Assembly: GCF_000153405.2 (NCBI RefSeq)
Contig: NC_020802.1
Location: 143,883 to 207,882 of the forward strand
DNA length: 64,000 nucleotides
DNA from: Psychromonas sp. CNPT3
Lineage (GTDB): Bacteria; Pseudomonadota; Gammaproteobacteria; Enterobacterales; Psychromonadaceae
Reading direction: 5' to 3'
The position numbers were made by a program, and so were the translations under genes. This document shows, in pieces, positions 1-64,000 of the stretch. The notes under the pieces were generated by a model. That model did no database searches, was not told where the DNA came from, and saw only the letters and a program-made list of their open reading frames with translations. Each line of letters starts with the position of its first letter. The first letter of the stretch is position 1.

Positions 1-178
1 CAAATACCTTCAAGTCATTACAAATAATGTGACTTTAGTCCTGTTTTATTGAAATGCTGTTCTATTTTTATTTTTTAATGCAAAGAAATTGTCTTGGAAT
101 AAGAGGGGGGTTGTATGTTATTGATTTGTTAGGTAAAAGTATTTTGTGTTAGTGTTAGTGTTTGGATTGTTTTTAAAA

Positions 179-209
179 AAAGATTGTATAAGGGTTTTAT
201 ACAATCTTT
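179..209 (-). terminator. Bidirectional hairpin terminator after the IclR regulator
   Basis: Arms at 179-190 and 198-209 (AAAGATTGTATA and its complement) are perfectly paired, and A191-T197 can extend the stem. A-runs and T-runs flank both sides, so it can act in either direction. It lies just past the stop codon of the minus-strand regulator. Nothing else recognisable lies in positions 1-178, which are AT-rich. Confidence 0.75.
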
Positions 210-215
210 GTTTTT

Positions 216-1010
216 TTATACAACGTCGGGATAATTGTAGTATCCGAGTTGCTCAGAAATTTTCTTGCCTGCCTCTTTTAATAGCTTAACGTAATAAGAT
301 TTACGTTTTTTATCAAAGCGAAGCGTTGGAAAAGAGATAGAAAGGCCATAAATAATATGTCCAAAACGATCGTATACGGGTACTGCTATACAATATACGC
401 CTTGCTCTTGCTCTTCATTATCTTCTGCATAATGTTGCTCTTTTACCGTCTCTAGTTCCGCCAGTAATTGTTCAACATTTTTTAACGTTTTATCCGTATG
501 CTTTTTAAAGGTAACGTCTTGTAATGCGGCACGAATGAAGTCGGATTTGTACTCAGAAAGTAAAACCTTGCCGATTGCCGTACTATAAAGTGGATTACGG
601 CGGCCTATTCGAGAATGCATGCGTAGGCTGTAGCTAGAGTCTATTTTATGAATATAAATAATAGAATGATCTTCTAAATCTAATGCCCCTAAATGCACTG
701 CTTCATTGGTTTGCTCTGAAATGTAGCGCATATGTTTTTCGGCTAAATTGACAACGTCTAGATATTGAAGAGACAGTGCGCCGAGTTCAAACATTTTTAG
801 CGTTAATGAATATTTATCCGCTTGGCCTTCTTGGGAAACATAGCCCAAAGACATCATGGTTTGTAAAAAACGATAAGTGGTCGCTTTCGATGTCATTAAT
901 CTTTGAGATAATTCGGAAACGCCAATTTCTTTTTGCTCTCCGAGTGCTTCTAAGATGCTAAACACCTTGAGGACGGAAGAGACTGCTTCGGGTTGTGTTG
1001 CTTTGCTCAT
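216..1010 (-). CDS. kdgR: IclR-family transcriptional regulator, KdgR-like
   Basis: 264-residue protein with the IclR architecture: an N-terminal winged helix-turn-helix at about residues 10-75 (SVLKVFSILEAL, then SKATTYRFLQTM as recognition helix) followed by an IclR effector domain at about 85-255 (IGRRNPLYSTAIGK is typical). It is divergent from kduD-kdgK-eda, and IclR members at this position in gammaproteobacteria are usually KdgR, the repressor relieved by KDG. The sequence shows the family; the KDG effector and target operon are inferred from context. The start is the ATG at 1010, the only N-terminal methionine consistent with the HTH. Confidence 0.8.
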   Translation of the reverse strand: MSKATQPEAVSSVLKVFSILEALGEQKEIGVSELSQRLMTSKATTYRFLQTMMSLGYVSQEGQADKYSLTLKMFELGALSLQYLDVVNLAEKHMRYISEQTNEAVHLGALDLEDHSIIYIHKIDSSYSLRMHSRIGRRNPLYSTAIGKVLLSEYKSDFIRAALQDVTFKKHTDKTLKNVEQLLAELETVKEQHYAEDNEEQEQGVYCIAVPVYDRFGHIIYGLSISFPTLRFDKKRKSYYVKLLKEAGKKISEQLGYYNYPDVV

Positions 1011-1149
1011 GTTACACCTTATCTTTAACTATATGGCGGGGATTATAACGAATAAATAACAATGTGCGAGATATTTTAAAAAAACTCGAGAGCTCTGTCA
1101 TTTTACTTTTATTATTTTAATCATAATAAGCTCACAAGTTAAAAAATTA

Positions 1150-1170
1150 AATAAAAAGGCGTTTCATTTT
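1150..1170 (+). promoter_or_regulatory. Candidate KdgR operator upstream of kduD
   Basis: A 21-bp imperfect palindrome: left half AATAAAAAGG, right half GTTTCATTTT. The right half is the half-site I remember for enterobacterial KdgR boxes (TGAAAC/GTTTCA core); the left half is degenerate. It sits between the divergent regulator and kduD, next to a possible -35 element. The assignment depends on my recall of the consensus. Confidence 0.45.
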
Positions 1171-1172
1171 AT

Positions 1173-1202
1173 TTGACGCCTGCTTGTGTTTATTGCTATG
1201 CT
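1173..1202 (+). promoter_or_regulatory. Possible sigma-70 promoter of the kduD operon
   Basis: TTGACG at 1173-1178 and TATGCT at 1197-1202 are 18 bp apart, close to the sigma-70 pattern. They lie about 65 bp upstream of the kduD start and immediately after the candidate KdgR operator, a geometry that allows repression. No transcript data are available. Confidence 0.4.
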
Positions 1203-1265
1203 TATCTCATTAGGATGTTATTTATACAAAAAACACTTCACATAAAAGTACACAAGGAAATATCT

Positions 1266-2027
1266 ATGATTCTTAATTCATTCGATCTTAAAGGAAAAAT
1301 CGCGATTGTCAGTGGCTGTGATACTGGTTTAGGTCAAGGTATGGCACTGGGTTTAGCAAAAGCTGGCTGTCATATTGTCGGTGTTAATATAGTCGAGCCA
1401 ACAGAAACAATTGAAAAAATGGCTGCTACGGGTCAACGCTTTTTAGATATTCGTGCCGATCTTATGGGTCTTGGCGATATCTCTCGTATTGTTGAGAGTG
1501 CGGTGAGTGAATTCGGACGTATTGATATTCTTGTTAATAATGCAGGGATCATTCGTCGTAATGATGCAATCGACTTTTCTGAAAAAGATTGGGATGATGT
1601 GATGGATCTCAATATCAAATCGTTATTCTTTATGTCGCAAGCGGTTGCAAAACAGTTTATTGCTCAAAAAGAAGGTGGCAAAATCATTAATATCGCTTCA
1701 ATGCTTTCTTACCAAGGCGGTATCCGCGTACCTTCATACACTGCATCTAAAAGTGCTGTGATGGGCGTAACACGTTTAATGGCAAATGAGTGGGCTAAAG
1801 AAGGCATTAATGTTAATGCGATTGCGCCTGGTTATATGGCAACGAATAATACGATTGCATTGCGTGCAGATGCTGATCGTAACAAAAGTATTTTAGAGCG
1901 TATTCCTGCGGATCGTTGGGGTACACCTGAAGATCTTGCTGGTCCATGTGTTTTCCTTGCATCAAGTGCATCGGATTACATCAATGGTTCAACTATTCCC
2001 GTTGATGGTGGTTGGTTAGCGAGATAA
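1266..2027 (+). CDS. kduD: 2-dehydro-3-deoxy-D-gluconate 5-dehydrogenase KduD / DEH reductase (SDR family)
   Basis: 253-residue short-chain dehydrogenase, the same length as E. coli KduD. The cofactor motif SGCDTGLGQGMA is at about residues 14-25, the NNAG motif follows, then the catalytic serine (NIASMLSYQGG) and YTASK. KduD interconverts 2,5-diketo-3-deoxygluconate and KDG with NAD(H); in alginate users related SDRs reduce the unsaturated-uronate product DEH to KDG. The start at 1266 has AGGAAA 5 nt upstream and gives the family N-terminus; the longer frame from 1173 adds a non-homologous leader. First gene of the KDG operon. No kduI or lyase is visible, so the primary substrate is open. 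Confidence 0.88.
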   Translation: MILNSFDLKGKIAIVSGCDTGLGQGMALGLAKAGCHIVGVNIVEPTETIEKMAATGQRFLDIRADLMGLGDISRIVESAVSEFGRIDILVNNAGIIRRNDAIDFSEKDWDDVMDLNIKSLFFMSQAVAKQFIAQKEGGKIINIASMLSYQGGIRVPSYTASKSAVMGVTRLMANEWAKEGINVNAIAPGYMATNNTIALRADADRNKSILERIPADRWGTPEDLAGPCVFLASSASDYINGSTIPVDGGWLAR

Positions 2028-2045
2028 TCAACCTAAATAGAGTAT

Positions 2046-2546
2046 ATGGATAATATATTCTCATTGGCGCAGTGCCTTGGCTATATCAGCTTTGGCTTAG
2101 GTGTTGCGACTTTTTATCAAAAAAATGATCGAAATCTTAAAGTTTTAATGCTGATTTACAATTTAAACCATTTTGTACATTACTTATTACTTGGCTCGAT
2201 CATGTCTGCACTGGCTATTTTACTTTCAGCGGTGCGCACCGGCACTTCCCTTTATACATCCTCAAAACGTGTTGCTTGGCTTTTTATTATCATCGGTTTT
2301 GCTGTTGGGTTTTATCTGAAGCAAACCTACTGGGATCTTTTACCTATTATAGGTACCAGTATTGGGACTTATGCGATGTTTGTTTTAAGAGGCATTAAAA
2401 TGCGTCTCTGCTTTTTAGTCGCAACGATTTGTTGGTTTATTAATAATATTCTGGTGGGATCTATAGGTGGCACGTTATTAGAGGGGGCGGTTCTTTTTAT
2501 GAATATCTTTACTATTTATCGATTAGCGAAAAACGCCCCCAACTAG
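2046..2546 (+). CDS. YgjV-family inner membrane protein
   Basis: 166 residues, almost entirely hydrophobic, with about five to six predicted membrane segments and no signal peptide or catalytic motif. The N-terminus (LAQCLGYISFGLGVATFYQK) fits the YgjV family of small inner membrane proteins. In E. coli ygjV lies near the hexuronate genes uxaCA, which agrees with its position here 18 bp after kduD and inside a KDG operon. Its function is not known; a transport or sensing accessory role in uronate metabolism is inference only. Confidence 0.65.
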   Translation: MDNIFSLAQCLGYISFGLGVATFYQKNDRNLKVLMLIYNLNHFVHYLLLGSIMSALAILLSAVRTGTSLYTSSKRVAWLFIIIGFAVGFYLKQTYWDLLPIIGTSIGTYAMFVLRGIKMRLCFLVATICWFINNILVGSIGGTLLEGAVLFMNIFTIYRLAKNAPN

Positions 2547-2620
2547 AATGATGAGTCGGTTTTTTAAATATACATATATACGCCATTGAAAATGAGTCGT
2601 TAAATAAAAGGAACAATTTC

Positions 2621-3547
2621 ATGAAGATCAGTCGTATTGCCGTTATTGGTGAATGCATGCTTGAGCTTAAAACTGTAAATAATGTATTAGAGCAAGGCTT
2701 TGGTGGTGACAGCTTAAATACGGCGATTTACTTATCGCGTTTGACGCATGAGCATGCGATCACAACCTCTTATGTGACCGGTATGGGCCTTGATCCTTTT
2801 AGTGAAGATATGATCAAAGCGTGGCAAGATGAAAATATTAATACCGATATGGTGTTTTTATCAAAAGATAAATTGCCGGGTATTTATGCGATTAAAACCG
2901 ATGCGCAGGGAGAACGTCATTTTTATTATTGGCGAAATGATGCAGCCGCTAAATTCTGGCTTAAAACGCAGAAGATAAGCACTTTAGTAGATGATTTATC
3001 GCAACATCAAATGATCTACTTAAGTGGAGTGAGTTTAGCTATTTTATCTGATGAATGCCGCGCCATATTGCTCGAGGTTTTAGGCCTTTGTCATAAAAAA
3101 GGGGTACGTATCGTTTTTGATAATAATTACCGAGCAGCGCTTTGGGAAAGCCCTAAAGTGGCGCAAGATTATTATAAAAAGATACTCGCCATAACCAGTA
3201 TTGCCTTTTTAACCTATGATGACGATGTTTTATTATGGGGAGATAAGAAGGAAGAAGAATGTATTATGCGCACCCAAGCGTTAGGTGTTTCTGAAATTGT
3301 CCTTAAACGAGGCGCAGAAGCCTGCATTATAGTGTGTGCACAACAGCGCTATGAAGTGAGTGCGAATAAAATAAGTAATATTGTTGATACAACCGCTGCC
3401 GGTGATTCATTTAGCGCAGCTTATTTGGCAAAACGCGTGTTAGGTGGTGATTGCGTCGCATCTGCTAAAGCGGGACATTGCGTTGCAGGTACGGTGATAC
3501 AACATCATGGTGCGATTATTGCAGCCCAAGTAATGCCTACTATTTAA
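2621..3547 (+). CDS. kdgK: 2-dehydro-3-deoxygluconokinase (PfkB family)
   Basis: 308-residue PfkB-family kinase that phosphorylates KDG to KDPG with ATP. The N-terminal substrate-binding stretch GECMLEL...GGDSLNTAIYLSR is typical of KdgK, and the C-terminal PfkB signature DTTAAGDSFSAAY holds the catalytic aspartate. An AAAGGAAC ribosome site precedes the ATG. It sits between kduD/ygjV and eda, so the operon encodes consecutive steps KDG to KDPG to pyruvate plus glyceraldehyde-3-phosphate. Length and motifs are complete. Confidence 0.92.
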   Translation: MKISRIAVIGECMLELKTVNNVLEQGFGGDSLNTAIYLSRLTHEHAITTSYVTGMGLDPFSEDMIKAWQDENINTDMVFLSKDKLPGIYAIKTDAQGERHFYYWRNDAAAKFWLKTQKISTLVDDLSQHQMIYLSGVSLAILSDECRAILLEVLGLCHKKGVRIVFDNNYRAALWESPKVAQDYYKKILAITSIAFLTYDDDVLLWGDKKEEECIMRTQALGVSEIVLKRGAEACIIVCAQQRYEVSANKISNIVDTTAAGDSFSAAYLAKRVLGGDCVASAKAGHCVAGTVIQHHGAIIAAQVMPTI

Positions 3548-3564
3548 AGACTTAAGGAATACAA

Positions 3565-4191
3565 ATGCTAGATTTAAATACCCGATTAGAAGAGATCAAA
3601 GTTATCCCTGTGATTGCCATTGAAGATGCCTCTAAAGCAGTCAAATTGGCGCAAGTATTAATTGAAAATGGTTTACCGTGCGCAGAAGTGACGTTTAGAA
3701 CAGAGCAAGCGGTAGAATCCATTAAATTGATGCGTCAGGCCTACCCTGACATGTTGATTGGCGCTGGTACGGTGTTAACCGCTGAACAAGTAGATATGGC
3801 GATTGATGCTGGCGTAAACTTTATTGTAAGCCCAGGGTTTAATCCTACTATCGTACGTTATTGTCAACAACGTGGCATGCCGATAGTACCCGGTATTAAC
3901 TGCCCCAGTCATGTAGAGCAAGCAATGGAAATGGGGTTACGTACTTTAAAATTCTTCCCTGCTGAAGCCTCTGGTGGCGTCGCAATGTTAAAATCCCTTT
4001 CTGCGGTTTACCCTATTAAATTTATGCCAACAGGTGGCGTTAATCCAAGTAATGTTAATGATTACTTAAGTTTGCCGAGCGTACTTGCCTGTGGCGGAAC
4101 ATGGATGGTACCAAATACGTTAATTGAAGAAGAGCGTTGGTCTGAACTTGCGCAACTTGTCGCAAATGTTGCGGGTATTATTGGTAAATAA
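3565..4191 (+). CDS. eda: KHG/KDPG aldolase
   Basis: 208-residue class I aldolase cleaving 2-keto-3-deoxy-6-phosphogluconate to pyruvate and glyceraldehyde-3-phosphate. Visible motifs: PCAEVTFRT with the catalytic glutamate, IGAGTVLT, and LKFFPAEASGG with the Schiff-base lysine. It starts 17 bp after kdgK with AAGGAA upstream and belongs to the same operon. It completes the lower Entner-Doudoroff branch for uronate carbon. Confidence 0.94.
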   Translation: MLDLNTRLEEIKVIPVIAIEDASKAVKLAQVLIENGLPCAEVTFRTEQAVESIKLMRQAYPDMLIGAGTVLTAEQVDMAIDAGVNFIVSPGFNPTIVRYCQQRGMPIVPGINCPSHVEQAMEMGLRTLKFFPAEASGGVAMLKSLSAVYPIKFMPTGGVNPSNVNDYLSLPSVLACGGTWMVPNTLIEEERWSELAQLVANVAGIIGK

Positions 4192-4230
4192 AGTTGATGG
4201 TATTGATGCCGTAGATGTAATAATGGTATC

Positions 4231-4270
4231 AAGCGCGTTTTGGCGTCCTTTTAAGGCGCCTGAAACGCTT
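4231..4270 (+). other. Long hairpin between eda and the yhcH-like gene
   Basis: The 40-nt stretch folds into a long imperfect stem: AAGCG pairs with CGCTT at the ends, and GGCG(T)CCTT pairs with AAGGCGCC around a TT loop. No T-run follows, so it is not a canonical terminator. It may be an attenuator or an mRNA-stabilising structure; the function is unproven. Confidence 0.5.
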
Positions 4271-4295
4271 ATTATTAAAAATAGGATCCTTAAAT

Positions 4296-4763
4296 ATGTT
4301 ATTTGGTAACGTGCGACAATTAGAGTTGGTAGCATACACACATAAAAATATTAGCCTTTGGATAAAAGAAGCCCTTATTATTGCTCAAAGTAATAATGAC
4401 GGTAAACATAGCATCGGTGATGAGGGTGTATTTGTTGTTTTAGCGTCTGTAACGACAGAGCCTGAAGCGGATCGCAAAGCGGAATTTCACCGTGAGCATA
4501 TCGATATACAGATCCTGTTAGAAGGTGAAGAGCGTCTAGGTTATAGCAATACTTTAAGCGTAGAAGATAAAGCTCGGATCCCGGCTGAGGATGATTTATA
4601 TTTTGTCGATGACGTTGAAAATGAAAACTTTGTGAACTTAAAATCGGGTGATTATGCACTCTTTTACCCGGGGCAAATACATCGTCCTTTATGCGCCATT
4701 GATCAAGTTGTTGCGATAAGAAAAGCGATCATTAAGATCCCTGTTATATTGTTTAGCGCCTGA
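4296..4763 (+). CDS. YhcH/YjgK/YiaL (DUF386, TabA-like) family protein
   Basis: 155 residues with the family's cupin-like metal pattern: EFHREHIDIQILLEGEE (His/Glu ligands) and a later FYPGQIHRP histidine. Family members lie in sialic acid, gulonate or uronate operons and are thought to act as sugar epimerases/isomerases or anomer-handling enzymes; the exact reaction here is unknown. An AGGA site 9 nt upstream of the ATG at 4296 supports the start. It is the last gene of the KDG operon, after a hairpin and before a terminator. Confidence 0.8.
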   Translation: MLFGNVRQLELVAYTHKNISLWIKEALIIAQSNNDGKHSIGDEGVFVVLASVTTEPEADRKAEFHREHIDIQILLEGEERLGYSNTLSVEDKARIPAEDDLYFVDDVENENFVNLKSGDYALFYPGQIHRPLCAIDQVVAIRKAIIKIPVILFSA

Positions 4764-4781
4764 ATCTTTTAAAAGCATGCC

Positions 4782-4814
4782 ATGAATTCCTTTACCTTTG
4801 TTAAAGGAATTCAT
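4782..4814 (+). terminator. Hairpin terminator of the KDG operon
   Basis: Perfect 13-bp stem (arms 4782-4794 and 4802-4814, ATGAATTCCTTTA and its complement) with a 7-nt loop, followed by a pyrimidine-rich CTCTCTCTGTT tail. The tail is not a clean T-run, so it could be a weaker terminator. Confidence 0.55.
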
Positions 4815-4962
4815 CTCTCTCTGTTATCTCCTCTCCTCTTTTTTGAAAAATATTATCTTGTGCACAAGGCCTCTGCTTCCTCACTATTTAACTTTTACAC
4901 ATGCTTATTTTGGCTATATTTGTTAGCATTAATGAATTATTAATGGATGAGCAGACAAAGAC

Positions 4963-5898
4963 ATGAGCAATAAAATTATTCGTATCGCAACACGACATAG
5001 CCCTCTTGCCATGTGGCAAGCAAACTTTGTTAAAAGTGAATTGTTAAAATGGCATCCAGAATTACAAGTTGAACTGCTGGCAATGAAAACAAAGGGCGAT
5101 AAAATTTTAGATACGCCTTTGGCTAAAGTGGGCGGTAAAGGGCTTTTTGTTAAAGAATTAGAAGTGGCTATTCTTGAAGGTCGAGCAGATATAGCGGTGC
5201 ATTCAATGAAAGATGTCCCGGTTGATTTCCCTGAAGGTTTAGGGCTTGCGGTTATTTGTGAGCGTGAAGATCCTCGTGATGCATTTGTGTCTAATCATTT
5301 CGCTAATATAGCAGCATTACCGCAAGGTAGTGTAGTGGGAACCTCAAGCCTACGCAGGCAGTGCCAGTTACGTGCACAACGTCCCGATATAAAGGTTAAA
5401 GATTTACGCGGAAATGTTAATACACGCTTAGCAAAATTAGATGCGGGCGAATACGACGCCATCATTTTAGCCTCAGCAGGTTTGATCCGCTTAGATATGC
5501 ATGATCGCATTGCCAGTTATATGAGCGTTGAAGAAAGTTTACCTGCGGTTGGCCAAGGCGCTGTGGGCATAGAGTGCCGTTTAGATGATATGCAAACACT
5601 GGCATTACTCAAACCACTTGAGCATCGGATCACGCGTTTAAGAGTGACGGCTGAGCGGGCGATGAATTTAGCATTACAAGGTGGCTGTCAGGTACCTATT
5701 GGCAGTTATTGTATTCTCAAGGAAGATACTTTATGGCTACGCGGTTTGGTCGGTAGTGTAGATGGCACCCATATTATTCGTAAGGAAATTCGTGGCAAGG
5801 TCGCGGATGCCGAGCAAATGGGATTAAATTTAGCGCAGCAATTATTAGAGAGTGGCGCGGATAAAATATTAGCGGATGTTTATCGCGATAATGCTTAA
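4963..5898 (+). CDS. hemC: Hydroxymethylbilane synthase (porphobilinogen deaminase)
   Basis: 311-residue cytoplasmic enzyme condensing four porphobilinogens to hydroxymethylbilane in tetrapyrrole synthesis. Complete family motifs: [13 protein letters not shown] at the N-terminus, AVHSMKDVP, the arginine-rich [26 protein letters not shown], and [13 protein letters not shown], whose cysteine carries the dipyrromethane cofactor. Head of a hemC-hemD-hemX-hemY operon; hemD overlaps its end. Confidence 0.96.
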
Positions 5899-6616
5899 AC
5901 CGCGACTATTGATAACGCGCTTTGAACCACATGCCTCGCGTCTGGTTAAATTGCTTAATGAGCAAGGTGTTTTTAGCCTTGCTCAGCCGTTATTAGAAGT
6001 ACAAAGTAGCGCGGAATGTCATGATGTAGATCTGATTTTTGTCACACGTTATGACTATATTATTGCCATTAGTGCGGCGGCGGTTAAATATACAGAGCAA
6101 GCTTTAGATAAAAAAGCCTGGCCAACAGCAACTTTTATTGCGGTGGGTAAACGAACTCAAAAAATGTTACAACAAGCAACCCAAAAAGAGGTGCAGTGCC
6201 CACCCTTGCAACATGATACGCAAGGCTTACTGGCGTTAGCGTGTCTCAATTGCGTGCAAGGTAAAAAAATACTGATATTACGTGGTGTTGGTGGCCGCGC
6301 TAAATTAAAGAAAACATTAGAGTCGCGTGGTGCAGAGGTCTCTTATTATCAACCTTACCAACGCGTTGTAATAGATCTCAACATGGATGAATTAGTTGAA
6401 AATTGGCAGTTGCATAAAATTAATGGTGCTATTATCAGCAGTATCGAATTATTAGAAAATTTTACAACACGTGTGCGTGATAAACACTGGTTATATGAAT
6501 TGCACTTATACGTGCCTAGCCAACGCATTTTAGATCGCGCCTTGCAATTGGGTTGGGTAAAGATAGTTTTATTAGCAAGTCTTGCTGATCAACAAATTAT
6601 TGATCATTTTAAATAA
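5891..6616 (+). CDS. hemD: Uroporphyrinogen-III synthase
   Basis: 241-residue HemD-domain protein, cyclising hydroxymethylbilane to uroporphyrinogen III. The N-terminal LLITRFEP and the later [25 protein letters not shown] and [20 protein letters not shown] segments are the usual, weakly conserved family landmarks. I chose the ATG at 5891 because E. coli-type HemD begins a few residues before the ITR motif; an ATG at 5876 in the same frame is the alternative. The 8-bp overlap with hemC suggests translational coupling. Confidence 0.88.
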
Positions 6617-6648
6617 ATTATGCCGTTAAATAAATGTGTGAGGAAATT

Positions 6649-7794
6649 ATGCCTGAACATAAAGACAATGAAAAAATAAGTATTAAAGCTGCGAGTGTAT
6701 CTGCAAAGACACCGGAAAAAAAGAGATCACCTAAAAGTGGCTATATCGCACTTTATCTATCGATTTTTGCGTTGTTATTATTAATGGTAATGGGGGGCTC
6801 TGCGTTTACATATTATCAAAGCGCTCAAAAGCAGGTAAAACAACAGCAAGAAAAGTTACTTATACTTAGCACTAAGCTTTTACGACAAGAACAATCTCAA
6901 ATTAACAATCAACGCTTATTGACGCTATTACAAAGCAATTTAAAACAAGATGAAGCAAAATCAGGCGCTGAACTACAAAAAATGTTCGGCCAAAATAAAT
7001 TATTACATACTGATCTGCAAGCACTACAAAGACATGTTTCTGAAGCGACTATTCGCCAGCCTAATGATTGGATCTTAGCGGAGGTTGAATACCTTTTGTC
7101 ATTAGCGGGACGGAAAATTTGGTTAGAGCATGACGTACAAACTGCGATGGCACTTTTAGGGGCCGCAGATCAACGTATTGTCGAGTTAAATGATGCGAGT
7201 TTAAGCCCGCTACGTGGTGCTTTACTTGAAGATATTGAACAACTACGCGCATTACCTAAAAAAGATTTTGAGGGTATGGTGCTTGCTTTAACAAGTTTAG
7301 AGCGCAGAGTGGATAAATTAAAACTCATTGATTTAGAGGTGCAAGCCCAGCCTAAAAATAAATCACGCTTCGTGTCGGCTGATATATCAGATTGGGAGGA
7401 TAATATTAGTAAATCGTGGAATAATTTTTTAGCTAATTTCATTACCATCACTAAACGCGACTCGAAAATTGAAGCATTACTTTCACCGACGCAAACCTGG
7501 TACCTGAAAGAGAATATTCGCAATAATTTAGCGAAAGCAGAATTTGCAGTATACCGCCAACAACAAGTTATTTATGATATTGCGATGCATAATATTAGCC
7601 GTACGTTAGCCACTTATTTTAAGCTAGATGATAGTACGACCAGTCATTTTAATGATGCCATCATCAAATTAAGTAAGAATAAGCTACAAGTAAATTATCC
7701 AGACCAATTACAAAGTACGGCTATTTTACAAACAGTGCTGATGCAACGCATAAAAAGATCCTTATCTAGCCCACGTGTAACAACAGGAGGTTAA
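6649..7794 (+). CDS. hemX: HemX family protein
   Basis: About 381 residues: a short polar cytoplasmic N-terminus, one transmembrane segment (IALYLSIFALLLLMVMGGSA), a coiled coil rich in Gln/Lys, and a large C-terminal domain with the family motif PNDWILAEVEYLLSLA. HemX is annotated as a putative uroporphyrinogen methyltransferase but lacks methyltransferase motifs here, so I regard it as a membrane-anchored accessory factor of unknown role. GAGGAAA just before the ATG at 6649 favours that start over the upstream ATG at 6634. Confidence 0.85.
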   Translation: MPEHKDNEKISIKAASVSAKTPEKKRSPKSGYIALYLSIFALLLLMVMGGSAFTYYQSAQKQVKQQQEKLLILSTKLLRQEQSQINNQRLLTLLQSNLKQDEAKSGAELQKMFGQNKLLHTDLQALQRHVSEATIRQPNDWILAEVEYLLSLAGRKIWLEHDVQTAMALLGAADQRIVELNDASLSPLRGALLEDIEQLRALPKKDFEGMVLALTSLERRVDKLKLIDLEVQAQPKNKSRFVSADISDWEDNISKSWNNFLANFITITKRDSKIEALLSPTQTWYLKENIRNNLAKAEFAVYRQQQVIYDIAMHNISRTLATYFKLDDSTTSHFNDAIIKLSKNKLQVNYPDQLQSTAILQTVLMQRIKRSLSSPRVTTGG

Positions 7795-7797
7795 GCC

Positions 7798-8982
7798 ATG
7801 CTTCGTATTATGATCATTATCGGCATATTATTACTGGGACTATTATTAGGACCTGAGATCAGTGCGAACAAAGGTTATTTATTGATCTCTTTTGATCGCT
7901 ATACAACCTATGAAATGACCTTGATCAATGCCAGTTTATTAGTTTTCTTATTTTATTTTGTACTGTTATTTTTGGAATGGATGATCCGCAGATTATTAGC
8001 CTTAAGTTCATTAACAAGTGGTTGGTTTGGGGTAAGAAAAACCAATAAAGCTAAAAAGAACAGTTTATTAGGCATGTTGGCGTTATTTGAGGGCAATACT
8101 AAACAAGCACAAAAACTATTAGCTAAATCGGCTGCGCGCAGTGAATCACCTGCATTAACCTATATAGCAGCAGCGCGAGCAGCCCAGCTTGAAAATAAAT
8201 ATGAACTGCGTGACGAATACTTTCAAGAAGCACTTTCAAGTCAAAAAGAGTGCCATTTAGGTATTGGTTTGGTGTGGGTTGAATTACAAATTGAAGCGCA
8301 TCAATATGAGAATGCATTAGCCACCTTACGCGAGCTAGATAATAATTTCCCGAATAACAAAAAAATAGTGACCTTGTATTTAGGTATTTATCCTGCGTTA
8401 GAGGAGTGGAAACGCTACTTAGATATTTTAAATAAACACCGTAAAAATTTAACGTTTAATACGCTGGAATTTAATACTTTGTTAGAAAATGCTTATACGC
8501 ATTATTTTAAACAGTTAAGTGCAGACAGCGCTGAAAGCTTACAATTGTTCTGGGAAAAAGAGTTGCCCCGCGCCATGCGTAAAGAGTTAACTTACCAAAC
8601 CAAGTTACTAGATGCGTATATTAGTGCGCAACGCATGAAGCATGCAGAAGCCTTTTTATTAGAAAAATTACATAAGCAATTTTCGACTACGTTATTAGTT
8701 TATTTAGATAAATTAAGTTTAACTGATTTTTATCCCTTAATTGTTTTTCTGGATAAAAAATTGAAAAAGGACAAAAATAACGCATCAATACACCGTGCAC
8801 TTGCCTATTTAAAATATAAAGAAAATAATTTTGGCGCCGTGATTGAGCATTTGAAAGTGAGTGTCGCAAGCTTGCCCGAGGTAAAAGACTTTACTTTATT
8901 AGCCAGTTTATTAGAAAAAGAAGGTCTCATTACCGATGCTCAGCGTTATTATCGTGAAGGATTATTATTTGCGAGTCGTTAA
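7798..8982 (+). CDS. hemY: HemY protein, TPR-containing membrane protein
   Basis: 394 residues: two N-terminal membrane segments (MIIIGILLLGLLLGPEI and SLLVFLFYFVLLFLEW) then a helical repeat (TPR-like) region to the C-terminus. This gammaproteobacterial HemY is distinct from protoporphyrinogen oxidase HemY of Bacillus; its role in heme synthesis is not defined. A perfect AGGAGGT ribosome site overlaps the hemX stop codon, so the two are tightly coupled. Last gene of the hem operon. Confidence 0.88.
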   Translation: MLRIMIIIGILLLGLLLGPEISANKGYLLISFDRYTTYEMTLINASLLVFLFYFVLLFLEWMIRRLLALSSLTSGWFGVRKTNKAKKNSLLGMLALFEGNTKQAQKLLAKSAARSESPALTYIAAARAAQLENKYELRDEYFQEALSSQKECHLGIGLVWVELQIEAHQYENALATLRELDNNFPNNKKIVTLYLGIYPALEEWKRYLDILNKHRKNLTFNTLEFNTLLENAYTHYFKQLSADSAESLQLFWEKELPRAMRKELTYQTKLLDAYISAQRMKHAEAFLLEKLHKQFSTTLLVYLDKLSLTDFYPLIVFLDKKLKKDKNNASIHRALAYLKYKENNFGAVIEHLKVSVASLPEVKDFTLLASLLEKEGLITDAQRYYREGLLFASR

Positions 8983-9053
8983 ATATTGGCAATAAAAATA
9001 GAAGTGCGAAGCTTCTCTTTTTATAAATTACATTTTATAACTTACATTTGTAT

Positions 9054-9073
9054 AGCGCCGGAAAATAGGCGCT
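9054..9073 (+). terminator. Likely terminator of the hem operon
   Basis: Six-base-pair GC-rich stem AGCGCC/GGCGCT with an 8-nt loop, followed by a T/C-rich stretch, 70 bp after the hemY stop. The tail is not a clean T-run. Confidence 0.4.
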
Positions 9074-9266
9074 TCATTTCTATTATTCTTCTTAATTTGT
9101 TATCTTTATTGTTTTTTCCTGCTTAAATTTACCTCAAATCACTTACTATTTTAAATAAAGTGTAAATTTTTTAATGTTTTATTTCTTAATGTTAGCTTCA
9201 AAAATACTTAATTCTCTTAACATCTAAATGATAATGTTCTCATTTGTGTAGATCCTAATATATTTT

Positions 9267-9281
9267 TGTTATATTATAACA
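9267..9281 (+). promoter_or_regulatory. Zur (zinc uptake regulator) binding site
   Basis: TGTTATATTATAACA matches the core of the gammaproteobacterial Zur consensus TGTTATANTATAACA at every position and is a perfect palindrome around one central base. It ends 36 bp before the permease start codon, where it would overlap the promoter and allow repression by zinc-loaded Zur. Confidence 0.8.
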
Positions 9282-9317
9282 CTTTAAGTCGTTCATAAAA
9301 AATGAGATCATCTGGTT

Positions 9318-11312
9318 ATGTTATTAATATTGAGTATTTTAGCTCTGTTCCTTGGGCCCTTTACGTATCGTTTATTACAAAGGCAACCGGGTTGGTTAGA
9401 TCTGCTTGATGCGTTTATTTTTGTGACCATCTCAGGACTGGTTTTATTCCATATCTTACCGGAAGTGTTGCACGAAGGGGGATTGATAGTACTTGTGTTA
9501 ATGGCGTTAGGATTATTAGCGCCAAGTTGGGTTGAAAAGTATTTTCATAAAGCGGCTCATCAAGCACATCAAATGACCTTGTTTTTAGGTGTTTTAGGCT
9601 TAGTGTTGCATGCAAGTATCGATGGCTCTGCATTAAATGTAGAGATGTTTGATCATACTGGTTGGTTATTGGCTTTGGGTGTTTTATTGCATCGTTTCCC
9701 AGTAGGTTTAACGGTTTGGTGGTTATTACGTCCGCAGTATGGGCGTTTATTACCACTGGCAATTTTAAGTTTGATGTCGCTAGCCACATTACTCGGCGCG
9801 TTATTTTCTGAATATTCTCTCTCACAACTCGACGGCCAATGGCTGGCGTGGTTCCAAGCCTTTGTGATGGGTTCAATCATGCATGTGGTTTTACATCGAC
9901 CGTATTTGAAATCGCAGGCACCACGAGAAGAAAAAGAAAACAAATATGCAGCGGGTATTGGTAGTGTTGTTGGTTTGATTGTTTTAGGTGCCTTACTGCT
10001 ACCACACTGGTTAGGTTATGCGTCACACGATCACGCACATGGAAAAAGTGTGACGATTGAGCAACATCAAGAGGTTGCTGGCGTGGCAGATCATGATCAC
10101 CATGATGAGTTGCATGAGGGTGATGAACATGACGATCACCATGATGAGTTGCATGAGCATAATGATGAGATGCATGAGGGTGATGAGCATACTGAGCATC
10201 ATGATGAGATGCATGAGAATGATGCACATGAAGGCCATCAACATGCAGAAAAAGAACATAAAACCGCGCTTACATTAGCTAATTTTATACAGCTTGCACT
10301 TTATACTGCGCCATTGTTATTGCTCGCTTATTTTTTAAGTGCGTTAATGCATTATTTCAAACCCACTTATACACAGTTACCTAAACAAGACAGTTCATCT
10401 TTTGCTAAAGACAGCACCAAAGGTTTATTCTACGGGTTAGCGCTTCCAGTGTGCTCGGCACAGGCAAGTAAGATGTATCAACAGTTACTGGCAAGTGGTG
10501 TCAATCAAACCTTTGCTATCGCATTTTTAATTGCGACACCGATCATTGCCTTTGACTCTTTGTTGATCTCATTACCTTTATTAAGCTTAGAAATGGTGGG
10601 ATTACGTGTATTGCTTGGCGCGACGTTTGCCTTCTTGATTGCTTATATATTAGGTCGGCATTTTAAAAATACAGATACGGCGCAGACAGATGAACTCAGT
10701 GTTAAACAACATTCTGGATCGCGTTTCTTAGCGTCTATTAAGCAGGGCTATTTACACCAGTTAGATCATACTGCGCCTTGGGTGTTATTGGGTTGGGCAT
10801 TAGCTGCCACGTTATCGGCTAACTCCGCGTGGGCCTTTTTTGATCAAGCACTATGGTTACAAGTGTTAGTGATGATTTTAGTCGCGTTCCCTTTCTCATT
10901 ATGCGCGACAGGGGTGACGCCGGTGATAGCGTTACTGTTAATGGCAGGACTCTCTCCGGGTGCGGGCATGGCGTTCTTATTGATTGCGCCAACGATAAGC
11001 TTAGAATTACTAAGCGCAATTAAAAAGCAACAAGGCATATTTGCAGCCATTAGTTTGTTATTATTTATGTTTGGCTTAGCGTTCTTAATTGGTCTGGGTA
11101 TGAATCAGTTTATGATCAGCAGCACATCAACATGGTTTGAGTTACATCAGGGAGATTATTCTTGGTGGCAATATTTAAGTTTAGCGTTGATCCTGGTGCT
11201 TTATTTTGTATCATTATTACGCCGAGGAGCGCGTGATTTTATTGCAGAGCTTATTCCGCAACGCTTTTTAAAAGGGCATGATCACGATCACCACCATCAT
11301 CATCATCATTAA
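9318..11312 (+). CDS. ZIP-like/ArsP-type permease fusion with a histidine-rich loop, predicted zinc transporter
   Basis: 664 residues. Residues 1-230: about seven membrane segments with ZIP-like motifs (FHILPEVLHEGG, LHASIDGSAL, LHRFPVGLTV). Residues about 236-315: a polar loop packed with His, Asp and Glu in an imperfect 13-residue repeat. Residues 320-640: a second membrane block with permease (DUF318/ArsP-type) motifs LPVCSAQASKMYQQLLASG and ATPIIAFDSLLI. The C-terminus ends in HDHDHHHHHHH. A Zur box lies just upstream, so expression under zinc starvation and zinc transport are inferred. Direction and mechanism cannot be read from the sequence. Monocistronic. Confidence 0.8.
   Translation: MLLILSILALFLGPFTYRLLQRQPGWLDLLDAFIFVTISGLVLFHILPEVLHEGGLIVLVLMALGLLAPSWVEKYFHKAAHQAHQMTLFLGVLGLVLHASIDGSALNVEMFDHTGWLLALGVLLHRFPVGLTVWWLLRPQYGRLLPLAILSLMSLATLLGALFSEYSLSQLDGQWLAWFQAFVMGSIMHVVLHRPYLKSQAPREEKENKYAAGIGSVVGLIVLGALLLPHWLGYASHDHAHGKSVTIEQHQEVAGVADHDHHDELHEGDEHDDHHDELHEHNDEMHEGDEHTEHHDEMHENDAHEGHQHAEKEHKTALTLANFIQLALYTAPLLLLAYFLSALMHYFKPTYTQLPKQDSSSFAKDSTKGLFYGLALPVCSAQASKMYQQLLASGVNQTFAIAFLIATPIIAFDSLLISLPLLSLEMVGLRVLLGATFAFLIAYILGRHFKNTDTAQTDELSVKQHSGSRFLASIKQGYLHQLDHTAPWVLLGWALAATLSANSAWAFFDQALWLQVLVMILVAFPFSLCATGVTPVIALLLMAGLSPGAGMAFLLIAPTISLELLSAIKKQQGIFAAISLLLFMFGLAFLIGLGMNQFMISSTSTWFELHQGDYSWWQYLSLALILVLYFVSLLRRGARDFIAELIPQRFLKGHDHDHHHHHHH
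10095..10220 (+). repeat. Imperfect tandem repeat encoding the His-rich loop
   Basis: A 24-nt unit at 10095-10118 recurs exactly at 10134-10157 (39-bp period, 13 codons), with more degenerate copies to about 10220. It encodes HHDELHE-type peptides. Such repeats can vary in number by slippage without breaking the frame. Confidence 0.85.
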
Positions 11313-11322
11313 TTAAGTGTGA

Positions 11323-11354
11323 TTTTATCTGCGCGGTTCATTGCGCAGATAAAA
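11323..11354. terminator. Perfect 12-bp hairpin after the permease
   Basis: TTTTATCTGCGC and its exact complement enclose GGTTCATT, starting 10 bp after the permease stop. A T-run does not follow on either strand, but the stem ends are A/T and termination is likely in this position. Confidence 0.5.
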
Positions 11355-11361
11355 GCGCTTT

Positions 11362-11522
11362 ATACCAAAGGAACTAAAAAGGCTACCCGTCTTGCTTGTT
11401 GAAATTATCCCTACCTACGTTGTGAGTTTTGAAGTGAGAACAACTATCTCCTACAACTCACGCCTTGCTAGTGTTAATTTTTCCTGCGCAATACATGGAA
11501 GCTATATTAATTCCTTTGGTAT
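11362..11522. mobile_element. MITE-like inverted-repeat element, complete copy
   Basis: 161 bp bounded by 15-bp terminal inverted repeats, ATACCAAAGGAACTA and the complement of TAATTCCTTTGGTAT (14 of 15 match). It has an internal GTGAGTT/AACTCAC inverted repeat and no open frame. Shortened relatives occur at 34758-34819 and 44098-44148 in this window, which shows it is a dispersed element, probably non-autonomous. No transposase is present. Confidence 0.75.
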
Positions 11523-11524
11523 TA

Positions 11525-11884
11525 TTAGCGATTAAAATGTGTTTTTAAGTGATCAATAATGGCAGAAGACTCATATAGCCAAGTCACTTTATTTTGCTCT
11601 TCAATACGTAAACAAGGCACTTTTATAGTGCCTCCTTGCGTTTCTAACTGCTTTTTATATTCGTCTTGTTTTGCATCAACGAGGCGAATGTTCAATGATT
11701 GACGACGTATTTGTCTGCGCACTTTAACGCAAAACGGACAGGCGTTATATTGGTATAATGCGAGGGATGCAGTTTGTTCATCCATTGATTTTTGTAGGTG
11801 CAATTCTCTTTTATATGCTTTTGGACTAAAAACAAAATTAAGCAATAAAATAATGCGACCTAATACCCAGCGAATAATAAACAT
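11525..11884 (-). CDS. Membrane-anchored glutaredoxin-like protein
   Basis: 119 residues: a hydrophobic N-terminal segment (FIIRWVLGRIILLLNFVFSP), then a glutaredoxin/GST-N-type thioredoxin fold with the active site CPFC at about residues 49-52, a VPCLRIE cis-proline motif and a YESSAII helix. The CPFC pair and cis-Pro support a dithiol or GSH-dependent redox role at the cytoplasmic membrane face. It stands alone, next to the inverted-repeat element and divergent from the ScsB-like gene. The substrate is unknown. Confidence 0.75.
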   Translation of the reverse strand: MFIIRWVLGRIILLLNFVFSPKAYKRELHLQKSMDEQTASLALYQYNACPFCVKVRRQIRRQSLNIRLVDAKQDEYKKQLETQGGTIKVPCLRIEEQNKVTWLYESSAIIDHLKTHFNR

Positions 11885-12046
11885 AATACCTCTTTTGACA
11901 ATCTTGGTTAATTTATAGAGAATGCAGTGTAACGGAAAAGTTATTTAATAGTAAAAGTAAAAGTAAAAGAGCTCTTTTATTTCTCTTTTTATGTTCGGTT
12001 GATTTTTAACTTTATACAGAGATAAAGTTATTTTTTGGGGTGTTAC

Positions 12047-14200
12047 ATGGCGCAGCGTTTAATTCGAGCATTTTCAGTCTTTGTGGTTTTATTTTTAAGT
12101 TTAGGCAGTGCCTTTTTATGGGCAAGTATTGAAGATAAAACGGCGACCGGTTGGTTAATTGATGCTCAGCATCCGTCTGTGGCGGTGAGTCTGCAATTAA
12201 CTCAGCAGGTTAATAAAACGCTGCAAAGTGTTAATGCCATTTTAGATGTCACTTTAGAAAACCCTTGGAAAACCTATTGGCGATCTCCTGGTGAAGGGGG
12301 TGTTGCGCCACAATTTAACTGGCAAACTGAGTCAACTAATATTGCCAGCGTTGATTGGCTCTGGCCAACACCTAAGCGTTACCCTGTCGCAGGGATAGAG
12401 ACGCTCGGTTATAAGCATCAAATCCATTTCCCCATTACCATATATCTTAAAGATATTACGCAACCTGCACATTTAAAAGGGCGCTTGACGCTCGCCTCAT
12501 GTACCAATATCTGTGTGCTTAGTGATTATGATATTGAACTGATTTTTGATCCGACGCAATTAGTTTTCGATGCTAACTTGGCGTTTACTTATGCACAGGC
12601 ATTGAGTCAAGTGCCGGTGCAGATAAAAGCCAGTGCGATAACCGATACAAAAAACAAAGGCATTATCCAAGCCTTTAGTGGCGTATGGGATCAGAGTAAA
12701 CAACAACTTATTATTCGAGTGAGCGGACAGGTCGATTGGAAAAATGTCGATTTATTCACTGATATTTTAGATGAAAAATATGCGCATGTCTTTTTTAGTA
12801 AACCTCAAATAGAAGTGCAAGGCGCACAATTGATTGCGCGTTTTGATGCGTCGAGTTGGGGTGGCGAAGTTGATATTAGTGAGGCTGAAATTCACAGCAC
12901 TATTGTTGATGATAATAGTGCAATAGAGGTGAGCTTTATTGCCAAAAGTGGCGAGGATGCCACCTCATTAGAGGTTAAAGAAGATAGCGCCAAGAGCCTT
13001 TTTTCTATCTTCTTATTTGCGTTATTAGGGGGCCTGATTTTAAATGTGATGCCTTGCGTTTTACCCGTATTAGGGATGAAGTTAAGCAGTATTTTATCTT
13101 CGAAGGGCTTGCATAGAGGTATTATTCGCAAACAATTCTTGGCATCTTCTTTTGGTATTATCAGCTCTTTTTGGCTGATTGCTCTTTTCCTGTTGGTCTT
13201 AAAATTTTCAGGTCAAGCGTTAGGCTGGGGAATACAATTCCAAAGCCCTTACTTTATTGGCTTTATGGTGCTCATTACGGCTTTATTTGCACTTAATATG
13301 CTGGGATTTTTTGAGATACAATTACCGAGTAAATGGCAAACCTGGTTAGCGCTTAAAGGCGGTAATACTTATTTGGGGCATTATCTTCAGGGTATGTTTG
13401 CAACCTTACTGGCAACCCCTTGCAGTGCGCCTTTTTTAGGCACCGCGATAGCTTATGCCTTAGGTGCATCAAGTATTGAATTAGTGGCGGTATTTACTGC
13501 ATTGGGTCTGGGCATGGCATTACCTTGGCTGTGTATCGCATTGTTCCCACAATTGGCCTTATTATTACCCAAACCCGGCAAATGGATGTCTATCCTTAAA
13601 AGTTTTTTCGCGGTAATGATATTACTCACCTGTTTTTGGTTACTGAGCTTAATGGTGCGCTTTGTTGGTCTCAGTGCGATCCTTATTATAGCGATCCTCT
13701 TTTTAGGCTTGCTCGGCGTGTTGATCTTTAAAAAGCATGGCAAAAAAATATTTATAATGGCTTTTGTAGCGAGCATATTCTGCATAGGTTCGGCTTTCTT
13801 ATTGCTTAATCTAAGCCCTAAATATGGGGGGAGTACGCTTAATAAAACGCTACATTGGCAAGTGTTAAATGCGCAAGAAATAAGTCTACAAGTGAGTCTA
13901 GGTAAAACTGTGTTTGTGGATGTGACGGCAGATTGGTGCGTTACTTGTAAGGCAAATAAACTGGGCGTGTTATTACAGCAACCTGTATATAGTGCATTAC
14001 AAGCTGAAAACATTACTCTAATGCAAGGGGATTGGACGGTGCGATCGAATAATATTACGCAGTATTTACAGCGATATTCACGTTATGGCGTACCGTTTAA
14101 TATTGTGTATGGTCCAAATGCGCCGCAAGGCATTGAACTGCCAACCTTGTTAACGAGTAACCTTGTGTTGGATGCATTGGCGCAAGCATCTAAAAAATAA
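12047..14200 (+). CDS. ScsB/DsbD-family protein-disulfide reductase
   Basis: 717 residues. Signal peptide (FSVFVVLFLSLGSAFLWA), a periplasmic N-terminal domain with a CTNIC cysteine pair, about eight membrane helices with two inner cysteine motifs (NVMPCVLPVLGMKL and ATPCSAPFLGTAIAY), and a C-terminal thioredoxin domain with DWCVTC. This order is that of DsbD/ScsB proteins that carry electrons from cytoplasmic thioredoxin to periplasmic thiols. The large N-terminal domain favours ScsB over classical DsbD, which is encoded separately at 47571-49361. Start 12047 has GGGGT 5 nt upstream; a TTG at 12035 is less likely. Confidence 0.85.
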   Translation: MAQRLIRAFSVFVVLFLSLGSAFLWASIEDKTATGWLIDAQHPSVAVSLQLTQQVNKTLQSVNAILDVTLENPWKTYWRSPGEGGVAPQFNWQTESTNIASVDWLWPTPKRYPVAGIETLGYKHQIHFPITIYLKDITQPAHLKGRLTLASCTNICVLSDYDIELIFDPTQLVFDANLAFTYAQALSQVPVQIKASAITDTKNKGIIQAFSGVWDQSKQQLIIRVSGQVDWKNVDLFTDILDEKYAHVFFSKPQIEVQGAQLIARFDASSWGGEVDISEAEIHSTIVDDNSAIEVSFIAKSGEDATSLEVKEDSAKSLFSIFLFALLGGLILNVMPCVLPVLGMKLSSILSSKGLHRGIIRKQFLASSFGIISSFWLIALFLLVLKFSGQALGWGIQFQSPYFIGFMVLITALFALNMLGFFEIQLPSKWQTWLALKGGNTYLGHYLQGMFATLLATPCSAPFLGTAIAYALGASSIELVAVFTALGLGMALPWLCIALFPQLALLLPKPGKWMSILKSFFAVMILLTCFWLLSLMVRFVGLSAILIIAILFLGLLGVLIFKKHGKKIFIMAFVASIFCIGSAFLLLNLSPKYGGSTLNKTLHWQVLNAQEISLQVSLGKTVFVDVTADWCVTCKANKLGVLLQQPVYSALQAENITLMQGDWTVRSNNITQYLQRYSRYGVPFNIVYGPNAPQGIELPTLLTSNLVLDALAQASKK

Positions 14201-14224
14201 GCGCACCTTATGATGCGCTTATTT
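14195..14224. terminator. Bidirectional terminator between scsB-like gene and torD
   Basis: Arms AAATAAGCGCA (14195-14205) and TGCGCTTATTT (14214-14224) pair perfectly over 11 bp with an 8-nt loop. The flanks are A-rich on one side and T-rich on the other, suited to two convergent genes. Confidence 0.8.
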
Positions 14225-14233
14225 ACTTTTTAC

Positions 14234-14866
14234 TTAGCTTGTTTGTTCTAGGCTTAAACGTTTAAAGTCTTGCTCAATATAGGCTTGTAATAATAAACAA
14301 ATACCTTGATAGAAGCCTGAATTTTGTACGCGTAACGTTGAATTAACAAAAGGTGTTAACCAGCTTAATAAATGCTCTTCAATAAAAGCATGTTGCGCGT
14401 GGCTACTCTTGTTAGCATCTTTTAATATCAAATTACCTAAATAATCGAGTTGGATCGCGATATGATCCGCTGGCTCTTTAAAGTCAGGATCAATCGCTAA
14501 GCCTTCCTTTTTAAAGAGTGCCAACATTTGTTGATGCGGCTTTTCAAACATCTGCCCTGATTTTGAAAGATACACGGACGCATACGGTGGCGCCCCTTTT
14601 TTTGCATCCGTTAAGAATAGCTGGCTAAAATCAGCCGCCAACTCAAGTGTGGGTTGCTCTATGGCCATCACCATCACTAAGCCACTTCTAATCTTTGCAA
14701 TGGCATCTTTAAAATCAGGCTCTGTATCGAGCTTTGTTAATAAATTAACGCCATCACCCGAAAAATATTGACTGAGTTGTTCGCTATTTAACTCTTTGGT
14801 TAATAAGGTTGCAAACCACCAATATAAACTTGCTCGTTGCTCATTTATTTCGCTATCTGTCATCAC
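14234..14866 (-). CDS. torD: TorD, chaperone for TMAO reductase
   Basis: 210-residue all-helical TorD/DmsD-family cytoplasmic chaperone, which binds apo-TorA and its Tat signal and helps insert the molybdenum cofactor. The family motif EPADHIAIQLDYLG is clear at about residues 131-144. It directly follows torA: the GTG at 14866 abuts the torA stop and an ATG is at 14863, so translation is probably coupled. Last gene of torECAD. Confidence 0.92.
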   Translation of the reverse strand: MMTDSEINEQRASLYWWFATLLTKELNSEQLSQYFSGDGVNLLTKLDTEPDFKDAIAKIRSGLVMVMAIEQPTLELAADFSQLFLTDAKKGAPPYASVYLSKSGQMFEKPHQQMLALFKKEGLAIDPDFKEPADHIAIQLDYLGNLILKDANKSSHAQHAFIEEHLLSWLTPFVNSTLRVQNSGFYQGICLLLQAYIEQDFKRLSLEQTS

Positions 14867-17332
14867 TTAGTTTACCTCTGTCGGGCCGGTAAAGGCGGTC
14901 ACGGCTGGGACTTTTCCTTTAAATTTCTCATACTCAACCTGACAGGTATTGGCACTGGTTGCTTGTGCAAGCTCTGAGGTTGGAATATCTTGAGTCAGGG
15001 TGTTTGGATCGCCATAGGTATCTAAAGAGCCAATCGTTTCATCAATAGGCGCGTACCATGCCCCCTCTTCAATGCGTGCGACACCGGGTGCAAAGTTATT
15101 AGACAGTACGGCGCCCGCTAATAATTGGCCGCGATCATTAAACACGCGGACTAAATCGCCATCTTTAATGCCACGTTGCTTAGCATCGGTTGGGTTAAGG
15201 TAAATAGGCTCTCTGCCTTGTACTGTGTATGTTTCGCGAAAAGCCTGAGAATCACACATTTGTGAATGCAAACGTTTATTCGGATGACATGATTGTAGCC
15301 AAATAGGGTGTTTATCTGAGCCAGGGCCCCCATGAGAGCGTTCAGATTTTTCAAACCACATTGGATGACCTTGACACTCTTTGTAGCCATATCTGTCTAT
15401 TTTACGGCTAAATATTTCAATAAAGCCAGAAGGTGTGCCTAAGGCATGGATTTCAGGATCTTCACGAAAATCGGCTTGGCGAGTCCATTCTTTGCCTTTA
15501 CCAAAATCAACAAAACCATCTTTCCAAAACGTTTTAAAATCAGGCATGTCAAACTTGCCTTTATTGGCTTTAACACAGCCATCATAAAGCTCCTCTACCC
15601 ACTGCATCTCATTTTTACCGCGCGTATAATCTTTTTCTTGGCCAAATTTACGTGCAAGTAAAGTGAAAATATCAAAGTCAGTTTTAGACTGGAAAAGAGG
15701 ATCTACTAGCTTGTGCATAGCAATCAAACCACGAGCACTGTAAGATCCGTATAAATCTAAGTCATTACGTTCCCACTGCGTACATGCCGGTAAAACAATA
15801 TCGGAGAAACGACATGTTGCTGTCCATGTAAAATCAATAGACACCACAGTCTCTAATTTCTGAAAAGCTTTTTTCATGTTGTTACGATCTTGATGATGAT
15901 GCCACGGATTACAACCCGAAAAGACCATCATTTTTAAATCGGGTAAGGTAATGGTTGCGCCATTGGCTTGGATTTTCTTACCTGGCTCTAAAAGTGCATC
16001 AACCCAGCGAGCGACGGGGATCGTACTGCTATAGCCTTTAAAATCTTTATTTTTATGAATGCGCTTATTCGGTTTATCGGGATTACGAGGGAATCCTCCA
16101 GGGCCCGCAGCCCCCGTTGACGCAACGCCCACAGAGCTATAGTGATGCGCATAACTGACACCACCCCCCGGAAGACCAATTTGGCCAATCATGGCTGCCA
16201 AAACAGCCGCCATCCAATAAGGTTGTTCGCCATGCTGCTGACGCTGCAAGCTCCACCCCACCATAATTTGAGTGCGATCGCTGACTAACAGGCGTGCAAA
16301 TTCACGAATGTCATCGGCTTTAATGCCACAAATAGAGGCAGCCCATTCAGGGGTTTTCTCTATCATGTCTTTGCTTTTACCTTGAAGGTAAGGCACAAAT
16401 TCTTCAAAGCCTAAAGCGTAAGTATCTAAGAATTTTTTATCGTATAAATCTTCGTTATACAAGGTATGTGCTATCGCAAGCATAAAGGGCACGTCAGTTT
16501 GCGGGTTGATATAACGCTGCTCTGAATTCAAATACCCCTGTGTTTTAGTGATCACCGGATCAATACTGATCACGCGGATCTCTTTCTTCGCTATTTTTTC
16601 TTTTAATTGTTCAAGGTACTCAAACGCTTCATGCGTTTCACAGTTCCAGCCAACTTGTAAGTTCTTAACCAGATCGGTGCCCCACAGTACGATGGTTTTA
16701 CTGTGTTTTAAAATAAGAGGCCATGAAGTGCCTTGCGCATAAACTTCCGTGCTCCCAAGGACATAAGGCATGATCGTTTGGCCAGCACCGGTAGAGTAGT
16801 CTCCTACTTTACTGACGCTATAACCATGCATCGCAATCGCACGCGCCATATGGTTACCACAAGAGTGAACTTGCCCGGTAGATCGCCATCCGGTACTGCC
16901 CGCATGAATCGCCCAAGGACCATATTGGGTTTGCATGCGCTCGAGTTCATCATGGAAAAGGGTGATAGCTTCATCCCAAGTGACGCGAATAAAACGGTTA
17001 TCACCGCGCTTCGCATTATTACTTTTCTGACGGTTCAAATACCACTCATAACGGACCATTGGGTAACGAATTCGTGATGGGCTGTAGATAATGCCTTGAA
17101 TACCATTGAGCATATCGGTTGGGTATTTATCGAGTTCAAATGCTTTTATTTCTTGCACTTTACCGGCATAAACACGGGCGCGAAATGCGCCCCAATGTGA
17201 GCCACTGATTTTCCATTGGCTCGCTAACTCATTGCTACTGGCGTGCGCCACTTGCAATAGTCCCGGGCCAACTAAGGCGGCTCCACTTGATGCAAACAGG
17301 CCTTGTAAAAAACGACGTCTTGAAATTGACAT
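14867..17332 (-). CDS. torA: Trimethylamine-N-oxide reductase TorA, periplasmic molybdoenzyme
   Basis: 821 residues. Twin-arginine signal [14 protein letters not shown] at the start with an AHA cleavage site near residue 31. The catalytic subunit belongs to the DMSO-reductase family; the motif GDYSTGAGQ carries the serine that ligates molybdenum, and a C-terminal molybdopterin-dinucleotide domain follows. No N-terminal Fe-S cysteine cluster is present, as expected for TorA/BisC types. It receives electrons from TorC and reduces TMAO to trimethylamine in anaerobic respiration. Located 13 bp after torC. Confidence 0.96.
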
Positions 17333-17345
17333 GCATTACTCCTAA

Positions 17346-18527
17346 TTAGTGGCTTTTATCTGAAAAATCAGAAGAATGTTTTTGTAGATATTTAAGGATC
17401 AAGGCTTGTGTATCACCATCTAGGTTCACAAACGCTAACATACCATTAAACATGCCCGGCCAAGTGTTAGTATCAAAATGATCAACGGCCGGCTGAGTGT
17501 GACACACGCTACATGTTGTTTCATATTTTGCTTTAGCATAAGTCCAAAGTGTTTCTCTTGATTCGGTTAAAGAGCCATTACGCATCCACAATGTCACATC
17601 GACTTTTTGCCAAGGTAAGCCTGTCAAATCATCAATTTTGGATTCGCCAGTACTTAAGAATGTTGTATCTTTTGCAACGTCTTTGGTGAGATAACCATCA
17701 TTAATATTCATGGCGAAATCTTCAAACATCACGCGTCCAAAGCCTTTAGTTTTACGCCATACATCAAGCTTCACTTGAATGGCATCACCTTTAATTTTGA
17801 TGATTTCAACTTTGGTTGCGGTGTTAAGTTGACCCGCTTCGATGCTTAAGTCTTGATCGGTAAATAAAGGCAGTTGGCGTACGCTATAATAACTTTTCCC
17901 GCTATCATATGATGAGCTTGCAAGCGCTTCTAATTCCGCTAACGTGCCTTCACCATTGTGCATATCATCCGGTAAATGATGGGCGATCCCTTTATGACAA
18001 TCAATACAACTTTGATCGCGCTCGGCAGCCATTTTCATTTGTACCTGCGCTCTTTCAGACATCAGCTCAAAATCCATACTTTTGTAATTATGGCAATTTT
18101 TGCATTCTAAAGAGTTATTGGCGGTAAAACGATCCCATTCATGTTGAGCCAGTTTGCCTCGTTTAGCTAAAAACTTTTCACGTGTATTTATACTCCCAAA
18201 AATGGTGCTCCAAACTTCTTTTGAAGCTTGCATTTTTCGGGCTATTTTATCTGTCCAGTTATGTGGAACATGGCAATCAGGGCAGGTTGCACGCACTCCA
18301 GAATGGTTTTTCCAATGCACTGTTTCTTGTAACTCAACATAGACATTATCGCCCATCTCATGGCAACTTATACAAAATGCTTCGGTATTGGTCACTTCAA
18401 GTGCAGTATTAAATCCGCCCCAAAAAATCACGCCGGCTAAAAAACCGCCAATGGTGAGTAACCCAAAACTTAAATGCACGCTTGGCTTACTGATTATTTT
18501 CCAAAATTGTTTAATTATTTCAATCAT
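17346..18527 (-). CDS. torC: TorC, membrane-anchored pentaheme cytochrome c
   Basis: 393 residues (E. coli TorC is about 390). One N-terminal membrane anchor (HLSFGLLTIGGFLAGVIFWG), then a NapC/NirT domain with four CxxCH motifs (CISCH, CPDCH, CKNCH, CIDCH) and a C-terminal domain with a fifth (CSVCH). It passes electrons from the menaquinol pool to periplasmic TorA. Between torE and torA in the operon. Confidence 0.95.
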   Translation of the reverse strand: MIEIIKQFWKIISKPSVHLSFGLLTIGGFLAGVIFWGGFNTALEVTNTEAFCISCHEMGDNVYVELQETVHWKNHSGVRATCPDCHVPHNWTDKIARKMQASKEVWSTIFGSINTREKFLAKRGKLAQHEWDRFTANNSLECKNCHNYKSMDFELMSERAQVQMKMAAERDQSCIDCHKGIAHHLPDDMHNGEGTLAELEALASSSYDSGKSYYSVRQLPLFTDQDLSIEAGQLNTATKVEIIKIKGDAIQVKLDVWRKTKGFGRVMFEDFAMNINDGYLTKDVAKDTTFLSTGESKIDDLTGLPWQKVDVTLWMRNGSLTESRETLWTYAKAKYETTCSVCHTQPAVDHFDTNTWPGMFNGMLAFVNLDGDTQALILKYLQKHSSDFSDKSH

Positions 18528-18554
18528 TTTGAAACCTTTATTATATATAGGGGG

Positions 18555-18725
18555 TTAATGACCTGGAGGGCCCATTAAGAACATTTGTAAGAACCAAACG
18601 CTGAATCCGTATACGCCAATTAAAGCCACGCTTAAAATGGGGAAAAGACAGACAGTAAGAAATAAAAATGTTTTCCACTCGGGAGCGGAACTTTTTAAAT
18701 CATCATTTTTTTTTGTATTTGACAT
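18555..18725 (-). CDS. torE: TorE, small single-span membrane protein of the Tor system (NapE/TorE family)
   Basis: 56-codon frame starting ATG at 18725 and ending TAA at 18555. The product has a polar start (MSNTKKNDDLKSSAPEWKT), one membrane helix (FLFLTVCLFPILSVALIGVYGF) and ends FLMGPPGH, the pattern of NapE/TorE proteins. It lies 27 bp upstream of torC, exactly where Shewanella and Photobacterium torECAD operons have torE. Role in the respiratory chain is not defined. Identified by reading the sequence; it is below the length where routine gene calls are reliable. Confidence 0.88.
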   Translation of the reverse strand: MSNTKKNDDLKSSAPEWKTFLFLTVCLFPILSVALIGVYGFSVWFLQMFLMGPPGH

Positions 18726-18874
18726 AAGTATTCCAATTTATATTTCATTGTGCAGATACGAGGTTGTGGGCTTCTTGTGTAACCTTACATTTTGTTAAAT
18801 GTATAGATAAATATTAGCCTAAAAGTTTTGTATTTTATATTTTTTTGCACAGGAGCCGCATGTTACGGATAAAA

Positions 18875-18924
18875 AGACGAATGTACTATGATCTCAACAC
18901 GAATTGTAACGAATATATGAATGT
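18875..18924 (-). promoter_or_regulatory. Possible TorR-binding region
   Basis: On the minus strand ACATTCATAT (18915-18924) shares the TTCATAT part of the E. coli TorR decamer CTGTTCATAT, and ACATTCGTCT (18875-18884) is a weaker direct repeat exactly 40 bp away. Similarity is partial (7/10 and 5/10), so this is tentative. Confidence 0.25.
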
Positions 18925-18998
18925 ATTGTTACGTAAGCGTTTTTATGAGCTACTTTGGATGCTAGTTTTGAGGTGTTAGGGTTTATAGGGGATAAGGG

Positions 18999-19036
18999 GG
19001 AGGTATTCACTTACCTTTAAGTGTCAGTGGACCTCC
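18999..19036. terminator. Hairpin downstream of the DUF3820 gene
   Basis: Outer arms GGAGGT/ACCTCC and inner arms CACTT/AAGTG form a two-part stem. It lies 30 bp past the stop of the minus-strand DUF3820 gene. No T-run follows, so termination is only likely. Confidence 0.4.
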
Positions 19037-19066
19037 GTAGGATATATTTTTGGTCGAGAGCGCTTG

Positions 19067-19300
19067 TTATTTTATAATAAGAGGCTCAAGCATCGATTCT
19101 AAGCCATTGAGTTTAATTTCATACATGAGTGCCAGCTGTTGGCCAAGTTTTCCCGCTGGAAATCCACTATTATGGAACCAGACTAAATATGGCTCGGGTA
19201 AATAAATAAGTTTTCGACCCGCATATTTTCCAAACGGCATAATACTGTTGATGGTCTCTTTTAGTACACGTGGGTCGTCTAACATCGGCTTCTCCGTCAA
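19067..19300 (-). CDS. DUF3820 family small protein
   Basis: 77 residues with the DUF3820 core MPFGKYAGRKLIYLPEPYLVWF and a C-terminal amphipathic stretch. Family members are short soluble proteins of unknown function, sometimes described as quorum-regulated factors in Pseudomonas. No signal peptide. It begins 6 bp after the tsaC stop codon, so it is probably the last gene of that operon. Confidence 0.75.
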   Translation of the reverse strand: MTEKPMLDDPRVLKETINSIMPFGKYAGRKLIYLPEPYLVWFHNSGFPAGKLGQQLALMYEIKLNGLESMLEPLIIK

Positions 19301-19306
19301 TATTGT

Positions 19307-19870
19307 TTAGCGTAAGCGCTTACCGGTTAAGGCGTCATAAATTTGTGACGGGCTACCAAAAGCACTCACGGATGCCTGCACAATGGTTTCTAATAAAGGT
19401 GTATCTACAAACATTTTTTGTACTTGTGCCGCATTTTGGCAGGCATCTTGACCCGATATGTTTGCACTGGTTGAAATAATGGGTTTATTAAATAAGGTGC
19501 ACAGCTCGCTAACAATAGGGTGAGCGGTTACTCGTACTGCGACACTTTCAAAGTCACCTTTGATAAGAGGCTGTAAGTTTTTCTTTGCGGGTACGATCCA
19601 AGTAACTGGGCCAGGCCATGTCGCTTGCATTCGCGCTATTTGCGCCGGACTTAATTGTGAAAAATCGGCATAGTCTTGTAGTTGCTTAGTGTTTGCCGCT
19701 ATAAGAATAAGGCCTTTATGTGCGGGGCGTTGTTTAATTTTTAATATTTTTTGCAGTGCATCTGGGCTGTCAGGATCGCAACCTAAACCAAAAACAGATT
19801 CCGTTGGATATGCAATAACACCCTGATTGTTTAATACTTTCAGGGCGTTTGTAAGGGAGGTTTTCAGCAC
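19307..19870 (-). CDS. tsaC: Threonylcarbamoyl-AMP synthase (TsaC/YrdC)
   Basis: 187-residue YrdC-domain protein making threonylcarbamoyl-AMP for tRNA t6A modification. Motifs: GVIAYPTESVFGLGCDP, KIKQRPAHKGLILI, WPGPVTWIVPA and PIISTSANISG. The start is a GTG at 19870, 4 bp after the purE stop; no ATG lies in frame nearby. Part of the conserved dprA-smg-yrdD-(purE)-tsaC block. Confidence 0.92.
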   Translation of the reverse strand: MLKTSLTNALKVLNNQGVIAYPTESVFGLGCDPDSPDALQKILKIKQRPAHKGLILIAANTKQLQDYADFSQLSPAQIARMQATWPGPVTWIVPAKKNLQPLIKGDFESVAVRVTAHPIVSELCTLFNKPIISTSANISGQDACQNAAQVQKMFVDTPLLETIVQASVSAFGSPSQIYDALTGKRLR

Positions 19871-19873
19871 AAG

Positions 19874-20383
19874 TTATCCATTGCTTAATTTTTCTTGTAA
19901 CGCTTTATCTTTGGCGATAACCGCAAGGGCATTGTTAGCGCGATCTTGTTGTACTTTGAGTGCTAAATCATCATCTGCGATGGCGAGCATTTGTACGGCA
20001 AGGTAAGCCGCATTTTTTGCACCCGCACTACCAATGGCAACCGTTGCAACTGGCACGCCAGCTGGCATCATGACCGTTGAAAGCAGTGCATCGTGACCGC
20101 GTAAGGGGCCACATTCAATTGGCACTCCAATGATTGGGCGAGTAGTAATACCCGCGACAGCGCCCGCTAAATGTGCCGCTAAACCGGCTGCGCAAATAAA
20201 GACTTTACAGCCACGCGCTTCAGCATCCGTCACATAATCATGCGTCGCCACAGGGGTGCGGTGTGCTGAAGTGATTTTAACTTCATAGCGAACCGAAAAA
20301 GATTTTAAGATATCAATGGTTTTTTGCATGCTGGGCAGGTCGGAATCAGAGCCCATTAAAATGGCAACAAATACATTTTTCAT
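19874..20383 (-). CDS. purE: Phosphoribosylaminoimidazole carboxylase, catalytic subunit PurE
   Basis: 169 residues with the PurE landmarks GSDSDLPSM and SAHRTP and the late GVPVATVAIG motif. PurE acts in de novo purine synthesis, as N5-CAIR mutase with PurK or as direct AIR carboxylase. The central motif is GLAAHLAGAVAG rather than the GGAAHLPGM of E. coli PurE. No purK is adjacent, although Vibrio has purK at this position. SD GAGGAAG precedes the ATG. The catalytic family is certain; the mechanism class is open. Confidence 0.9.
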   Translation of the reverse strand: MKNVFVAILMGSDSDLPSMQKTIDILKSFSVRYEVKITSAHRTPVATHDYVTDAEARGCKVFICAAGLAAHLAGAVAGITTRPIIGVPIECGPLRGHDALLSTVMMPAGVPVATVAIGSAGAKNAAYLAVQMLAIADDDLALKVQQDRANNALAVIAKDKALQEKLSNG

Positions 20384-20447
20384 CGTACTTCCTCACAAGG
20401 TAGATTACTGAATAAAATCAAGGTTACTTTAAAATAAAGAGCATTAA

Positions 20448-20999
20448 TTATATAGGCTTACTACGATAACCACACCCTTTTTTTGGGCAGATAATACGCA
20501 ATGCTTGTGCCGTTTTTCGCTCGATCAAAAGAGGCCAATGGCAATCGGGGCAAAACTCATTAACCGGTTTATCATTGAGCGCATATTTACAACTGGGGTA
20601 ATTGTCGCAGGCATAAAATGTTTTACCATAGCGTGATTGACGTTTGACTAATTGTCCTTTTGTGCAAAGAGGGCACTTTATATTTGTATTATTCTCTTCT
20701 GTTTTTTTATTGTCAGATAATGGCGCAATATACAGACATTGGGGGTGATCACTGCAACTAACAAAGAGGCCATAGCGTCCTTGTTTTAAAACTAGTTCTT
20801 CTTGGCAGAGCGGACAGTGTGAACCACTGAGTCTTTTTGTGATCTCACTTTTTTCATGTAAGGGGCGTAGGTGATCGCATGTTGGATAATTTGAGCAACA
20901 TAAAAAAGCGCCATTTTTAGAATTGCGAATATGTAACGCTTGCCCACACTGAGGGCAAAGCTCTTCGACTTTTTTATGCTGGCTTAAGGGTGTGTTCAT
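20448..20999 (-). CDS. yrdD: YrdD, topoisomerase-type zinc-finger protein
   Basis: 183 residues made of four four-cysteine zinc ribbons of the topoisomerase I C-terminal type (CPQC/CSNYPTC, CPLC/CSDHPQC, CPLC/CDNYPSC, CPDC/CPKKGC) with conserved GxF/Y...C..YP.C spacing. No catalytic topoisomerase domain. Probably binds single-stranded DNA or RNA; the role is unknown. It starts directly after the smg stop. Confidence 0.85.
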   Translation of the reverse strand: MNTPLSQHKKVEELCPQCGQALHIRNSKNGAFLCCSNYPTCDHLRPLHEKSEITKRLSGSHCPLCQEELVLKQGRYGLFVSCSDHPQCLYIAPLSDNKKTEENNTNIKCPLCTKGQLVKRQSRYGKTFYACDNYPSCKYALNDKPVNEFCPDCHWPLLIERKTAQALRIICPKKGCGYRSKPI

Positions 21000-21473
21000 T
21001 TAATGGATCAACCCATCTTGAAAGTCTAATAACATGGATTCGAGTTGTAAAAAGGCATCACTACTCTCAGGATCATTAAAGAGAACCATTAAAATTAACC
21101 ATTTTAAATTTTGTAAGGATAAATCGGGCATTTCCAGAGAAATAATACTCTCGATAACGATCTCTCTGCTGTGCGTGTTAATAATTTTTGCTTGTTCTAA
21201 ATAGGAGATGTAACCTTGTGCTTCACAATTAACATGCATTTTTTCCATGTCATTATAAATACGGTACGAGCTGTCTCTGGCTTGTAAGGTTGGATATTTT
21301 ACTTTTTTTTCATGTAACGTGGTTAAATTATCTAACCAAGCCAAAGCTTTAGAAATTTCATCATCAGAAAAACCTTCACCTAAAAGCTCTTCGGTGATCT
21401 CTTCTGCATCGACATCCACACTTTGATCCAGTTGCATATAACTTTCAAAGAGATAAATAATTACTTCAAACAT
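21000..21473 (-). CDS. smg: Smg family protein (DUF494)
   Basis: 157-residue Smg/DUF494 protein, soluble and acidic. N-terminal MFEVIIYLFESYM and the GFSDDEISKALAWLDNL segment are family hallmarks. It is found next to dprA in most gammaproteobacteria; the molecular function is not established. It begins 2 bp after the dprA stop codon. Confidence 0.88.
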   Translation of the reverse strand: MFEVIIYLFESYMQLDQSVDVDAEEITEELLGEGFSDDEISKALAWLDNLTTLHEKKVKYPTLQARDSSYRIYNDMEKMHVNCEAQGYISYLEQAKIINTHSREIVIESIISLEMPDLSLQNLKWLILMVLFNDPESSDAFLQLESMLLDFQDGLIH

Positions 21474-21475
21474 TG

Positions 21476-22531
21476 TTAGCCTTTTAACTTTATATATCCG
21501 TCTACCGAGAGGCTAATACTACCATCTATCTCTAATTCTATTAACTGCTTTTGTAAAGAGAGTAAATCTAAACCGCTACGCTGTAATAATTGATCCAGTG
21601 TCGTGTTGTAAAAATCAATGTGTTGCAATAAAAATGCGTGCGTTGCTAGATAGCTTGAAAGGGTATCTTGCTGTGGGATAAATAAATCAAGATGTTGAAA
21701 TTCACTGAAAATATCTTCGCTTTTCGTGATTAATTTGGCGCCTTGTTGGATGAGTTGATGGCAACCACAAGCTTGCGGATTATCGATGCACCCCGGCAGA
21801 GCAAAGACTTCTCTATTTTGCTCGTTAGCATAACGCGCGGTGATCAATGAGCCGCTACGTTTTGATGCTTCAACAACCAGAACGCCTAAGCTTAATCCTG
21901 AAATTATTCTATTTCGACGCGGAAAGTTTGCAGCTAAAGGCGGGGTGTCTGGCCAAAACTCCGAGACCAATAAACCTTTATTAATAATTTCTTGGGCTAA
22001 AGCTTGGTGCCTTTTAGGATAAATATTATTTAATCCTGAGCCAAGTACTGCCAGTGTTTTTTGCGACGCATCTAATGCGCCTTGGTGGGCGAAACCATCA
22101 ACCCCCATAGCAAGGCCACTGCTAATGACAAAGCCAGCCTTGCTTAATTGTTGTGCAAATTGATAAGACTTTTGTTGGCCATAAAGGGTGCAGGAGCGAC
22201 TGCCGACAATGGCAATTTGAGGTTTTAATAACAGAGTGATATCACCTTGTAAATAAAGTAACAAAGGCGGATTGGATATCTCTTTGAGCAAGGGGGGATA
22301 GCTAGGATCATCAAAGGCAATAATGTATTTATTTTGATCGACATTTTGCCAGTCTAAATTGGCTTGTATTTTTTGTTGATTGGGATTTTTTAAGGATTGG
22401 ATCTGCGCATCGTTGAATTTGTACTGACGTAATTGTGAGTAGGATAGTGTGTCTAATTGGTCAATGTTATGACGGCGCAACAATGAAAATAACAGGCGTT
22501 TAGGCAAGCGAGGCACGCTATCTAATATCAT
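21476..22531 (-). CDS. dprA: DprA/Smf, DNA-processing and RecA-loading protein
   Basis: 351 residues from the first ATG. The [12 protein letters not shown] DprA core is clear: ALYG-type GSRSCTLYGQQ, SGLAMGVDGFAHQGAL, AVLGSGLNNIYPKRHQ, FPRRNRIISGL and a C-terminal winged-helix domain. DprA binds ssDNA and loads RecA during natural transformation. The ATG at 22531 has no ribosome site, and the open frame continues upstream with QRYLYQW before it, matching the W-L start of homologues. A start at ATT 22597 behind GGAGG is likely (373 residues); see findings. Confidence 0.92.
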   Translation of the reverse strand: MILDSVPRLPKRLLFSLLRRHNIDQLDTLSYSQLRQYKFNDAQIQSLKNPNQQKIQANLDWQNVDQNKYIIAFDDPSYPPLLKEISNPPLLLYLQGDITLLLKPQIAIVGSRSCTLYGQQKSYQFAQQLSKAGFVISSGLAMGVDGFAHQGALDASQKTLAVLGSGLNNIYPKRHQALAQEIINKGLLVSEFWPDTPPLAANFPRRNRIISGLSLGVLVVEASKRSGSLITARYANEQNREVFALPGCIDNPQACGCHQLIQQGAKLITKSEDIFSEFQHLDLFIPQQDTLSSYLATHAFLLQHIDFYNTTLDQLLQRSGLDLLSLQKQLIELEIDGSISLSVDGYIKLKG

Positions 22532-22602
22532 CCACTGATAAAGATAGCGTTGCTCAAAAGAGCTGGGGTCGCATTGAGAAAATAAGTCTCGTTGAATAAA
22601 TG

Positions 22603-22607
22603 CCTCC
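22603..22607 (-). promoter_or_regulatory. Strong ribosome site that fits an ATT start of dprA
   Basis: GGAGG on the minus strand, 5 nt upstream of an in-frame ATT at 22597-22595. No ATG, GTG or TTG occurs in that frame between the lysM stop and the ATG at 22531. Confidence 0.5.
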
Positions 22608-22611
22608 GTTA

Positions 22612-23694
22612 TTAAAAGTCGAGCCCTTGAATAAGTGCGTGTGCATTAATAATACTAGCACTGCGCATAATTATCGCGATACTGGTTTTCTCATACGTTT
22701 TAAATACCATCAACTCCCCAACGCGTAGCGCCGGAAGGGTGATGTCGGCTTTACCTATTTGTTCAAAAACAGTGCTATCTTTTTGGTACACAATATTATG
22801 TTTGTCAACTGAGATGTCAGGGCCAGCGTGCATGATGGCGAACATAGCTCCGGGCTTAATATTTTCACGTCGGCCCTTGTTGATGATCACAATATCCCAT
22901 TTACCCAGTTTAGTTTTGGTATTTAACGCACCGAGTAATTGCCCTTTGATAGAGGCGTTGACCGCTTGAGGTAAAAAATAAGCGGGCAGGAAATCTTGCT
23001 CAGGCAGTGCTAAAAGTAAATCACCTTGGCGTGCTTCTTGTGCACTTTTTAAGATCTTCATCGCCGTGACTTGTGCATTAGACTGCACATTTATATCTTT
23101 AGATATTTTACTCAGAGCAATAAAGGTTAACTGCGAGCCTAAATTTTCTTTGCTGAGCGGATCAATCAGAGGTTCGTTAAGGCGATAAATGCCATACAAC
23201 TTGTCTTTATCATATTGACCTTGAGCATAAATAACATCGCCTGCAATAAAACGCGGTTTTGATGTGCTATTACCCACTAAACGAGGTGCATCTTTAACGA
23301 GCTTTGCATCAATAATATGATCGCGCGAGAGAAAGGCGGCAATATGACTTAAGTTAATGGTGGTTATTGCTTTTTCTTTTAGGTTTAAACGCATATTAGG
23401 AGAGAGTTTTAGCACGCGTTTCGTCGTTAATCGAGGCTGACCATTGATCCAGACTAGATTTAATTTGTCACCGGGATAGATCCAATGGGGATCCGCTATT
23501 TGTTGGTTTTGTTGCCATAACCGCGGCCATAACCAAGGGTTTTTTAAGAAAAGGGCAGAAATATCCCATAAAGTATCACCTTTAACAACGATATATGTGC
23601 TCGGGTGTTTGTCTCTAAGGGTAAGTGTATCTGCATATAAATTTAACGAGAAAATAGTCGCGCATAAGACAGATACTAGCATTTTTAATTTCAT
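22612..23694 (-). CDS. LysM-domain envelope protein
   Basis: 360 residues: signal peptide (MLVSVLCATIFSLNLYADT), a LysM domain at about residues 33-80 (YIVVKGDTLWDISALFLKNPWLWPRLW) that binds peptidoglycan, and a long C-terminal region without catalytic motifs. Proteins of this kind lie between dprA and def, divergent from def, in Vibrio and relatives. Its function is unknown; a peptidoglycan-associated periplasmic role is inferred. The end overlaps the predicted upstream part of dprA. Confidence 0.85.
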   Translation of the reverse strand: MKLKMLVSVLCATIFSLNLYADTLTLRDKHPSTYIVVKGDTLWDISALFLKNPWLWPRLWQQNQQIADPHWIYPGDKLNLVWINGQPRLTTKRVLKLSPNMRLNLKEKAITTINLSHIAAFLSRDHIIDAKLVKDAPRLVGNSTSKPRFIAGDVIYAQGQYDKDKLYGIYRLNEPLIDPLSKENLGSQLTFIALSKISKDINVQSNAQVTAMKILKSAQEARQGDLLLALPEQDFLPAYFLPQAVNASIKGQLLGALNTKTKLGKWDIVIINKGRRENIKPGAMFAIMHAGPDISVDKHNIVYQKDSTVFEQIGKADITLPALRVGELMVFKTYEKTSIAIIMRSASIINAHALIQGLDF

Positions 23695-23880
23695 AACAAT
23701 CCTTGTTGCTCTGCGTATAAATTAAGTATGAATATCAACCATAATACAGGATGAATTAGGCATTACTAGTATAACTCTTGCTTTGTACATTGATTGCTAG
23801 ACGTCTCTGAATTTGCATCTGTGTATAAGATTGGTATAAAATTACCTTTCTTAAAAATTAACTATAGAGCAGATAGCATC

Positions 23881-24393
23881 ATGGCGTTACTTGACGTATT
23901 ACATTTTCCCGATCCACGACTGCGAACGGTGGCAAAAAAAGTGAGTAATTTCACTCCTGAACTCATTGATATTGCTCAAGATATGATTGATACCATGTAT
24001 GAAGAAAATGGGGTCGGTTTAGCTGCTACTCAAGTTGATATTCATCAGCGTATTGTGGTTATCGATGTGTCAGATGAGCGCGATGATCCGATTGTTTTAA
24101 TCAATCCTGAAATTATTTCACAGTCAGGCGAGGAATGTTCGCAAGAGGGTTGTCTTTCTGTGCCGGATATCAATGCCGATATTACACGCGCAGAATTTGT
24201 CACGGTTAAGTTTCAAGATGTGCAGGGTAACGCGCAACAAATAGAAGCGGATAGCTTACTGGCGGTTTGTATTCAGCATGAACTGGATCATTTAATAGGA
24301 AAATTGTTTATTGATTACCTCTCTCCTTTTAAACAAAAACGCATTAAAACGAAGCTTGAAAAATTACAACGTCAAAATGAAAAATTTGTTTGA
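23881..24393 (+). CDS. def: Peptide deformylase
   Basis: 170-residue metalloenzyme removing the N-formyl group from nascent proteins. All three motifs are present: [15 protein letters not shown] (metal cysteine) and HELDH (metal histidines and catalytic Glu). The ATG at 23881 gives the normal N-terminus [15 protein letters not shown]; the frame opens earlier at 23794 but that leader is not family-like. First gene of def-fmt-rsmB-trkA-trkH. Confidence 0.95.
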
Positions 24394-24415
24394 TCCCATA
24401 TAATTAAGGCCTTTT

Positions 24416-25378
24416 GTGAAAAACTTAAATATTATTTTTGCAGGTACACCCGATTTTGCAGCTAAGCATCTGCAAGCATTACTCGATGCTCAATGTCATG
24501 TTGTTGCGGTTTATACGCAGCCCGACAGACGCGCAGGACGCGGTAAAAAATTAATGATGAGTGCAGTAAAACAACTCGCCCTTGATAATAATATTGCCGT
24601 ATATCAACCCGAAAACTTTAAACAAGAAGACGTGCGTAATGAATTTGCAGACTTAAAGGCAGATTTAATGGTAGTCGTCGCCTACGGCTTGATTTTGCCG
24701 AGTGCCATTTTAGAGATGCCACGCTTAGGATGTTTAAATGTTCATGGCTCGTTATTGCCTCGCTGGCGTGGCGCTGCGCCAATTCAGCGTGCTATTTGGG
24801 CGGGAGATGCACAAACGGGTGTGACTATCATGCAAATGGATGTTGGCCTAGATACGGGTGCAATGTTATCTAAAGTGATTTGTCCAATAAATGCACAGGA
24901 AAGCAGTGCTTCGTTATATGAAAAATTAGCAAAGTTAGCACCACCGGCATTGATTGAGACGATTGAAAAGCTAGCGAAAGGTGAAATAACGGCTGAAATA
25001 CAAGATGATAGCTTAGCGACATACGCTAAAAAATTAAGTAAAGATGAAGCCTTAATTAATTGGTCTGATGATGCGAAGTTTATAGAGCGCTGCGTACGCG
25101 CCTTTAATCCTTGGCCAATGAGTTATTTTCAATTAGCAGGAAATGCGGTTAAAGTGCATCAAGTGAGCGTCCTTGATATCGAAACCGATGCGCTACCGGG
25201 TACTATTTTAATGGCGTATAAAACGGGTATTCAAGTTGCAACTGGTAAAGGGGTCTTAAATTTAGAAGTGATCCAACTTGCGGGTAAGAAAGCGATGCCA
25301 GTACAAGATATTTTAAATTCTCGTCGTGAATTATTTGCGCCGGGTAATGTGTTATGTGTAGAAGGTAATAAATCATGA
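24416..25378 (+). CDS. fmt: Methionyl-tRNA formyltransferase
   Basis: 320 residues, GTG start. N-terminal formyltransferase domain with [12 protein letters not shown], the catalytic [20 protein letters not shown], and [10 protein letters not shown], then the C-terminal OB-like domain. It formylates initiator Met-tRNA; pairs functionally and genomically with def. The last four bases overlap the rsmB start (ATGA). Confidence 0.95.
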
Positions 25379-26679
25379 ATGTTCGCGCTCTGGCCGCCCA
25401 AGTCCTTAACCTCGTTGTTGAGCAAGGCCAATCATTATCGCAAGCTTTGCCTGTATTACAGAAAGATTTAACGCCCAAAGACAAAGCGTTATTACAAGTG
25501 CTTTGTTATGGCGTTTTACGTACGTTACCGCGTTTGGATTTTTTCTGTCGCTCGTTAATGCAGAAACCCTTAAAAGGTAAACAGCGTGTTTTCCATTTTT
25601 TGATTTTAGTGGGTATTTATCAATTATTGTATACGCGCATTCCGAGCCATGCAGCGGTTGGTGAAACGGTTAATGGTGCTAAAGCGTTAAATAAGCAAGC
25701 GCTTAAAGGCATGGTTAACGGAGTTTTACGTAATTTTTTACGTGAGCAAGAGGCATTAATCGAAAAAGCAGATCAACAAGATACTTTATTATATTGTCAT
25801 CCAGGCTGGTTGGTTAAGCGCCTGCAAAGTGCATATGGTAAAGAAAAAGCCGCCTCGATCATGCTTGAAAATAATCAACAAGCACCAATGTGGCTACGTG
25901 TAAATGCATTGCACCATGACGTAAAAAGTTACCAAGCGTTATTAACAGAAAAAGACTTAGGCTCCCGCTTGGCGTTGGACAGTGAAAATAAAAACGCGTT
26001 ATGTCTGGATAAAGCGACGGATGTCTACCAATTACCGGGCTTTGAGGACGGTTGGGTGTCTGTGCAAGATGGGGCTGCTCAGTTAGCTGCCCATTATTTA
26101 GATGCACAACCTGGCGATCTCGTTTTAGATGCTTGTGCTGCGCCTGGTGGCAAAACAGTGCATAGTTTAGAGCGACAGCCTAAAATCGCGCAAATGGTGG
26201 CCGTCGATGCAGATGATAAACGTTTAGTGCGTGTGCGCGAGAATTTAGAGCGTCTGAATTTAACCGCTACGGTTATCCACGGAGATGCATCAACACCGGA
26301 TGTTTGGTGGAAAGGTGAAAAGTTTGATCGCATTTTATGTGACGCGCCATGTAGTGCGACAGGTGTTATTCGTCGTCATCCAGATATCCGTTGGTTACGC
26401 CGCGATAGTGATATCAAGGAGTTAGTGTCGTTACAAAAAAGCATATTAAATGCGCTTTGGGATAAACTCAAAGCCGGTGGTATTTTATTATATGCGACAT
26501 GCTCTATTTTACCGGATGAAAATGATTTGCAAATTAAGGCATTTTTAGAGACGCATGCAGATGCAAAACTAGTCCCGTTATCAAAACAATACGCAAGTAC
26601 CACTGTTGGTCGTCAATTATTACCGAATGACGATACAATGGATGGTTTTTATTATGCCAAATTGCAAAAAGCGGATTAG
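25375..26679 (+). CDS. rsmB: 16S rRNA m5C967 methyltransferase
   Basis: 434 residues. N-terminal NusB-like RNA-binding domain (about 1-140), then a SAM-dependent methyltransferase with [15 protein letters not shown], the first catalytic-region [19 protein letters not shown] and the late [11 protein letters not shown] cysteine motif. It methylates C967 of 16S rRNA. Start overlaps fmt by 4 bp, implying translational coupling. Confidence 0.95.
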
Positions 26680-26772
26680 TGTTTTTTATCAGTTTTAAAA
26701 CATAAAACCAAGGGGAAAGAGTGATGTTTTGCTTTTTCCCATCATCACCCATAAATTGAAAAGTGACATATT

Positions 26773-28149
26773 GTGAAAATTATAATTTTAGGTGCAGGCC
26801 AAGTGGGTGCATCTCTTGCTGAAAATTTAGTGGGTGAGAATAATGATATTACCGTTGTTGATCACTCCCATGAGCAGTTACAAGCACTTCAAGATCGTTT
26901 CGACTTACGCGTTGTGCTCGGCAGCGCATCGAGTCCGACTACGCTTGCAGAAGCAGGTGCGGCTGATGCAGATATGCTAATAGCGGTGACCAACTCTGAT
27001 GAAGTGAATATGGTGGCCTGCCAAATTGCGTTTACGCTGTTTAATGTGCCGAAGAAAATCGCCCGTATTCGCTCGCAAAGTGTGGTGATGTATGAAAAAG
27101 AATTATTTAATAGTGACGCTTTCCCCATTGATCATATGATCGCGCCTGAAAAACTGGTCAGCGATTATATTTTCCAATTGATAGAGCACCCAGGGGCATT
27201 ACAAGTTGCCCACTTTGCCGAAGGTAAGATCGGTTTAGTTGCGATGAAAGCGTATTATGGAGGCTCTTTAGTCGGTAGCGCAATTTCAACATTAAAAGAG
27301 CATATGCCAAATATAGAAGCGCGCGTGGCGGCTATTTTTCGTCGAGGTAAAGCCATTAGACCGCAGGGATCAACCATCATTGAAGCGGATGATGAAGTGT
27401 TCTTTATTACGGCGAGTCAGCATATAAAAGCAATCATGAGTGAAATGCAAAAATTAGAATTGCCTTATAAGCGCATTATGATTGTGGGTGGTGGCTATAT
27501 TGGTGAAAGTTTAGCAAAGCGTTTAGAAAAAGATAATTCTGTTAAGTTAATTGAAAAAAATCTTAAACGTGCTGAATATTTATCGGAAACGTTATCAAGT
27601 ACGTTAGTTTTTTGTGGCGACTCTTCTGATCAAGAATTATTACTTGAAGAGCATATTGATCAAATTGACTTGTTTATTACCGTCACTAACGATGATGAAG
27701 CAAATATTATGTCAGCTATGCTAGCAAAACGACTTGGCGCACGAAAAGTAATGGTGCTTATTCAACGTAATGCTTATGTCGATCTCGTACAAGGCAACAT
27801 TCTCGATATTGCTATCTCTCCCCAACAGGTCACGATTTCAGAGCTATTAACCCATGTGCGTAAAGCCGATCTTAAATATGTGTATTCGTTACGTGAAGGG
27901 ATGGCTGAAGCGATAGAAATTGTGGCGCGAGGTGATAAGATCACGTCGAAAGTGGTTGGACGTGAAATCAAGCAGTTAAAATTACCTAAAGGTACGAGTA
28001 TTGGCGCGATAATGCGTAATGGAGAAGTGTTGATAGCGCATGATAAGACCATCATAGAAAGCGATGATCATGTCATTTTATTTTTAGTGAATAAAAAATA
28101 CATCACTGAAATTGAAAAGTTATTTCAGCCAAGTCCTTTCTTTTTATAA
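26773..28149 (+). CDS. trkA: Trk potassium uptake protein TrkA
   Basis: 458 residues, GTG start. Two tandem RCK units: N-terminal NAD-binding [13 protein letters not shown] and second [15 protein letters not shown], each followed by a TrkA-C domain. Peripheral cytoplasmic regulator that gates TrkH by NAD(H)/ATP. Directly upstream of trkH. Confidence 0.95.
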
Positions 28150-28166
28150 ATATAAGCGCATAGATA

Positions 28167-29612
28167 ATGGTTTACCGTCCTCTTTTTTTTATTACCGGCC
28201 TCGTTTTATCAAAAATGGCGGTATTTATGTATTTCCCCATGGCTTTGGCTTTTTATAATGAGTCATTGGGTGGGGTAGAATTTCTCGCCGCTATTATTAT
28301 TACGCATATCTTTTCATTTATTTTTATTTTTGTGGGTGATGAAAAAGAGCGTTCTCGTTTAGGCGTACGAGAAATGTTTTTATTAACCACGGGGGTATGG
28401 GTCTTAGCGAGTTTATTTGCGGCGCTACCTTTTGTTTTTATTGAACATATTAGCTATAGCGATGCCTTCTTTGAAACAATGTCAGGGATCACCACTACCG
28501 GCAGTACGGTGTTACATGATTTAGATTCGATGCCACATAGTATTTTATTATGGCGCTCTATTTTGCAATGGTTAGGTGGTGTGGGCTTTATTGTGATGGG
28601 CGTAGCTATTTTACCTTTTTTGAATGTGGGTGGGATGCGTTTATTCCAAACGGAATCGTCAGATTGGTCAGATAAAGCCGAGTCTAAAACGCGCCAAGTT
28701 GCCTTAGATATTTTAGCGGTTTATTTACTGCTGAGTATTTGTTGTTTTATCGGTTATAGACTCACGGGGATGAATGGCTTTGAAGCGGTTAATCACGCTA
28801 TGACCACTATATCAACGGGAGGTTACTCCACCTCTGATGGCTCTATGGGCCACTTTTCTATCGGCGCGCATTGGAATGCCATTATTTTTATGTTCTTAGG
28901 TGGGCTACCGTTTTTACTGCTTATTCGCGCCTTTAATCGGCGTCAGCCCAGTGCGATTTATAAAGATGCACAAGTCTGTGGATTTTTTACCTTAGTGGTT
29001 GTTTTTTCATCATTGCTGACGGTTTATTTGGTGCTAACCGATCAGTTTGGATGGTTAGATGCATTACGCTTAAGCTTATTTAATGTGATATCGATATTAA
29101 CGACCACCGGCTACGGGTTAGATGATTTTGTGCAATGGGGTGATTTTAGTGTTGTTATCTTTTTAGGCTTGCTCTTTATAGGGGCGTGTTCAGGCTCTAC
29201 CGCGGGCGGTATTAAAATATTTCGTTTTCAAATTGCCTTGCGCTTATTAAATCGACAATTACTTTTGTTAATGCACCCTCGGGGTATTTTCCCTCAAAAA
29301 TACAATAATCGCATTGTAAGTGATGATATTTTACGTTCATTAATTGCCTTTGTATTGGCGTATTTAATGACGATAGGCTTGTCTACTTTACTGCTCAGTT
29401 TGTTTGGCTCTCCTGCGATTGAAGCGTTTACCGCCTCTATTACCGCGGTGTCTAATGTGGGGCCGGGACTCACCCCTTCGATTGGCCCGTCAGGTAATTT
29501 CGCACATCTAGCCGATGCATCAAAGTGGGTGCTTGCGATAGGGATGTTGATGGGCCGTTTAGAAATACTGACCGTTGTAGTCTTGTTTACTCGTCATTTC
29601 TGGCGTCGCTAG
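28167..29612 (+). CDS. trkH: Trk potassium uptake channel subunit TrkH
   Basis: 481-residue membrane protein of the TrkH/KtrB family, with about 10-12 membrane segments and four pore-loop regions: TMSGITTTGSTVL, TISTGGYSTSDGS, ILTTTGYGLDDF and SNVGPGLTPSIG. It forms the K+ pathway, with TrkA gating. 17 bp after trkA; last of the block, convergent with rmuC. Confidence 0.95.
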   Translation: MVYRPLFFITGLVLSKMAVFMYFPMALAFYNESLGGVEFLAAIIITHIFSFIFIFVGDEKERSRLGVREMFLLTTGVWVLASLFAALPFVFIEHISYSDAFFETMSGITTTGSTVLHDLDSMPHSILLWRSILQWLGGVGFIVMGVAILPFLNVGGMRLFQTESSDWSDKAESKTRQVALDILAVYLLLSICCFIGYRLTGMNGFEAVNHAMTTISTGGYSTSDGSMGHFSIGAHWNAIIFMFLGGLPFLLLIRAFNRRQPSAIYKDAQVCGFFTLVVVFSSLLTVYLVLTDQFGWLDALRLSLFNVISILTTTGYGLDDFVQWGDFSVVIFLGLLFIGACSGSTAGGIKIFRFQIALRLLNRQLLLLMHPRGIFPQKYNNRIVSDDILRSLIAFVLAYLMTIGLSTLLLSLFGSPAIEAFTASITAVSNVGPGLTPSIGPSGNFAHLADASKWVLAIGMLMGRLEILTVVVLFTRHFWRR

Positions 29613-29648
29613 TATCGTAAAAATATGAGATAAGTGACGTTATTCTTT

Positions 29649-31031
29649 TTATAGCGTCTTTATCTCTATTTCACTGTCCGTTATAGCGTGCGTGGCCTCA
29701 CTTAACGAAACGCCTGATCCTGCGTTAGTAACTAAGCTCTCTGGCAACGGTTTGTTGACTACCACTCCCATTTGGCGCAATGCTTCGGCTTGCGCGATGA
29801 CATTGCCTCTGCCGGTACTCAGCTGTTTTAATGCATGATCATAGCTATCTTGCGCTTTGCCTAGGCTTTGCCCAACATCAAGCATATTGTGACTAAAAAG
29901 GCGCAGTTTGTCGTATAACTTACTGGCTTGTGCTGCGATATGCCTCCCATTTTTATGTTGCTGATCAAAGCGCCATAAGTTTTCGATGGTGCGCAGGGCT
30001 ATCATTAAATTAGTGGGGCTTGCGAGTAAAATATTATTATCTAATGCAAGTTTTACAAGCTCAGGATCATGCTCAATGGCAACGATAAAAGCGGGCTCAA
30101 CGGCCACGAATAAAAGCACATAATCTAAACGATTGGCGCCGAGTAAATTTTGATAATCTTTTTTACCTAAACTTTTTATATGTTGACGAATAGAGGCGCA
30201 ATGCGCGCTGATGGCTTGTTTCTGCTCAGTGACATCATCACTATTAAAAAAGCGTTCATAAGCCACAAGGGATACTTTCGAGTCAATAATAATGTCTTTT
30301 TGTTGCGGTAAGTGCACGATGACATCGGGAAGGAAGCGTTGCCCTTGTTCATTTTTATAGTGTTTTTGAGTTTCGTACTCATGGCCTTCACGTAGCCCTG
30401 AGTTTTCTAAAATACGCTGTAGAACAATTTCACCCCAATTACCTTGCTGTTTATTGTCCCCTTTTAGTGCATTGGTTAAATTAAGCGTTTCTTGTTGCAT
30501 CAACAGGTTAATATTTGCTAATTTTTTAATTTCGCTTTGTAAGTTATAACGCTCTTTACTCTCATCAATATAACATTGGGTGACTTGTTTTTTAAAACCT
30601 TCAATTTGTAGCTGTAACGGGCTTAATAACTGTTGCAGACTTTCTTGGTTTACGTTTTTAAATTGCTCTGATTTTTCACTAAAGATACGTTGTGATAATA
30701 ATTCAAATTGGTTACTTAATTTTTCTTCGTTATCTTGCTGGTCTCGCAGGCGTTGCTCCCCAGCTTGCTGGCGTAATTCACTTTCACGTACGCGCGCTGT
30801 TATCTTTTGATTTTGTCGTTGTAGGCTGTCTATGAGTATTGTTTGTGAGTCTATTTTCTCATTGTATTGCACTGCCTGCTGTTGTTGAAACCCCAGGGAT
30901 TGCTCGTTGAGTTGCAGGTTAATACTCAGCTCCGTATTTTTATTTTTTAAGCGCATAAAAATAATAACAACCAATAACAAGAGGGCACTTTCAAAGGCGA
31001 GTAAAAGAAGTAAATGGTTTACAGTCAGCAT
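29649..31031 (-). CDS. rmuC: DNA recombination protein RmuC homologue
   Basis: 460 residues: an N-terminal membrane anchor (HLLLLLAFESALLLLVVIIF), a long coiled coil (about 30-190) and the RmuC nuclease-fold domain with GNWGEIVLQRILENSGL and DIIIDSKVSLVAYERFF (Asp/Lys motif). E. coli RmuC limits inversion between short repeats. Its ATG overlaps the stop of the small membrane gene upstream (TAATG). Confidence 0.9.
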   Translation of the reverse strand: MLTVNHLLLLLAFESALLLLVVIIFMRLKNKNTELSINLQLNEQSLGFQQQQAVQYNEKIDSQTILIDSLQRQNQKITARVRESELRQQAGEQRLRDQQDNEEKLSNQFELLSQRIFSEKSEQFKNVNQESLQQLLSPLQLQIEGFKKQVTQCYIDESKERYNLQSEIKKLANINLLMQQETLNLTNALKGDNKQQGNWGEIVLQRILENSGLREGHEYETQKHYKNEQGQRFLPDVIVHLPQQKDIIIDSKVSLVAYERFFNSDDVTEQKQAISAHCASIRQHIKSLGKKDYQNLLGANRLDYVLLFVAVEPAFIVAIEHDPELVKLALDNNILLASPTNLMIALRTIENLWRFDQQHKNGRHIAAQASKLYDKLRLFSHNMLDVGQSLGKAQDSYDHALKQLSTGRGNVIAQAEALRQMGVVVNKPLPESLVTNAGSGVSLSEATHAITDSEIEIKTL

Positions 31032-31282
31032 TAATATTCCATTCTTTTAAGATAATAAATGACACTTTTATTAGATAATTTCCACAGACCTAAATAAAGG
31101 AGATAAATAGCAAAAACAATCCACTTATGGATGTTACTGCCCTGATCTAGGGTTTGAAATGTGAAGCTCGCGTCAGATTGTTGCAGTATGTAAACATAGA
31201 GAAACATTATCAAGGGGATAACAAAAACACTCGATAGCTTCCAAATTAACAGTAACAATTGACTAAAATGCCGTTGTAACAT
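31031..31282 (-). CDS. Small two-span membrane protein, unrecognised
   Basis: 83 residues from the ATG at 31282, which has AAGGAA 6 nt upstream; a longer frame from 31351 lacks a ribosome site. Two hydrophobic segments (LLLLIWKLSSVFVIPLIMFLYVYIL and WIVFAIYLLYLGLW) separated by a polar loop, basic C-terminus. I do not recognise the family. Its stop overlaps the rmuC start by one base, so the two are probably translated together. Confidence 0.6.
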   Translation of the reverse strand: MLQRHFSQLLLLIWKLSSVFVIPLIMFLYVYILQQSDASFTFQTLDQGSNIHKWIVFAIYLLYLGLWKLSNKSVIYYLKRMEY

Positions 31283-31734
31283 TGCATATTCCTTATTATG
31301 CGACAGACTTATAGGCCAAAATAAGTCACTAAGATACCCATGATACTTCAAGATGCAAAATCAGCAAGCGCAGCGCTAGCTCGAATAGGATTGTTGTGTT
31401 GCAAGCAATGAAAAGACAATCGTATTAACAAAATAGTACTTTATCAGCGCTCTGATCGGGCCGTATCAGTATCTGCAGGTAGTTAGGAAAGGTTTGTGCA
31501 GGTTTGTGCATGAAAGTGCGTGCAAAGTTTGATTTATCGGCATATCATGCACATTTGGTTGGGTTCGTGCATTAGTGTGCATGTAGATGCAGTAATGCGA
31601 AAACTTCATATTGATATAAAATTATCCTATTGTCGCGTTAGTGTACAAGGCGGATTTTTGATTAATGGAATGCGCTATGTCGTGAAAAACATAGCATTAA
31701 CCCGTATTTAAGTTTAAAAATAAAAGGCATTATT
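31283..31734. other. Long intergenic region upstream of glmS
   Basis: About 450 bp, with the divergent promoter of the small membrane gene and the glmS leader. It holds an imperfect inverted repeat (AATAGGATTGT at 31385-31395 versus ACAATCGTATT at 31416-31426) and a dense GTGCA-containing repeat cluster (31491-31590). A small open frame at 31520-31711 has no coding character. Confidence 0.55.
31491..31590 (+). repeat. GTGCA repeat cluster upstream of glmS
   Basis: GGTTTGTGCA is tandemly duplicated at 31491-31510, and further GTGCA or TGCAC motifs follow at roughly 31516-31590 in both orientations. Clustered short repeats of this kind upstream of a metabolic gene suggest protein binding; no regulator is identified. 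Confidence 0.45.
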
Positions 31735-33567
31735 ATGTGTGGGATAGTCGGTGGAGTGGCACAACGAGATATCGTTGAGATTTTATTACAAGGCTTACAA
31801 CGTCTTGAGTACCGCGGTTATGACTCGTCCGGTATTGCATTGGTGAGTGGCAAGGGAACATTAGAGCGTGTGCGTTGTGTCGGAAAAGTGCAAGCACTGC
31901 GTGATAGCTTAAAAAATTCCCCTTTACAAGGTGGAACAGGTATTGCTCATACGCGTTGGGCAACGCATGGCGCGCCCAATGAAGTAAATGCGCATCCGCA
32001 TTTTTCAGAAGGCCGAATTGCTGTCGTACATAACGGTATTATTGAAAACCATCAAGTGTTACGCCAGCAATTACAAACACAAGGTTATGTTTTTAGCTCA
32101 GATACGGATACCGAAGTCATTGCGCATTTGATACATGCCAATATGAAAAATAACGACTCGTTATTAAAAGCGGTGCAATACACGACGAAACAGTTAACGG
32201 GTGCTTATGGCATGGTCGTTATTGATTCAACCGACCCTGAATGCTTGGTCGTGGCGCGATCTGGTAGTCCTTTGGTGATTGGTTATGGTGTGGGTGAGCA
32301 TTTCGTCGCATCCGATCAAATTGCATTATTACCGGTAACACGTCGCTTTGCCTTCCTTGAAGAAGGCGATGTTGCGCAGGTTACGCGTCAACAAGTACTG
32401 ATATTCGATGCAAGTGGTGAGGCGGTTACGCGCGCTATCACGGAATCTAATGTGGTACACGATGAGAGTGATAAAGGCGAATATAAACATCATATGCTTA
32501 AAGAAATCTACGAGCAACCGGTGGCAATACAACGCACTCTGAGCGGGCGTATTAGCGACACGAGAGTGCTAGATAATGTATTTGGTGAAAATGCTAGCGC
32601 CTTATTACAAAAAGTAAAACATATCCAAATTATTGCCTGTGGTACCAGTTATCACTCTGCAATGACGGCGCGTTATTGGTTTGAATCGATTGCAGGTGTC
32701 TCTTGTAATGTTGAAATCGCTTCTGAATTTCGTTACCGAAAATCAGTGACGCAAGCCAATAGTTTATTAGTAACCCTTTCGCAATCGGGTGAAACAGCAG
32801 ATACGTTAGCGGCTTTACGTTTAGCTAAAAAACAAGGCTATATGGCAAGTTTGGCGATTTGTAATGTGGATGGCTCCTCATTAGTGCGCGAGTCTGATCT
32901 GGTTTATTTAATGAAAGCGGGACCTGAAATTGGCGTTGCGTCGACCAAAGCCTTTACCGTGCAACTGGTTGCTTTAATGATGCTGGTGACTGAAATTGGT
33001 CGTTATAATGCACTGAGTAGCGCGCAAGAAGCTGAAATAGTGCAAGCATTACATGCGTTGCCCCAACAAATAGAAAAAGTGTTGGAAATGGATGCGCAGA
33101 TAAAAGTGCTCGCTGAAGACTTTGCCGATAAACAGCATTGTTTATTTTTAGGTCGAGGCGACCAGTATCCCATTGCAATGGAAGGTGCATTAAAATTAAA
33201 AGAGATCTCATATATTCACGCCGAAGCTTATGCTGCCGGTGAATTAAAACATGGTCCTTTAGCGCTTGTTGATGCCGATATGCCCGTTATTGTTGTTGCC
33301 CCAAATAATGAGTTGATTGAAAAATTAAAATCCAATGTTGAAGAGGTGCGAGCGCGTGGCGGACTGATGTATGTTTTTGCAGACAAAGACGCAAACTTTA
33401 GTCGTGATGAGAGTATGAAAGTATTAGACGTGATACATTGCGACCCATTACTTGCACCTATTATTTATACTATTCCATTACAATTACTGAGTTACCATGT
33501 TGCCCTTATTAAAGGCACCGATGTGGATCAGCCGAGAAATTTAGCAAAATCAGTCACGGTGGAATAA
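31735..33567 (+). CDS. glmS: Glutamine-fructose-6-phosphate aminotransferase (isomerizing)
   Basis: 610 residues. The N-terminal Ntn glutaminase domain begins with MCGIVGG, the cysteine being the nucleophile after Met removal, followed by EYRGYDSSG and the THTRWATHG-type [10 protein letters not shown]. Two SIS sugar-isomerase domains follow ([31 protein letters not shown]) and it ends with the usual [11 protein letters not shown]. It makes glucosamine-6-phosphate, the first step to peptidoglycan and LPS amino sugars. AAAGGC ribosome site. Followed by two terminator hairpins. Confidence 0.96.
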
Positions 33568-33575
33568 TAAAACTA

Positions 33576-33605
33576 AGGATCTTTAGTATCGATGCTGAAG
33601 ATCCT
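33576..33605 (+). terminator. First hairpin after glmS
   Basis: AGGATCTT (33576-33583) pairs with AAGATCCT (33598-33605), with a short additional AG/CT pair inside. It begins 8 bp after the glmS stop. Confidence 0.5.
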
Positions 33606-33652
33606 GCACACCGAATAAGACATTCTTTTTTCTAGTACTTAATGACACAACC

Positions 33653-33679
33653 ATAGAGCAAGATTGCTCTATTTTTTTT
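33653..33679 (+). terminator. Rho-independent terminator before fbp
   Basis: Compact stem ATAGAGCAA/TTGCTCTAT followed directly by eight T residues. Ends 17 bp upstream of the fbp start, so fbp transcription must arise between or by read-through. Confidence 0.8.
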
Positions 33680-33696
33680 ATTCATAAGGATAGTAA

Positions 33697-34707
33697 ATGA
33701 AAACGCTTGGTGAACACATTGTAGACAAACAATCAGAATTTCCAGATGCCACTGGAGAGTTAACCTCTTTACTGTCCTCTATTAAACTTGCCGCTAAGGT
33801 CGTTAATAGAGATATTAATAAAGCAGGGTTAGTTGATATTATTGGCTCAACTGGAGTGCATAATATACAAGGTGAAGATCAACAAAAGATGGATCTTTTT
33901 GCGAATGAAAAGTTTAAAGCTGCGTTAGAAGCGCGTGGTCAAGTGTGTGGTGTGGCATCAGAAGAAGAAGATGAGATCATTATATTTAATTCAGAGAAGG
34001 GCCATAACGGTAAATATGTGGTGCTAATGGATCCGTTGGATGGCTCGTCTAATATTGATGTAAATGTCTCTGTTGGGACGATATTCTCTATTTATCGCCG
34101 CCTTAGCCCAGTGGGTAGTACGCCAACTTTAGATGATTTTTTACAACCGGGAAGTGCGCAAGTGGCTGCGGGATACGTCATTTATGGTTCGTCCACCATG
34201 CTTGTATACAGTACGGGTTATGGTGTTCATGGTTTCACCTGCGATCCTTCTCTCGGCGTATTTTACCTCTCTCATGAAAATATGCAGATCCCCGAAGACG
34301 GACGTATTTATTCGATCAACGAAGGCAATTACTTAGCCTTTCCCCCTGGCGTAAAAAAATATCTCAAATATTGCCAAGAAGAGGATAAAGAAACTAATCG
34401 CCCTTATACATCCCGTTACATCGGCTCTCTTGTTTCTGATTTTCATCGTAATTTATTAAAAGGAGGCATTTATATGTATCCTTCTACGTCGACGTACCGT
34501 AATGGAAAGTTACGTTTATTATATGAGTGTAATCCACTGGCATATTTAGTTGAACAAGCGGGAGGGCGTGCGAGTAATGGCTTTACGCGTATTTTAGATA
34601 TTAAACCAGAGCAAGTACACCAACGCGTACCCTTTTACTGTGGCAGTTTAAATATGATCAAGAAAGTTGAAAGCTTGATCCAAGAGCATCACACCCAAGA
34701 AAGCTGA
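33697..34707 (+). CDS. fbp: Fructose-1,6-bisphosphatase class I
   Basis: 336 residues. Mg-binding and catalytic motifs are present: [31 protein letters not shown], and the C-terminal [20 protein letters not shown]. Gluconeogenic enzyme, consistent with pckA in the same window and a carbon diet of uronates or organic acids. SD is AAGGAT. Standalone gene. Confidence 0.95.
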
Positions 34708-34757
34708 TCCGCGTTTTGGTGATATCTCATATTTTTATATGTGTGAGCGTATAATTT

Positions 34758-34819
34758 ATAGCAATGGAATTAATTAAGCTTTCCAGCAAGACGGATCACT
34801 TTTTTAGTTCTTTTGGTAT
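34758..34819 (-). mobile_element. MITE-like element, internally deleted copy
   Basis: 62 bp whose minus strand starts ATACCAAAAGAACTA, continues AAAAAAGTGATCCGTCTTGC and ends with the opposite terminal repeat (13 of 15 match). It keeps both ends of the 161-bp element at 11362-11522 but lacks about 100 bp from the middle. Confidence 0.65.
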
Positions 34820-34947
34820 TACATGCATATAAAAATTTAACATCCTTGTTGGATGATAGTCATAAATATAATAAAATAATCTCTCTTTTAATAGACGTTA
34901 TCGAAACGTTATCAATGCATGATAAAGCGATGCATGGAGATTAACCT

Positions 34948-35622
34948 TTGCCTATAGAGTCACATTACCCTTTAATAGAGATCCCTTTTGAACACCGTTA
35001 CCAGTGTTGGTTTTGTGGTGAGCCTCAAGATAAAGAGATCACTTTTCCTAAAGAAAAATCCTCCTGTCGTTTGTTAACGCATGCGCCGTTAAATGTGCCG
35101 AGTTGCCAAGAATGCTCAACGCTTGTAAAGCATGACGCTTTTGAATCTATTTGGGCGTATCGCTACGCACTCAAAAAGAAATTAATTGTTAAGCATCAAA
35201 AAACCTTAAATATTGGCGCGCGCTGGACAAAAGAGGAACTGCAAGAGTCGCAATTTGAAGGCTCTGCCTTTGAGGGGTTTAAGCGAAGTGCGTGGTTTAT
35301 GTTCGAATTACAGCAAGCAAGAGTGAACTTTGCGGGCTGGCCTGTCTGTATCATTGGCACCGGTATTATCTGCGATGATGCGCAAGCGGAATTTACCTTT
35401 GATGGCACGACTTATGCGGATTTTGACAGCGCAATCGCCTCAGTAGTGAGTGCTTTTTATCTGGATGAATTATTGTTTACACGTGTATTGGGTGTGCTGG
35501 GTAAAGAGAAATTCGGACATGCGATACGCCTTTGCCGATTATATCCAAATCTCACGACGTCTGCGCGGGACGCTGTTTTTAAAGAGATATTGAGTAGCCT
35601 TGGTATTGACGACCCACAATAA
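34948..35622 (+). CDS. Conserved-looking protein with N-terminal CxxC pairs, unrecognised
   Basis: 224 residues, TTG start at 34948 with GGAGA 7 nt upstream. Residues about 19-23 hold CWFCG and residues about 53-56 CQEC, a likely zinc ribbon; the rest is soluble and mixed alpha/beta with aromatic-rich segments (WAYRYALKKK, GFKRSAWFMFEL). No signal peptide. I do not recognise a family. Monocistronic between fbp and the HAD gene. Confidence 0.6.
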   Translation: MPIESHYPLIEIPFEHRYQCWFCGEPQDKEITFPKEKSSCRLLTHAPLNVPSCQECSTLVKHDAFESIWAYRYALKKKLIVKHQKTLNIGARWTKEELQESQFEGSAFEGFKRSAWFMFELQQARVNFAGWPVCIIGTGIICDDAQAEFTFDGTTYADFDSAIASVVSAFYLDELLFTRVLGVLGKEKFGHAIRLCRLYPNLTTSARDAVFKEILSSLGIDDPQ

Positions 35623-35686
35623 AGTATGACATTGATGTTAGAGGCTGCGAAGCGACTAAATTAAAATTAAAAATAAAGGATAAAAA

Positions 35687-36355
35687 ATGCATTATAAAGG
35701 CGCAATTTTTGATATGGATGGGCTGTTACTCGACACCGAGAAAGTGTGCCAGAATGCCTTTCGTGACGCCTGCAAGCATTTATCATTGCCGATGCTTGAA
35801 GAGGTGTATCTTGGGATCATTGGTTGTAATGCTGCCGGTATAAAAGCGGTGCTCTGTAAGGGCTATGGTGACAGTCTTGATTATGAAACGTTGCGAGAAG
35901 AGTGGATGAAACGTTATCACCGTATTGTTTATCATCAAGCTATTCCTGTAAAACCGGGCGCGCTCGCATTACTTAAATGGTTACAAGCGCAGTCGATTCC
36001 CATTGCACTTGCCACATCAACCGATAAAGAGCTTTCCAAAATAAAACTAAAATTTTCGGGCTTGTTTGAATATTTTAGTTGTTTCAGTAATGGTTGCGAA
36101 GTGAAATGTGGGAAACCCTCCCCTGAGATTTTTTTACTGGCCGCATCAAGGCTTAATATTCCCGCTAATGAGTGCCTTGCTTTTGAAGATTCAAGTAATG
36201 GTGTACGCTCGGCGATCAGTGCCGGTATGCAGGTGCATCAAGTGCCAGATTTAGTTGAACCTGATGCACAGGTACGCGCATTGGGACAGAAAGTGAGCGT
36301 GTCGTTAACAGAGGTGCTTGCCTTTTTAAAAGAGCAACATGCGCTAAAAAAATAA
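35687..36355 (+). CDS. HAD-superfamily hydrolase, beta-phosphoglucomutase-like
   Basis: 222 residues with the HAD motifs FDMDGLLLDTE (nucleophile Asp), ALATSTDKE (motif II Thr/Ser), a lysine near KCGKPSPEIF and CLAFEDSSNGV (acidic motif IV). The cap-1 helical domain lies at about 18-85. It resembles sugar-phosphate phosphatases of the YniC/GS1 type; substrate not predictable. Single gene with AAGGAT upstream. Confidence 0.85.
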   Translation: MHYKGAIFDMDGLLLDTEKVCQNAFRDACKHLSLPMLEEVYLGIIGCNAAGIKAVLCKGYGDSLDYETLREEWMKRYHRIVYHQAIPVKPGALALLKWLQAQSIPIALATSTDKELSKIKLKFSGLFEYFSCFSNGCEVKCGKPSPEIFLLAASRLNIPANECLAFEDSSNGVRSAISAGMQVHQVPDLVEPDAQVRALGQKVSVSLTEVLAFLKEQHALKK

Positions 36356-36615
36356 GGCCTTCATTAAACAAAGCAGAGGCATTCTTAGTGCCGCTTAAGA
36401 AATCTCTTCTCTTATATTTTCTTTTTATAAAGAGGAGGGAGCGCGCCTTTTCGATAAATTAAACCTACCCATATTCCTTATTCAGTTGTTTTATAAATCC
36501 TTTTTAAACCCCGCTTAAATATCAGAAAAGCTAATCGTATTTAACAGTTTGATATAAAATACTTTATTTTGATATTATGATTTGTTAGTAAAACTGTTAT
36601 CAGATTGTTAACCTA

Positions 36616-36629
36616 TTGATATCCATCAA
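36616..36629 (+). promoter_or_regulatory. FNR binding site of the nirB promoter
   Basis: TTGATATCCATCAA is a perfect match to the FNR consensus TTGAT-N4-ATCAA. Its centre is 41.5 bp before position 36664, and a -10 hexamer TAATGT occupies 36651-36656, which is the class-II activator arrangement. Confidence 0.85.
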
Positions 36630-36650
36630 AGATCTTTTGTTACAATGCAT

Positions 36651-36656
36651 TAATGT
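36651..36656 (+). promoter_or_regulatory. -10 element of the nirB promoter
   Basis: TAATGT lies at the right spacing for a start near 36664 with the FNR site centred at -41.5. TACAAT at 36641 is an alternative but would put FNR too close. Confidence 0.55.
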
Positions 36657-36691
36657 AGTACGTCTGAAAAATATAAAGCATTGAGGGTAGT

Positions 36692-39241
36692 ATGAGCAAA
36701 ATAAGACTAGTGGTCATTGGCAATGGGATGGTAGGGCACCGTTTTATCGATGATTTTGTAGAAAAAGCGAATTTAGATGAATATGAAATTACAGTTTTTT
36801 GCGAAGAGCCTCGAGTTGCCTATGATCGTGTTCACCTCTCTTCTTATTTTTCACATCATACCGCAGAAGAGCTTTCTCTTGTTAAAGAGGGCTTTTACGA
36901 GAAACATAATATTAATATCTTGATTGGTGAGCGCGCATTAACCATCAACCGAGAAGAAAAAGTGATCCATTCGCAAACGGGACGTGCCGTCTATTATGAT
37001 AAATTAGTCATGGCGACAGGCTCATACCCATGGGTACCGACCATTAAAGGCAATGAAGGTCCTGATTGTTTTGTATATCGCACCATTGAAGATTTAGATG
37101 CCATTGAAGGCAGTGCTCGTCGCAGTAAAAGCGGTGTGGTAGTGGGTGGTGGATTATTAGGTTTAGAAGCTGCAGGCGCGTTAAAAGCGCTGGGTGTTGA
37201 AACGCATGTTATTGAATTTGCACCTGTCCTTATGGCTGAGCAGTTAGATGCGCAAGGCGGTCAAATGCTTCGCGATAAAATTGAGAATATTGGTGTAAAA
37301 GTTCATACCAGTAAAAACACCTTAGAGATAGTACGCGGGGGAGAAACCGCGCGTAATACCATGAAGTTTGCAGATGGTACTCATCTTGAAGTTGATTTTA
37401 TTGTTTTTTCAACGGGTATTCGTCCGCAAGATAAATTAGCACAACAATGTGGCCTAGAAATTGGTACTCGTGGTGGTATTTCTATTAATAATCAATGTAA
37501 AACATCAGATGACGATGTTTATGCTATTGGTGAATGTGCGGCTTGGAATGATAAGTTTTTTGGTTTAGTCGCGCCTGGTTATAGCATGGCAAAAGTGGCT
37601 GTGGATAATATTTTAGGCGGTGAAAGTGAGTTTGCCGGTGCAGATATGAGCGCTAAGCTCAAATTACTTGGCGTTGATGTAGGCAGTATTGGCGATGCCA
37701 ATGGACGCACCCCTAATTGTAAAAGTTATGTTTATTTAGATGAGCATAATTCGGTTTATAAACGCATTATCGTTTCCGAAGATGGTAAGCAACTACTCGG
37801 CGCTGTGCTCGTGGGTGATACCGAAAGTTACAGTGATTTATTACAATATAAGCTCAATAATATTGAATTACCAAAACATCCGGACACTTTAATTTTACCG
37901 GCGCATGCTGGCGGTGAAAAAGTGGGTTTAGGCGTCGATGCTTTGCCAGATTCGGCGCAAGTGTGCTCTTGTTTTGATGTTAAAAAATCGGATATTGCCG
38001 ACGCGGTTGCCGCCGGGCATTGCACCATTGGCGCGCTTAAAGCTGAAACAGGGGCGGGTACGGGGTGTGGTGGTTGTATTCCTTTGATCACTCAGTTACT
38101 TAACTCTGAACTTAGTAAGCAAGGTATTGAGGTTAAAAACCATCTTTGTGAGCATTTTGAATATTCCCGTCAAGAATTATTCCACCTGATCCGTATTGAA
38201 AAAATCAAAACTTTCCAAACTCTACTCTCTAAATATGGCAAAGGCTATGGCTGTGAAGTCTGTAAACCGACGGTTGGCTCAATTTTAGCATCATGTTGGA
38301 ATGAGTATATTTTATCGAGTGATCATAATGGTTTACAAGAAACCAATGATATCTTTTTAGGTAATATGCAAAAAAATGGTACTTACTCGGTAATACCGCG
38401 TATGGCCGGTGGTGAAGTGACGGCGAAAGGCCTTGGCGCAATCGCTAAAGTTGCTGAGCAGTATGACTTGTATACCAAAATAACAGGCGCCCAGCGTATC
38501 GGCCTTTTTGGCGCACATAAATCAGATCTTCCGGATATTTGGCAACAGTTGTTAGATGCAGGGTTTGAAACTGGGCAAGCGTATGCCAAAGCACTACGTA
38601 TGGTTAAAACCTGTGTAGGTAGCACTTGGTGCCGTTATGGTGTGCAAGATAGTGTTGGTTTTGGTGTTGAACTTGAAAATCGCTATAAAGGCTTACGTAC
38701 GCCACATAAGATGAAGTTTGGTGTATCAGGTTGTACGCGTGAGTGCGCTGAGGCACAAGGTAAAGATGTGGGCATTATTGCTACCGATTCAGGCTGGAAT
38801 CTTTATGTGTGTGGAAATGGCGGTATGAAACCGCAGCATGCATCATTACTTGCGTCTGATTTAGATAAAGAAACGTTATTACAGTACATAGATCGTTTTA
38901 TGATGTTTTATGTGCGCACCGCAGACAAATTAACGCGTACTTCGGTGTGGCTACAAAGTTTAGAGGGCGGTATTGAGTACTTACAGGATGTTATCGTTAA
39001 TGACAAACTTGGGATCAATGCACAACTTGAAGCGGATATGGCCATTTCAATCGAGAGTTATGAATGTGAGTGGCAAGCAACATTAAATGATAAAGCGCAA
39101 TTGGCGCGTTTTTCACACTTTATTAATAGTGACTTAGAAGATGACAATGTGCTGTTTACGCCAACGCGGTCTCAAAAACGTCCTGCGTTTGAAAGTGAAA
39201 AAGCCCCTACGTATAAAATTAATTTGGAGACAACAGTATGA
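36692..39241 (+). CDS. nirB: NADH-dependent nitrite reductase, large subunit
   Basis: 849 residues. N-terminal FAD/NAD(P)-binding halves (VVIGNGMVGHRFID, VVVGGGLLGLEAAGAL), a BFD-type [2Fe-2S] region (CSCFDVKKSDI with GCGGC), and the C-terminal siroheme-[4Fe-4S] domain with CVGSTWC and CTREC supplying four cluster cysteines. It reduces nitrite to ammonium in the cytoplasm with NADH. FNR site upstream indicates anaerobic expression. A 4-bp overlap with nirD. Confidence 0.96.
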   Translation: MSKIRLVVIGNGMVGHRFIDDFVEKANLDEYEITVFCEEPRVAYDRVHLSSYFSHHTAEELSLVKEGFYEKHNINILIGERALTINREEKVIHSQTGRAVYYDKLVMATGSYPWVPTIKGNEGPDCFVYRTIEDLDAIEGSARRSKSGVVVGGGLLGLEAAGALKALGVETHVIEFAPVLMAEQLDAQGGQMLRDKIENIGVKVHTSKNTLEIVRGGETARNTMKFADGTHLEVDFIVFSTGIRPQDKLAQQCGLEIGTRGGISINNQCKTSDDDVYAIGECAAWNDKFFGLVAPGYSMAKVAVDNILGGESEFAGADMSAKLKLLGVDVGSIGDANGRTPNCKSYVYLDEHNSVYKRIIVSEDGKQLLGAVLVGDTESYSDLLQYKLNNIELPKHPDTLILPAHAGGEKVGLGVDALPDSAQVCSCFDVKKSDIADAVAAGHCTIGALKAETGAGTGCGGCIPLITQLLNSELSKQGIEVKNHLCEHFEYSRQELFHLIRIEKIKTFQTLLSKYGKGYGCEVCKPTVGSILASCWNEYILSSDHNGLQETNDIFLGNMQKNGTYSVIPRMAGGEVTAKGLGAIAKVAEQYDLYTKITGAQRIGLFGAHKSDLPDIWQQLLDAGFETGQAYAKALRMVKTCVGSTWCRYGVQDSVGFGVELENRYKGLRTPHKMKFGVSGCTRECAEAQGKDVGIIATDSGWNLYVCGNGGMKPQHASLLASDLDKETLLQYIDRFMMFYVRTADKLTRTSVWLQSLEGGIEYLQDVIVNDKLGINAQLEADMAISIESYECEWQATLNDKAQLARFSHFINSDLEDDNVLFTPTRSQKRPAFESEKAPTYKINLETTV

Positions 39242-39567
39242 GTCATTGGGTCAATGTCTGCGCGTTAGATAAAATATTTCCGGGCACGGGTGTTTGTGCT
39301 TTAGTCGATCAGAAGCAAGTCGCTATTTTTCGGCCACACGCGAGTGATGATGTTTATGCCATTGCCAATATGGATCCTTTTGCACGCTCTAACGTGTTAT
39401 CTCGCGGTATTATTTGTGAGCATGAGGGGCAATATTGGGTGGCATCACCCTTAAAAAAACAGCGCTTTAATTTAGTCAGTGGGCATTGCCTTGAAAATGA
39501 TGAAGTGAGCGTTGATGTTTACAAAGCCCGTGTTGTAAAGGGCCATGTGGAAATTAGTGTGTCGTAA
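39238..39567 (+). CDS. nirD: Nitrite reductase small subunit NirD
   Basis: 109-residue Rieske-fold protein (NirD family) without the usual Rieske Cys/His ligand pairs in full, as is normal for NirD. Motifs VCALVDQKQVAIF and NVLSRGIICEHEGQYWVASPLKKQRF are typical. It partners NirB; the starts overlap by ATGA. Confidence 0.92.
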   Translation: MSHWVNVCALDKIFPGTGVCALVDQKQVAIFRPHASDDVYAIANMDPFARSNVLSRGIICEHEGQYWVASPLKKQRFNLVSGHCLENDEVSVDVYKARVVKGHVEISVS

Positions 39568-39626
39568 TCGGCTGCTTATGCCCACAAATTGGCTACAAAT
39601 ATTTTTTAAATCTAAGGGAAGAAAAG

Positions 39627-40415
39627 ATGTACGCTAAAAGTATAAAAAAATGTGCAGCTAACGCTGCACGCATTGTTAAATTTGCAAAAGAAGATAAATT
39701 GGGATTTTGGATAAGCTCTGCAATGGCAGGTGCGTATGTTGGACTCGGTATTATTTTAATCTTTAGTTTAGGCAACGTGGTTGATCCTTCGATGCGCACA
39801 TTAGTAATGGGTAGCTGTTTTGGGATCGCATTAACACTGGTTATTATAGCGGGCTCAGAACTGTTTACGGGTCACACTATGTTCTTAACCTTTGGCGCAT
39901 TGACCAAGCAAATCACTTGGAAAGATAAATTCGTTGTTTTACCACAAACGTGGATTGGCAATTTAATTGGCTCTATCTTTGTTGCTTACCTTTTTTATCT
40001 TGCCGGTGGTGGTGCGTTATTAAATTTTGAAGGCAGTTTATTGCATAAAGTCGCTTTTGCTAAAACGCAGGCGCCAGCTTTAGTTTTATTTGCTAAAGGC
40101 ATGCTTTGTAACTGGCTTGTTTGCCTTGCTATTTGGATGGCACTGCGCACTGAAGGTAGTGCTAAATTTATCGCTATCTGGTGGTGTTTGTTAGCTTTTA
40201 TCGCGTCAGGTTACGAGCATAGCATTGCAAATATGACTATCTTTGCACTTTCGTGGTTTGGTGATGCGAAAGAAGGCTTTAACATGGTGGGTATCGGTCA
40301 TAACTTACTTTGGGTGTCATTAGGCAATGTAGTGAGTGGCGCATTATTTATGGGCGTGGGTTATTGGTTATCAACACCAAAATTCGATCGTTTAAAGTTA
40401 ATGTTTAAAAAATAA
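39627..40415 (+). CDS. nirC: Formate/nitrite transporter (NirC-like)
   Basis: 262-residue FNT-family channel with six membrane helices. Family motifs: AGAYVGLGIIL near the start, GSELFTGHTMF and the later CNWLVCLAIW and GYEHSIANM. Adjacent to nirBD it most likely moves nitrite. AGGGAAG ribosome site. Ends the operon at a strong terminator. Confidence 0.92.
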   Translation: MYAKSIKKCAANAARIVKFAKEDKLGFWISSAMAGAYVGLGIILIFSLGNVVDPSMRTLVMGSCFGIALTLVIIAGSELFTGHTMFLTFGALTKQITWKDKFVVLPQTWIGNLIGSIFVAYLFYLAGGGALLNFEGSLLHKVAFAKTQAPALVLFAKGMLCNWLVCLAIWMALRTEGSAKFIAIWWCLLAFIASGYEHSIANMTIFALSWFGDAKEGFNMVGIGHNLLWVSLGNVVSGALFMGVGYWLSTPKFDRLKLMFKK

Positions 40416-40430
40416 TATTAGCGAAAATAA

Positions 40431-40475
40431 AAAAGGTTATCAGTACACTTAAGTACATTGATAACCTTTTTTTTT
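40431..40475. terminator. Strong bidirectional terminator after nirC
   Basis: A 12-bp stem AAAAGGTTATCA/TGATAACCTTTT, with an additional inner GTAC/GTAC pair, is followed by a long T-run; A-rich flank on the other side lets it serve yrbG too. Confidence 0.9.
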
Positions 40476-40485
40476 GCGTTTTTAA

Positions 40486-41457
40486 TTAAGCGACAAAAAG
40501 CCAAAGCATATAAGCGATATAAGCACTTAATAAAACCGCGCCCTCTACGCGCCCTAAGCGGCCTGTCTGACCTTTTCGCCAAGCGATAGAGAATACTATC
40601 AATGTTAGCGTTAATGCTATCATCACCGGGAAATCACGCGTGATAACGGCATTGTCGACCGTCCCCGGGTTAATTATTCCGGGTAATGCCATAACGCCTA
40701 ATAAATTAAAAATATTTGAGCCAATAATATTACCCACGGCTAAATCAAATTCTTTTTTTCTAGCAGCTGCAATCGTGGTGGCAAGCTCAGGTAAACTGGT
40801 ACCAATGGCGACAATCGTTAAGCCAATGATTAAATCACTGACATGATAGTATTGCGCAATTTCGACCGCGCCCCACACTAAAATACGTGATGAAATAATC
40901 AAAACGACAATGCCAATAATTAACCACTTTAAAGCGACTTTCTTAGAGACCTGCTCTGGGAGTTCATCAAGAATTTCTTGTGATAAATTATCTTTATCGT
41001 GATTTTTTGCTTCCCAAATAGTAAAGGCTAACATGGCAAACATCATGCTCAGTAAGATAATGCCATTGAAGAAACTCAGGTAAAGATCAGAAACCAGAAA
41101 ATAGGTAAAGAGGCTGATCAGAAGTAAGGCTGGCATCTCACGTTTAAGCAGTTTAGAGTGAATTTGTAAGGGATAAAATAAGGCGGTTAAGCCAAGCATC
41201 AAGCCGACATTCGTAATGTTAGAGCCAATCGCATTGCCGACTGAAAGTCCTGTTTTACCGGCAAAAGCCGCCATGGCCGAGACAAGCATTTCGGGAGCAG
41301 AGGTACCTAATCCGACGATAACGACGCCGACAATCAAAGGTGATATTGAAAAACTACGCGCGGTATTGGAGGCGCCTAAAACAAATTTATCAGCACTCCA
41401 AATGAGTAATGCAAAACCAACAATAATGGCCAATGCGGCAGATATTAAAGTGAACAA
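40486..41457 (-). CDS. yrbG: Calcium/sodium antiporter YrbG-type (CaCA family)
   Basis: 323-residue membrane protein, ten helices in two inverted repeats with the alpha motifs GLGTSAPEMLVSAMAA and AIGTSLPELATTIAAARK plus GNAIGSNITN and GNIIGSNIFN. This is the K+-independent Na+/Ca2+ exchanger family; ion specificity is inferred. Lies between the rpoZ terminator and the nirC terminator as a single gene. Confidence 0.9.
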   Translation of the reverse strand: MFTLISAALAIIVGFALLIWSADKFVLGASNTARSFSISPLIVGVVIVGLGTSAPEMLVSAMAAFAGKTGLSVGNAIGSNITNVGLMLGLTALFYPLQIHSKLLKREMPALLLISLFTYFLVSDLYLSFFNGIILLSMMFAMLAFTIWEAKNHDKDNLSQEILDELPEQVSKKVALKWLIIGIVVLIISSRILVWGAVEIAQYYHVSDLIIGLTIVAIGTSLPELATTIAAARKKEFDLAVGNIIGSNIFNLLGVMALPGIINPGTVDNAVITRDFPVMIALTLTLIVFSIAWRKGQTGRLGRVEGAVLLSAYIAYMLWLFVA

Positions 41458-41473
41458 TCTATTTTCTCCGAAT

Positions 41474-41509
41474 AAAAAAAACGTCGTGCATTTACATGGA
41501 CGACGTTTT
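41474..41509 (-). terminator. Terminator after rpoZ
   Basis: On the minus strand AAAACGTCGT pairs with ACGACGTTTT and is followed by TTTT, 23 bp after the rpoZ stop. It separates rpoZ from yrbG. Confidence 0.85.
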
Positions 41510-41532
41510 AAAAGAGGGTGTTAAAGAGGGAG

Positions 41533-41808
41533 TTAGCCTCTTCCTTCTGCAATAGCTGCAACAGCTGCAAGTTCAGCTGCTTGTTTCTCATGTTTTTCTT
41601 GGCGATCTTGAATGTCCATATATTCGTTAGTGATCAAGCCTGCTTCGATTTCACGTAATGCGATCACGGTAGGCTTATCATTTTCAGGATCAACTAAAGG
41701 CGTTTTACCTTGTGTTGCAAGCTGGCGAGCTCGACGAGATGCCATTAAGATAAGATCAAAACGATTACCAACTACATTTACTGCATCTTCAACGGTTACA
41801 CGTGCCAT
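41533..41808 (-). CDS. rpoZ: RNA polymerase omega subunit
   Basis: 91 residues from the ATG at 41808 ([10 protein letters not shown]), the standard omega N-terminus; an upstream ATG at 41820 adds only four residues. The core [16 protein letters not shown] and the [15 protein letters not shown] segment are invariant in gammaproteobacteria. Assembly factor for the beta-prime subunit. Follows gmk as in E. coli, but a terminator instead of spoT comes next. Confidence 0.95.
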
Positions 41809-41983
41809 GTTGCACTCCAAAAATTAATTACATAAAAACGGGCGCTTATTATACACCTGCAAGGGTGATATGCCAAGTAACAACGCTTAGATGTTTAAAA
41901 ATTAGTCAATATCACGTAAATATATCAATAAAGGCGCCGATATTACAGTAAATATAAGTGCTAGAAGAGCTTATGCCACTTTT

Positions 41984-42607
41984 TTATTTTAGCAAGTTTG
42001 CGATCATATCTTTATGCAGCTGGATCTGGCCTGCTTGTAAATTACGTTTGGCATTTACAATGCTTGAAAACTCCCGACACGCCTTATCGAAATCGTCGTT
42101 AATGATCAAATAATCATATTCATTATAATGCGACATTTCAGATTGAGCTTGTTGCATGCGTTTGTTAATGATCTCACTGCTATCTTGGCCACGTGTTTGT
42201 AAGCGTTTCTCTAACTCAACACGGCTCGGTGGCAGAATGAAAATGCCCACCGCGTCTGGCATCATTTCTCGGACTTGGCGTGCGCCTTGCCAATCAATAT
42301 CTAAAAAGACATCGATACCTTGTTGCAGTGCTTGTTCAATGTTAACGCGTGATGTGCCGTAGTGATTACTGAACACTTTTGCCCATTCAAAAAAAGAATT
42401 ACTATCAATGAGTTGTTGAAATTGTGCAAGGTCGACAAAGTGATAATGCTCACCGTCGCGTTCACCTTTACGGGGTGCGCGTGTAGTATGCGATACGGAA
42501 ACTTGTAATTGCCATGCTCGTTTTTCTGCTAATAACGCATTAATAAGGCTGGATTTTCCAGCGCCACTTGGGGCCGATATAATATAAAGCGTGCCAACTT
42601 GGGACAT
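41984..42607 (-). CDS. gmk: Guanylate kinase
   Basis: 207 residues with the P-loop [12 protein letters not shown], the GMP-binding [19 protein letters not shown] and the lid-region [13 protein letters not shown]. Converts GMP to GDP. Upstream neighbour of rpoZ, 175 bp away. Confidence 0.96.
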
Positions 42608-42696
42608 AAATCTATCTTCCTGATCGAGTATATTTGATGGGCGCGGATTATCGCCTATTTTGAGGGGAATGTCCTTTTTATATCAAAAATAGAAGC

Positions 42697-42722
42697 AAAA
42701 AAAAGAAGACAATAATGTCTCC
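42697..42722 (-). terminator. Terminator after the phosphoribosyltransferase gene
   Basis: On the minus strand GGAGACA/TGTCTTC forms a short stem followed by eight T residues. It lies 25 bp past the stop codon. Confidence 0.75.
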
Positions 42723-42746
42723 TTGTTAATTTTTTGATCGCCAAGA

Positions 42747-43310
42747 TTAATCGACAAAAAGGTGCTTAATGTTCTCAAGATCTTTTTTGCCTTCAAGCAG
42801 TTCTTCTCGACTTAACCCAGAGACTTCATGTGGAAATACCAACCATTCATCAGACTCGTGAATATAATAATCAGGTACGATATCAACCATTTTATTTTTA
42901 GGTTTGTAATAAGGCGTCGCAATACGCACATCGTTAGGCATATTCAAGCGCATTTTTTCAAAAAGTTTATCTTTTAAAGCCACCACGCTACGACCAGAGT
43001 CAAATACATCATCGACAATCAATAAAGCATCATCGGCATTAGCATGTTTAACAATATAATCTAAACCGTGTACTTTAATGATTTTACTTTGTTGGTTGAT
43101 CCCATAATAAGAAGAGGTTCGCACTGCAATATGATCCGTTTCTACTTTTTTAAAGTCGAAAAATTCTTGTACGGCAATACCAATGGGTGCGCCTCCACGC
43201 CAAATCCCTACAATAAATTGTGGACGAAAACCACTCTCAAATACTTGAGATGCCAAGAGAAATGAATCTTCTAATAATGTTTGCGCGCTAATAAATACTT
43301 TGTCGGACAT
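42747..43310 (-). CDS. Phosphoribosyltransferase, hypoxanthine/xanthine type
   Basis: 187 residues with the PRPP-binding motif LLIVDDVFDSGRS at about residues 95-107, an N-terminal GIWRGGAPIGIAVQEFF loop and a C-terminal hood (IHESDEWLVFPHE). It fits type I phosphoribosyltransferases that salvage hypoxanthine or xanthine; which base is used cannot be decided from the sequence. Single gene with its own terminator. Confidence 0.8.
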   Translation of the reverse strand: MSDKVFISAQTLLEDSFLLASQVFESGFRPQFIVGIWRGGAPIGIAVQEFFDFKKVETDHIAVRTSSYYGINQQSKIIKVHGLDYIVKHANADDALLIVDDVFDSGRSVVALKDKLFEKMRLNMPNDVRIATPYYKPKNKMVDIVPDYYIHESDEWLVFPHEVSGLSREELLEGKKDLENIKHLFVD

Positions 43311-43444
43311 GTGCCTCTCCTAATAATGTTGCGCAAAGTTTAGAGCAATGTGCGCATAGGATCTACACTTCATTATTATTTTATGGGAATAACGCTGCAG
43401 ATAAGTTTATTTTTAGGCCTTGTACGTGGTGTTAGGTATAAGCG

Positions 43445-44026
43445 CTAACGTTTAAAACGTAATAAAAATTCAATGCAGGTGATAGCTTCTAACGCACTCT
43501 TATTATTACCGAGTAGCAAAGCGCTATTAAGCGCGCCTTCACGTAATAAGAATAAGGTATTGAGCAGGAGAGTTTGTTTCTCTGCTTGGGGCTCAAAACT
43601 ATTAATATGCAGACTTAATAGTTTTTTTATCTTTTCTTTGTGCGCTTGGCATAATTGATAAAGAGCAACGTTTGTTTGCCCATATTCAGCGCAACTATTT
43701 TGAAAGTAGTCTCCTCTAAAAGGGCCTAATAGGGACTCTCGGTCGTTGATAGCATCATCAAGAAGCTCAAAGAACATTAGGAGAGCGTCTTTTCCTGTTT
43801 CTGCTTGTTGTAATTTTTGCTCAATAATCTCAAACTCTAAATTATCGCGATATAGTAACGTTTCGAGGATCAAAGCATCTTTACTGACAAAATGATTGTA
43901 TAACGTTTTTTTTGCAATATTGGCGGTTTTAATAATTTCATTAATACCCACCGCATGGATACCTTTTTGGTAAAACAAATTAAATGCAATATTGATAATA
44001 TGATTTTTTTTATTGTGCATTTTCAC
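43445..44026 (-). CDS. TetR-family transcriptional regulator
   Basis: 193 residues with an N-terminal helix-turn-helix (AFNLFYQKGIHAVGINEIIKTANIAKKTLYNHF, about residues 13-45) and a helical ligand-binding C-terminus. The start is the ATG at 44026 or two codons later. No divergent or adjacent target is obvious, and the gene stands between the phosphoribosyltransferase and pckA, so the regulated gene is unknown. Confidence 0.85.
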   Translation of the reverse strand: MKMHNKKNHIINIAFNLFYQKGIHAVGINEIIKTANIAKKTLYNHFVSKDALILETLLYRDNLEFEIIEQKLQQAETGKDALLMFFELLDDAINDRESLLGPFRGDYFQNSCAEYGQTNVALYQLCQAHKEKIKKLLSLHINSFEPQAEKQTLLLNTLFLLREGALNSALLLGNNKSALEAITCIEFLLRFKR

Positions 44027-44097
44027 CTATCTCTACAGTTGAGTCATGGATGCAATCGATGCTTGGCTATTGGCAGGATCTGTTTTCTTGTGTACTT

Positions 44098-44148
44098 ATA
44101 ACAAAGGAACTAAAAAATGATCCGTCTTACTTGTGAAATTATCCCTAC
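44098..44148 (+). mobile_element. MITE-like element, half copy
   Basis: ATAACAAAGGAACTA followed by AAAAAATGATCCGTCTTAC and GTGAAATTATCCCTAC matches the left third of the element at 11362-11522; the right end is missing. In the gap between the TetR gene and pckA. Confidence 0.6.
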
Positions 44149-44262
44149 GCTTTTAATATTTATTTTTTAAATGATGAGCGCGTATTCTGTTTGCTATGAC
44201 TTGTGGTTAACGATGCGAGTAGGGCGCGGATAAATTGCCCCACTCGCATTGATATTAGACCA

Positions 44263-45885
44263 CTATGTAGGTAATGTCGGACCCGCACTGAGTAATGCTT
44301 TACCTTTTTCTTTATCTGTATATTGAACAAAATTTTCAATAAACAATTTTGCTAAGTGTTCTGCCTTGGTATCCCACTCAATGACGTTCTCATAAGTATC
44401 TCGAGGATCTAAAATCTGACTGTCTACACCCGGTAGCGCTGTTGGCACACATAAATCAAACAAAGGGATTTGTATGCACTGCGCATCTTCTATCGATCCA
44501 TCTAAAATTGCATCAATAATAGCGCGCGTATCATGAATTGAAATACGCTTCCCAGTGCCGTTCCAGCCAGTATTGACAAGATAGGCTTGCGCGTCACACG
44601 CTTGCATGCGTTTGTCTAACTGCTCCGCATATTGTGTTGGATGTAAGGTTAAAAACGCAGCGCCAAAACACGCTGAGAAGGTGGGAGTTGGCTCTGTTAT
44701 GCCACGCTCTGTGCCGGCAAGCTTTGCGGTAAAGCCAGAAAGAAAATGGTATTGCGTTTGTGCTTTTGTGAGTTTTGAAACCGGTGGTAAAACGCCAAAA
44801 GCGTCGGCGGTTAAAAAGATAACTTTTTTAGCGTGCCCGCCTTTTGAATGTGGTTTTACGATATTATCGATATGGTAAATAGGATAGGACACACGAGAAT
44901 TTTCAGTTTTAGTGGCATCATCGTATTGTACTTGTGCATCATCATTAATCATGACATTTTCAAGTAAGGCATCACGACGGATGGCGCCGTAAATATCGGG
45001 CTCAGCCTGCGCATTTAAACGGATTGTTTTCGCGTAACAGCCACCCTCAAAATTAAACACCCCTGCATTATCCCAACCATGTTCATCATCGCCAATTAAA
45101 GCGCGCTTAGGATCGGTTGATAATGTGGTTTTACCGGTACCCGACAAACCAAAAAAGATGGCCGTATCACCTTGCTCATTCATATTTGCAGAGCAATGCA
45201 TCGATGCCATGCCTCGTAATGGCAGGAGGTAATTCATTACGGCGAACAAACCTTTTTTCATTTCTCCGCCATACCATGTCCCACCAATAACGAGAAGGTT
45301 ATCGGTTAGGTTAAAAGCGACGAAATTTTCAGAGTTTAGGCCTTGTGCTTGCCAGTCTGGGTTACTGGCTTTCGATCCATTAAGGAGAACAAAATCAGGT
45401 TCAAAATCAATTAACTCTTCTTCAGTTGGGCGAATAAACATGTTTTTAACAAAATGTGCCTGCCATGCAACTTCCATGACAAAACGCACTTTCAAGCGTG
45501 AATTTACATTGCTTCCACAATAGGCGTCGACGACAAATAAACGTTTATTTGACAGTTCAGTTGTTACAAGATCTTTAAAATGTGTCCATATATTTTGATC
45601 AATCGGATGATTATCATTTTTACCCTGATCGCTCCACCAAATAGTATCGCGCGTGGTGTCATCTTTTAAAATATATTTATCTTTTGGAGATCGCCCGGTA
45701 AAGATACCCGTATCGACAGCAATAGCACCTTGGTCGGTTAGAATACCTTTTTCAAAACCGCTTAACTTAGGATCCATCTCTTCAGCAAAAAGTGTGTCAT
45801 AACTGGGATTGTATATAATATTCGAAATATCTTTAATACCATACTGAGCTAAAGCATCGGCACCTAATGTGGTTGTTTTCGTCAT
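44263..45885 (-). CDS. pckA: Phosphoenolpyruvate carboxykinase (ATP)
   Basis: 540 residues from the ATG at 45885, which has AGGAGATC upstream and gives a normal N-terminus; a frame from 45951 adds 22 non-homologous residues. Motifs: [21 protein letters not shown], kinase-1a P-loop [16 protein letters not shown], and the late [13 protein letters not shown]. First committed step of gluconeogenesis from oxaloacetate. Downstream of hslR-hslO as in E. coli, with a hairpin between. Confidence 0.95.
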
Positions 45886-46090
45886 ACTGATCTCCTTTTT
45901 TGGGCTTGTAATGACACCTTCTAAGTCTAAAAATAGAAAATGAAATTTCATCCCTCCAGAGTAGGAGAAACCGCGGCAAAAGGGTGAGATCTAAGTCATA
46001 ATATTGGTATAAAAAATAGACGTAAATGTAACGTATTTGTAAAAACTTTGTGTATGTCACTGGCTGAGGGGGAGATTAGCGAAAGAAGGG

Positions 46091-46126
46091 CGTTATCACC
46101 TTGTTAAAAGCGATAACGTTTTTTTG
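46091..46126. terminator. Hairpin between hslO and pckA
   Basis: CGTTATC/GATAACG stem with a 14-nt loop; the T-run follows on the plus strand, so in the minus direction it is only a weak terminator for hslO. Confidence 0.4.
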
Positions 46127-46128
46127 AA

Positions 46129-46998
46129 TTAATGTTGTTGGTTGTGTGTGTCTACCAATAAAACTTGTAAATCATTTATTTCAAAACGATAATCTGTGGC
46201 GCAATATTCACAGTGCATTTCAATGGCACCGCGCTCTTTTAATATTTCTAAAATCTCTTCAGGCTGGATAGATGCCAATGAAGAGAGGCAACGCTCTGTT
46301 GAGCATGAGCATTGGTAAGTGATCGCTTGTTCATCAAACAAACGTACTTCTTCTTGATGGTATAATCTAAATAATAATTCATCATGCTCTAAATCATAAA
46401 TTTCTTGTGCTTTTAGCGTATGTGCTAACGCGCAAACATGTTGAAAGTTATTTTCATGCTTTTCTATATCAGCGTCTTTTGCGGGTAAGGTTTGTAATAA
46501 TAGCCCTGCACATTGCATTTTATCTTTACTATTGGCATGCAAAATAATACGTGTTGGTAATTGTTCTGATTGCTTAAAATAATTTTCGAGACAGGCGCTT
46601 AACGATTTGTGATCGAGTGCCACAATACCTTGATAACGTTCACCATTTTCAGGTGCGATAGATATCATTAAATGCCCTTTTCCGACTAACTGCTCAAAAG
46701 ATAAGCCTTTGGTGTCACCATCAACCGAGGCAGTCCCGCGTAGCACTAAGTTTTGATTGGCATTAATAACTGCCATTTTCACCGGGCCATCACCCTGTAA
46801 CTGCACCGTTATTTTACCTTCAAATTTTAACATCGCGGTGAGTAACGTCGTCGCGATCAATAATTCGCCCATTAAATTGCTGACTTCTTCCGTGTAATTG
46901 TGATTTGCCGTTATTTCACTAAAACTGCTATCTGCATTGGCAATCTCACCTCGAATTTGAAAATCTTCAAATAGAAAACGTTGTAGTTGGTCTTTCAT
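46129..46998 (-). CDS. hslO: Hsp33, redox-regulated chaperone
   Basis: 289 residues with the Hsp33 fold and the C-terminal redox switch CSC...C...CEYC (CxC at about 233-235 and CxxC about 30 residues later) that binds zinc when reduced and activates the holdase on oxidation. 11 bp after hslR and upstream of pckA, the classical order. Confidence 0.95.
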   Translation of the reverse strand: MKDQLQRFLFEDFQIRGEIANADSSFSEITANHNYTEEVSNLMGELLIATTLLTAMLKFEGKITVQLQGDGPVKMAVINANQNLVLRGTASVDGDTKGLSFEQLVGKGHLMISIAPENGERYQGIVALDHKSLSACLENYFKQSEQLPTRIILHANSKDKMQCAGLLLQTLPAKDADIEKHENNFQHVCALAHTLKAQEIYDLEHDELLFRLYHQEEVRLFDEQAITYQCSCSTERCLSSLASIQPEEILEILKERGAIEMHCEYCATDYRFEINDLQVLLVDTHNQQH

Positions 46999-47009
46999 AA
47001 TATCTCTTC

Positions 47010-47414
47010 TTAATCAAATATCGCAGTGTTACGTTGAATTTTAGCTTGTATCAACTCTCTGCGTTGTTTTTTGTTGGGTTTTTTGTCAGGGTGTGGTGCA
47101 TTTTGTAAACTTAATCGTCGTAATTCATTATAGGCATCACGCTTTTTAATACTTTCAGCGGTTTCTGTGTATAACAATGCCGCAATAGGTGCGCCTCTGC
47201 GTTGCTCCGATAGTTGTTCAATTTTCACCTGTTTAATGACATCTCCCTGACGGATGTTAAGGGTTGCGCCTAGTTCAATTGTTTTACTGGCCTTAGCGCG
47301 CTGACCATTATAATGGACTTTACCACCATTGATCATATCGCGGGCAATACTTCGTGTTTTATAGAAACGCGCTGCCCATAACCATTTATCTAAACGGATT
47401 TTTTTATCTGACAT
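47010..47414 (-). CDS. hslR: Hsp15 heat-shock protein, ribosome-associated S4 domain
   Basis: 134 residues with an N-terminal S4 RNA-binding domain (IRLDKWLWAARFYKTRSIARDMINGG) and a basic, lysine-rich tail (PHPDKKPNKKQRREL). Hsp15 binds 50S subunits with stalled nascent chains. First of hslR-hslO. Confidence 0.92.
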   Translation of the reverse strand: MSDKKIRLDKWLWAARFYKTRSIARDMINGGKVHYNGQRAKASKTIELGATLNIRQGDVIKQVKIEQLSEQRRGAPIAALLYTETAESIKKRDAYNELRRLSLQNAPHPDKKPNKKQRRELIQAKIQRNTAIFD

Positions 47415-47474
47415 AGTGACCTCTCTTGCAATGATTTAGTATAGCAAAGAGTGCCGGGGATTAAAATTGAAGAG

Positions 47475-47563
47475 AAGGGGCGTAAGCGCCCCTTTTATCA
47501 TTCTGTTAGTTCAATATTCGCCTTCGATGCGCGCATGGATAGCAGTGCAAGGCGCCTTGAACT
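47475..47563 (-). terminator. Tandem hairpins after dsbD
   Basis: A composite stem AGTTCAA + CGCCTT with AAGGCG + TTGAACT (47508-47563) is followed by a compact GC stem AAGGGGCG/CGCCCCTT with a TAAG-type loop (47475-47494). They sit in the 156-bp gap after dsbD and before hslR. Confidence 0.6.
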
Positions 47564-47570
47564 TATCGGA

Positions 47571-49361
47571 TCAAGCTAACGTTTTGATTCGCTGTAACGC
47601 ATCTAATAATTGTGTTTTATCTATTTCACCTAATAAGCGTAAATGACGTAACTCTTTGCCGTCTTTATCTAAAAACAAAATGGCGGGAGGTCCGAAAATT
47701 TGCTTATTATCAAGCCATTTACTTTGCGCATCTGTTGGTTTGCTAATATCAAATTGCAGGGCGTTAAAAGCAGTAAAGGCGGCGCGGACGTCGAGATCTT
47801 GAAAGACTGTTTTATCCATTACTTTACATGATGCGCACCAATCAGCAGAAATATCGAGGATCGTGATTTGTTTGTTGAGTTGTGCTTTTTTTATATTTTC
47901 TTGAATTTCAATCAAGGTACTCACTTTAGTAAAAAGGGGCTTGTTAGGTGTTGTAACGAAACTTGGCATGTCGTCTTTGTGGTATATGTTTTGTAACGGA
48001 TCTAAAGGATCATGTGCGCCTGTCATTGCCCCACAAAACAGTGCTATCCCATATAAGAGAAGCACAAACGCACCTGCTTTACGTAAGCGTTGACGAGCAT
48101 TTATGGCGTTTTCTAATGCGCCATAGTGTATTGCAAGCGTGAGAGTAAGTGCCGCCCATAAAGATAAGATCACGACGTCGCTACTAAAACGACTGACTAA
48201 TACAATGCCAACCGCCAGTAACATTACGCCAAAGAGTTGTTTGACCGCAACCATCCAAGGACCATTTTTAGGTAAGAATTTCCCACCCGTGGTGCCGATG
48301 ATCAAAAGCGGTATGCCCATCCCCAGTGCCATTGTAAATAAGGCCAACCCACCAAACATCCAATCTTGGGTACTTGATACATACAGTAAAGCGCCCGCTA
48401 AAGGTGCTGAAACACAAGGAGAGACCACTAAGGCCGCCAGTGCGCCCATGATAAAGATGCTGATAGTAGTGCCACCCTTTATTTTTTGGGAGCGACTATT
48501 TAAGTAAGTTTGCAGGCGAGCGGGGAGTTGTAACTCATAAACACCAAACATGGCTAAGGCAAGGCCGACAAAGATAAGGGCAAACAGGCAAAGCACCCAC
48601 GTTTGTTGCATTGCTGCTTGTAAATTCATGCTTTGACCCAATGTCGCCGTGAGGATGCCCGCGCACGCATAGCTTGTTGCCATACCTAAAACATAAGCTA
48701 AGGCGATTTTAAAACCGCGCCAGCCACTCATTTTACCTTTTTGGCCACCTAAAATAGAGGCTAAAATAGGGATCATAGGCAGAACGCAGGGTGTCAATGC
48801 AAGCCCTAAACCTAGCACAAAGAAGAGTAATAAAGCCTGCCAAATATTACTTTCTTCTAATAAAAGAGATAAACCGGTAGCATCATTTTTTAAGGGTGAA
48901 GAGAGGATGTTTTGCGGGCTATCTGCATTTAAAATGGCGATATTAGCGCGAGAGGTGATAGTTTGAACATCAATGTTTCGGCTTTGTGGTAAGTAGCATA
49001 AACCCGCGTCAGAGCAACCTTGGTAACGTAATTTAACCTGTCCTTGACCTGTAAAAGCAATGCGAATAGAAAAAGGTTTTGCGTAGATATTAACCTTACC
49101 ATAGGTCAAATCTTCTTTTGGAGTCGCCGGCTCTGAATAAATGTGTTCACCGAGCATTAAGGTGTCGGATGTGCTTTGTATTGAAAGTCTTTTTTTATAT
49201 AAATAATAACCGGAAGCGGTATCAAATTTAATATGTAATTCATTATTTTCAATGCTGCTGTGCATTGCAAAAGCTTGCTCAACGGATAAAAAAGAGGACT
49301 CTGCTTGTACGTAACTAATGGCGCTGTATAGACAAATAAATAGGCGGATAAAAAATTTCAT
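47571..49361 (-). CDS. dsbD: Thiol:disulfide interchange protein DsbD
   Basis: 596 residues with a signal peptide, an N-terminal periplasmic domain with cysteines in CSDAGLCYLP, an eight-helix membrane domain with inner cysteines (LTPCVLPMIPILAS and VVSPCVSAPLAGALL) and a C-terminal thioredoxin domain with DWCASCKVM. It delivers electrons from thioredoxin to periplasmic thiol proteins. Its ATG overlaps the ApbE gene by 4 bp, so it belongs to the TlpA-DUF4266-DUF3570-ApbE operon. Confidence 0.93.
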   Translation of the reverse strand: MKFFIRLFICLYSAISYVQAESSFLSVEQAFAMHSSIENNELHIKFDTASGYYLYKKRLSIQSTSDTLMLGEHIYSEPATPKEDLTYGKVNIYAKPFSIRIAFTGQGQVKLRYQGCSDAGLCYLPQSRNIDVQTITSRANIAILNADSPQNILSSPLKNDATGLSLLLEESNIWQALLLFFVLGLGLALTPCVLPMIPILASILGGQKGKMSGWRGFKIALAYVLGMATSYACAGILTATLGQSMNLQAAMQQTWVLCLFALIFVGLALAMFGVYELQLPARLQTYLNSRSQKIKGGTTISIFIMGALAALVVSPCVSAPLAGALLYVSSTQDWMFGGLALFTMALGMGIPLLIIGTTGGKFLPKNGPWMVAVKQLFGVMLLAVGIVLVSRFSSDVVILSLWAALTLTLAIHYGALENAINARQRLRKAGAFVLLLYGIALFCGAMTGAHDPLDPLQNIYHKDDMPSFVTTPNKPLFTKVSTLIEIQENIKKAQLNKQITILDISADWCASCKVMDKTVFQDLDVRAAFTAFNALQFDISKPTDAQSKWLDNKQIFGPPAILFLDKDGKELRHLRLLGEIDKTQLLDALQRIKTLA

Positions 49362-50239
49362 AAACTAATAAACTCAGTATTTTGATGTAGATTTAAAGAG
49401 GGATCGATTAAAACAAAGGCTGCATTATCGGGTAATGTTATATCGGGTTTGATGGTAAGAGCGGTGCTATAAATACCGGCTTCTAAGGCGCTATTGGCGA
49501 CCACAGAGGCTGAAATTACTTGTTTGTGAGTGCCCTTACTAGACAATATATGCGAGGTCTGCTCATCGTTAAATTGATAATGACGTTGATAATGCGCCGA
49601 GGTGGTTAATGCTTGGTTTTTGAGTGGCAATGCAAAACGTGTTTTTTGAGGGTTGCTCGGGTCAATAACCGCTACAATAAAATCTTTGCCATTGTCTTTG
49701 CATCCTAAGGTCGCAATATCACCTCCAAAATTAATTAATGCACCGCTAGCGCCAGCTTGCTTTGCAATTTTAATCGCCTCATCAATGGCGTATTCTTTGA
49801 TCACGCCCCCTAAGTCAAATTTGGTTTGAGGGAATTTAAAGGTTAAGGTGAGTTGATTAATCTCCCAGCATGATAGGCCCATAAAAGGTGCTGCTAGCAA
49901 GTAGAGTTCACTGCGTGTTAAGTGTTTGTTTTTTAAATTAAAATCTTTTAAGGTGCCAATGCAAATATCAAAAACCTGATCCGTCAGTTGTGATAAGTGG
50001 CGAACACGCGTTAATATTTTAGCGCATTCGCTATCCACTTTTAGACTGCTTCCATTACGCTGGTTGAGCATTTTATTTAACCATGAAGATGGCTGATGAA
50101 AGTTATATTTTTTTTCTAAGCGCAGAGTATTTACTTGAATATCATGGGCAATCTTTTGTGCCTTGGGAGCATATAAAATTATCTCGCAAGGCACGCTCAT
50201 CGCATTAAAATGATATTTGTACTGCGTATTAAAACTCAT
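49358..50239 (-). CDS. ApbE-like FAD:protein FMN transferase, divergent, no signal peptide
   Basis: 293 residues from the ATG at 50239 (a longer frame begins at 50278). The ApbE fold is recognisable: FDLGGVIKEYAIDEAI (canonical DLGGxxKGYAVD), GALINFGGDIATLG and a C-terminal ALEAGIYSTAL. Several usually conserved positions differ: TSAHY for TSGDY and SHILSS for HIIDP. No N-terminal signal or lipobox is visible, whereas most periplasmic ApbE proteins have one. Known ApbE proteins attach FMN to Ser/Thr in a Dxx(S/T)GAT motif. It overlaps the DUF3570 gene by 11 bp and dsbD by 4 bp. Confidence 0.75.
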   Translation of the reverse strand: MSFNTQYKYHFNAMSVPCEIILYAPKAQKIAHDIQVNTLRLEKKYNFHQPSSWLNKMLNQRNGSSLKVDSECAKILTRVRHLSQLTDQVFDICIGTLKDFNLKNKHLTRSELYLLAAPFMGLSCWEINQLTLTFKFPQTKFDLGGVIKEYAIDEAIKIAKQAGASGALINFGGDIATLGCKDNGKDFIVAVIDPSNPQKTRFALPLKNQALTTSAHYQRHYQFNDEQTSHILSSKGTHKQVISASVVANSALEAGIYSTALTIKPDITLPDNAAFVLIDPSLNLHQNTEFISL

Positions 50240-51494
50240 AAGTAGCGCCCAGGATCCACCATTGGTTCGCATAACCATTGCTTTGTTCGTAGTAGGCGCT
50301 TAAAGCATTTATTCGCCATTTTTTTGCCACTTTTAGGCTAATGCCTAGCTCATAACCATTAGCGCTAAAATCACCTAAACGGAAATCAGAAGATGCATAT
50401 CCAGACTCACTAAAGGCATTATTTGAGGCATTTACATCGCGGTAAAAGTTAGCACCTTGCTGGTTGTACCAAGTATAACCAGGAATAATGCTCAGCCATG
50501 AGGTGATATTAATATTTACTTTGGCGCCCATTTGATGAGCGACAATGCCCCAGTCATCCATAAAAAATTTATAACTCGGTTGCACAGACAGGTAATTATT
50601 TAAGTAGTAAAAACCTCGTACTGAAAATCCACCGAATAAACGTGCATCTGGGCGTGTATCTTGACCTAAAAATATTTCATCATTCTCAATGATGGCATTA
50701 TTATTAATATCTACTTCGCGCAATACTGTCAGATAATGATTACTTAAATAGCCACCTTTATAGCCACCGTATAAAGTGGCGGTCGCATAGAAATGAGGCG
50801 TAAAAACCTGTGACAATCCAACTTCTGCTTCACCTTTAAAAACGCTTTCCCATTGTTGAATATTTTTAAACTCAGAATATTTTTGGAAGGCAAGGGTATT
50901 ATCAAAAAGTAAGGAGCCTGCAAACGTGTAAGAGCGATTTTTACTACTATCGGCATAAATTAAAGCTTGCGCATTAATGCCTTTGCTTTGGTAATCGTCT
51001 TCTTGTGAGTAATTAATACCAAGTGACCATTCATTACGTAGCGTATCGCGATAAGTTAAATTTAAACTACCAGAATAACGAGTATCTTCGAGTTCATAGC
51101 GTTGAATGGCATAACCACTACGATAGGGATCATAACCCGCCCGGATCACCGCATCGGTTTTGGCTTGTGCTTTTCTTGTTTGTAGGGCGCGATCTATGCG
51201 CTCTACATTACTCGATACCGGCGTCGTCGGCCCCCAAGAAGGAGATGCCCCAGAGACGCTGTCATAGCCTAGCTCTGCATTTAATGTCCAATTGAGCCCG
51301 AAGTTTTTTTCTATCGAAAGAATATTATCTGCGGCATTTATTTTGTCGTCGTATTCTTCAAAATTCATGTAATGTAAAGAAATATGATCAGCGCCAGATG
51401 CGCTAGGCACAACAGCGATAGCGCTGATAACAACACTACCTAGCAGAGTTAAGGTTAATTTTTTACTCATTTTACTCGTTACGTCCTTGTTCAT
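50229..51494 (-). CDS. DUF3570 family protein, predicted outer-membrane barrel
   Basis: 421 residues, signal peptide (LTLTLLGSVVISAIAVVPSASG, cleavage near residue 35), then alternating aromatic beta-strands and a C-terminal WILGATYEF with terminal Phe, as in outer membrane beta-barrels. The DUF3570 assignment is by overall pattern and neighbourhood. Residues 78-84, DSVSGAS, closely resemble the ApbE flavinylation motif Dxx(S/T)GAT. Start is the first ATG (51494); MSKKLTLTL at 51470 is the alternative. Located between DUF4266 and ApbE genes. Confidence 0.75.
   Translation of the reverse strand: MNKDVTSKMSKKLTLTLLGSVVISAIAVVPSASGADHISLHYMNFEEYDDKINAADNILSIEKNFGLNWTLNAELGYDSVSGASPSWGPTTPVSSNVERIDRALQTRKAQAKTDAVIRAGYDPYRSGYAIQRYELEDTRYSGSLNLTYRDTLRNEWSLGINYSQEDDYQSKGINAQALIYADSSKNRSYTFAGSLLFDNTLAFQKYSEFKNIQQWESVFKGEAEVGLSQVFTPHFYATATLYGGYKGGYLSNHYLTVLREVDINNNAIIENDEIFLGQDTRPDARLFGGFSVRGFYYLNNYLSVQPSYKFFMDDWGIVAHQMGAKVNINITSWLSIIPGYTWYNQQGANFYRDVNASNNAFSESGYASSDFRLGDFSANGYELGISLKVAKKWRINALSAYYEQSNGYANQWWILGATYEF
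51243..51263 (-). other. Possible flavinylation motif DSVSGAS in the DUF3570 protein
   Basis: Codons 78-84 read D-S-V-S-G-A-S, then P. NqrB-type targets of ApbE read D-x-x-S-G-A-T-P. The acceptor Thr is replaced by Ser84. The gene next door encodes an ApbE homologue. Confidence 0.5.
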
Positions 51495-51554
51495 TAATTA
51501 TTTGTTAACCTGTATTTTTAATAAGTGCATGGTTAGGTGACGGTGTTTATGAGG

Positions 51555-52154
51555 TTAATTGCAACCACAGCCACCACCTGAAACGCCATTGCCACCTAAA
51601 GAGCTTTGCTTGTAAGAAAAAACTTTATTAGAAAATATTCCAAATTCAGGGGCCAGGCCACCAGGTTTCATCTCTTTTTTGGCCAGTACCCCTTTTTCCC
51701 AAGCCTGTACTTTTTTAATGCCGAGCCAGCGCTCAATAAAGGCCAATTTTGAGGGTTTTTCTGCTTGTATTTCTTTATTTTTAATATGAGGCTCTACGAA
51801 ATTAAATACAATCGGCTTAGCAGATGTGTTTTGACTCTTTGTGATTGCCCGCGCAGAGGTGGCAAAAGAGGTACTTTCAGACTGCTGGTAATAGATACGT
51901 TTCGTAGTGGCAACGGATCCCTGCAATTCGTGTGTCTGAGGCACTAATAGCCTTTTTGTCGAGATCTGATAACGAGGATCTGTTTTTTGGATCTTTTTAG
52001 GTTTGATTCTTATCTGCGGAGCGGTGCCTTGCACAATGCTTAGCGTGTCATTATTCAGATTGCTAAGATCTATTGAGAATTGTGCATTGGCAAAAGGAGG
52101 TAATAATAACGTGAGTACCAAGGGCAATGCTTTTATAAGCGCATGCATGTTCAT
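51555..52154 (-). CDS. DUF4266-type exported protein with C-terminal GGGCGCN
   Basis: 199 residues: signal peptide (ALIKALPLVLTLLLPPFANA), a poorly conserved basic middle, and a C-terminal part (WEKGVLAKKEMKP...NKVFSYKQSSLGGNG) ending GGGCGCN. This ending is the signature I associate with DUF4266 proteins, usually only about 70-80 residues, so the protein here has a long N-terminal extension. The terminal CxC could bind metal or be a redox dithiol, which would fit the neighbouring TlpA and DsbD. Function unknown. Starts within the TlpA stop (ATGA). Confidence 0.65.
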   Translation of the reverse strand: MNMHALIKALPLVLTLLLPPFANAQFSIDLSNLNNDTLSIVQGTAPQIRIKPKKIQKTDPRYQISTKRLLVPQTHELQGSVATTKRIYYQQSESTSFATSARAITKSQNTSAKPIVFNFVEPHIKNKEIQAEKPSKLAFIERWLGIKKVQAWEKGVLAKKEMKPGGLAPEFGIFSNKVFSYKQSSLGGNGVSGGGCGCN

Positions 52155-52615
52155 TTATTTTGGCCTAATGTTTTGAGATCGTTTAAGATCACGTCGCGGA
52201 TATTATCGATGGCACCATAGCGTATTTTTAATATTTTACCTTGATAAATATAATAAATCGCAGGCATGCCAATAGGTTGAAAGTCGTTTACTAATATTTG
52301 CTTAGTATCATTGATCACCGCAAAGGTGAGGCCCAAACTTTTTTGAAAGGCGATGCCTACCGCTAAGTCATCATCGATATCGATACCAACAAAGTGAACA
52401 CCCCGATTTTTTAATTGCTCTGCTAGCGTATTAACCTCTGGTAGTTCAGCCCGACATGAAACGCACCACTGCGCAAAAAAATCAACAATAGCCACCTGTT
52501 GGTCATCTAAATGCAACTGTTTTTGTGTTGCAGGGGGTAATGTGTCGCCAACCTGATAGGCAAACACGGGGCTTGATAAAAAAGCGAAAAGAATAAAAAT
52601 GGATCTGAAAAACAT
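52151..52615 (-). CDS. TlpA/ResA-type periplasmic thioredoxin
   Basis: 154 residues from the ATG at 52615, which has AGAGGT 5 nt upstream; the frame opens earlier at 52663 but without a site. A signal peptide (FRSIFILFAFLSSPVFA) precedes a thioredoxin fold with WCVSC at about residues 49-53 and a cis-proline GMPAIYY. The membrane or periplasm-located TlpA/ResA class reduces disulfides in apocytochromes or other exported proteins. Leads the five-gene redox operon; its start is 57 bp after tadG. Confidence 0.85.
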   Translation of the reverse strand: MFFRSIFILFAFLSSPVFAYQVGDTLPPATQKQLHLDDQQVAIVDFFAQWCVSCRAELPEVNTLAEQLKNRGVHFVGIDIDDDLAVGIAFQKSLGLTFAVINDTKQILVNDFQPIGMPAIYYIYQGKILKIRYGAIDNIRDVILNDLKTLGQNK

Positions 52616-52672
52616 ATATACCTCTGTATATTTTAACGGCAATGAAAATACAATATTAAGCATCGAATATTG

Positions 52673-53887
52673 TTAACGATTATTTTTTAAAGATAAGTGC
52701 GCGCTGGTATCGAGCAACAAGGCCTCTGCAAAGAATTTTTCTAAATCAGATCCATTTTTTGCGTCATAAACAACGCCTTTACCATTACTACCAATGCATT
52801 TTTTAAATTGATCTAGGCGACGTGGACTAAGGCCAAAACCAATAAAGCTGATATCAATATTAAAATCATCTTGAATGCGTTGGCACATGCCACTGCGCAC
52901 TAACTTGTCAAACTGATCACGAGAATCGTCTTCTCCATCGGTAAATAAAATCAAACGTTGGCTTAGTAAAGAGGAAGTCTCTGGTTGTAAATTCCATGCT
53001 TTTTGCCAATTTGGCAACAAGGTGCGTACTCCCCAAATAAAGCCTTGATAAGAAGCGGTAGAGCCTAAAATACTGAGGGAGTCGACATGTTTACGTACTT
53101 TGGATAAATTATTTGTTAAAGGTAAAAGGAGGGAGTACACATTACAGTCATTGATCAAGGACAATGGCTCTTTAGCTCTTATATTGAGCTTACTTGGATG
53201 AGTATCAATATCGGCAACGGTTTGAGCAGTATTAAGGACATTACCCGGATAACTCATGGCATCAACACATAACGCTTTACCTTTTGATTTTGCAAGCCAA
53301 GGGGCGTTGCTAATACTCACGCCCGAAGAAAAAGGCACAATCGAAAAACGTATTTGGGTATTGTTTTTTGTATTTTGTTGTTCAATATTTTGTATCGCTT
53401 GATTAATAATACGTTTGAGCAACCCTATTCGACCCGACATTGAGCCAGAGATATCCAGCACTAAAGATAAATCCATGGGCTTTATCTCCGAGTGTACGGT
53501 CAAGGTGCTAGTGGACTGTATTTGAACGGAGGCATGCACTTTGTTTTGGCTACTTGCTGGCAGTAGATCTTTGAGTAACGGGGTAAATGCGTAACCAATC
53601 TGAATTTTGCACTGTTTTTGGCCACTTAAAAAAGTGCTTTGTGCATTTACATGAGAAATAAAGTTGGGTTTATAGTACTGCGCAAAACCTTGTGTTAACG
53701 ATACATTTGCGCGCTGTGAATATGCACAGGCAATAGAGGATACATCCGAGGCCTGGCTTGCTCTGGTTACCGACAGTAGATACATTGCGGTGAGTATACT
53801 AAGCGCAAGCATGGCGAGCATGGCCGGTAATAAGAAAATAAAGACAATAGAAATACTGCCTTGCTGCGCTTTGATTGTTAAGTTCAC
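52673..53887 (-). CDS. tadG: TadG, von Willebrand A-domain protein of the Tad pilus
   Basis: 404 residues: one N-terminal membrane helix after QQGSISIVFIFLLPAML, then a vWA domain with the MIDAS motif DLSLVLDISGSMSG at about residues 140-153 and a late ILFTDGEDDS. In Tad systems TadG is a membrane-associated factor that may act in surface anchoring or assembly. Overlaps tadF by 4 bp. Confidence 0.85.
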   Translation of the reverse strand: MNLTIKAQQGSISIVFIFLLPAMLAMLALSILTAMYLLSVTRASQASDVSSIACAYSQRANVSLTQGFAQYYKPNFISHVNAQSTFLSGQKQCKIQIGYAFTPLLKDLLPASSQNKVHASVQIQSTSTLTVHSEIKPMDLSLVLDISGSMSGRIGLLKRIINQAIQNIEQQNTKNNTQIRFSIVPFSSGVSISNAPWLAKSKGKALCVDAMSYPGNVLNTAQTVADIDTHPSKLNIRAKEPLSLINDCNVYSLLLPLTNNLSKVRKHVDSLSILGSTASYQGFIWGVRTLLPNWQKAWNLQPETSSLLSQRLILFTDGEDDSRDQFDKLVRSGMCQRIQDDFNIDISFIGFGLSPRRLDQFKKCIGSNGKGVVYDAKNGSDLEKFFAEALLLDTSAHLSLKNNR

Positions 53888-54474
53888 AGCGCTCTCCCGA
53901 TCAAAAGTGAGGCACTTTTATAGAAATTATCATTAAATTTAGCAAGGCCTACTTCGCCCCAAGGCAGGTCCAAGGTGGTCATGTTGCTTAAGCAAACTGT
54001 CACCTGAAAAAGATCTGCATATTTCTGACTATTAACCTCTTTGGTATTACCTAAGGGGCTTAACGCTTTAAGCTCTGCTAAACGCGTATTGGGTTGGCAG
54101 GACGGGCCACTTTGCAACACGCGCACTTTGGTTGCGCCATTTGTTTGTAAGCGTTTTAACTGCGCCAATTGTAAACCCACTATTATTTGATCATTACCTT
54201 GTGTTACAAATTGGTTTTCGGCAATACGTAATAGGTCGTCGCTCATAGCTTGCTGGATCCAGTCGTTTTTACCGACTAAGTCGAGGTTAAAGGGTTCATT
54301 CACGACAATGTTTGTTAATGCATAGGACAACCTGTCTAATTTTGCCTTGAGGCTCAGGGCGACGTTGATTTTAACGCAAAATAAAATCAATACGATAATG
54401 ATCAGGCTTATTATCGGTAGGGCAATAATACTGCTGCCACGCTGCTGATGAGATAAATTAAATAAAGTTTTCAT
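53884..54474 (-). CDS. tadF: TadF-like pseudopilin
   Basis: 196 residues with a type IVb pilin-like N-terminus: QQRGSSIIALPIISLIIIVLILF, in which the usual Glu at +5 of the mature pseudopilin is not present, so it is divergent. Minor pilin-like subunit of the Tad pilus. Overlaps tadE by 17 bp and tadG by 4 bp. Confidence 0.78.
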   Translation of the reverse strand: MKTLFNLSHQQRGSSIIALPIISLIIIVLILFCVKINVALSLKAKLDRLSYALTNIVVNEPFNLDLVGKNDWIQQAMSDDLLRIAENQFVTQGNDQIIVGLQLAQLKRLQTNGATKVRVLQSGPSCQPNTRLAELKALSPLGNTKEVNSQKYADLFQVTVCLSNMTTLDLPWGEVGLAKFNDNFYKSASLLIGRAL

Positions 54475-54928
54475 GGGTTATCAAAATACTACGTTTAAAA
54501 GAGCTTAACTTTGAAAAAGAGAAGCCGGAAAAGGACAGTAATAAAGGCGTATAGGAATAGCTCAAAATATATTTAGCGTAGATTTGGCCATGGTGTACGC
54601 TGTCACTTTGTTGCTTCACTAGTGCTTTAAAATCAGTAAAATATTGGGCGTTGATCGTGATGTTTTTGGCGTTAATTAAAGGCCATTTTTTAGCGTCTAT
54701 CAGTTGCTTTAACTGCGCAGAAACATCACTATTAACGGGCGTCACGATCACTTGGCGAGTGGCATTACTCAATGCGACATCTAACACGCTACTGGTGATC
54801 ATATAGCGGCAAATTTCAAGCATGAGTAAACACATCACAAACAGTGGGATAAAAGTAAAAACAAACTCTAATGTCGCAGCGCCCGATTGCTGCGATCGAA
54901 GTTTTTTAGGGCGTTGTAATAGGCGCAA
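54458..54928 (-). CDS. tadE: TadE-like pseudopilin
   Basis: 156 residues starting with basic residues then QQSGAATLEFVFTFIPLFVMCLLML, where a Gly, then a short spacer and Glu, fits the pseudopilin processing site. Minor pilin needed for Flp pilus assembly in Aggregatibacter. Overlaps tadD by 23 bp, which suggests strong coupling; a start slightly downstream is also possible. Confidence 0.83.
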   Translation of the reverse strand: MRLLQRPKKLRSQQSGAATLEFVFTFIPLFVMCLLMLEICRYMITSSVLDVALSNATRQVIVTPVNSDVSAQLKQLIDAKKWPLINAKNITINAQYFTDFKALVKQQSDSVHHGQIYAKYILSYSYTPLLLSFSGFSFSKLSSFKRSILITHENFI

Positions 54929-55691
54929 AATCTGCTCCTTTTTGAAATTGTTGATAAAACTGCATGTTCTTTTTGAGTTGCGTACTATTTAAGTCTTTAC
55001 TGGCTAATGACTTTGCGCCCTTAAGATTGCCTTGCATAGCAAACGCTAAGGCCAAATTTTGGCGTATTTTTACTGTGCTTTTCCCTGATAAGTAAATGGG
55101 GTAGAGCATCGCAACCCCCTTTTCTGGCTGTTTATCTAAGATCCAAGCTAATGCTAAATTATTGCGATATTGAAGGTTCGCAGGCGTTATCGCCAGCGCA
55201 TTAATAAAGGCGCCACGCGCTAAAGTGAATTTGTCTCCTAAGGCGTAACATAGCCCAAGGCTATTTTGCACTAGCGCATCATTAGGATCTATTTTACTCG
55301 CTTGTTGTAATAACGATAACGCGCTATCGCGTTCAAGGAGCGCTAATTTAGCACGTCCTTGCTCTCCTAATATTTTGGCGGGAACACTGATTTTTTTGGC
55401 ATTAAGTAGGGCGCTGGCTTTATCTAAATAATGTAAAGCAAGTTGTGCATCGGGCATTTGGTTATAGGCACGCCCGATCAAATAGAGTAAGTCAGTATCT
55501 TCTGGTTGTTTAGATAATAGGTCTCGATATAAGGTAATACCTTTATCGATATGTCCGGCTTCTATGGAGATACGCGCTAAATCGCGTTCATCTATTTTTT
55601 TGTTTTGCTGCGCGTCCGTGCTCACGCAGGCAGAGAGCGTAAAACAAAATACAACGCTTAGCAGAGTGTTTGAAATGCGCTTTAAAATCAT
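54906..55691 (-). CDS. tadD: TadD, TPR lipoprotein
   Basis: 261 residues with a lipobox (LSVVFCFTLSAC) and several tetratricopeptide repeats (for example DTDLLYLIGRAYNQMPDAQLAL, NALVQNSLGLCYALGDKFTLARGAFINAL). Expected to act as a pilotin-like partner of the secretin. Overlaps tadC and tadE. Confidence 0.82.
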   Translation of the reverse strand: MILKRISNTLLSVVFCFTLSACVSTDAQQNKKIDERDLARISIEAGHIDKGITLYRDLLSKQPEDTDLLYLIGRAYNQMPDAQLALHYLDKASALLNAKKISVPAKILGEQGRAKLALLERDSALSLLQQASKIDPNDALVQNSLGLCYALGDKFTLARGAFINALAITPANLQYRNNLALAWILDKQPEKGVAMLYPIYLSGKSTVKIRQNLALAFAMQGNLKGAKSLASKDLNSTQLKKNMQFYQQFQKGADFAPITTP

Positions 55692-56554
55692 AGTTCCCCC
55701 AAGGTGCTTAAGAGTGAAATAAAGGTAGGTGCAACGATCAGCACGACGACGGGTAACATGACTAATAGTACTAAAGGTAATGCCATTTTCGCGGGGATCT
55801 TTCCGACTTTTTCTTCTAGCGATAGATATTGTTTTTGACGGCTATCTGTTGCTATCAAACGCAGCGTTTGCGCAATAGATCCTCCGTATTTTTCAGCTTG
55901 TGATAAAGAGATCACCAGATTTTCTATCTCTACGACAGCGCAGCGATTGGCTAAGTTTTTTAATGCGCGTGAGCGTGGTTCGAGTAAACGAAGCTCGACT
56001 TCTGTTATTAGCCATTGGCGTGATAACTCAGGGCAAATCTGATACATTTCTTGGCCGACACGGCCAAACATGGCTTCAAGTGTTAGCCCAGATTCTACAC
56101 AAATAACCATTAAATCAAGCGCGTCAGGTGTTGCTAATGCAATATTTGAAGTGATACGTTTAGCGCGAGCAATAAGCCATCTTTCACACACCATGCCACT
56201 TATCATTGCAACAATGGCAGCTTCAGCAAGCACTAAAGAGGTTAAAGAAAAATGTTTATAGCCAAGATAAGCTCCAAAGCAAAGCAACATAAAAACAAGT
56301 TTAAACAGGCGAAAATAGAGGCTTGCATTGTCGTTATTAAAGCCTGCCCGTAGTAGCTGTATGTTGAGTTTTTTGTTCACTTTTAAAGTGGGTAAAAACG
56401 CGAACAAAGAGGTGCTTTTTGGTGAAAAGTTAGGGTTTAAAATACTCAATCTTTGCACAATCAGATCGCGTTGATGGGCAAGCTGATAGCATAATATGCT
56501 GCTCAGGATCCCTAAGCTTAAAAAGAGTAAGGTACCCATAAACAATACAGTCAT
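55688..56554 (-). CDS. tadC: TadC, inner-membrane platform protein
   Basis: 288 residues of the T2SSF family: N-terminal and C-terminal membrane segments around a helical domain, with CVESGLTLEAMFGRVGQEM and LSQAEKYGGSIAQTLR. With TadB it forms the platform on which TadA acts. 4-bp overlaps with tadB and tadD. Confidence 0.88.
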   Translation of the reverse strand: MTVLFMGTLLFLSLGILSSILCYQLAHQRDLIVQRLSILNPNFSPKSTSLFAFLPTLKVNKKLNIQLLRAGFNNDNASLYFRLFKLVFMLLCFGAYLGYKHFSLTSLVLAEAAIVAMISGMVCERWLIARAKRITSNIALATPDALDLMVICVESGLTLEAMFGRVGQEMYQICPELSRQWLITEVELRLLEPRSRALKNLANRCAVVEIENLVISLSQAEKYGGSIAQTLRLIATDSRQKQYLSLEEKVGKIPAKMALPLVLLVMLPVVVLIVAPTFISLLSTLGEL

Positions 56555-57477
56555 TGTGCTCTTACCTTGGTTAATACATTAATGATACCTAACCCTAAGG
56601 CCATGCTACCGATAACGTACATTAAAACGTCGTTTCCGGTGGGGGTGTCGGTGAGCACTGCAAAAGAGGCGGGTGATTTGAAATACATCACGCTAATTAA
56701 ACATAAGGGTAAGCATGCGAGTACTAACGCTGTCATGCGAGGCTCGGCAGTTAAACTTTTTATTTTCATTTTAATGGCATGATTGTTATGTAAAGTGCGA
56801 CTTAAGCTGTGTAGCACTTCACGCAGTTGTCCGCCATTTTCTTGGTTTAAAATCAGTGCAACACTAAAAAAATGGAATCCTGAATAAGGGAGTCGATAGG
56901 TGCTTTGTTGTAATGCTTGTTTAAGGCTTATCCCTATTTCTAAGCGATCACGTAATAAAGAAAACTCATGCGCGAGTAAGCCCTGTTGATATTCAGGCAC
57001 TTGCGCAATGGCTTGTGGCACTGAAATTCCGGCAGCCACTGCACGTGAAATTTGCTCAATGACCTGTGGGAAGCTATGTTCAAATTCTTTTATTTGTTGC
57101 GCGCGAATAAACCAATAACTGATCAAAAAAGCGATAACAGGCACAACAACTAAAAGTAGCAAGCGACTGTAGATATTAAATGAGGCACTGAAATACCAAG
57201 TCACGCCGCAAATCAATAAAAGAGATAAGATCAGTTTTTTCCGATTGTGTGCAAATAAAGCATCAATACGCGTACTGATATTTTTGAATAAATGCGCCAA
57301 AGGACTTAATTTTTTTTGCCAATGAAACAGATGCGAGTCTGCGCGCACCTGTGTGTGCTTGGATAATTGACGTAAACGTTTTTTGACGCAATGCGATTGT
57401 TGATATTCTTGCCAACCTAAATATACCGATACCAGTATAAAAAGAGAGAAAACAAACAGGGCTGCGAGAATGATCAT
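56551..57477 (-). CDS. tadB: TadB, inner-membrane platform protein
   Basis: 308 residues of the T2SSF family: membrane segments near the start and end and a soluble helical GSPII-F domain with AVAAGISVPQAIAQV and LRDRLEIGISLKQAL. Partner of TadC and TadA. Overlaps tadA by 4 bp. Confidence 0.88.
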   Translation of the reverse strand: MIILAALFVFSLFILVSVYLGWQEYQQSHCVKKRLRQLSKHTQVRADSHLFHWQKKLSPLAHLFKNISTRIDALFAHNRKKLILSLLLICGVTWYFSASFNIYSRLLLLVVVPVIAFLISYWFIRAQQIKEFEHSFPQVIEQISRAVAAGISVPQAIAQVPEYQQGLLAHEFSLLRDRLEIGISLKQALQQSTYRLPYSGFHFFSVALILNQENGGQLREVLHSLSRTLHNNHAIKMKIKSLTAEPRMTALVLACLPLCLISVMYFKSPASFAVLTDTPTGNDVLMYVIGSMALGLGIINVLTKVRAQ

Positions 57478-58841
57478 GCGTGTATACCCATCGCGCTTTT
57501 GAGTTGCTTGGTTAAATTGTAGTAATGGGCTTTTTCTGCAAAACGCGGTAACGTTTTACTACAGATAAATTGGCCAGAAATATTACCTTCTAAATCTTGA
57601 GATTGCTTTTCAAAATGGAATAAGTCTTGGCTTAAATACTGCTCGCCTTCAAGTCCGACTAATTCGGTGATATTTACAACACGTCTTTTACCATCACGCA
57701 TGCGCTCAATTTGGATCACAATATTAATGGTACTGGCAATTTGTCTGCGTAGGGCCGTTAAAGGCAATTGTGCTTCGGACATCAGGAGCATGTTTTCTAA
57801 ACGGATCAAGGCATCAATAGGGCTATTCGCATGCAGTGTACACATTGAGCCATCATGGCCTGTATTCATTGCTTGCATCATATCAAAGGCTTCTGCGCCG
57901 CGGATCTCACCTAAAATAATACGATCGGGGCGCATACGTAATGCATTTTTAAGCAAGATAGATTGATCTATCGCCACTAAGCCTTCCATATTGCTGGGAC
58001 GTGTTTCGATGCTGACTACATGGGGTTGCATAAGTTTTAATTCAGCTGCATCTTCAATGGTAATAATGCGCTCATCGGGTGAAATGCCAAACGAGATAGC
58101 GTTAAGCAGTGTGGTTTTCCCTGCGCCAGTCCCGCCGGAGATTAAAACATTCACGCGGCAACGTGCAATAACATCAAGTAATGATGCCATCTCATCTGAC
58201 ATGGCGCCAAGGGCTGCTAACTGTTGCAAACTATGCTTGTTATCGCTGAATTTACGAATAGAAATACAGGTGCCATTGAGCGCTAATGGTGGGATCAAAA
58301 TATTGACGCGACTCCCATCGGCTAAACGTGCATCAACCATCGGACTACTTTCATCAATGCGTCTGCCAACGCCACTGACTATTCTGCGTGCTAAATTTAG
58401 AAGGTGATCTTCATTTCTAAAACGAATATCAGTGCGCTTTAATTTACCATGGGTTTCAATAAAAACCTCATTAGGTCCATTTACCATAATATCGGTGACG
58501 TCGGGATCATCGAGTAAACATTGTAAGGGGCCCAAGCCGAGCATTTCATTAACTAATTGATCGCTAATCTTTTTTTGCTCTTGTGCGCCAATCGGAAATT
58601 GATGTTGGTAAGCAATCTCACCGACGGCTTCAAAAGTGCGCTTTTCTAGCTCTTCTCGTGATAGTTTTATCACCACAGCAGGCTCAATTGCTTGCATTAC
58701 TTCACTTTGGATCAAGCTAAAGCGTGATAACTGGCGCGCGACATCTGTTGCCGATTTGTTTTCGGGCGCGCGCGTGGCTTGCTGCGGGTTATTGTTGACG
58801 ACGGGCAACGTGTGGCTTGGGTTAGAAGGCTGTCCAAACAT
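57474..58841 (-). CDS. tadA: TadA, pilus assembly ATPase
   Basis: 455 residues from the ATG at 58841, in a TAATG arrangement with the tadZ stop and with AAGGAA 6 nt upstream; an earlier ATG at 58859 is possible. Secretion-ATPase motifs: Walker A SGGTGAGKTTLLNA, Asp box (ERIITIEDAAELKL), Walker B RPDRIILGEIRGAEAFDMM and a His box. Powers extension and perhaps retraction of the Flp pilus. Confidence 0.95.
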   Translation of the reverse strand: MFGQPSNPSHTLPVVNNNPQQATRAPENKSATDVARQLSRFSLIQSEVMQAIEPAVVIKLSREELEKRTFEAVGEIAYQHQFPIGAQEQKKISDQLVNEMLGLGPLQCLLDDPDVTDIMVNGPNEVFIETHGKLKRTDIRFRNEDHLLNLARRIVSGVGRRIDESSPMVDARLADGSRVNILIPPLALNGTCISIRKFSDNKHSLQQLAALGAMSDEMASLLDVIARCRVNVLISGGTGAGKTTLLNAISFGISPDERIITIEDAAELKLMQPHVVSIETRPSNMEGLVAIDQSILLKNALRMRPDRIILGEIRGAEAFDMMQAMNTGHDGSMCTLHANSPIDALIRLENMLLMSEAQLPLTALRRQIASTINIVIQIERMRDGKRRVVNITELVGLEGEQYLSQDLFHFEKQSQDLEGNISGQFICSKTLPRFAEKAHYYNLTKQLKSAMGIHA

Positions 58842-60061
58842 TATGCTTTCCTTAGCCATTGTTGCAAGAGAGAGGGCTGCGCGCTGACGCTGTTCCCTGC
58901 TATCAAGGCATGTAATTGTTTAAAGGCTAAGCGTAACTTTTTATGGCGCGTAAAGGCGGGTACGCCAAGTGTGGTTGAAGCCAGCATGTCATCAGGGCAG
59001 TATGGGATCTCAATATCGGGTTTTTTACCCAGTGTTTGTGCAACATCAATCGCTGAAATCAAAGATGATTTTTCAGGTTTTGTGTGATTTAAAACTAATA
59101 TAATGCGCAAGTTATCACGGTTTTTTAATTTATCTAATAATTGCTGAGTATGACGAATTGAAGATAACGTGGGTTGCATTACCACTAAACAAACATCCGC
59201 ACTTGCCAGTGCTTCAAAGCCAAGACTGTCGCGTAAACTAAAAGAGGGGATATCCCAGAGGAGATAATGCACTTGTTTTTGGCAAAAAAGAGAGATCTCA
59301 TCAAAGGCTAACAGTCCCGGCCAGAAAGATTGTTCGAGTTGTTGGCTATAGCCACTAAATAGCACCAAGTTATCGGTTACTTTAATTGCGCTACGTTTAA
59401 AAACCAGGGGCTCTAAGCGATCTGGAAATTGAAGCATTTCAATTAAACGGTTATTCGCACTGACATTAAAATGTAAGTCTAAATCCCCGCTCACAAAATC
59501 CAAATCAGCACAGGCAACCTGCTGTTTTTTATCTTCGGCTAATTGCCAAGCAAGGTTACTAAGGATAGTACTACAACCCGCGCCCCCTTTTGCACTGGCA
59601 ACGCTGATACGTAGACCTTGTTGTTTTTTATTGGTGCCACTAATTTCGGTATTGGCATTTAAAACAAGGTGAATAGCTTCATTTAACAAATCAGCTTGTA
59701 AGGGTAATGTTAGATACTCCGTTACCCCTATTTTTAATAAATCACGATAAAAATTAATACTGTCATTTTCGCCCATTACAATTAAAGGTAGGTTTAATGT
59801 TGCAGTGAGTTGGCGGATTAATTTTTTTGCATCCATATCATTAAAGGCACGTAAATCCATGATTAAAAAGGATGGTTGTCCATATGTCGCACAATGATCT
59901 TGTATATTTTGAGGATCATTTTGATAGTGAAAGTGTTGCGTTATCCCCATGCTTTTCAAATGAGATGAAAATAATCTGGCTAAATCCGCGTCTTTTGTCA
60001 CATAAAGACAAGATGCATTAGACAATGAAGAGGTACTTATATTGGCATTTTTTTGCATCAT
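58841..60061 (-). CDS. tadZ: TadZ/CpaE, ParA-like localisation protein
   Basis: 406 residues. N-terminal atypical receiver-like domain (LIMDLRAFNDMDAKKLIRQL) and a C-terminal MinD/ParA ATPase domain with deviant Walker A SAKGGAGCSTILSNLAWQL and LLWDIPSF. In Tad systems it marks the assembly site at a cell pole. Start at 60061 or the adjacent ATG (60058), following AGGAAA. Confidence 0.88.
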   Translation of the reverse strand: MMQKNANISTSSLSNASCLYVTKDADLARLFSSHLKSMGITQHFHYQNDPQNIQDHCATYGQPSFLIMDLRAFNDMDAKKLIRQLTATLNLPLIVMGENDSINFYRDLLKIGVTEYLTLPLQADLLNEAIHLVLNANTEISGTNKKQQGLRISVASAKGGAGCSTILSNLAWQLAEDKKQQVACADLDFVSGDLDLHFNVSANNRLIEMLQFPDRLEPLVFKRSAIKVTDNLVLFSGYSQQLEQSFWPGLLAFDEISLFCQKQVHYLLWDIPSFSLRDSLGFEALASADVCLVVMQPTLSSIRHTQQLLDKLKNRDNLRIILVLNHTKPEKSSLISAIDVAQTLGKKPDIEIPYCPDDMLASTTLGVPAFTRHKKLRLAFKQLHALIAGNSVSAQPSLLQQWLRKA

Positions 60062-60696
60062 TAGTTTCCTGTGGATCCAGACATCGCACCCGAAATAGGT
60101 GATGATTGATTGAGTCGTTGCGTCGGTTGGCTGTAGTAACTCTCAATAATAGAGACTGCTTTTCTGCCTTCCATCGGTGCTAATGTGGCACTGCGTAATA
60201 ATTCTCTCGGGTTGGCAATCATTAACGCGAGTGCATTACTATTAGCACAACCAAAATTAGGATTTCGTTTAAAATTATTGAGAATGATACTGGCATCTTT
60301 TTGAGCTTGGCAGTGCCGCGCTAAGGCGCGGTAAGATTCAACAACAAAGGTAAAATCTGCTGCTGATGCCTGTTGTTTTTCTTGTGGCCCGCTGAATATC
60401 TCTAGTTGATCTGCCGTGATACGCCATGTTTTTAAGAGTTTTTGGAGTTGTTTTTTTTGCGCCATGCCCGCACGAGTATGTAACGTTAAACGCACTCTTA
60501 AATTACTTGGGTCGCCTCGTTTGGAGAAAAACTGCTGTAATGTTTTTTTGTCGAGCGTATTTAATGTATTGCCTTGTAGTGTTAAGGCAAACTGATCCGT
60601 TAATACTTGTACTGGGATCTCGGGTGCATGGGGCATCGGTTGGCTGGTACACGCTAATAAGGCGCTACTGAGTAATATTGTGAGTAATAGTCGCAT
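60061..60696 (-). CDS. CpaD-family pilus lipoprotein
   Basis: 211 residues with a lipobox (ILLSSALLAC) and a CpaD-like domain; NPNFGCANSNALALMIANPRELLRSATLAPMEGRKA is the characteristic CpaD motif (cysteine with N/D/A-L-A pattern). CpaD proteins lie in the outer membrane or periplasm and support the secretin. One gene between rcpA and tadZ, the position of rcpB/tadZ-adjacent genes in Pasteurellaceae. Confidence 0.8.
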   Translation of the reverse strand: MRLLLTILLSSALLACTSQPMPHAPEIPVQVLTDQFALTLQGNTLNTLDKKTLQQFFSKRGDPSNLRVRLTLHTRAGMAQKKQLQKLLKTWRITADQLEIFSGPQEKQQASAADFTFVVESYRALARHCQAQKDASIILNNFKRNPNFGCANSNALALMIANPRELLRSATLAPMEGRKAVSIIESYYSQPTQRLNQSSPISGAMSGSTGN

Positions 60697-60704
60697 GAGA
60701 TACC

Positions 60705-62084
60705 TTAGTAATAAAATCCGTTATCGCCCAGCAAACGAGGCTGAGAGGGGGTAGAAGAGAATGATCCCATAGTAGTGGGTGTCACTTTTTTATGAGGCCA
60801 AGCGAGCAAACGCTCAATATCGCTAAGAGGAAGAAGGCCATCGGTCGGCAAAGAAAATTTATCGCTTCGTGTCGGCTGCACTAAATAGACAGTGGCGATA
60901 ATGATAAGCTCAGTTTCTTCACGTTGAAATTCACTGGATCTAAATAACGCACCTAAAATAGGAATATCACCAAGTAGGGGTATTTTTTGTAATTGCTCTA
61001 TATCTTTAGATTGTAATAATCCGCCAATGGCAAAACTTTGGCCACTGGCGAGTTCAATCGTGGTCGATGCTTTACGGGTAATAAAGACAGGTAAAGAAGA
61101 GCCACCTATCTGTACATTGGTACGCGGTGCAATGGTGCTAACTTCAGGCTCTATTTGCAGACGGATACGATTAGCACTTAGTACGGTCGGCTTAAAATCT
61201 AAACGAACACCAAAAGGTTTATAGATAATATTGGCGCTATCGCCAAAGACAACGGGAAGAGGGATCTCACCACCCACTAAAAAGGATGCACGCTCGCCAC
61301 TGATAGCGGTTAGGTTGGGCTCGGCTAAAATAGAGATAAGGCCGTTGCTGGCTAAGGCATCAATCATTATTGAAAGGTCTGGAAACTTAACGTTGGGTAA
61401 CCAATTTTTAGTGCCAAAGGTACCTGAAATGGTGCCAATATTTTGCGCGCCCCACTTGATCCCTAATTTATTAGAGACATTACGTGACACTTCAGCAATG
61501 CGCACACGTAAATTGACTTGCGTCGGCATCGTGATCACTAACTGATTGATTAATTCTTGTGTATTTTGGGTAGATTGTGCGGACTCTCCGCCCTGTTGGT
61601 CGTCTTGAGCGCCACCTTCAGTAGCAGCACCTGCACTTTCTGATTTCCCTCCATTACTTGAGACGTAACCTTCGGCTAAACGCACAATTTTCTCAGCAAT
61701 ACTGGGGGTGCTGACTTGGCCTTTTAAAAAAAGTTTACCTGCAGTCGATTCGCTGTGCACCTGTGCATTTGGAAATTCATGTTTTATCAGGGCATTGAGC
61801 TCCTGCACATTATGATTTACTTTGACCGTGGCGGAATAAATCACATTTTCACGTGCATCGAGAACATATAAAGACGTTGAACCCACTCGTTTCCCAAAAA
61901 TCATTATTTTTGTGTTGGTTAAGGTTTGGTAATCGGCCACGCGATCACTGGCAATAAAAATAGATTTTGCTGTTTTAGGCAACACTAATAATTTTGCTTG
62001 ATCAAGTGTGACATTTAAGGTTTTAGCTTGTGCACTAAATGCGAGTAGAAAAAATAGAGATCCTGCTATGATGCTTTTTACCAT
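60705..62084 (-). CDS. rcpA: RcpA/CpaC outer-membrane secretin
   Basis: 459 residues with signal peptide (IIAGSLFFLLAFSAQA), an N-terminal pilus-secretin domain (VTLDQAKLLVLPKTAKSIFIAS), a BON/N1-like domain (about 100-150) and a secretin C-domain (AEPNLTAISGERASFLVGGEIPLP, FAIGGLLQSKDIEQLQKIPLLGDIPILGALFRS). Forms the channel for the Flp pilus. Overlaps rcpC by 7 bp. Confidence 0.92.
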   Translation of the reverse strand: MVKSIIAGSLFFLLAFSAQAKTLNVTLDQAKLLVLPKTAKSIFIASDRVADYQTLTNTKIMIFGKRVGSTSLYVLDARENVIYSATVKVNHNVQELNALIKHEFPNAQVHSESTAGKLFLKGQVSTPSIAEKIVRLAEGYVSSNGGKSESAGAATEGGAQDDQQGGESAQSTQNTQELINQLVITMPTQVNLRVRIAEVSRNVSNKLGIKWGAQNIGTISGTFGTKNWLPNVKFPDLSIMIDALASNGLISILAEPNLTAISGERASFLVGGEIPLPVVFGDSANIIYKPFGVRLDFKPTVLSANRIRLQIEPEVSTIAPRTNVQIGGSSLPVFITRKASTTIELASGQSFAIGGLLQSKDIEQLQKIPLLGDIPILGALFRSSEFQREETELIIIATVYLVQPTRSDKFSLPTDGLLPLSDIERLLAWPHKKVTPTTMGSFSSTPSQPRLLGDNGFYY

Positions 62085-62938
62085 TGTTCGCCACTCACTG
62101 TGTTTAAGACTTGTTTCTGTTTTGCTCTAAATTCAATTAAACCGATATCAGGCTGAACTTGTTTAATTTCAGGGAAAATATCGCCAATATCAACTTGTGT
62201 GTTTGCTAATATACTATTATCACTGCTATTTCTAAGTAGCATTGATAGCGTGCCCAACTGATTAGCTAAAATAACCGTATTGGCCTGTGCGGGTAGCACC
62301 TCTAAAGTGACCGCACTTTTTTCAGGGAGCATGCCTTTGTTTCTTTTTTTCTCTTCTTGGTAACGATCAATTTGTAGTGCATCGTTAAGGGCTAAAACGC
62401 GTACATTTTGCACAATGGTTTTTACATATAAGCTACGCGTTTCATTGCCTGTCGAGCGTAATTCTTTTTCTTTAGAAGCAAGCAGTAATACATCGACATG
62501 ATCCCCTGGGCGAATAAGACCCGAATTTGCGGTGATGTGATCAACGCCAACGGAGACAGCTCGGTATCCCGGGCGAAGTAGAACAGACAAGAACGCGCCA
62601 TCTTCAAGAGTTAAGAAATCCGATTGACTCATAATATGGCCGGCCGGAAGATCGCCGGTCACAATACTTTTTTTATAAGCTTTATTGTTAAAGTCTATTT
62701 TTTGAATGTAATCAATTTGCTCGGCTAAATCACTTTCAGGTACTTTTTTCCACGCAAAGATAGAGGCGCTATACAGGCGACCTGATTTTATTTCTTGAGA
62801 ACTTACAAGAATAGTAAGTGTTTTATTTTCTTCTTTTATCAGCGCCGGCGCGGTAGGCGAAGACACACTCATAAATAGTCCCAAGAGACCGATGAGTGAA
62901 ATAAAAACAGAAAAATACATTAAACGTTTTGCTGTCAT
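62078..62938 (-). CDS. rcpC: RcpC/CpaB, SAF-domain pilus assembly protein
   Basis: 286 residues: N-terminal membrane segment or signal, a SAF domain (KKVPESDL..., LRPGYRAVSVGVDHITANSGLIRPGDHVDVLLL) and a C-terminal RcpC/CpaB domain. Periplasmic assembly factor of Tad pili. It begins 60 bp after flp. Confidence 0.88.
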   Translation of the reverse strand: MTAKRLMYFSVFISLIGLLGLFMSVSSPTAPALIKEENKTLTILVSSQEIKSGRLYSASIFAWKKVPESDLAEQIDYIQKIDFNNKAYKKSIVTGDLPAGHIMSQSDFLTLEDGAFLSVLLRPGYRAVSVGVDHITANSGLIRPGDHVDVLLLASKEKELRSTGNETRSLYVKTIVQNVRVLALNDALQIDRYQEEKKRNKGMLPEKSAVTLEVLPAQANTVILANQLGTLSMLLRNSSDNSILANTQVDIGDIFPEIKQVQPDIGLIEFRAKQKQVLNTVSGEQW

Positions 62939-62998
62939 GATTAAATTTTCTTTTTTGCGTAAACAATAAGGCTCATACGTGAGTAATGAGAGTGTTTT

Positions 62999-63187
62999 TT
63001 ATTTTTCTTGAATGCTTTCAAGTTTGGTGACGACACTTTCAAAGGTACCGTTGATAGCCTGTGTTAATGAGCCGTCTTCACCTAAAAAGTTAAACATTAC
63101 AATCGACATAGCGGCGGCTAAAATAGCGTACTCAATGGCAGCAGCACCACGTTGTTTACTTTTGTTATTTATTTTTTTATTGTTCAT
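62999..63187 (-). CDS. flp: Flp type IVb pilin
   Basis: 62 residues. Basic leader NKKINNKSKQRG, then AAAIEYAILAAAMSIVMFNFLG: cleavage after the Gly with Glu and Tyr at mature +5/+6 is the Flp signature. Structural subunit of the Tad pilus. No prepilin peptidase gene (tadV/cpaA) lies between it and rcpC. A 16-bp hairpin upstream isolates it from the preceding gene, so it probably has its own promoter. Confidence 0.93.
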   Translation of the reverse strand: MNNKKINNKSKQRGAAAIEYAILAAAMSIVMFNFLGEDGSLTQAINGTFESVVTKLESIQEK

Positions 63188-63222
63188 TTTTATTCCTAAA
63201 GTAATTTCGTAAATAAAACGGT

Positions 63223-63258
63223 TAAGCAGCGTATCTGTTTAGACAGATACGCTGCTTA
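63223..63258 (-). terminator. Terminator upstream of flp
   Basis: Perfect 16-bp stem (63223-63238 and 63243-63258) with a 4-nt loop, followed on the minus strand by a GTTTTATT tail. It terminates the gene that runs off the window end and precedes flp. Confidence 0.85.
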
Positions 63259-63276
63259 GTTGTCATTAAAGGTATT

Positions 63277-64000
63277 TTAATTGTTGTTTGCTGGGGCTAC
63301 CCAAGTAGCAATAAGACTTGCAGTAGAAAAGGAATAACCCGTTGCAACTTTTCCTTCACTCACTTTGACAAAAGAAAGTTGGTTATTTTCCATCATGCTT
63401 GCCCAATAACGATTACGTGTCTTTGAAATGACGTTATACATCGCAAATTTTGGGATAAAGGTTAAATCTTTACTAAATCGCGCAGCTAATTCGGTGACGG
63501 AAAGTAGCTTCCAATCTGAAATGCCACAGGCAGATTTTTGTAATTCAGAGGCGATCCCCGTTTTACTATAAACCGATTTTTTAGTCCAAAAGCGTGCATT
63601 TCCTTTACCATCTGGGCCATATTCTGCGAAGCAAGTCGGGCGAGTAGATCTCCAACCTCCCATTTTTAGGCTTGAATATTGAGCATCCTTACTTAGGAGA
63701 TAAGGGGCTTTATCCCAATCACTGATCGGAACAAGGCGGATCACTAAGAATGACCCCGACGCACTATTAGCCCACATGACTTTTCCCGGGCTATTGTTTT
63801 TTCCGTCGATAGCATTCGCCTTAACGCGAATACCGACATTACCTTTGGCGTAGGCTTGTGTACCAATATGTTGCGGATTACTAATCGCCGTTGTCCAAGT
63901 GGTGCCTTTATCATTGGTAAATTCATAATAAGTAGGATATTGATAATTGGCGCCCGTTGTACTGTCGACAACAAAAGACCATTTTAAACCATTGGTTTTT
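63277..64000 (-). CDS. Exported-looking protein with a C-terminal DUF1566-like domain, 5-prime partial
   Basis: The minus-strand frame is open from the stop at 63277 to the window edge, giving about 240 residues; the start lies outside the window. The part before residue about 90 (YYEFTNDKGTTWTTAIS, AYAKGNVGIRVKANAIDGKN) looks like a secreted beta-rich domain. The C-terminal stretch with ISDWKLLSVTELAARF, a cysteine-rich CFAEY region and YWASMM resembles the Trp-x-x-P/S-x-x-EL pattern of DUF1566/Lcl domains. Adjacent to flp, so a role in the pilus or adhesion is possible but unproven. Confidence 0.5.
   Translation of the reverse strand, partial: KTNGLKWSFVVDSTTGANYQYPTYYEFTNDKGTTWTTAISNPQHIGTQAYAKGNVGIRVKANAIDGKNNSPGKVMWANSASGSFLVIRLVPISDWDKAPYLLSKDAQYSSLKMGGWRSTRPTCFAEYGPDGKGNARFWTKKSVYSKTGIASELQKSACGISDWKLLSVTELAARFSKDLTFIPKFAMYNVISKTRNRYWASMMENNQLSFVKVSEGKVATGYSFSTASLIATWVAPANNN

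Follow-up and report, generated by a model that had tools for sequence, protein, structure and literature searches.

Why does a set of envelope redox genes stand directly behind the last gene of a Tad pilus locus, and do the two belong together? The stretch of Psychromonas sp. CNPT3 DNA analysed here (64,000 nucleotides, hereafter the window) carries five such genes and most of the pilus locus, all on the minus strand. The features are:

47571..49361, minus strand: DsbD, full length, with N-terminal, TM and C-terminal thioredoxin domains (NCBIfam NF001419, 547 bits, cut-off 330)
49358..50239, minus strand: ApbE, FAD:protein FMN transferase family, without signal peptide (Pfam ApbE, 138 bits, cut-off 25.6; N-terminal survey)
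49475..49477, minus strand: Gly255 codon of ApbE, standing for the conserved metal-ligand Asp (by alignment with solved ApbE structures)
50229..51494, minus strand: DUF3570 protein, predicted outer-membrane barrel and ApbE substrate (PF12094, 352 bits)
51243..51263, minus strand: predicted flavinylation site DSVSGAS of DUF3570 (D78-S84, acceptor Ser84)
51555..52154, minus strand: DUF4266 protein, Tad-type (PF14086, 60 bits)
51561..51569, minus strand: C-terminal CxC of DUF4266 (GCGC tail, ...GGGCGCN-stop)
52151..52615, minus strand: TlpA/ResA-like periplasmic thioredoxin with a signal peptide-like N-terminus (Pfam AhpC-TSA/thioredoxin)
52673..53887, minus strand: TadG-like VWA protein (Pfam VWA domain)
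53884..58859, minus strand: tadF, tadE, tadD, tadC, tadB and tadA (ORFs, families)
58841..62938, minus strand: tadZ, rcpB, rcpA and rcpC (families, related loci)
62999..63187, minus strand: Flp pilin, 62 aa, with the processing-site-like GAAAIEYA (ORF at L141 2882-3070)
63277..64000, minus strand: LipoB (1068 aa, lipoprotein-like), C-terminal part; the gene runs on to ~66483, beyond the window (L141 3160-6366)
~66673-68847, minus strand, beyond the window: LipoP, 724 aa, divergent (L141 6556-8730)

Identity of the gene set and of the pilus locus

ORF coordinates and Pfam matches agree with the five genes and spacings given in the initial annotation: 4 bp overlaps at TlpA/DUF4266 and ApbE/DsbD, an 11 bp overlap at DUF3570/ApbE, a 60 bp gap between DUF4266 and DUF3570, and 57 bp from the TadG-like gene to the TlpA start. 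That annotation saw no terminator between tadG and tlpA, and a search of this interval likewise found no terminator-like site. DUF3570, DUF4266, ApbE, DsbD_TM (280 bits), AhpC-TSA (42 bits), thioredoxin (41 bits), TadE and TadF all match above their Pfam cut-offs, and it is the VWA domain that carries the TadG-like protein above its own.

The initial annotation knew of no established function for these families, and the gene set looked novel. Both points must be corrected, since the set was described in 2021 (Meheust 2021, eLife 10:e66878; PMC8238504). By gene content and motifs, the five genes are that paper's DsbD/DUF3570/DUF4266/thioredoxin/ApbE flavinylation cluster, for which a route from DsbD through thioredoxin to flavin was proposed. 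The co-occurrence of the families, which the initial annotation had wanted checked, is thus already published, and it was found again in the present analysis. As in the published system, the five families share one neighborhood, DUF4266 ends in CxC and DUF3570 has a [ST]GA[ST] site. The thioredoxin differs in family: the paper names PF13899 (PMC8238504), whereas the best families here are PF00578 and PF00085. Among the papers searched, none besides PMC8238504 mentions DUF3570 or DUF4266.

The neighboring locus has a Flp pilin, the TadA ATPase, the RcpA secretin, TadB/C and the TadE/F pseudopilins, with flp, rcpC, rcpA, rcpB, tadZ and tadA-G in the standard order of widespread-type tight adherence loci. 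A prepilin peptidase (TadV) was not seen beside flp. Unlike the widespread type, this locus has the redox operon downstream and LipoB/LipoP upstream of flp, and its TadA falls in a distinct group, whose members are 61-74% identical to the window's TadA, others reaching 57% or less. The conserved unit is larger than five genes, taking in flp and the two upstream lipoproteins and extending past the window edge. These two lipoproteins had escaped the initial annotation.

Distribution and co-inheritance with Tad

Tad-type DUF3570 proteins (681-828 bits) occur in 15 of 395 genomes of the order, the next-best matches scoring 328 bits (genome G167, also beside tad genes) and then 240. All 15 loci lie directly downstream of tadG on one strand, in the common order rcpCAB-tadZABCDEFG-tlpA-duf4266-duf3570-apbE-dsbD (15/15, one of them, G121, being readable from tadZ on only, owing to a contig end). 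The order and the near-identical overlaps are repeated in the 14 other genomes and in Vibrio sp. Of7-15, a recurrence far beyond chance. When ranked by TadA, the window's own protein and its 14 next-best matches (575-698 bits) are exactly the 15 linked genomes, and the next match scores 459. Inspection of 19 unlinked Tad loci revealed none of the five redox genes. Pairwise distances of DUF3570, ApbE, DsbD and TlpA track those of TadA with r = 0.95-0.98 (TadG, 0.98). Besides the window's genome, the linked subtype is hosted by related marine bacteria, Moritella and Vibrio-like genomes.

The association of Tad and redox genes is thus stronger than the initial annotation could have known. What is new is a fixed link between the DUF3570 flavinylation cluster and one kind of Tad pilus, which suggests that the cell combines attachment to surfaces with redox chemistry. 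No link between Tad and ApbE or flavinylation was found among the papers searched, and pili are absent from the main text of the flavinylation-cluster paper (PMC8238504). The cluster has lacked a physiological anchor since 2021, and a subtype never separated from one kind of Tad pilus supplies one in surface attachment. The divergent, fragmented genome G167 and Vibrio Of7-15 agree with the Tad linkage as well.

LipoP is restricted to the linked genomes, G167, two genomes with intermediate non-Tad DUF3570 clusters, and a relic in the Moritella genome G024. Its relatives include lipoproteins with ApbE-type SGAS/TGAT sites, which are encoded in non-Tad DUF3570 clusters. To illustrate, the homologues beside the intermediate clusters have DASSGAS, DTVSGAS, DAVTGAT and DAITGAT at one column, where the Tad-linked LipoP has an Asp/His-rich (DDH-rich) stretch. 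This stretch is of low complexity and variable length; that it might bind metal is a guess. The switch from an ApbE-type site to Asp and His makes metal a candidate for the acceptor.

Predicted flavin and thiol chemistry

An ApbE-attached flavin has been demonstrated on the DUF3570 of C. luteolum (Chlorobium) at the type of motif predicted here (PMC8238504). Exactly one DxVSGAS occurs in each of the 16 distinct Tad-type DUF3570s scored, and it is invariant in the alignment. The paper reports two sites per ApbE-associated DUF3570 (PMC8238504), whereas the Tad type has one; since most other collected DUF3570s are also single-site, two sites do not appear to be a defining trait of the system. A [ST]GA[ST] site in DUF3570 is associated with a neighboring ApbE (54/61 vs 4/17, Fisher P = 5e-7 with kinship ignored). 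These observations favor the flavinylation half of the earlier claim that ApbE flavinylates the barrel, the barrel itself being a prediction. Consistent with it, all 16 Tad-type DUF3570s end in Phe or Tyr, and alternating hydrophobicity is modestly above that of shuffled sequences. All 16 lack Cys. A PDB profile search with DUF3570 gave no match up to E = 1, and an AlphaFold2 model from a shallow 4-sequence alignment has a pLDDT of 34, too low for use. DUF3570 homologues begin at the ATG at 51470.

The window's ApbE keeps the family's conserved catalytic His (SHIL), as do all the others, yet it departs from the family elsewhere. The metal-ligand region reads EAGIYST, vs EADAWDT in E. coli ApbE, so that Gly255 takes the place of the Asp of active ApbEs, and TSAH replaces TSGD. 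Neither the signal peptide nor the lipobox of an extracytosolic ApbE is present, and no hydrophobic segment precedes the core; an upstream in-frame stop leaves no space for a signal peptide in those from Moritella and Vibrio Of7-15. By comparison, the NQR-linked extracytosolic ApbE of the same genome (L030) shares the fold family and the catalytic His, but it is a lipoprotein and retains the metal-ligand Asp. The Gly is found in 48 of 48 DUF3570-linked ApbEs, all 48 of which lack a signal peptide, and in none of the other ApbEs examined. A bias towards top-scoring NQR types in the comparison was considered and rejected, for 18 further, lower-scoring ApbEs have 16 Asp, 1 Glu, 1 Gln and no Gly at this position. 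The missing signal peptide alone is unspecific, as two of those 18 share it, and it is not peculiar to the Tad type, being true of all DUF3570-linked ApbEs surveyed. An AlphaFold2 model of ApbE, again from a shallow alignment, has a pLDDT of 40, likewise too low. Because the metal-ligand Asp is missing and TSAH stands for TSGD, the activity of the window's ApbE is not assured, though the Gly that it shares with all DUF3570-linked ApbEs does not by itself speak for inactivity; if active, it may attach flavin before export. The absent signal peptide and the Asp-to-Gly change had gone unremarked in the initial annotation.

A GCGC tail ends every DUF4266 collected. Since DUF3570 is without Cys and DUF4266 ends in CxC, thiol chemistry must enter via DUF4266. 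Canonical DUF4266s are short lipoproteins; the Tad-linked ones are not, having a signal peptide-like start, no lipobox, a variable linker of ~100 residues and the DUF4266 domain at the C-terminus. The loss of the lipobox had likewise been overlooked. The TlpA-like protein has one CxxC (WCVSC) and 54-61% identity in all linked loci, with two Cys in most copies and three in four Vibrio-like ones. In the initial annotation, maturation of the Cys-tailed protein fell to TlpA and DsbD. This is not supported as worded, the published and more economical reading being that the CxC tail cycles as part of an electron relay. A bufferin or copper-RiPP reading of the CxC tail found no support in the papers searched.

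Proposed electron relay and competing explanations

On balance we favor, with some confidence, a Tad-linked form of the DsbD/DUF3570 flavinylation system that relays electrons from Trx through DsbD, TlpA, the DUF4266 CxC and DUF3570-FMN to an outside acceptor. Cytosolic reducing power would be taken by DsbD through the inner membrane to the TlpA-like thioredoxin, which would pass it to the C-terminal CxC of DUF4266. On its long flexible linker, this CxC would reduce the FMN attached by ApbE to Ser84 of DUF3570. The flavin would in turn reduce an acceptor at or beyond the outer membrane, possibly metal, at Tad-attached surfaces. The surface lipoprotein LipoP may bind the metal being reduced or taken up, and the pilus and the large LipoB would hold the cell on the surface where the redox reaction occurs. 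The lack of a signal peptide on ApbE makes it probable that FMN attachment takes place in the cytoplasm and precedes export by Sec. From the observed gene content and order, co-inheritance, motifs and residue changes, together with the flavinylation published for a DUF3570 homologue and the proposed DsbD-to-flavin route (PMC8238504), we infer the direction of flow, the order of carriers and the functional coupling to Tad; barrel topology, metal acceptor and cellular site of flavinylation are likewise putative. If flavin does precede export, the order of events would be unusual for a covalent envelope flavoprotein. The locus thus raises the question of how an ApbE without signal peptide modifies an exported, presumably outer-membrane protein, and whether it needs the usual metal site.

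The most serious rival, which we still consider unlikely, is that a DUF3570 cluster joined Tad once and that the resulting block has been passed on ever since, by inheritance or transfer, with no functional tie to the pilus. The joined loci do fall into a single TadA group and a single DUF3570 group, as expected of a single origin; only 1 of 24 same-genus genomes has the block, which points to transfer or loss; and canonical DUF3570 clusters work without Tad. Mere hitch-hiking sits poorly, however, with a pairing of Tad and module that holds over at least three families and 40-70% protein identity; none of the 15 complete loci has them apart. In G024, moreover, the same flanking genes still enclose LipoP and LipoB relics, and both the Tad and the redox genes are gone. 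The Tad-linked loci also share changes unseen in canonical clusters, namely the DUF4266 linker without lipobox and the DDH-rich LipoP.

Two further explanations would each discard part of the relay. That ApbE is a pseudo-enzyme, DUF3570 flavin-free and the system purely thiol-based would fit the altered metal ligand, the TSAH and the missing signal peptide, but it seems improbable: the Gly is common to all surveyed DUF3570-linked ApbEs, including those of clusters with intact TSGD, motif-less DUF3570s are mostly without ApbE, the Ser of the flavin site is invariant, and the published case of a DUF3570 that its cognate ApbE flavinylates (PMC8238504) argues by analogy for a working enzyme. More improbable still is a Dsb system dedicated to Tad, in which TlpA and DsbD would act, as reductants or isomerases, on disulfides of the secreted Tad proteins TadG, TadF and RcpB, with DUF3570/ApbE as accessories. 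Six Cys are conserved in nearly all linked TadG-like proteins and the redox genes are directly downstream of tadG, yet Cys counts are similar in unlinked TadG, TadF and RcpB, whose loci lack the module, and such a system has no role for ApbE, DUF3570 and DUF4266, which are never missing. The same counts dispose of the idea that linked Tad proteins are specially Cys-rich.

Porin-cytochrome conduits of the MtrCAB type comprise an inner-membrane donor, a periplasmic carrier, an outer-membrane protein and a surface lipoprotein. A bolder form of the relay, which we put forward as speculation and rate as doubtful, is a pilus-coupled flavin counterpart of these conduits. A cell held by its Tad pilus to a mineral or other surface would pass electrons through DsbD, TlpA, the CxC tail and the flavinylated barrel to metal bound by a surface lipoprotein, the barrel would be flavinylated in the cytoplasm by a class of ApbE without the usual metal ligand, and a covalent flavoprotein would pass through Sec. 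The likeness is one of working only, the two being not homologous as far as tested; haem proteins are absent here, and the electron carriers would instead be flavin and thiols. Finally, the DsbD of the redox gene set is the only classical DsbD in the window's genome and may thus have general duties besides the module.

Linkage of the redox module to the Tad locus

The TadG-like gene of the window is followed by five genes, all on the minus strand:

52151-52615, minus strand, tlpA-like gene, 57 bp after the TadG-like gene
51555-52154, minus strand, DUF4266 gene
50229-51494, minus strand, DUF3570 gene
49358-50239, minus strand, apbE
47571-49361, minus strand, dsbD

The layout in the initial annotation proved exact to the base (overlaps of 4, 11 and 4 bp and a single 60-bp gap), its family assignments were borne out for all five genes, and a search for a terminator-like site between tadG and tlpA found none, as it had claimed. 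These five families make up a DsbD-type flavinylation cluster described previously (Meheust et al. 2021, PMC8238504), so the gene set in itself is not new, and the module almost certainly belongs to that known system. The main text of that paper makes no mention of pili; as far as the literature searched shows, Tad is a previously unreported partner of the DsbD/DUF3570 flavinylation system.

A profile built from four DUF3570s of the Tad-linked subtype (alignment A2), applied to 395 genomes from the order, sets apart a group of 15 genomes scoring 681-828 bits, comprising that of the window, nine of genus g2 (Moritella) and five of genus g21, which we infer from its two-chromosome layout to belong to the Vibrionaceae. 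Below this group come genome G167 at 328 bits, then 240, 208 and at most 69. Within a class-wide sample of 369 genomes, the window's own is the only match at the 681-828 level. All 15 regions read have the tad genes and then directly tlpA-duf4266-duf3570-apbE-dsbD on a single strand, with near-constant spacing (tadG-tlpA mostly 44-92 bp, tlpA/duf4266 -4 or -1, apbE/dsbD -4); Vibrio sp. Of7-15 (L029) has the same arrangement. The fragmented G167 genome carries tadC-G-tlpA-duf4266-duf3570 on one contig (L105) and LipoB-rcpC-rcpA-rcpB-tadZ-tadA on another (L218).

Conversely, when the window's TadA is searched against the same 395 genomes, the 14 best non-self matches are the other 14 linked genomes (575-698 bits, 61-74% identity; next best 459). 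Of 19 Tad loci without the link, many of them in the same genomes, not one has any of the five module genes in the 4-6 kb downstream of tadG. Fisher's test of 15/0 vs 0/19 gives 5e-10, a descriptive value, since the loci are related by descent and those without the link are not a random sample. Trees of TadA, RcpA, TlpA, ApbE, DsbD, TadB and TadD agree in their main groups; in the DUF3570 and TadG trees, the positions of the window and Of7-15 differ a little. For the redox proteins, pairwise distances track those of TadA (r = 0.95-0.98). There is little doubt that Tad and the module form one inherited unit, and true coupling in function is fairly probable.

ApbE class and DUF3570 sites

The core of the window's ApbE is preceded by 14 residues; the Moritella and Vibrio Of7-15 copies have an upstream stop that leaves no space for a signal peptide. 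Among 79 ApbEs with complete N-termini, all 48 linked to DUF3570 lack a hydrophobic N-terminal segment (a hydropathy proxy, not SignalP) and have Gly at a conserved Asp position, mapped onto the window's ApbE through alignment with E. coli ApbE; all 31 others have a signal-like segment and the Asp, which in ApbE structures binds metal. Of 18 further, deliberately less similar ApbEs, 16 have Asp and the rest Glu or Gln, and two are without a signal-like segment. The Gly is also found in DUF3570-linked ApbEs of other proteobacterial groups; as far as the literature searched shows, the DUF3570-linked proteins are an unreported ApbE class. The only other ApbE of the window's genome, a lipoprotein, adjoins nqrF.

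In a published experiment, DUF3570 was modified within E. coli cells while insoluble and signal-less (PMC8238504), which fits cytoplasmic modification of an unfolded chain. SecYEG can translocate substrates that bear rigid groups of up to about 2.4 nm (Bonardi et al. 2011, as cited in PMC6028853), so an FMN-bearing chain could conceivably cross Sec. We regard the chances of cytoplasmic flavinylation of DUF3570 as evenly balanced.

All 16 Tad-type DUF3570s have one DxVSGAS, zero Cys and an aromatic C-terminal residue. Across DUF3570s, a same-strand ApbE goes with presence of an [ST]GA[ST] motif (54/61 vs 4/17, P = 5e-7, uncorrected for phylogeny). Twelve loci (L011, L012, L013, L015, L017, L018, L019, L078, L081, L088, L089 and L090) encode DUF3570s with SSAS or similar at the flavin site and no adjoining ApbE; these probably form a branch of the family that is not flavinylated. 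Those of L065, L061, L071 and L062 have TGSS/SGSS yet adjoin ApbE, and may reveal tolerance of the enzyme at the site. A DUF3570 in L107 (5498-6757) has three closely spaced D..SGAS motifs (WDAVSGASPTWDSVSGASAAEVSDAVSGAS). In the 912-residue open frame of L221 (G715:C1, about 2067376-2068914), DUF3570 precedes a second domain rich in His and Met; a connection with copper or another metal is possible.

Proposed relay

Electrons would pass from DsbD to the TlpA-like thioredoxin, the DUF4266 CxC, the DUF3570 flavin and an acceptor at or outside the outer membrane. We favor this reading because the DsbD and TlpA families are established thiol carriers, DUF4266 has its CxC, and DUF3570 is Cys-free with a flavin site. 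DUF4266 ends in GCGC plus one residue in all copies collected, and the CxC is the sole Cys in most; in canonical clusters (without Tad) it is a short lipoprotein, whereas in Tad-linked loci it is non-lipidated with a long variable linker. In principle, and by analogy only, its flexible tail recalls large thioredoxin reductases, whose C-terminal redox tail is mobile. Flavinylation by the module is likely active. The direction of flow, the acceptor and the coupling to Tad are what we infer: outward flow is somewhat favored, and a metal acceptor is doubtful. A Tad-specific disulfide role is argued against by the Cys counts of Tad proteins, which are no different between linked and unlinked loci.

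LipoB, LipoP and the second DsbD-like protein

The window's genome and 13 linked genomes with intact upstream sequence have a pair of lipoprotein genes upstream of flp. LipoB (about 1060-1640 aa) contains Lcl_C and BNR/CHB_HEX-type repeats, and its gene is oriented like the operon; the gene of LipoP (about 670-725 aa) is divergent. The region has interrupted frames in G089, and both genes are on a separate contig in G121. LipoB (window 63277-64000; 3160-6366 of L141, the locus covering the flp side) contains repeated chitobiase-C/BNR-like segments whose number differs between genera, making it a candidate surface adhesin.

A LipoP profile matches all 15 linked genomes and three more of the 395 (18 in total): G167, G269 and G024. 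The last, a Moritella without the system, retains C-terminal relics of LipoP and LipoB (L216 10311-12441, G024:C1) flanked by the same two genes as in G049, all tad and redox genes being gone. G167 and G269 also hold Tad-free DUF3570 clusters of an intermediate kind (L106, L107), where LipoP relatives of 1022-1029 and about 630 aa adjoin DUF3570:

L106 9097-12186, large lipoprotein
L106 14239-16131, large lipoprotein
L107 7638-10706, large lipoprotein
L107 3592-5487, large lipoprotein

These have propeller-like repeats and D..[ST]GA[ST] sites (DASSGAS/DTVSGAS and DAVTGAT/DAITGAT) matching the ApbE consensus, and are possible new ApbE substrates. The aligned column in Tad-linked LipoP is an Asp/His-rich run (DHDDDHDDDHDDDH... 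in the window's genome), a match that is only suggestive because similarity is weak beyond the N-terminal 200 residues.

The only other DsbD-like protein of the window's genome (window 12035-14200, 721-724 aa; 721 aa from TTG) is ScsB-like in length and domain order, and upstream of its gene, window 9318-11312 encodes a permease-like protein that has a loop rich in His and Asp.
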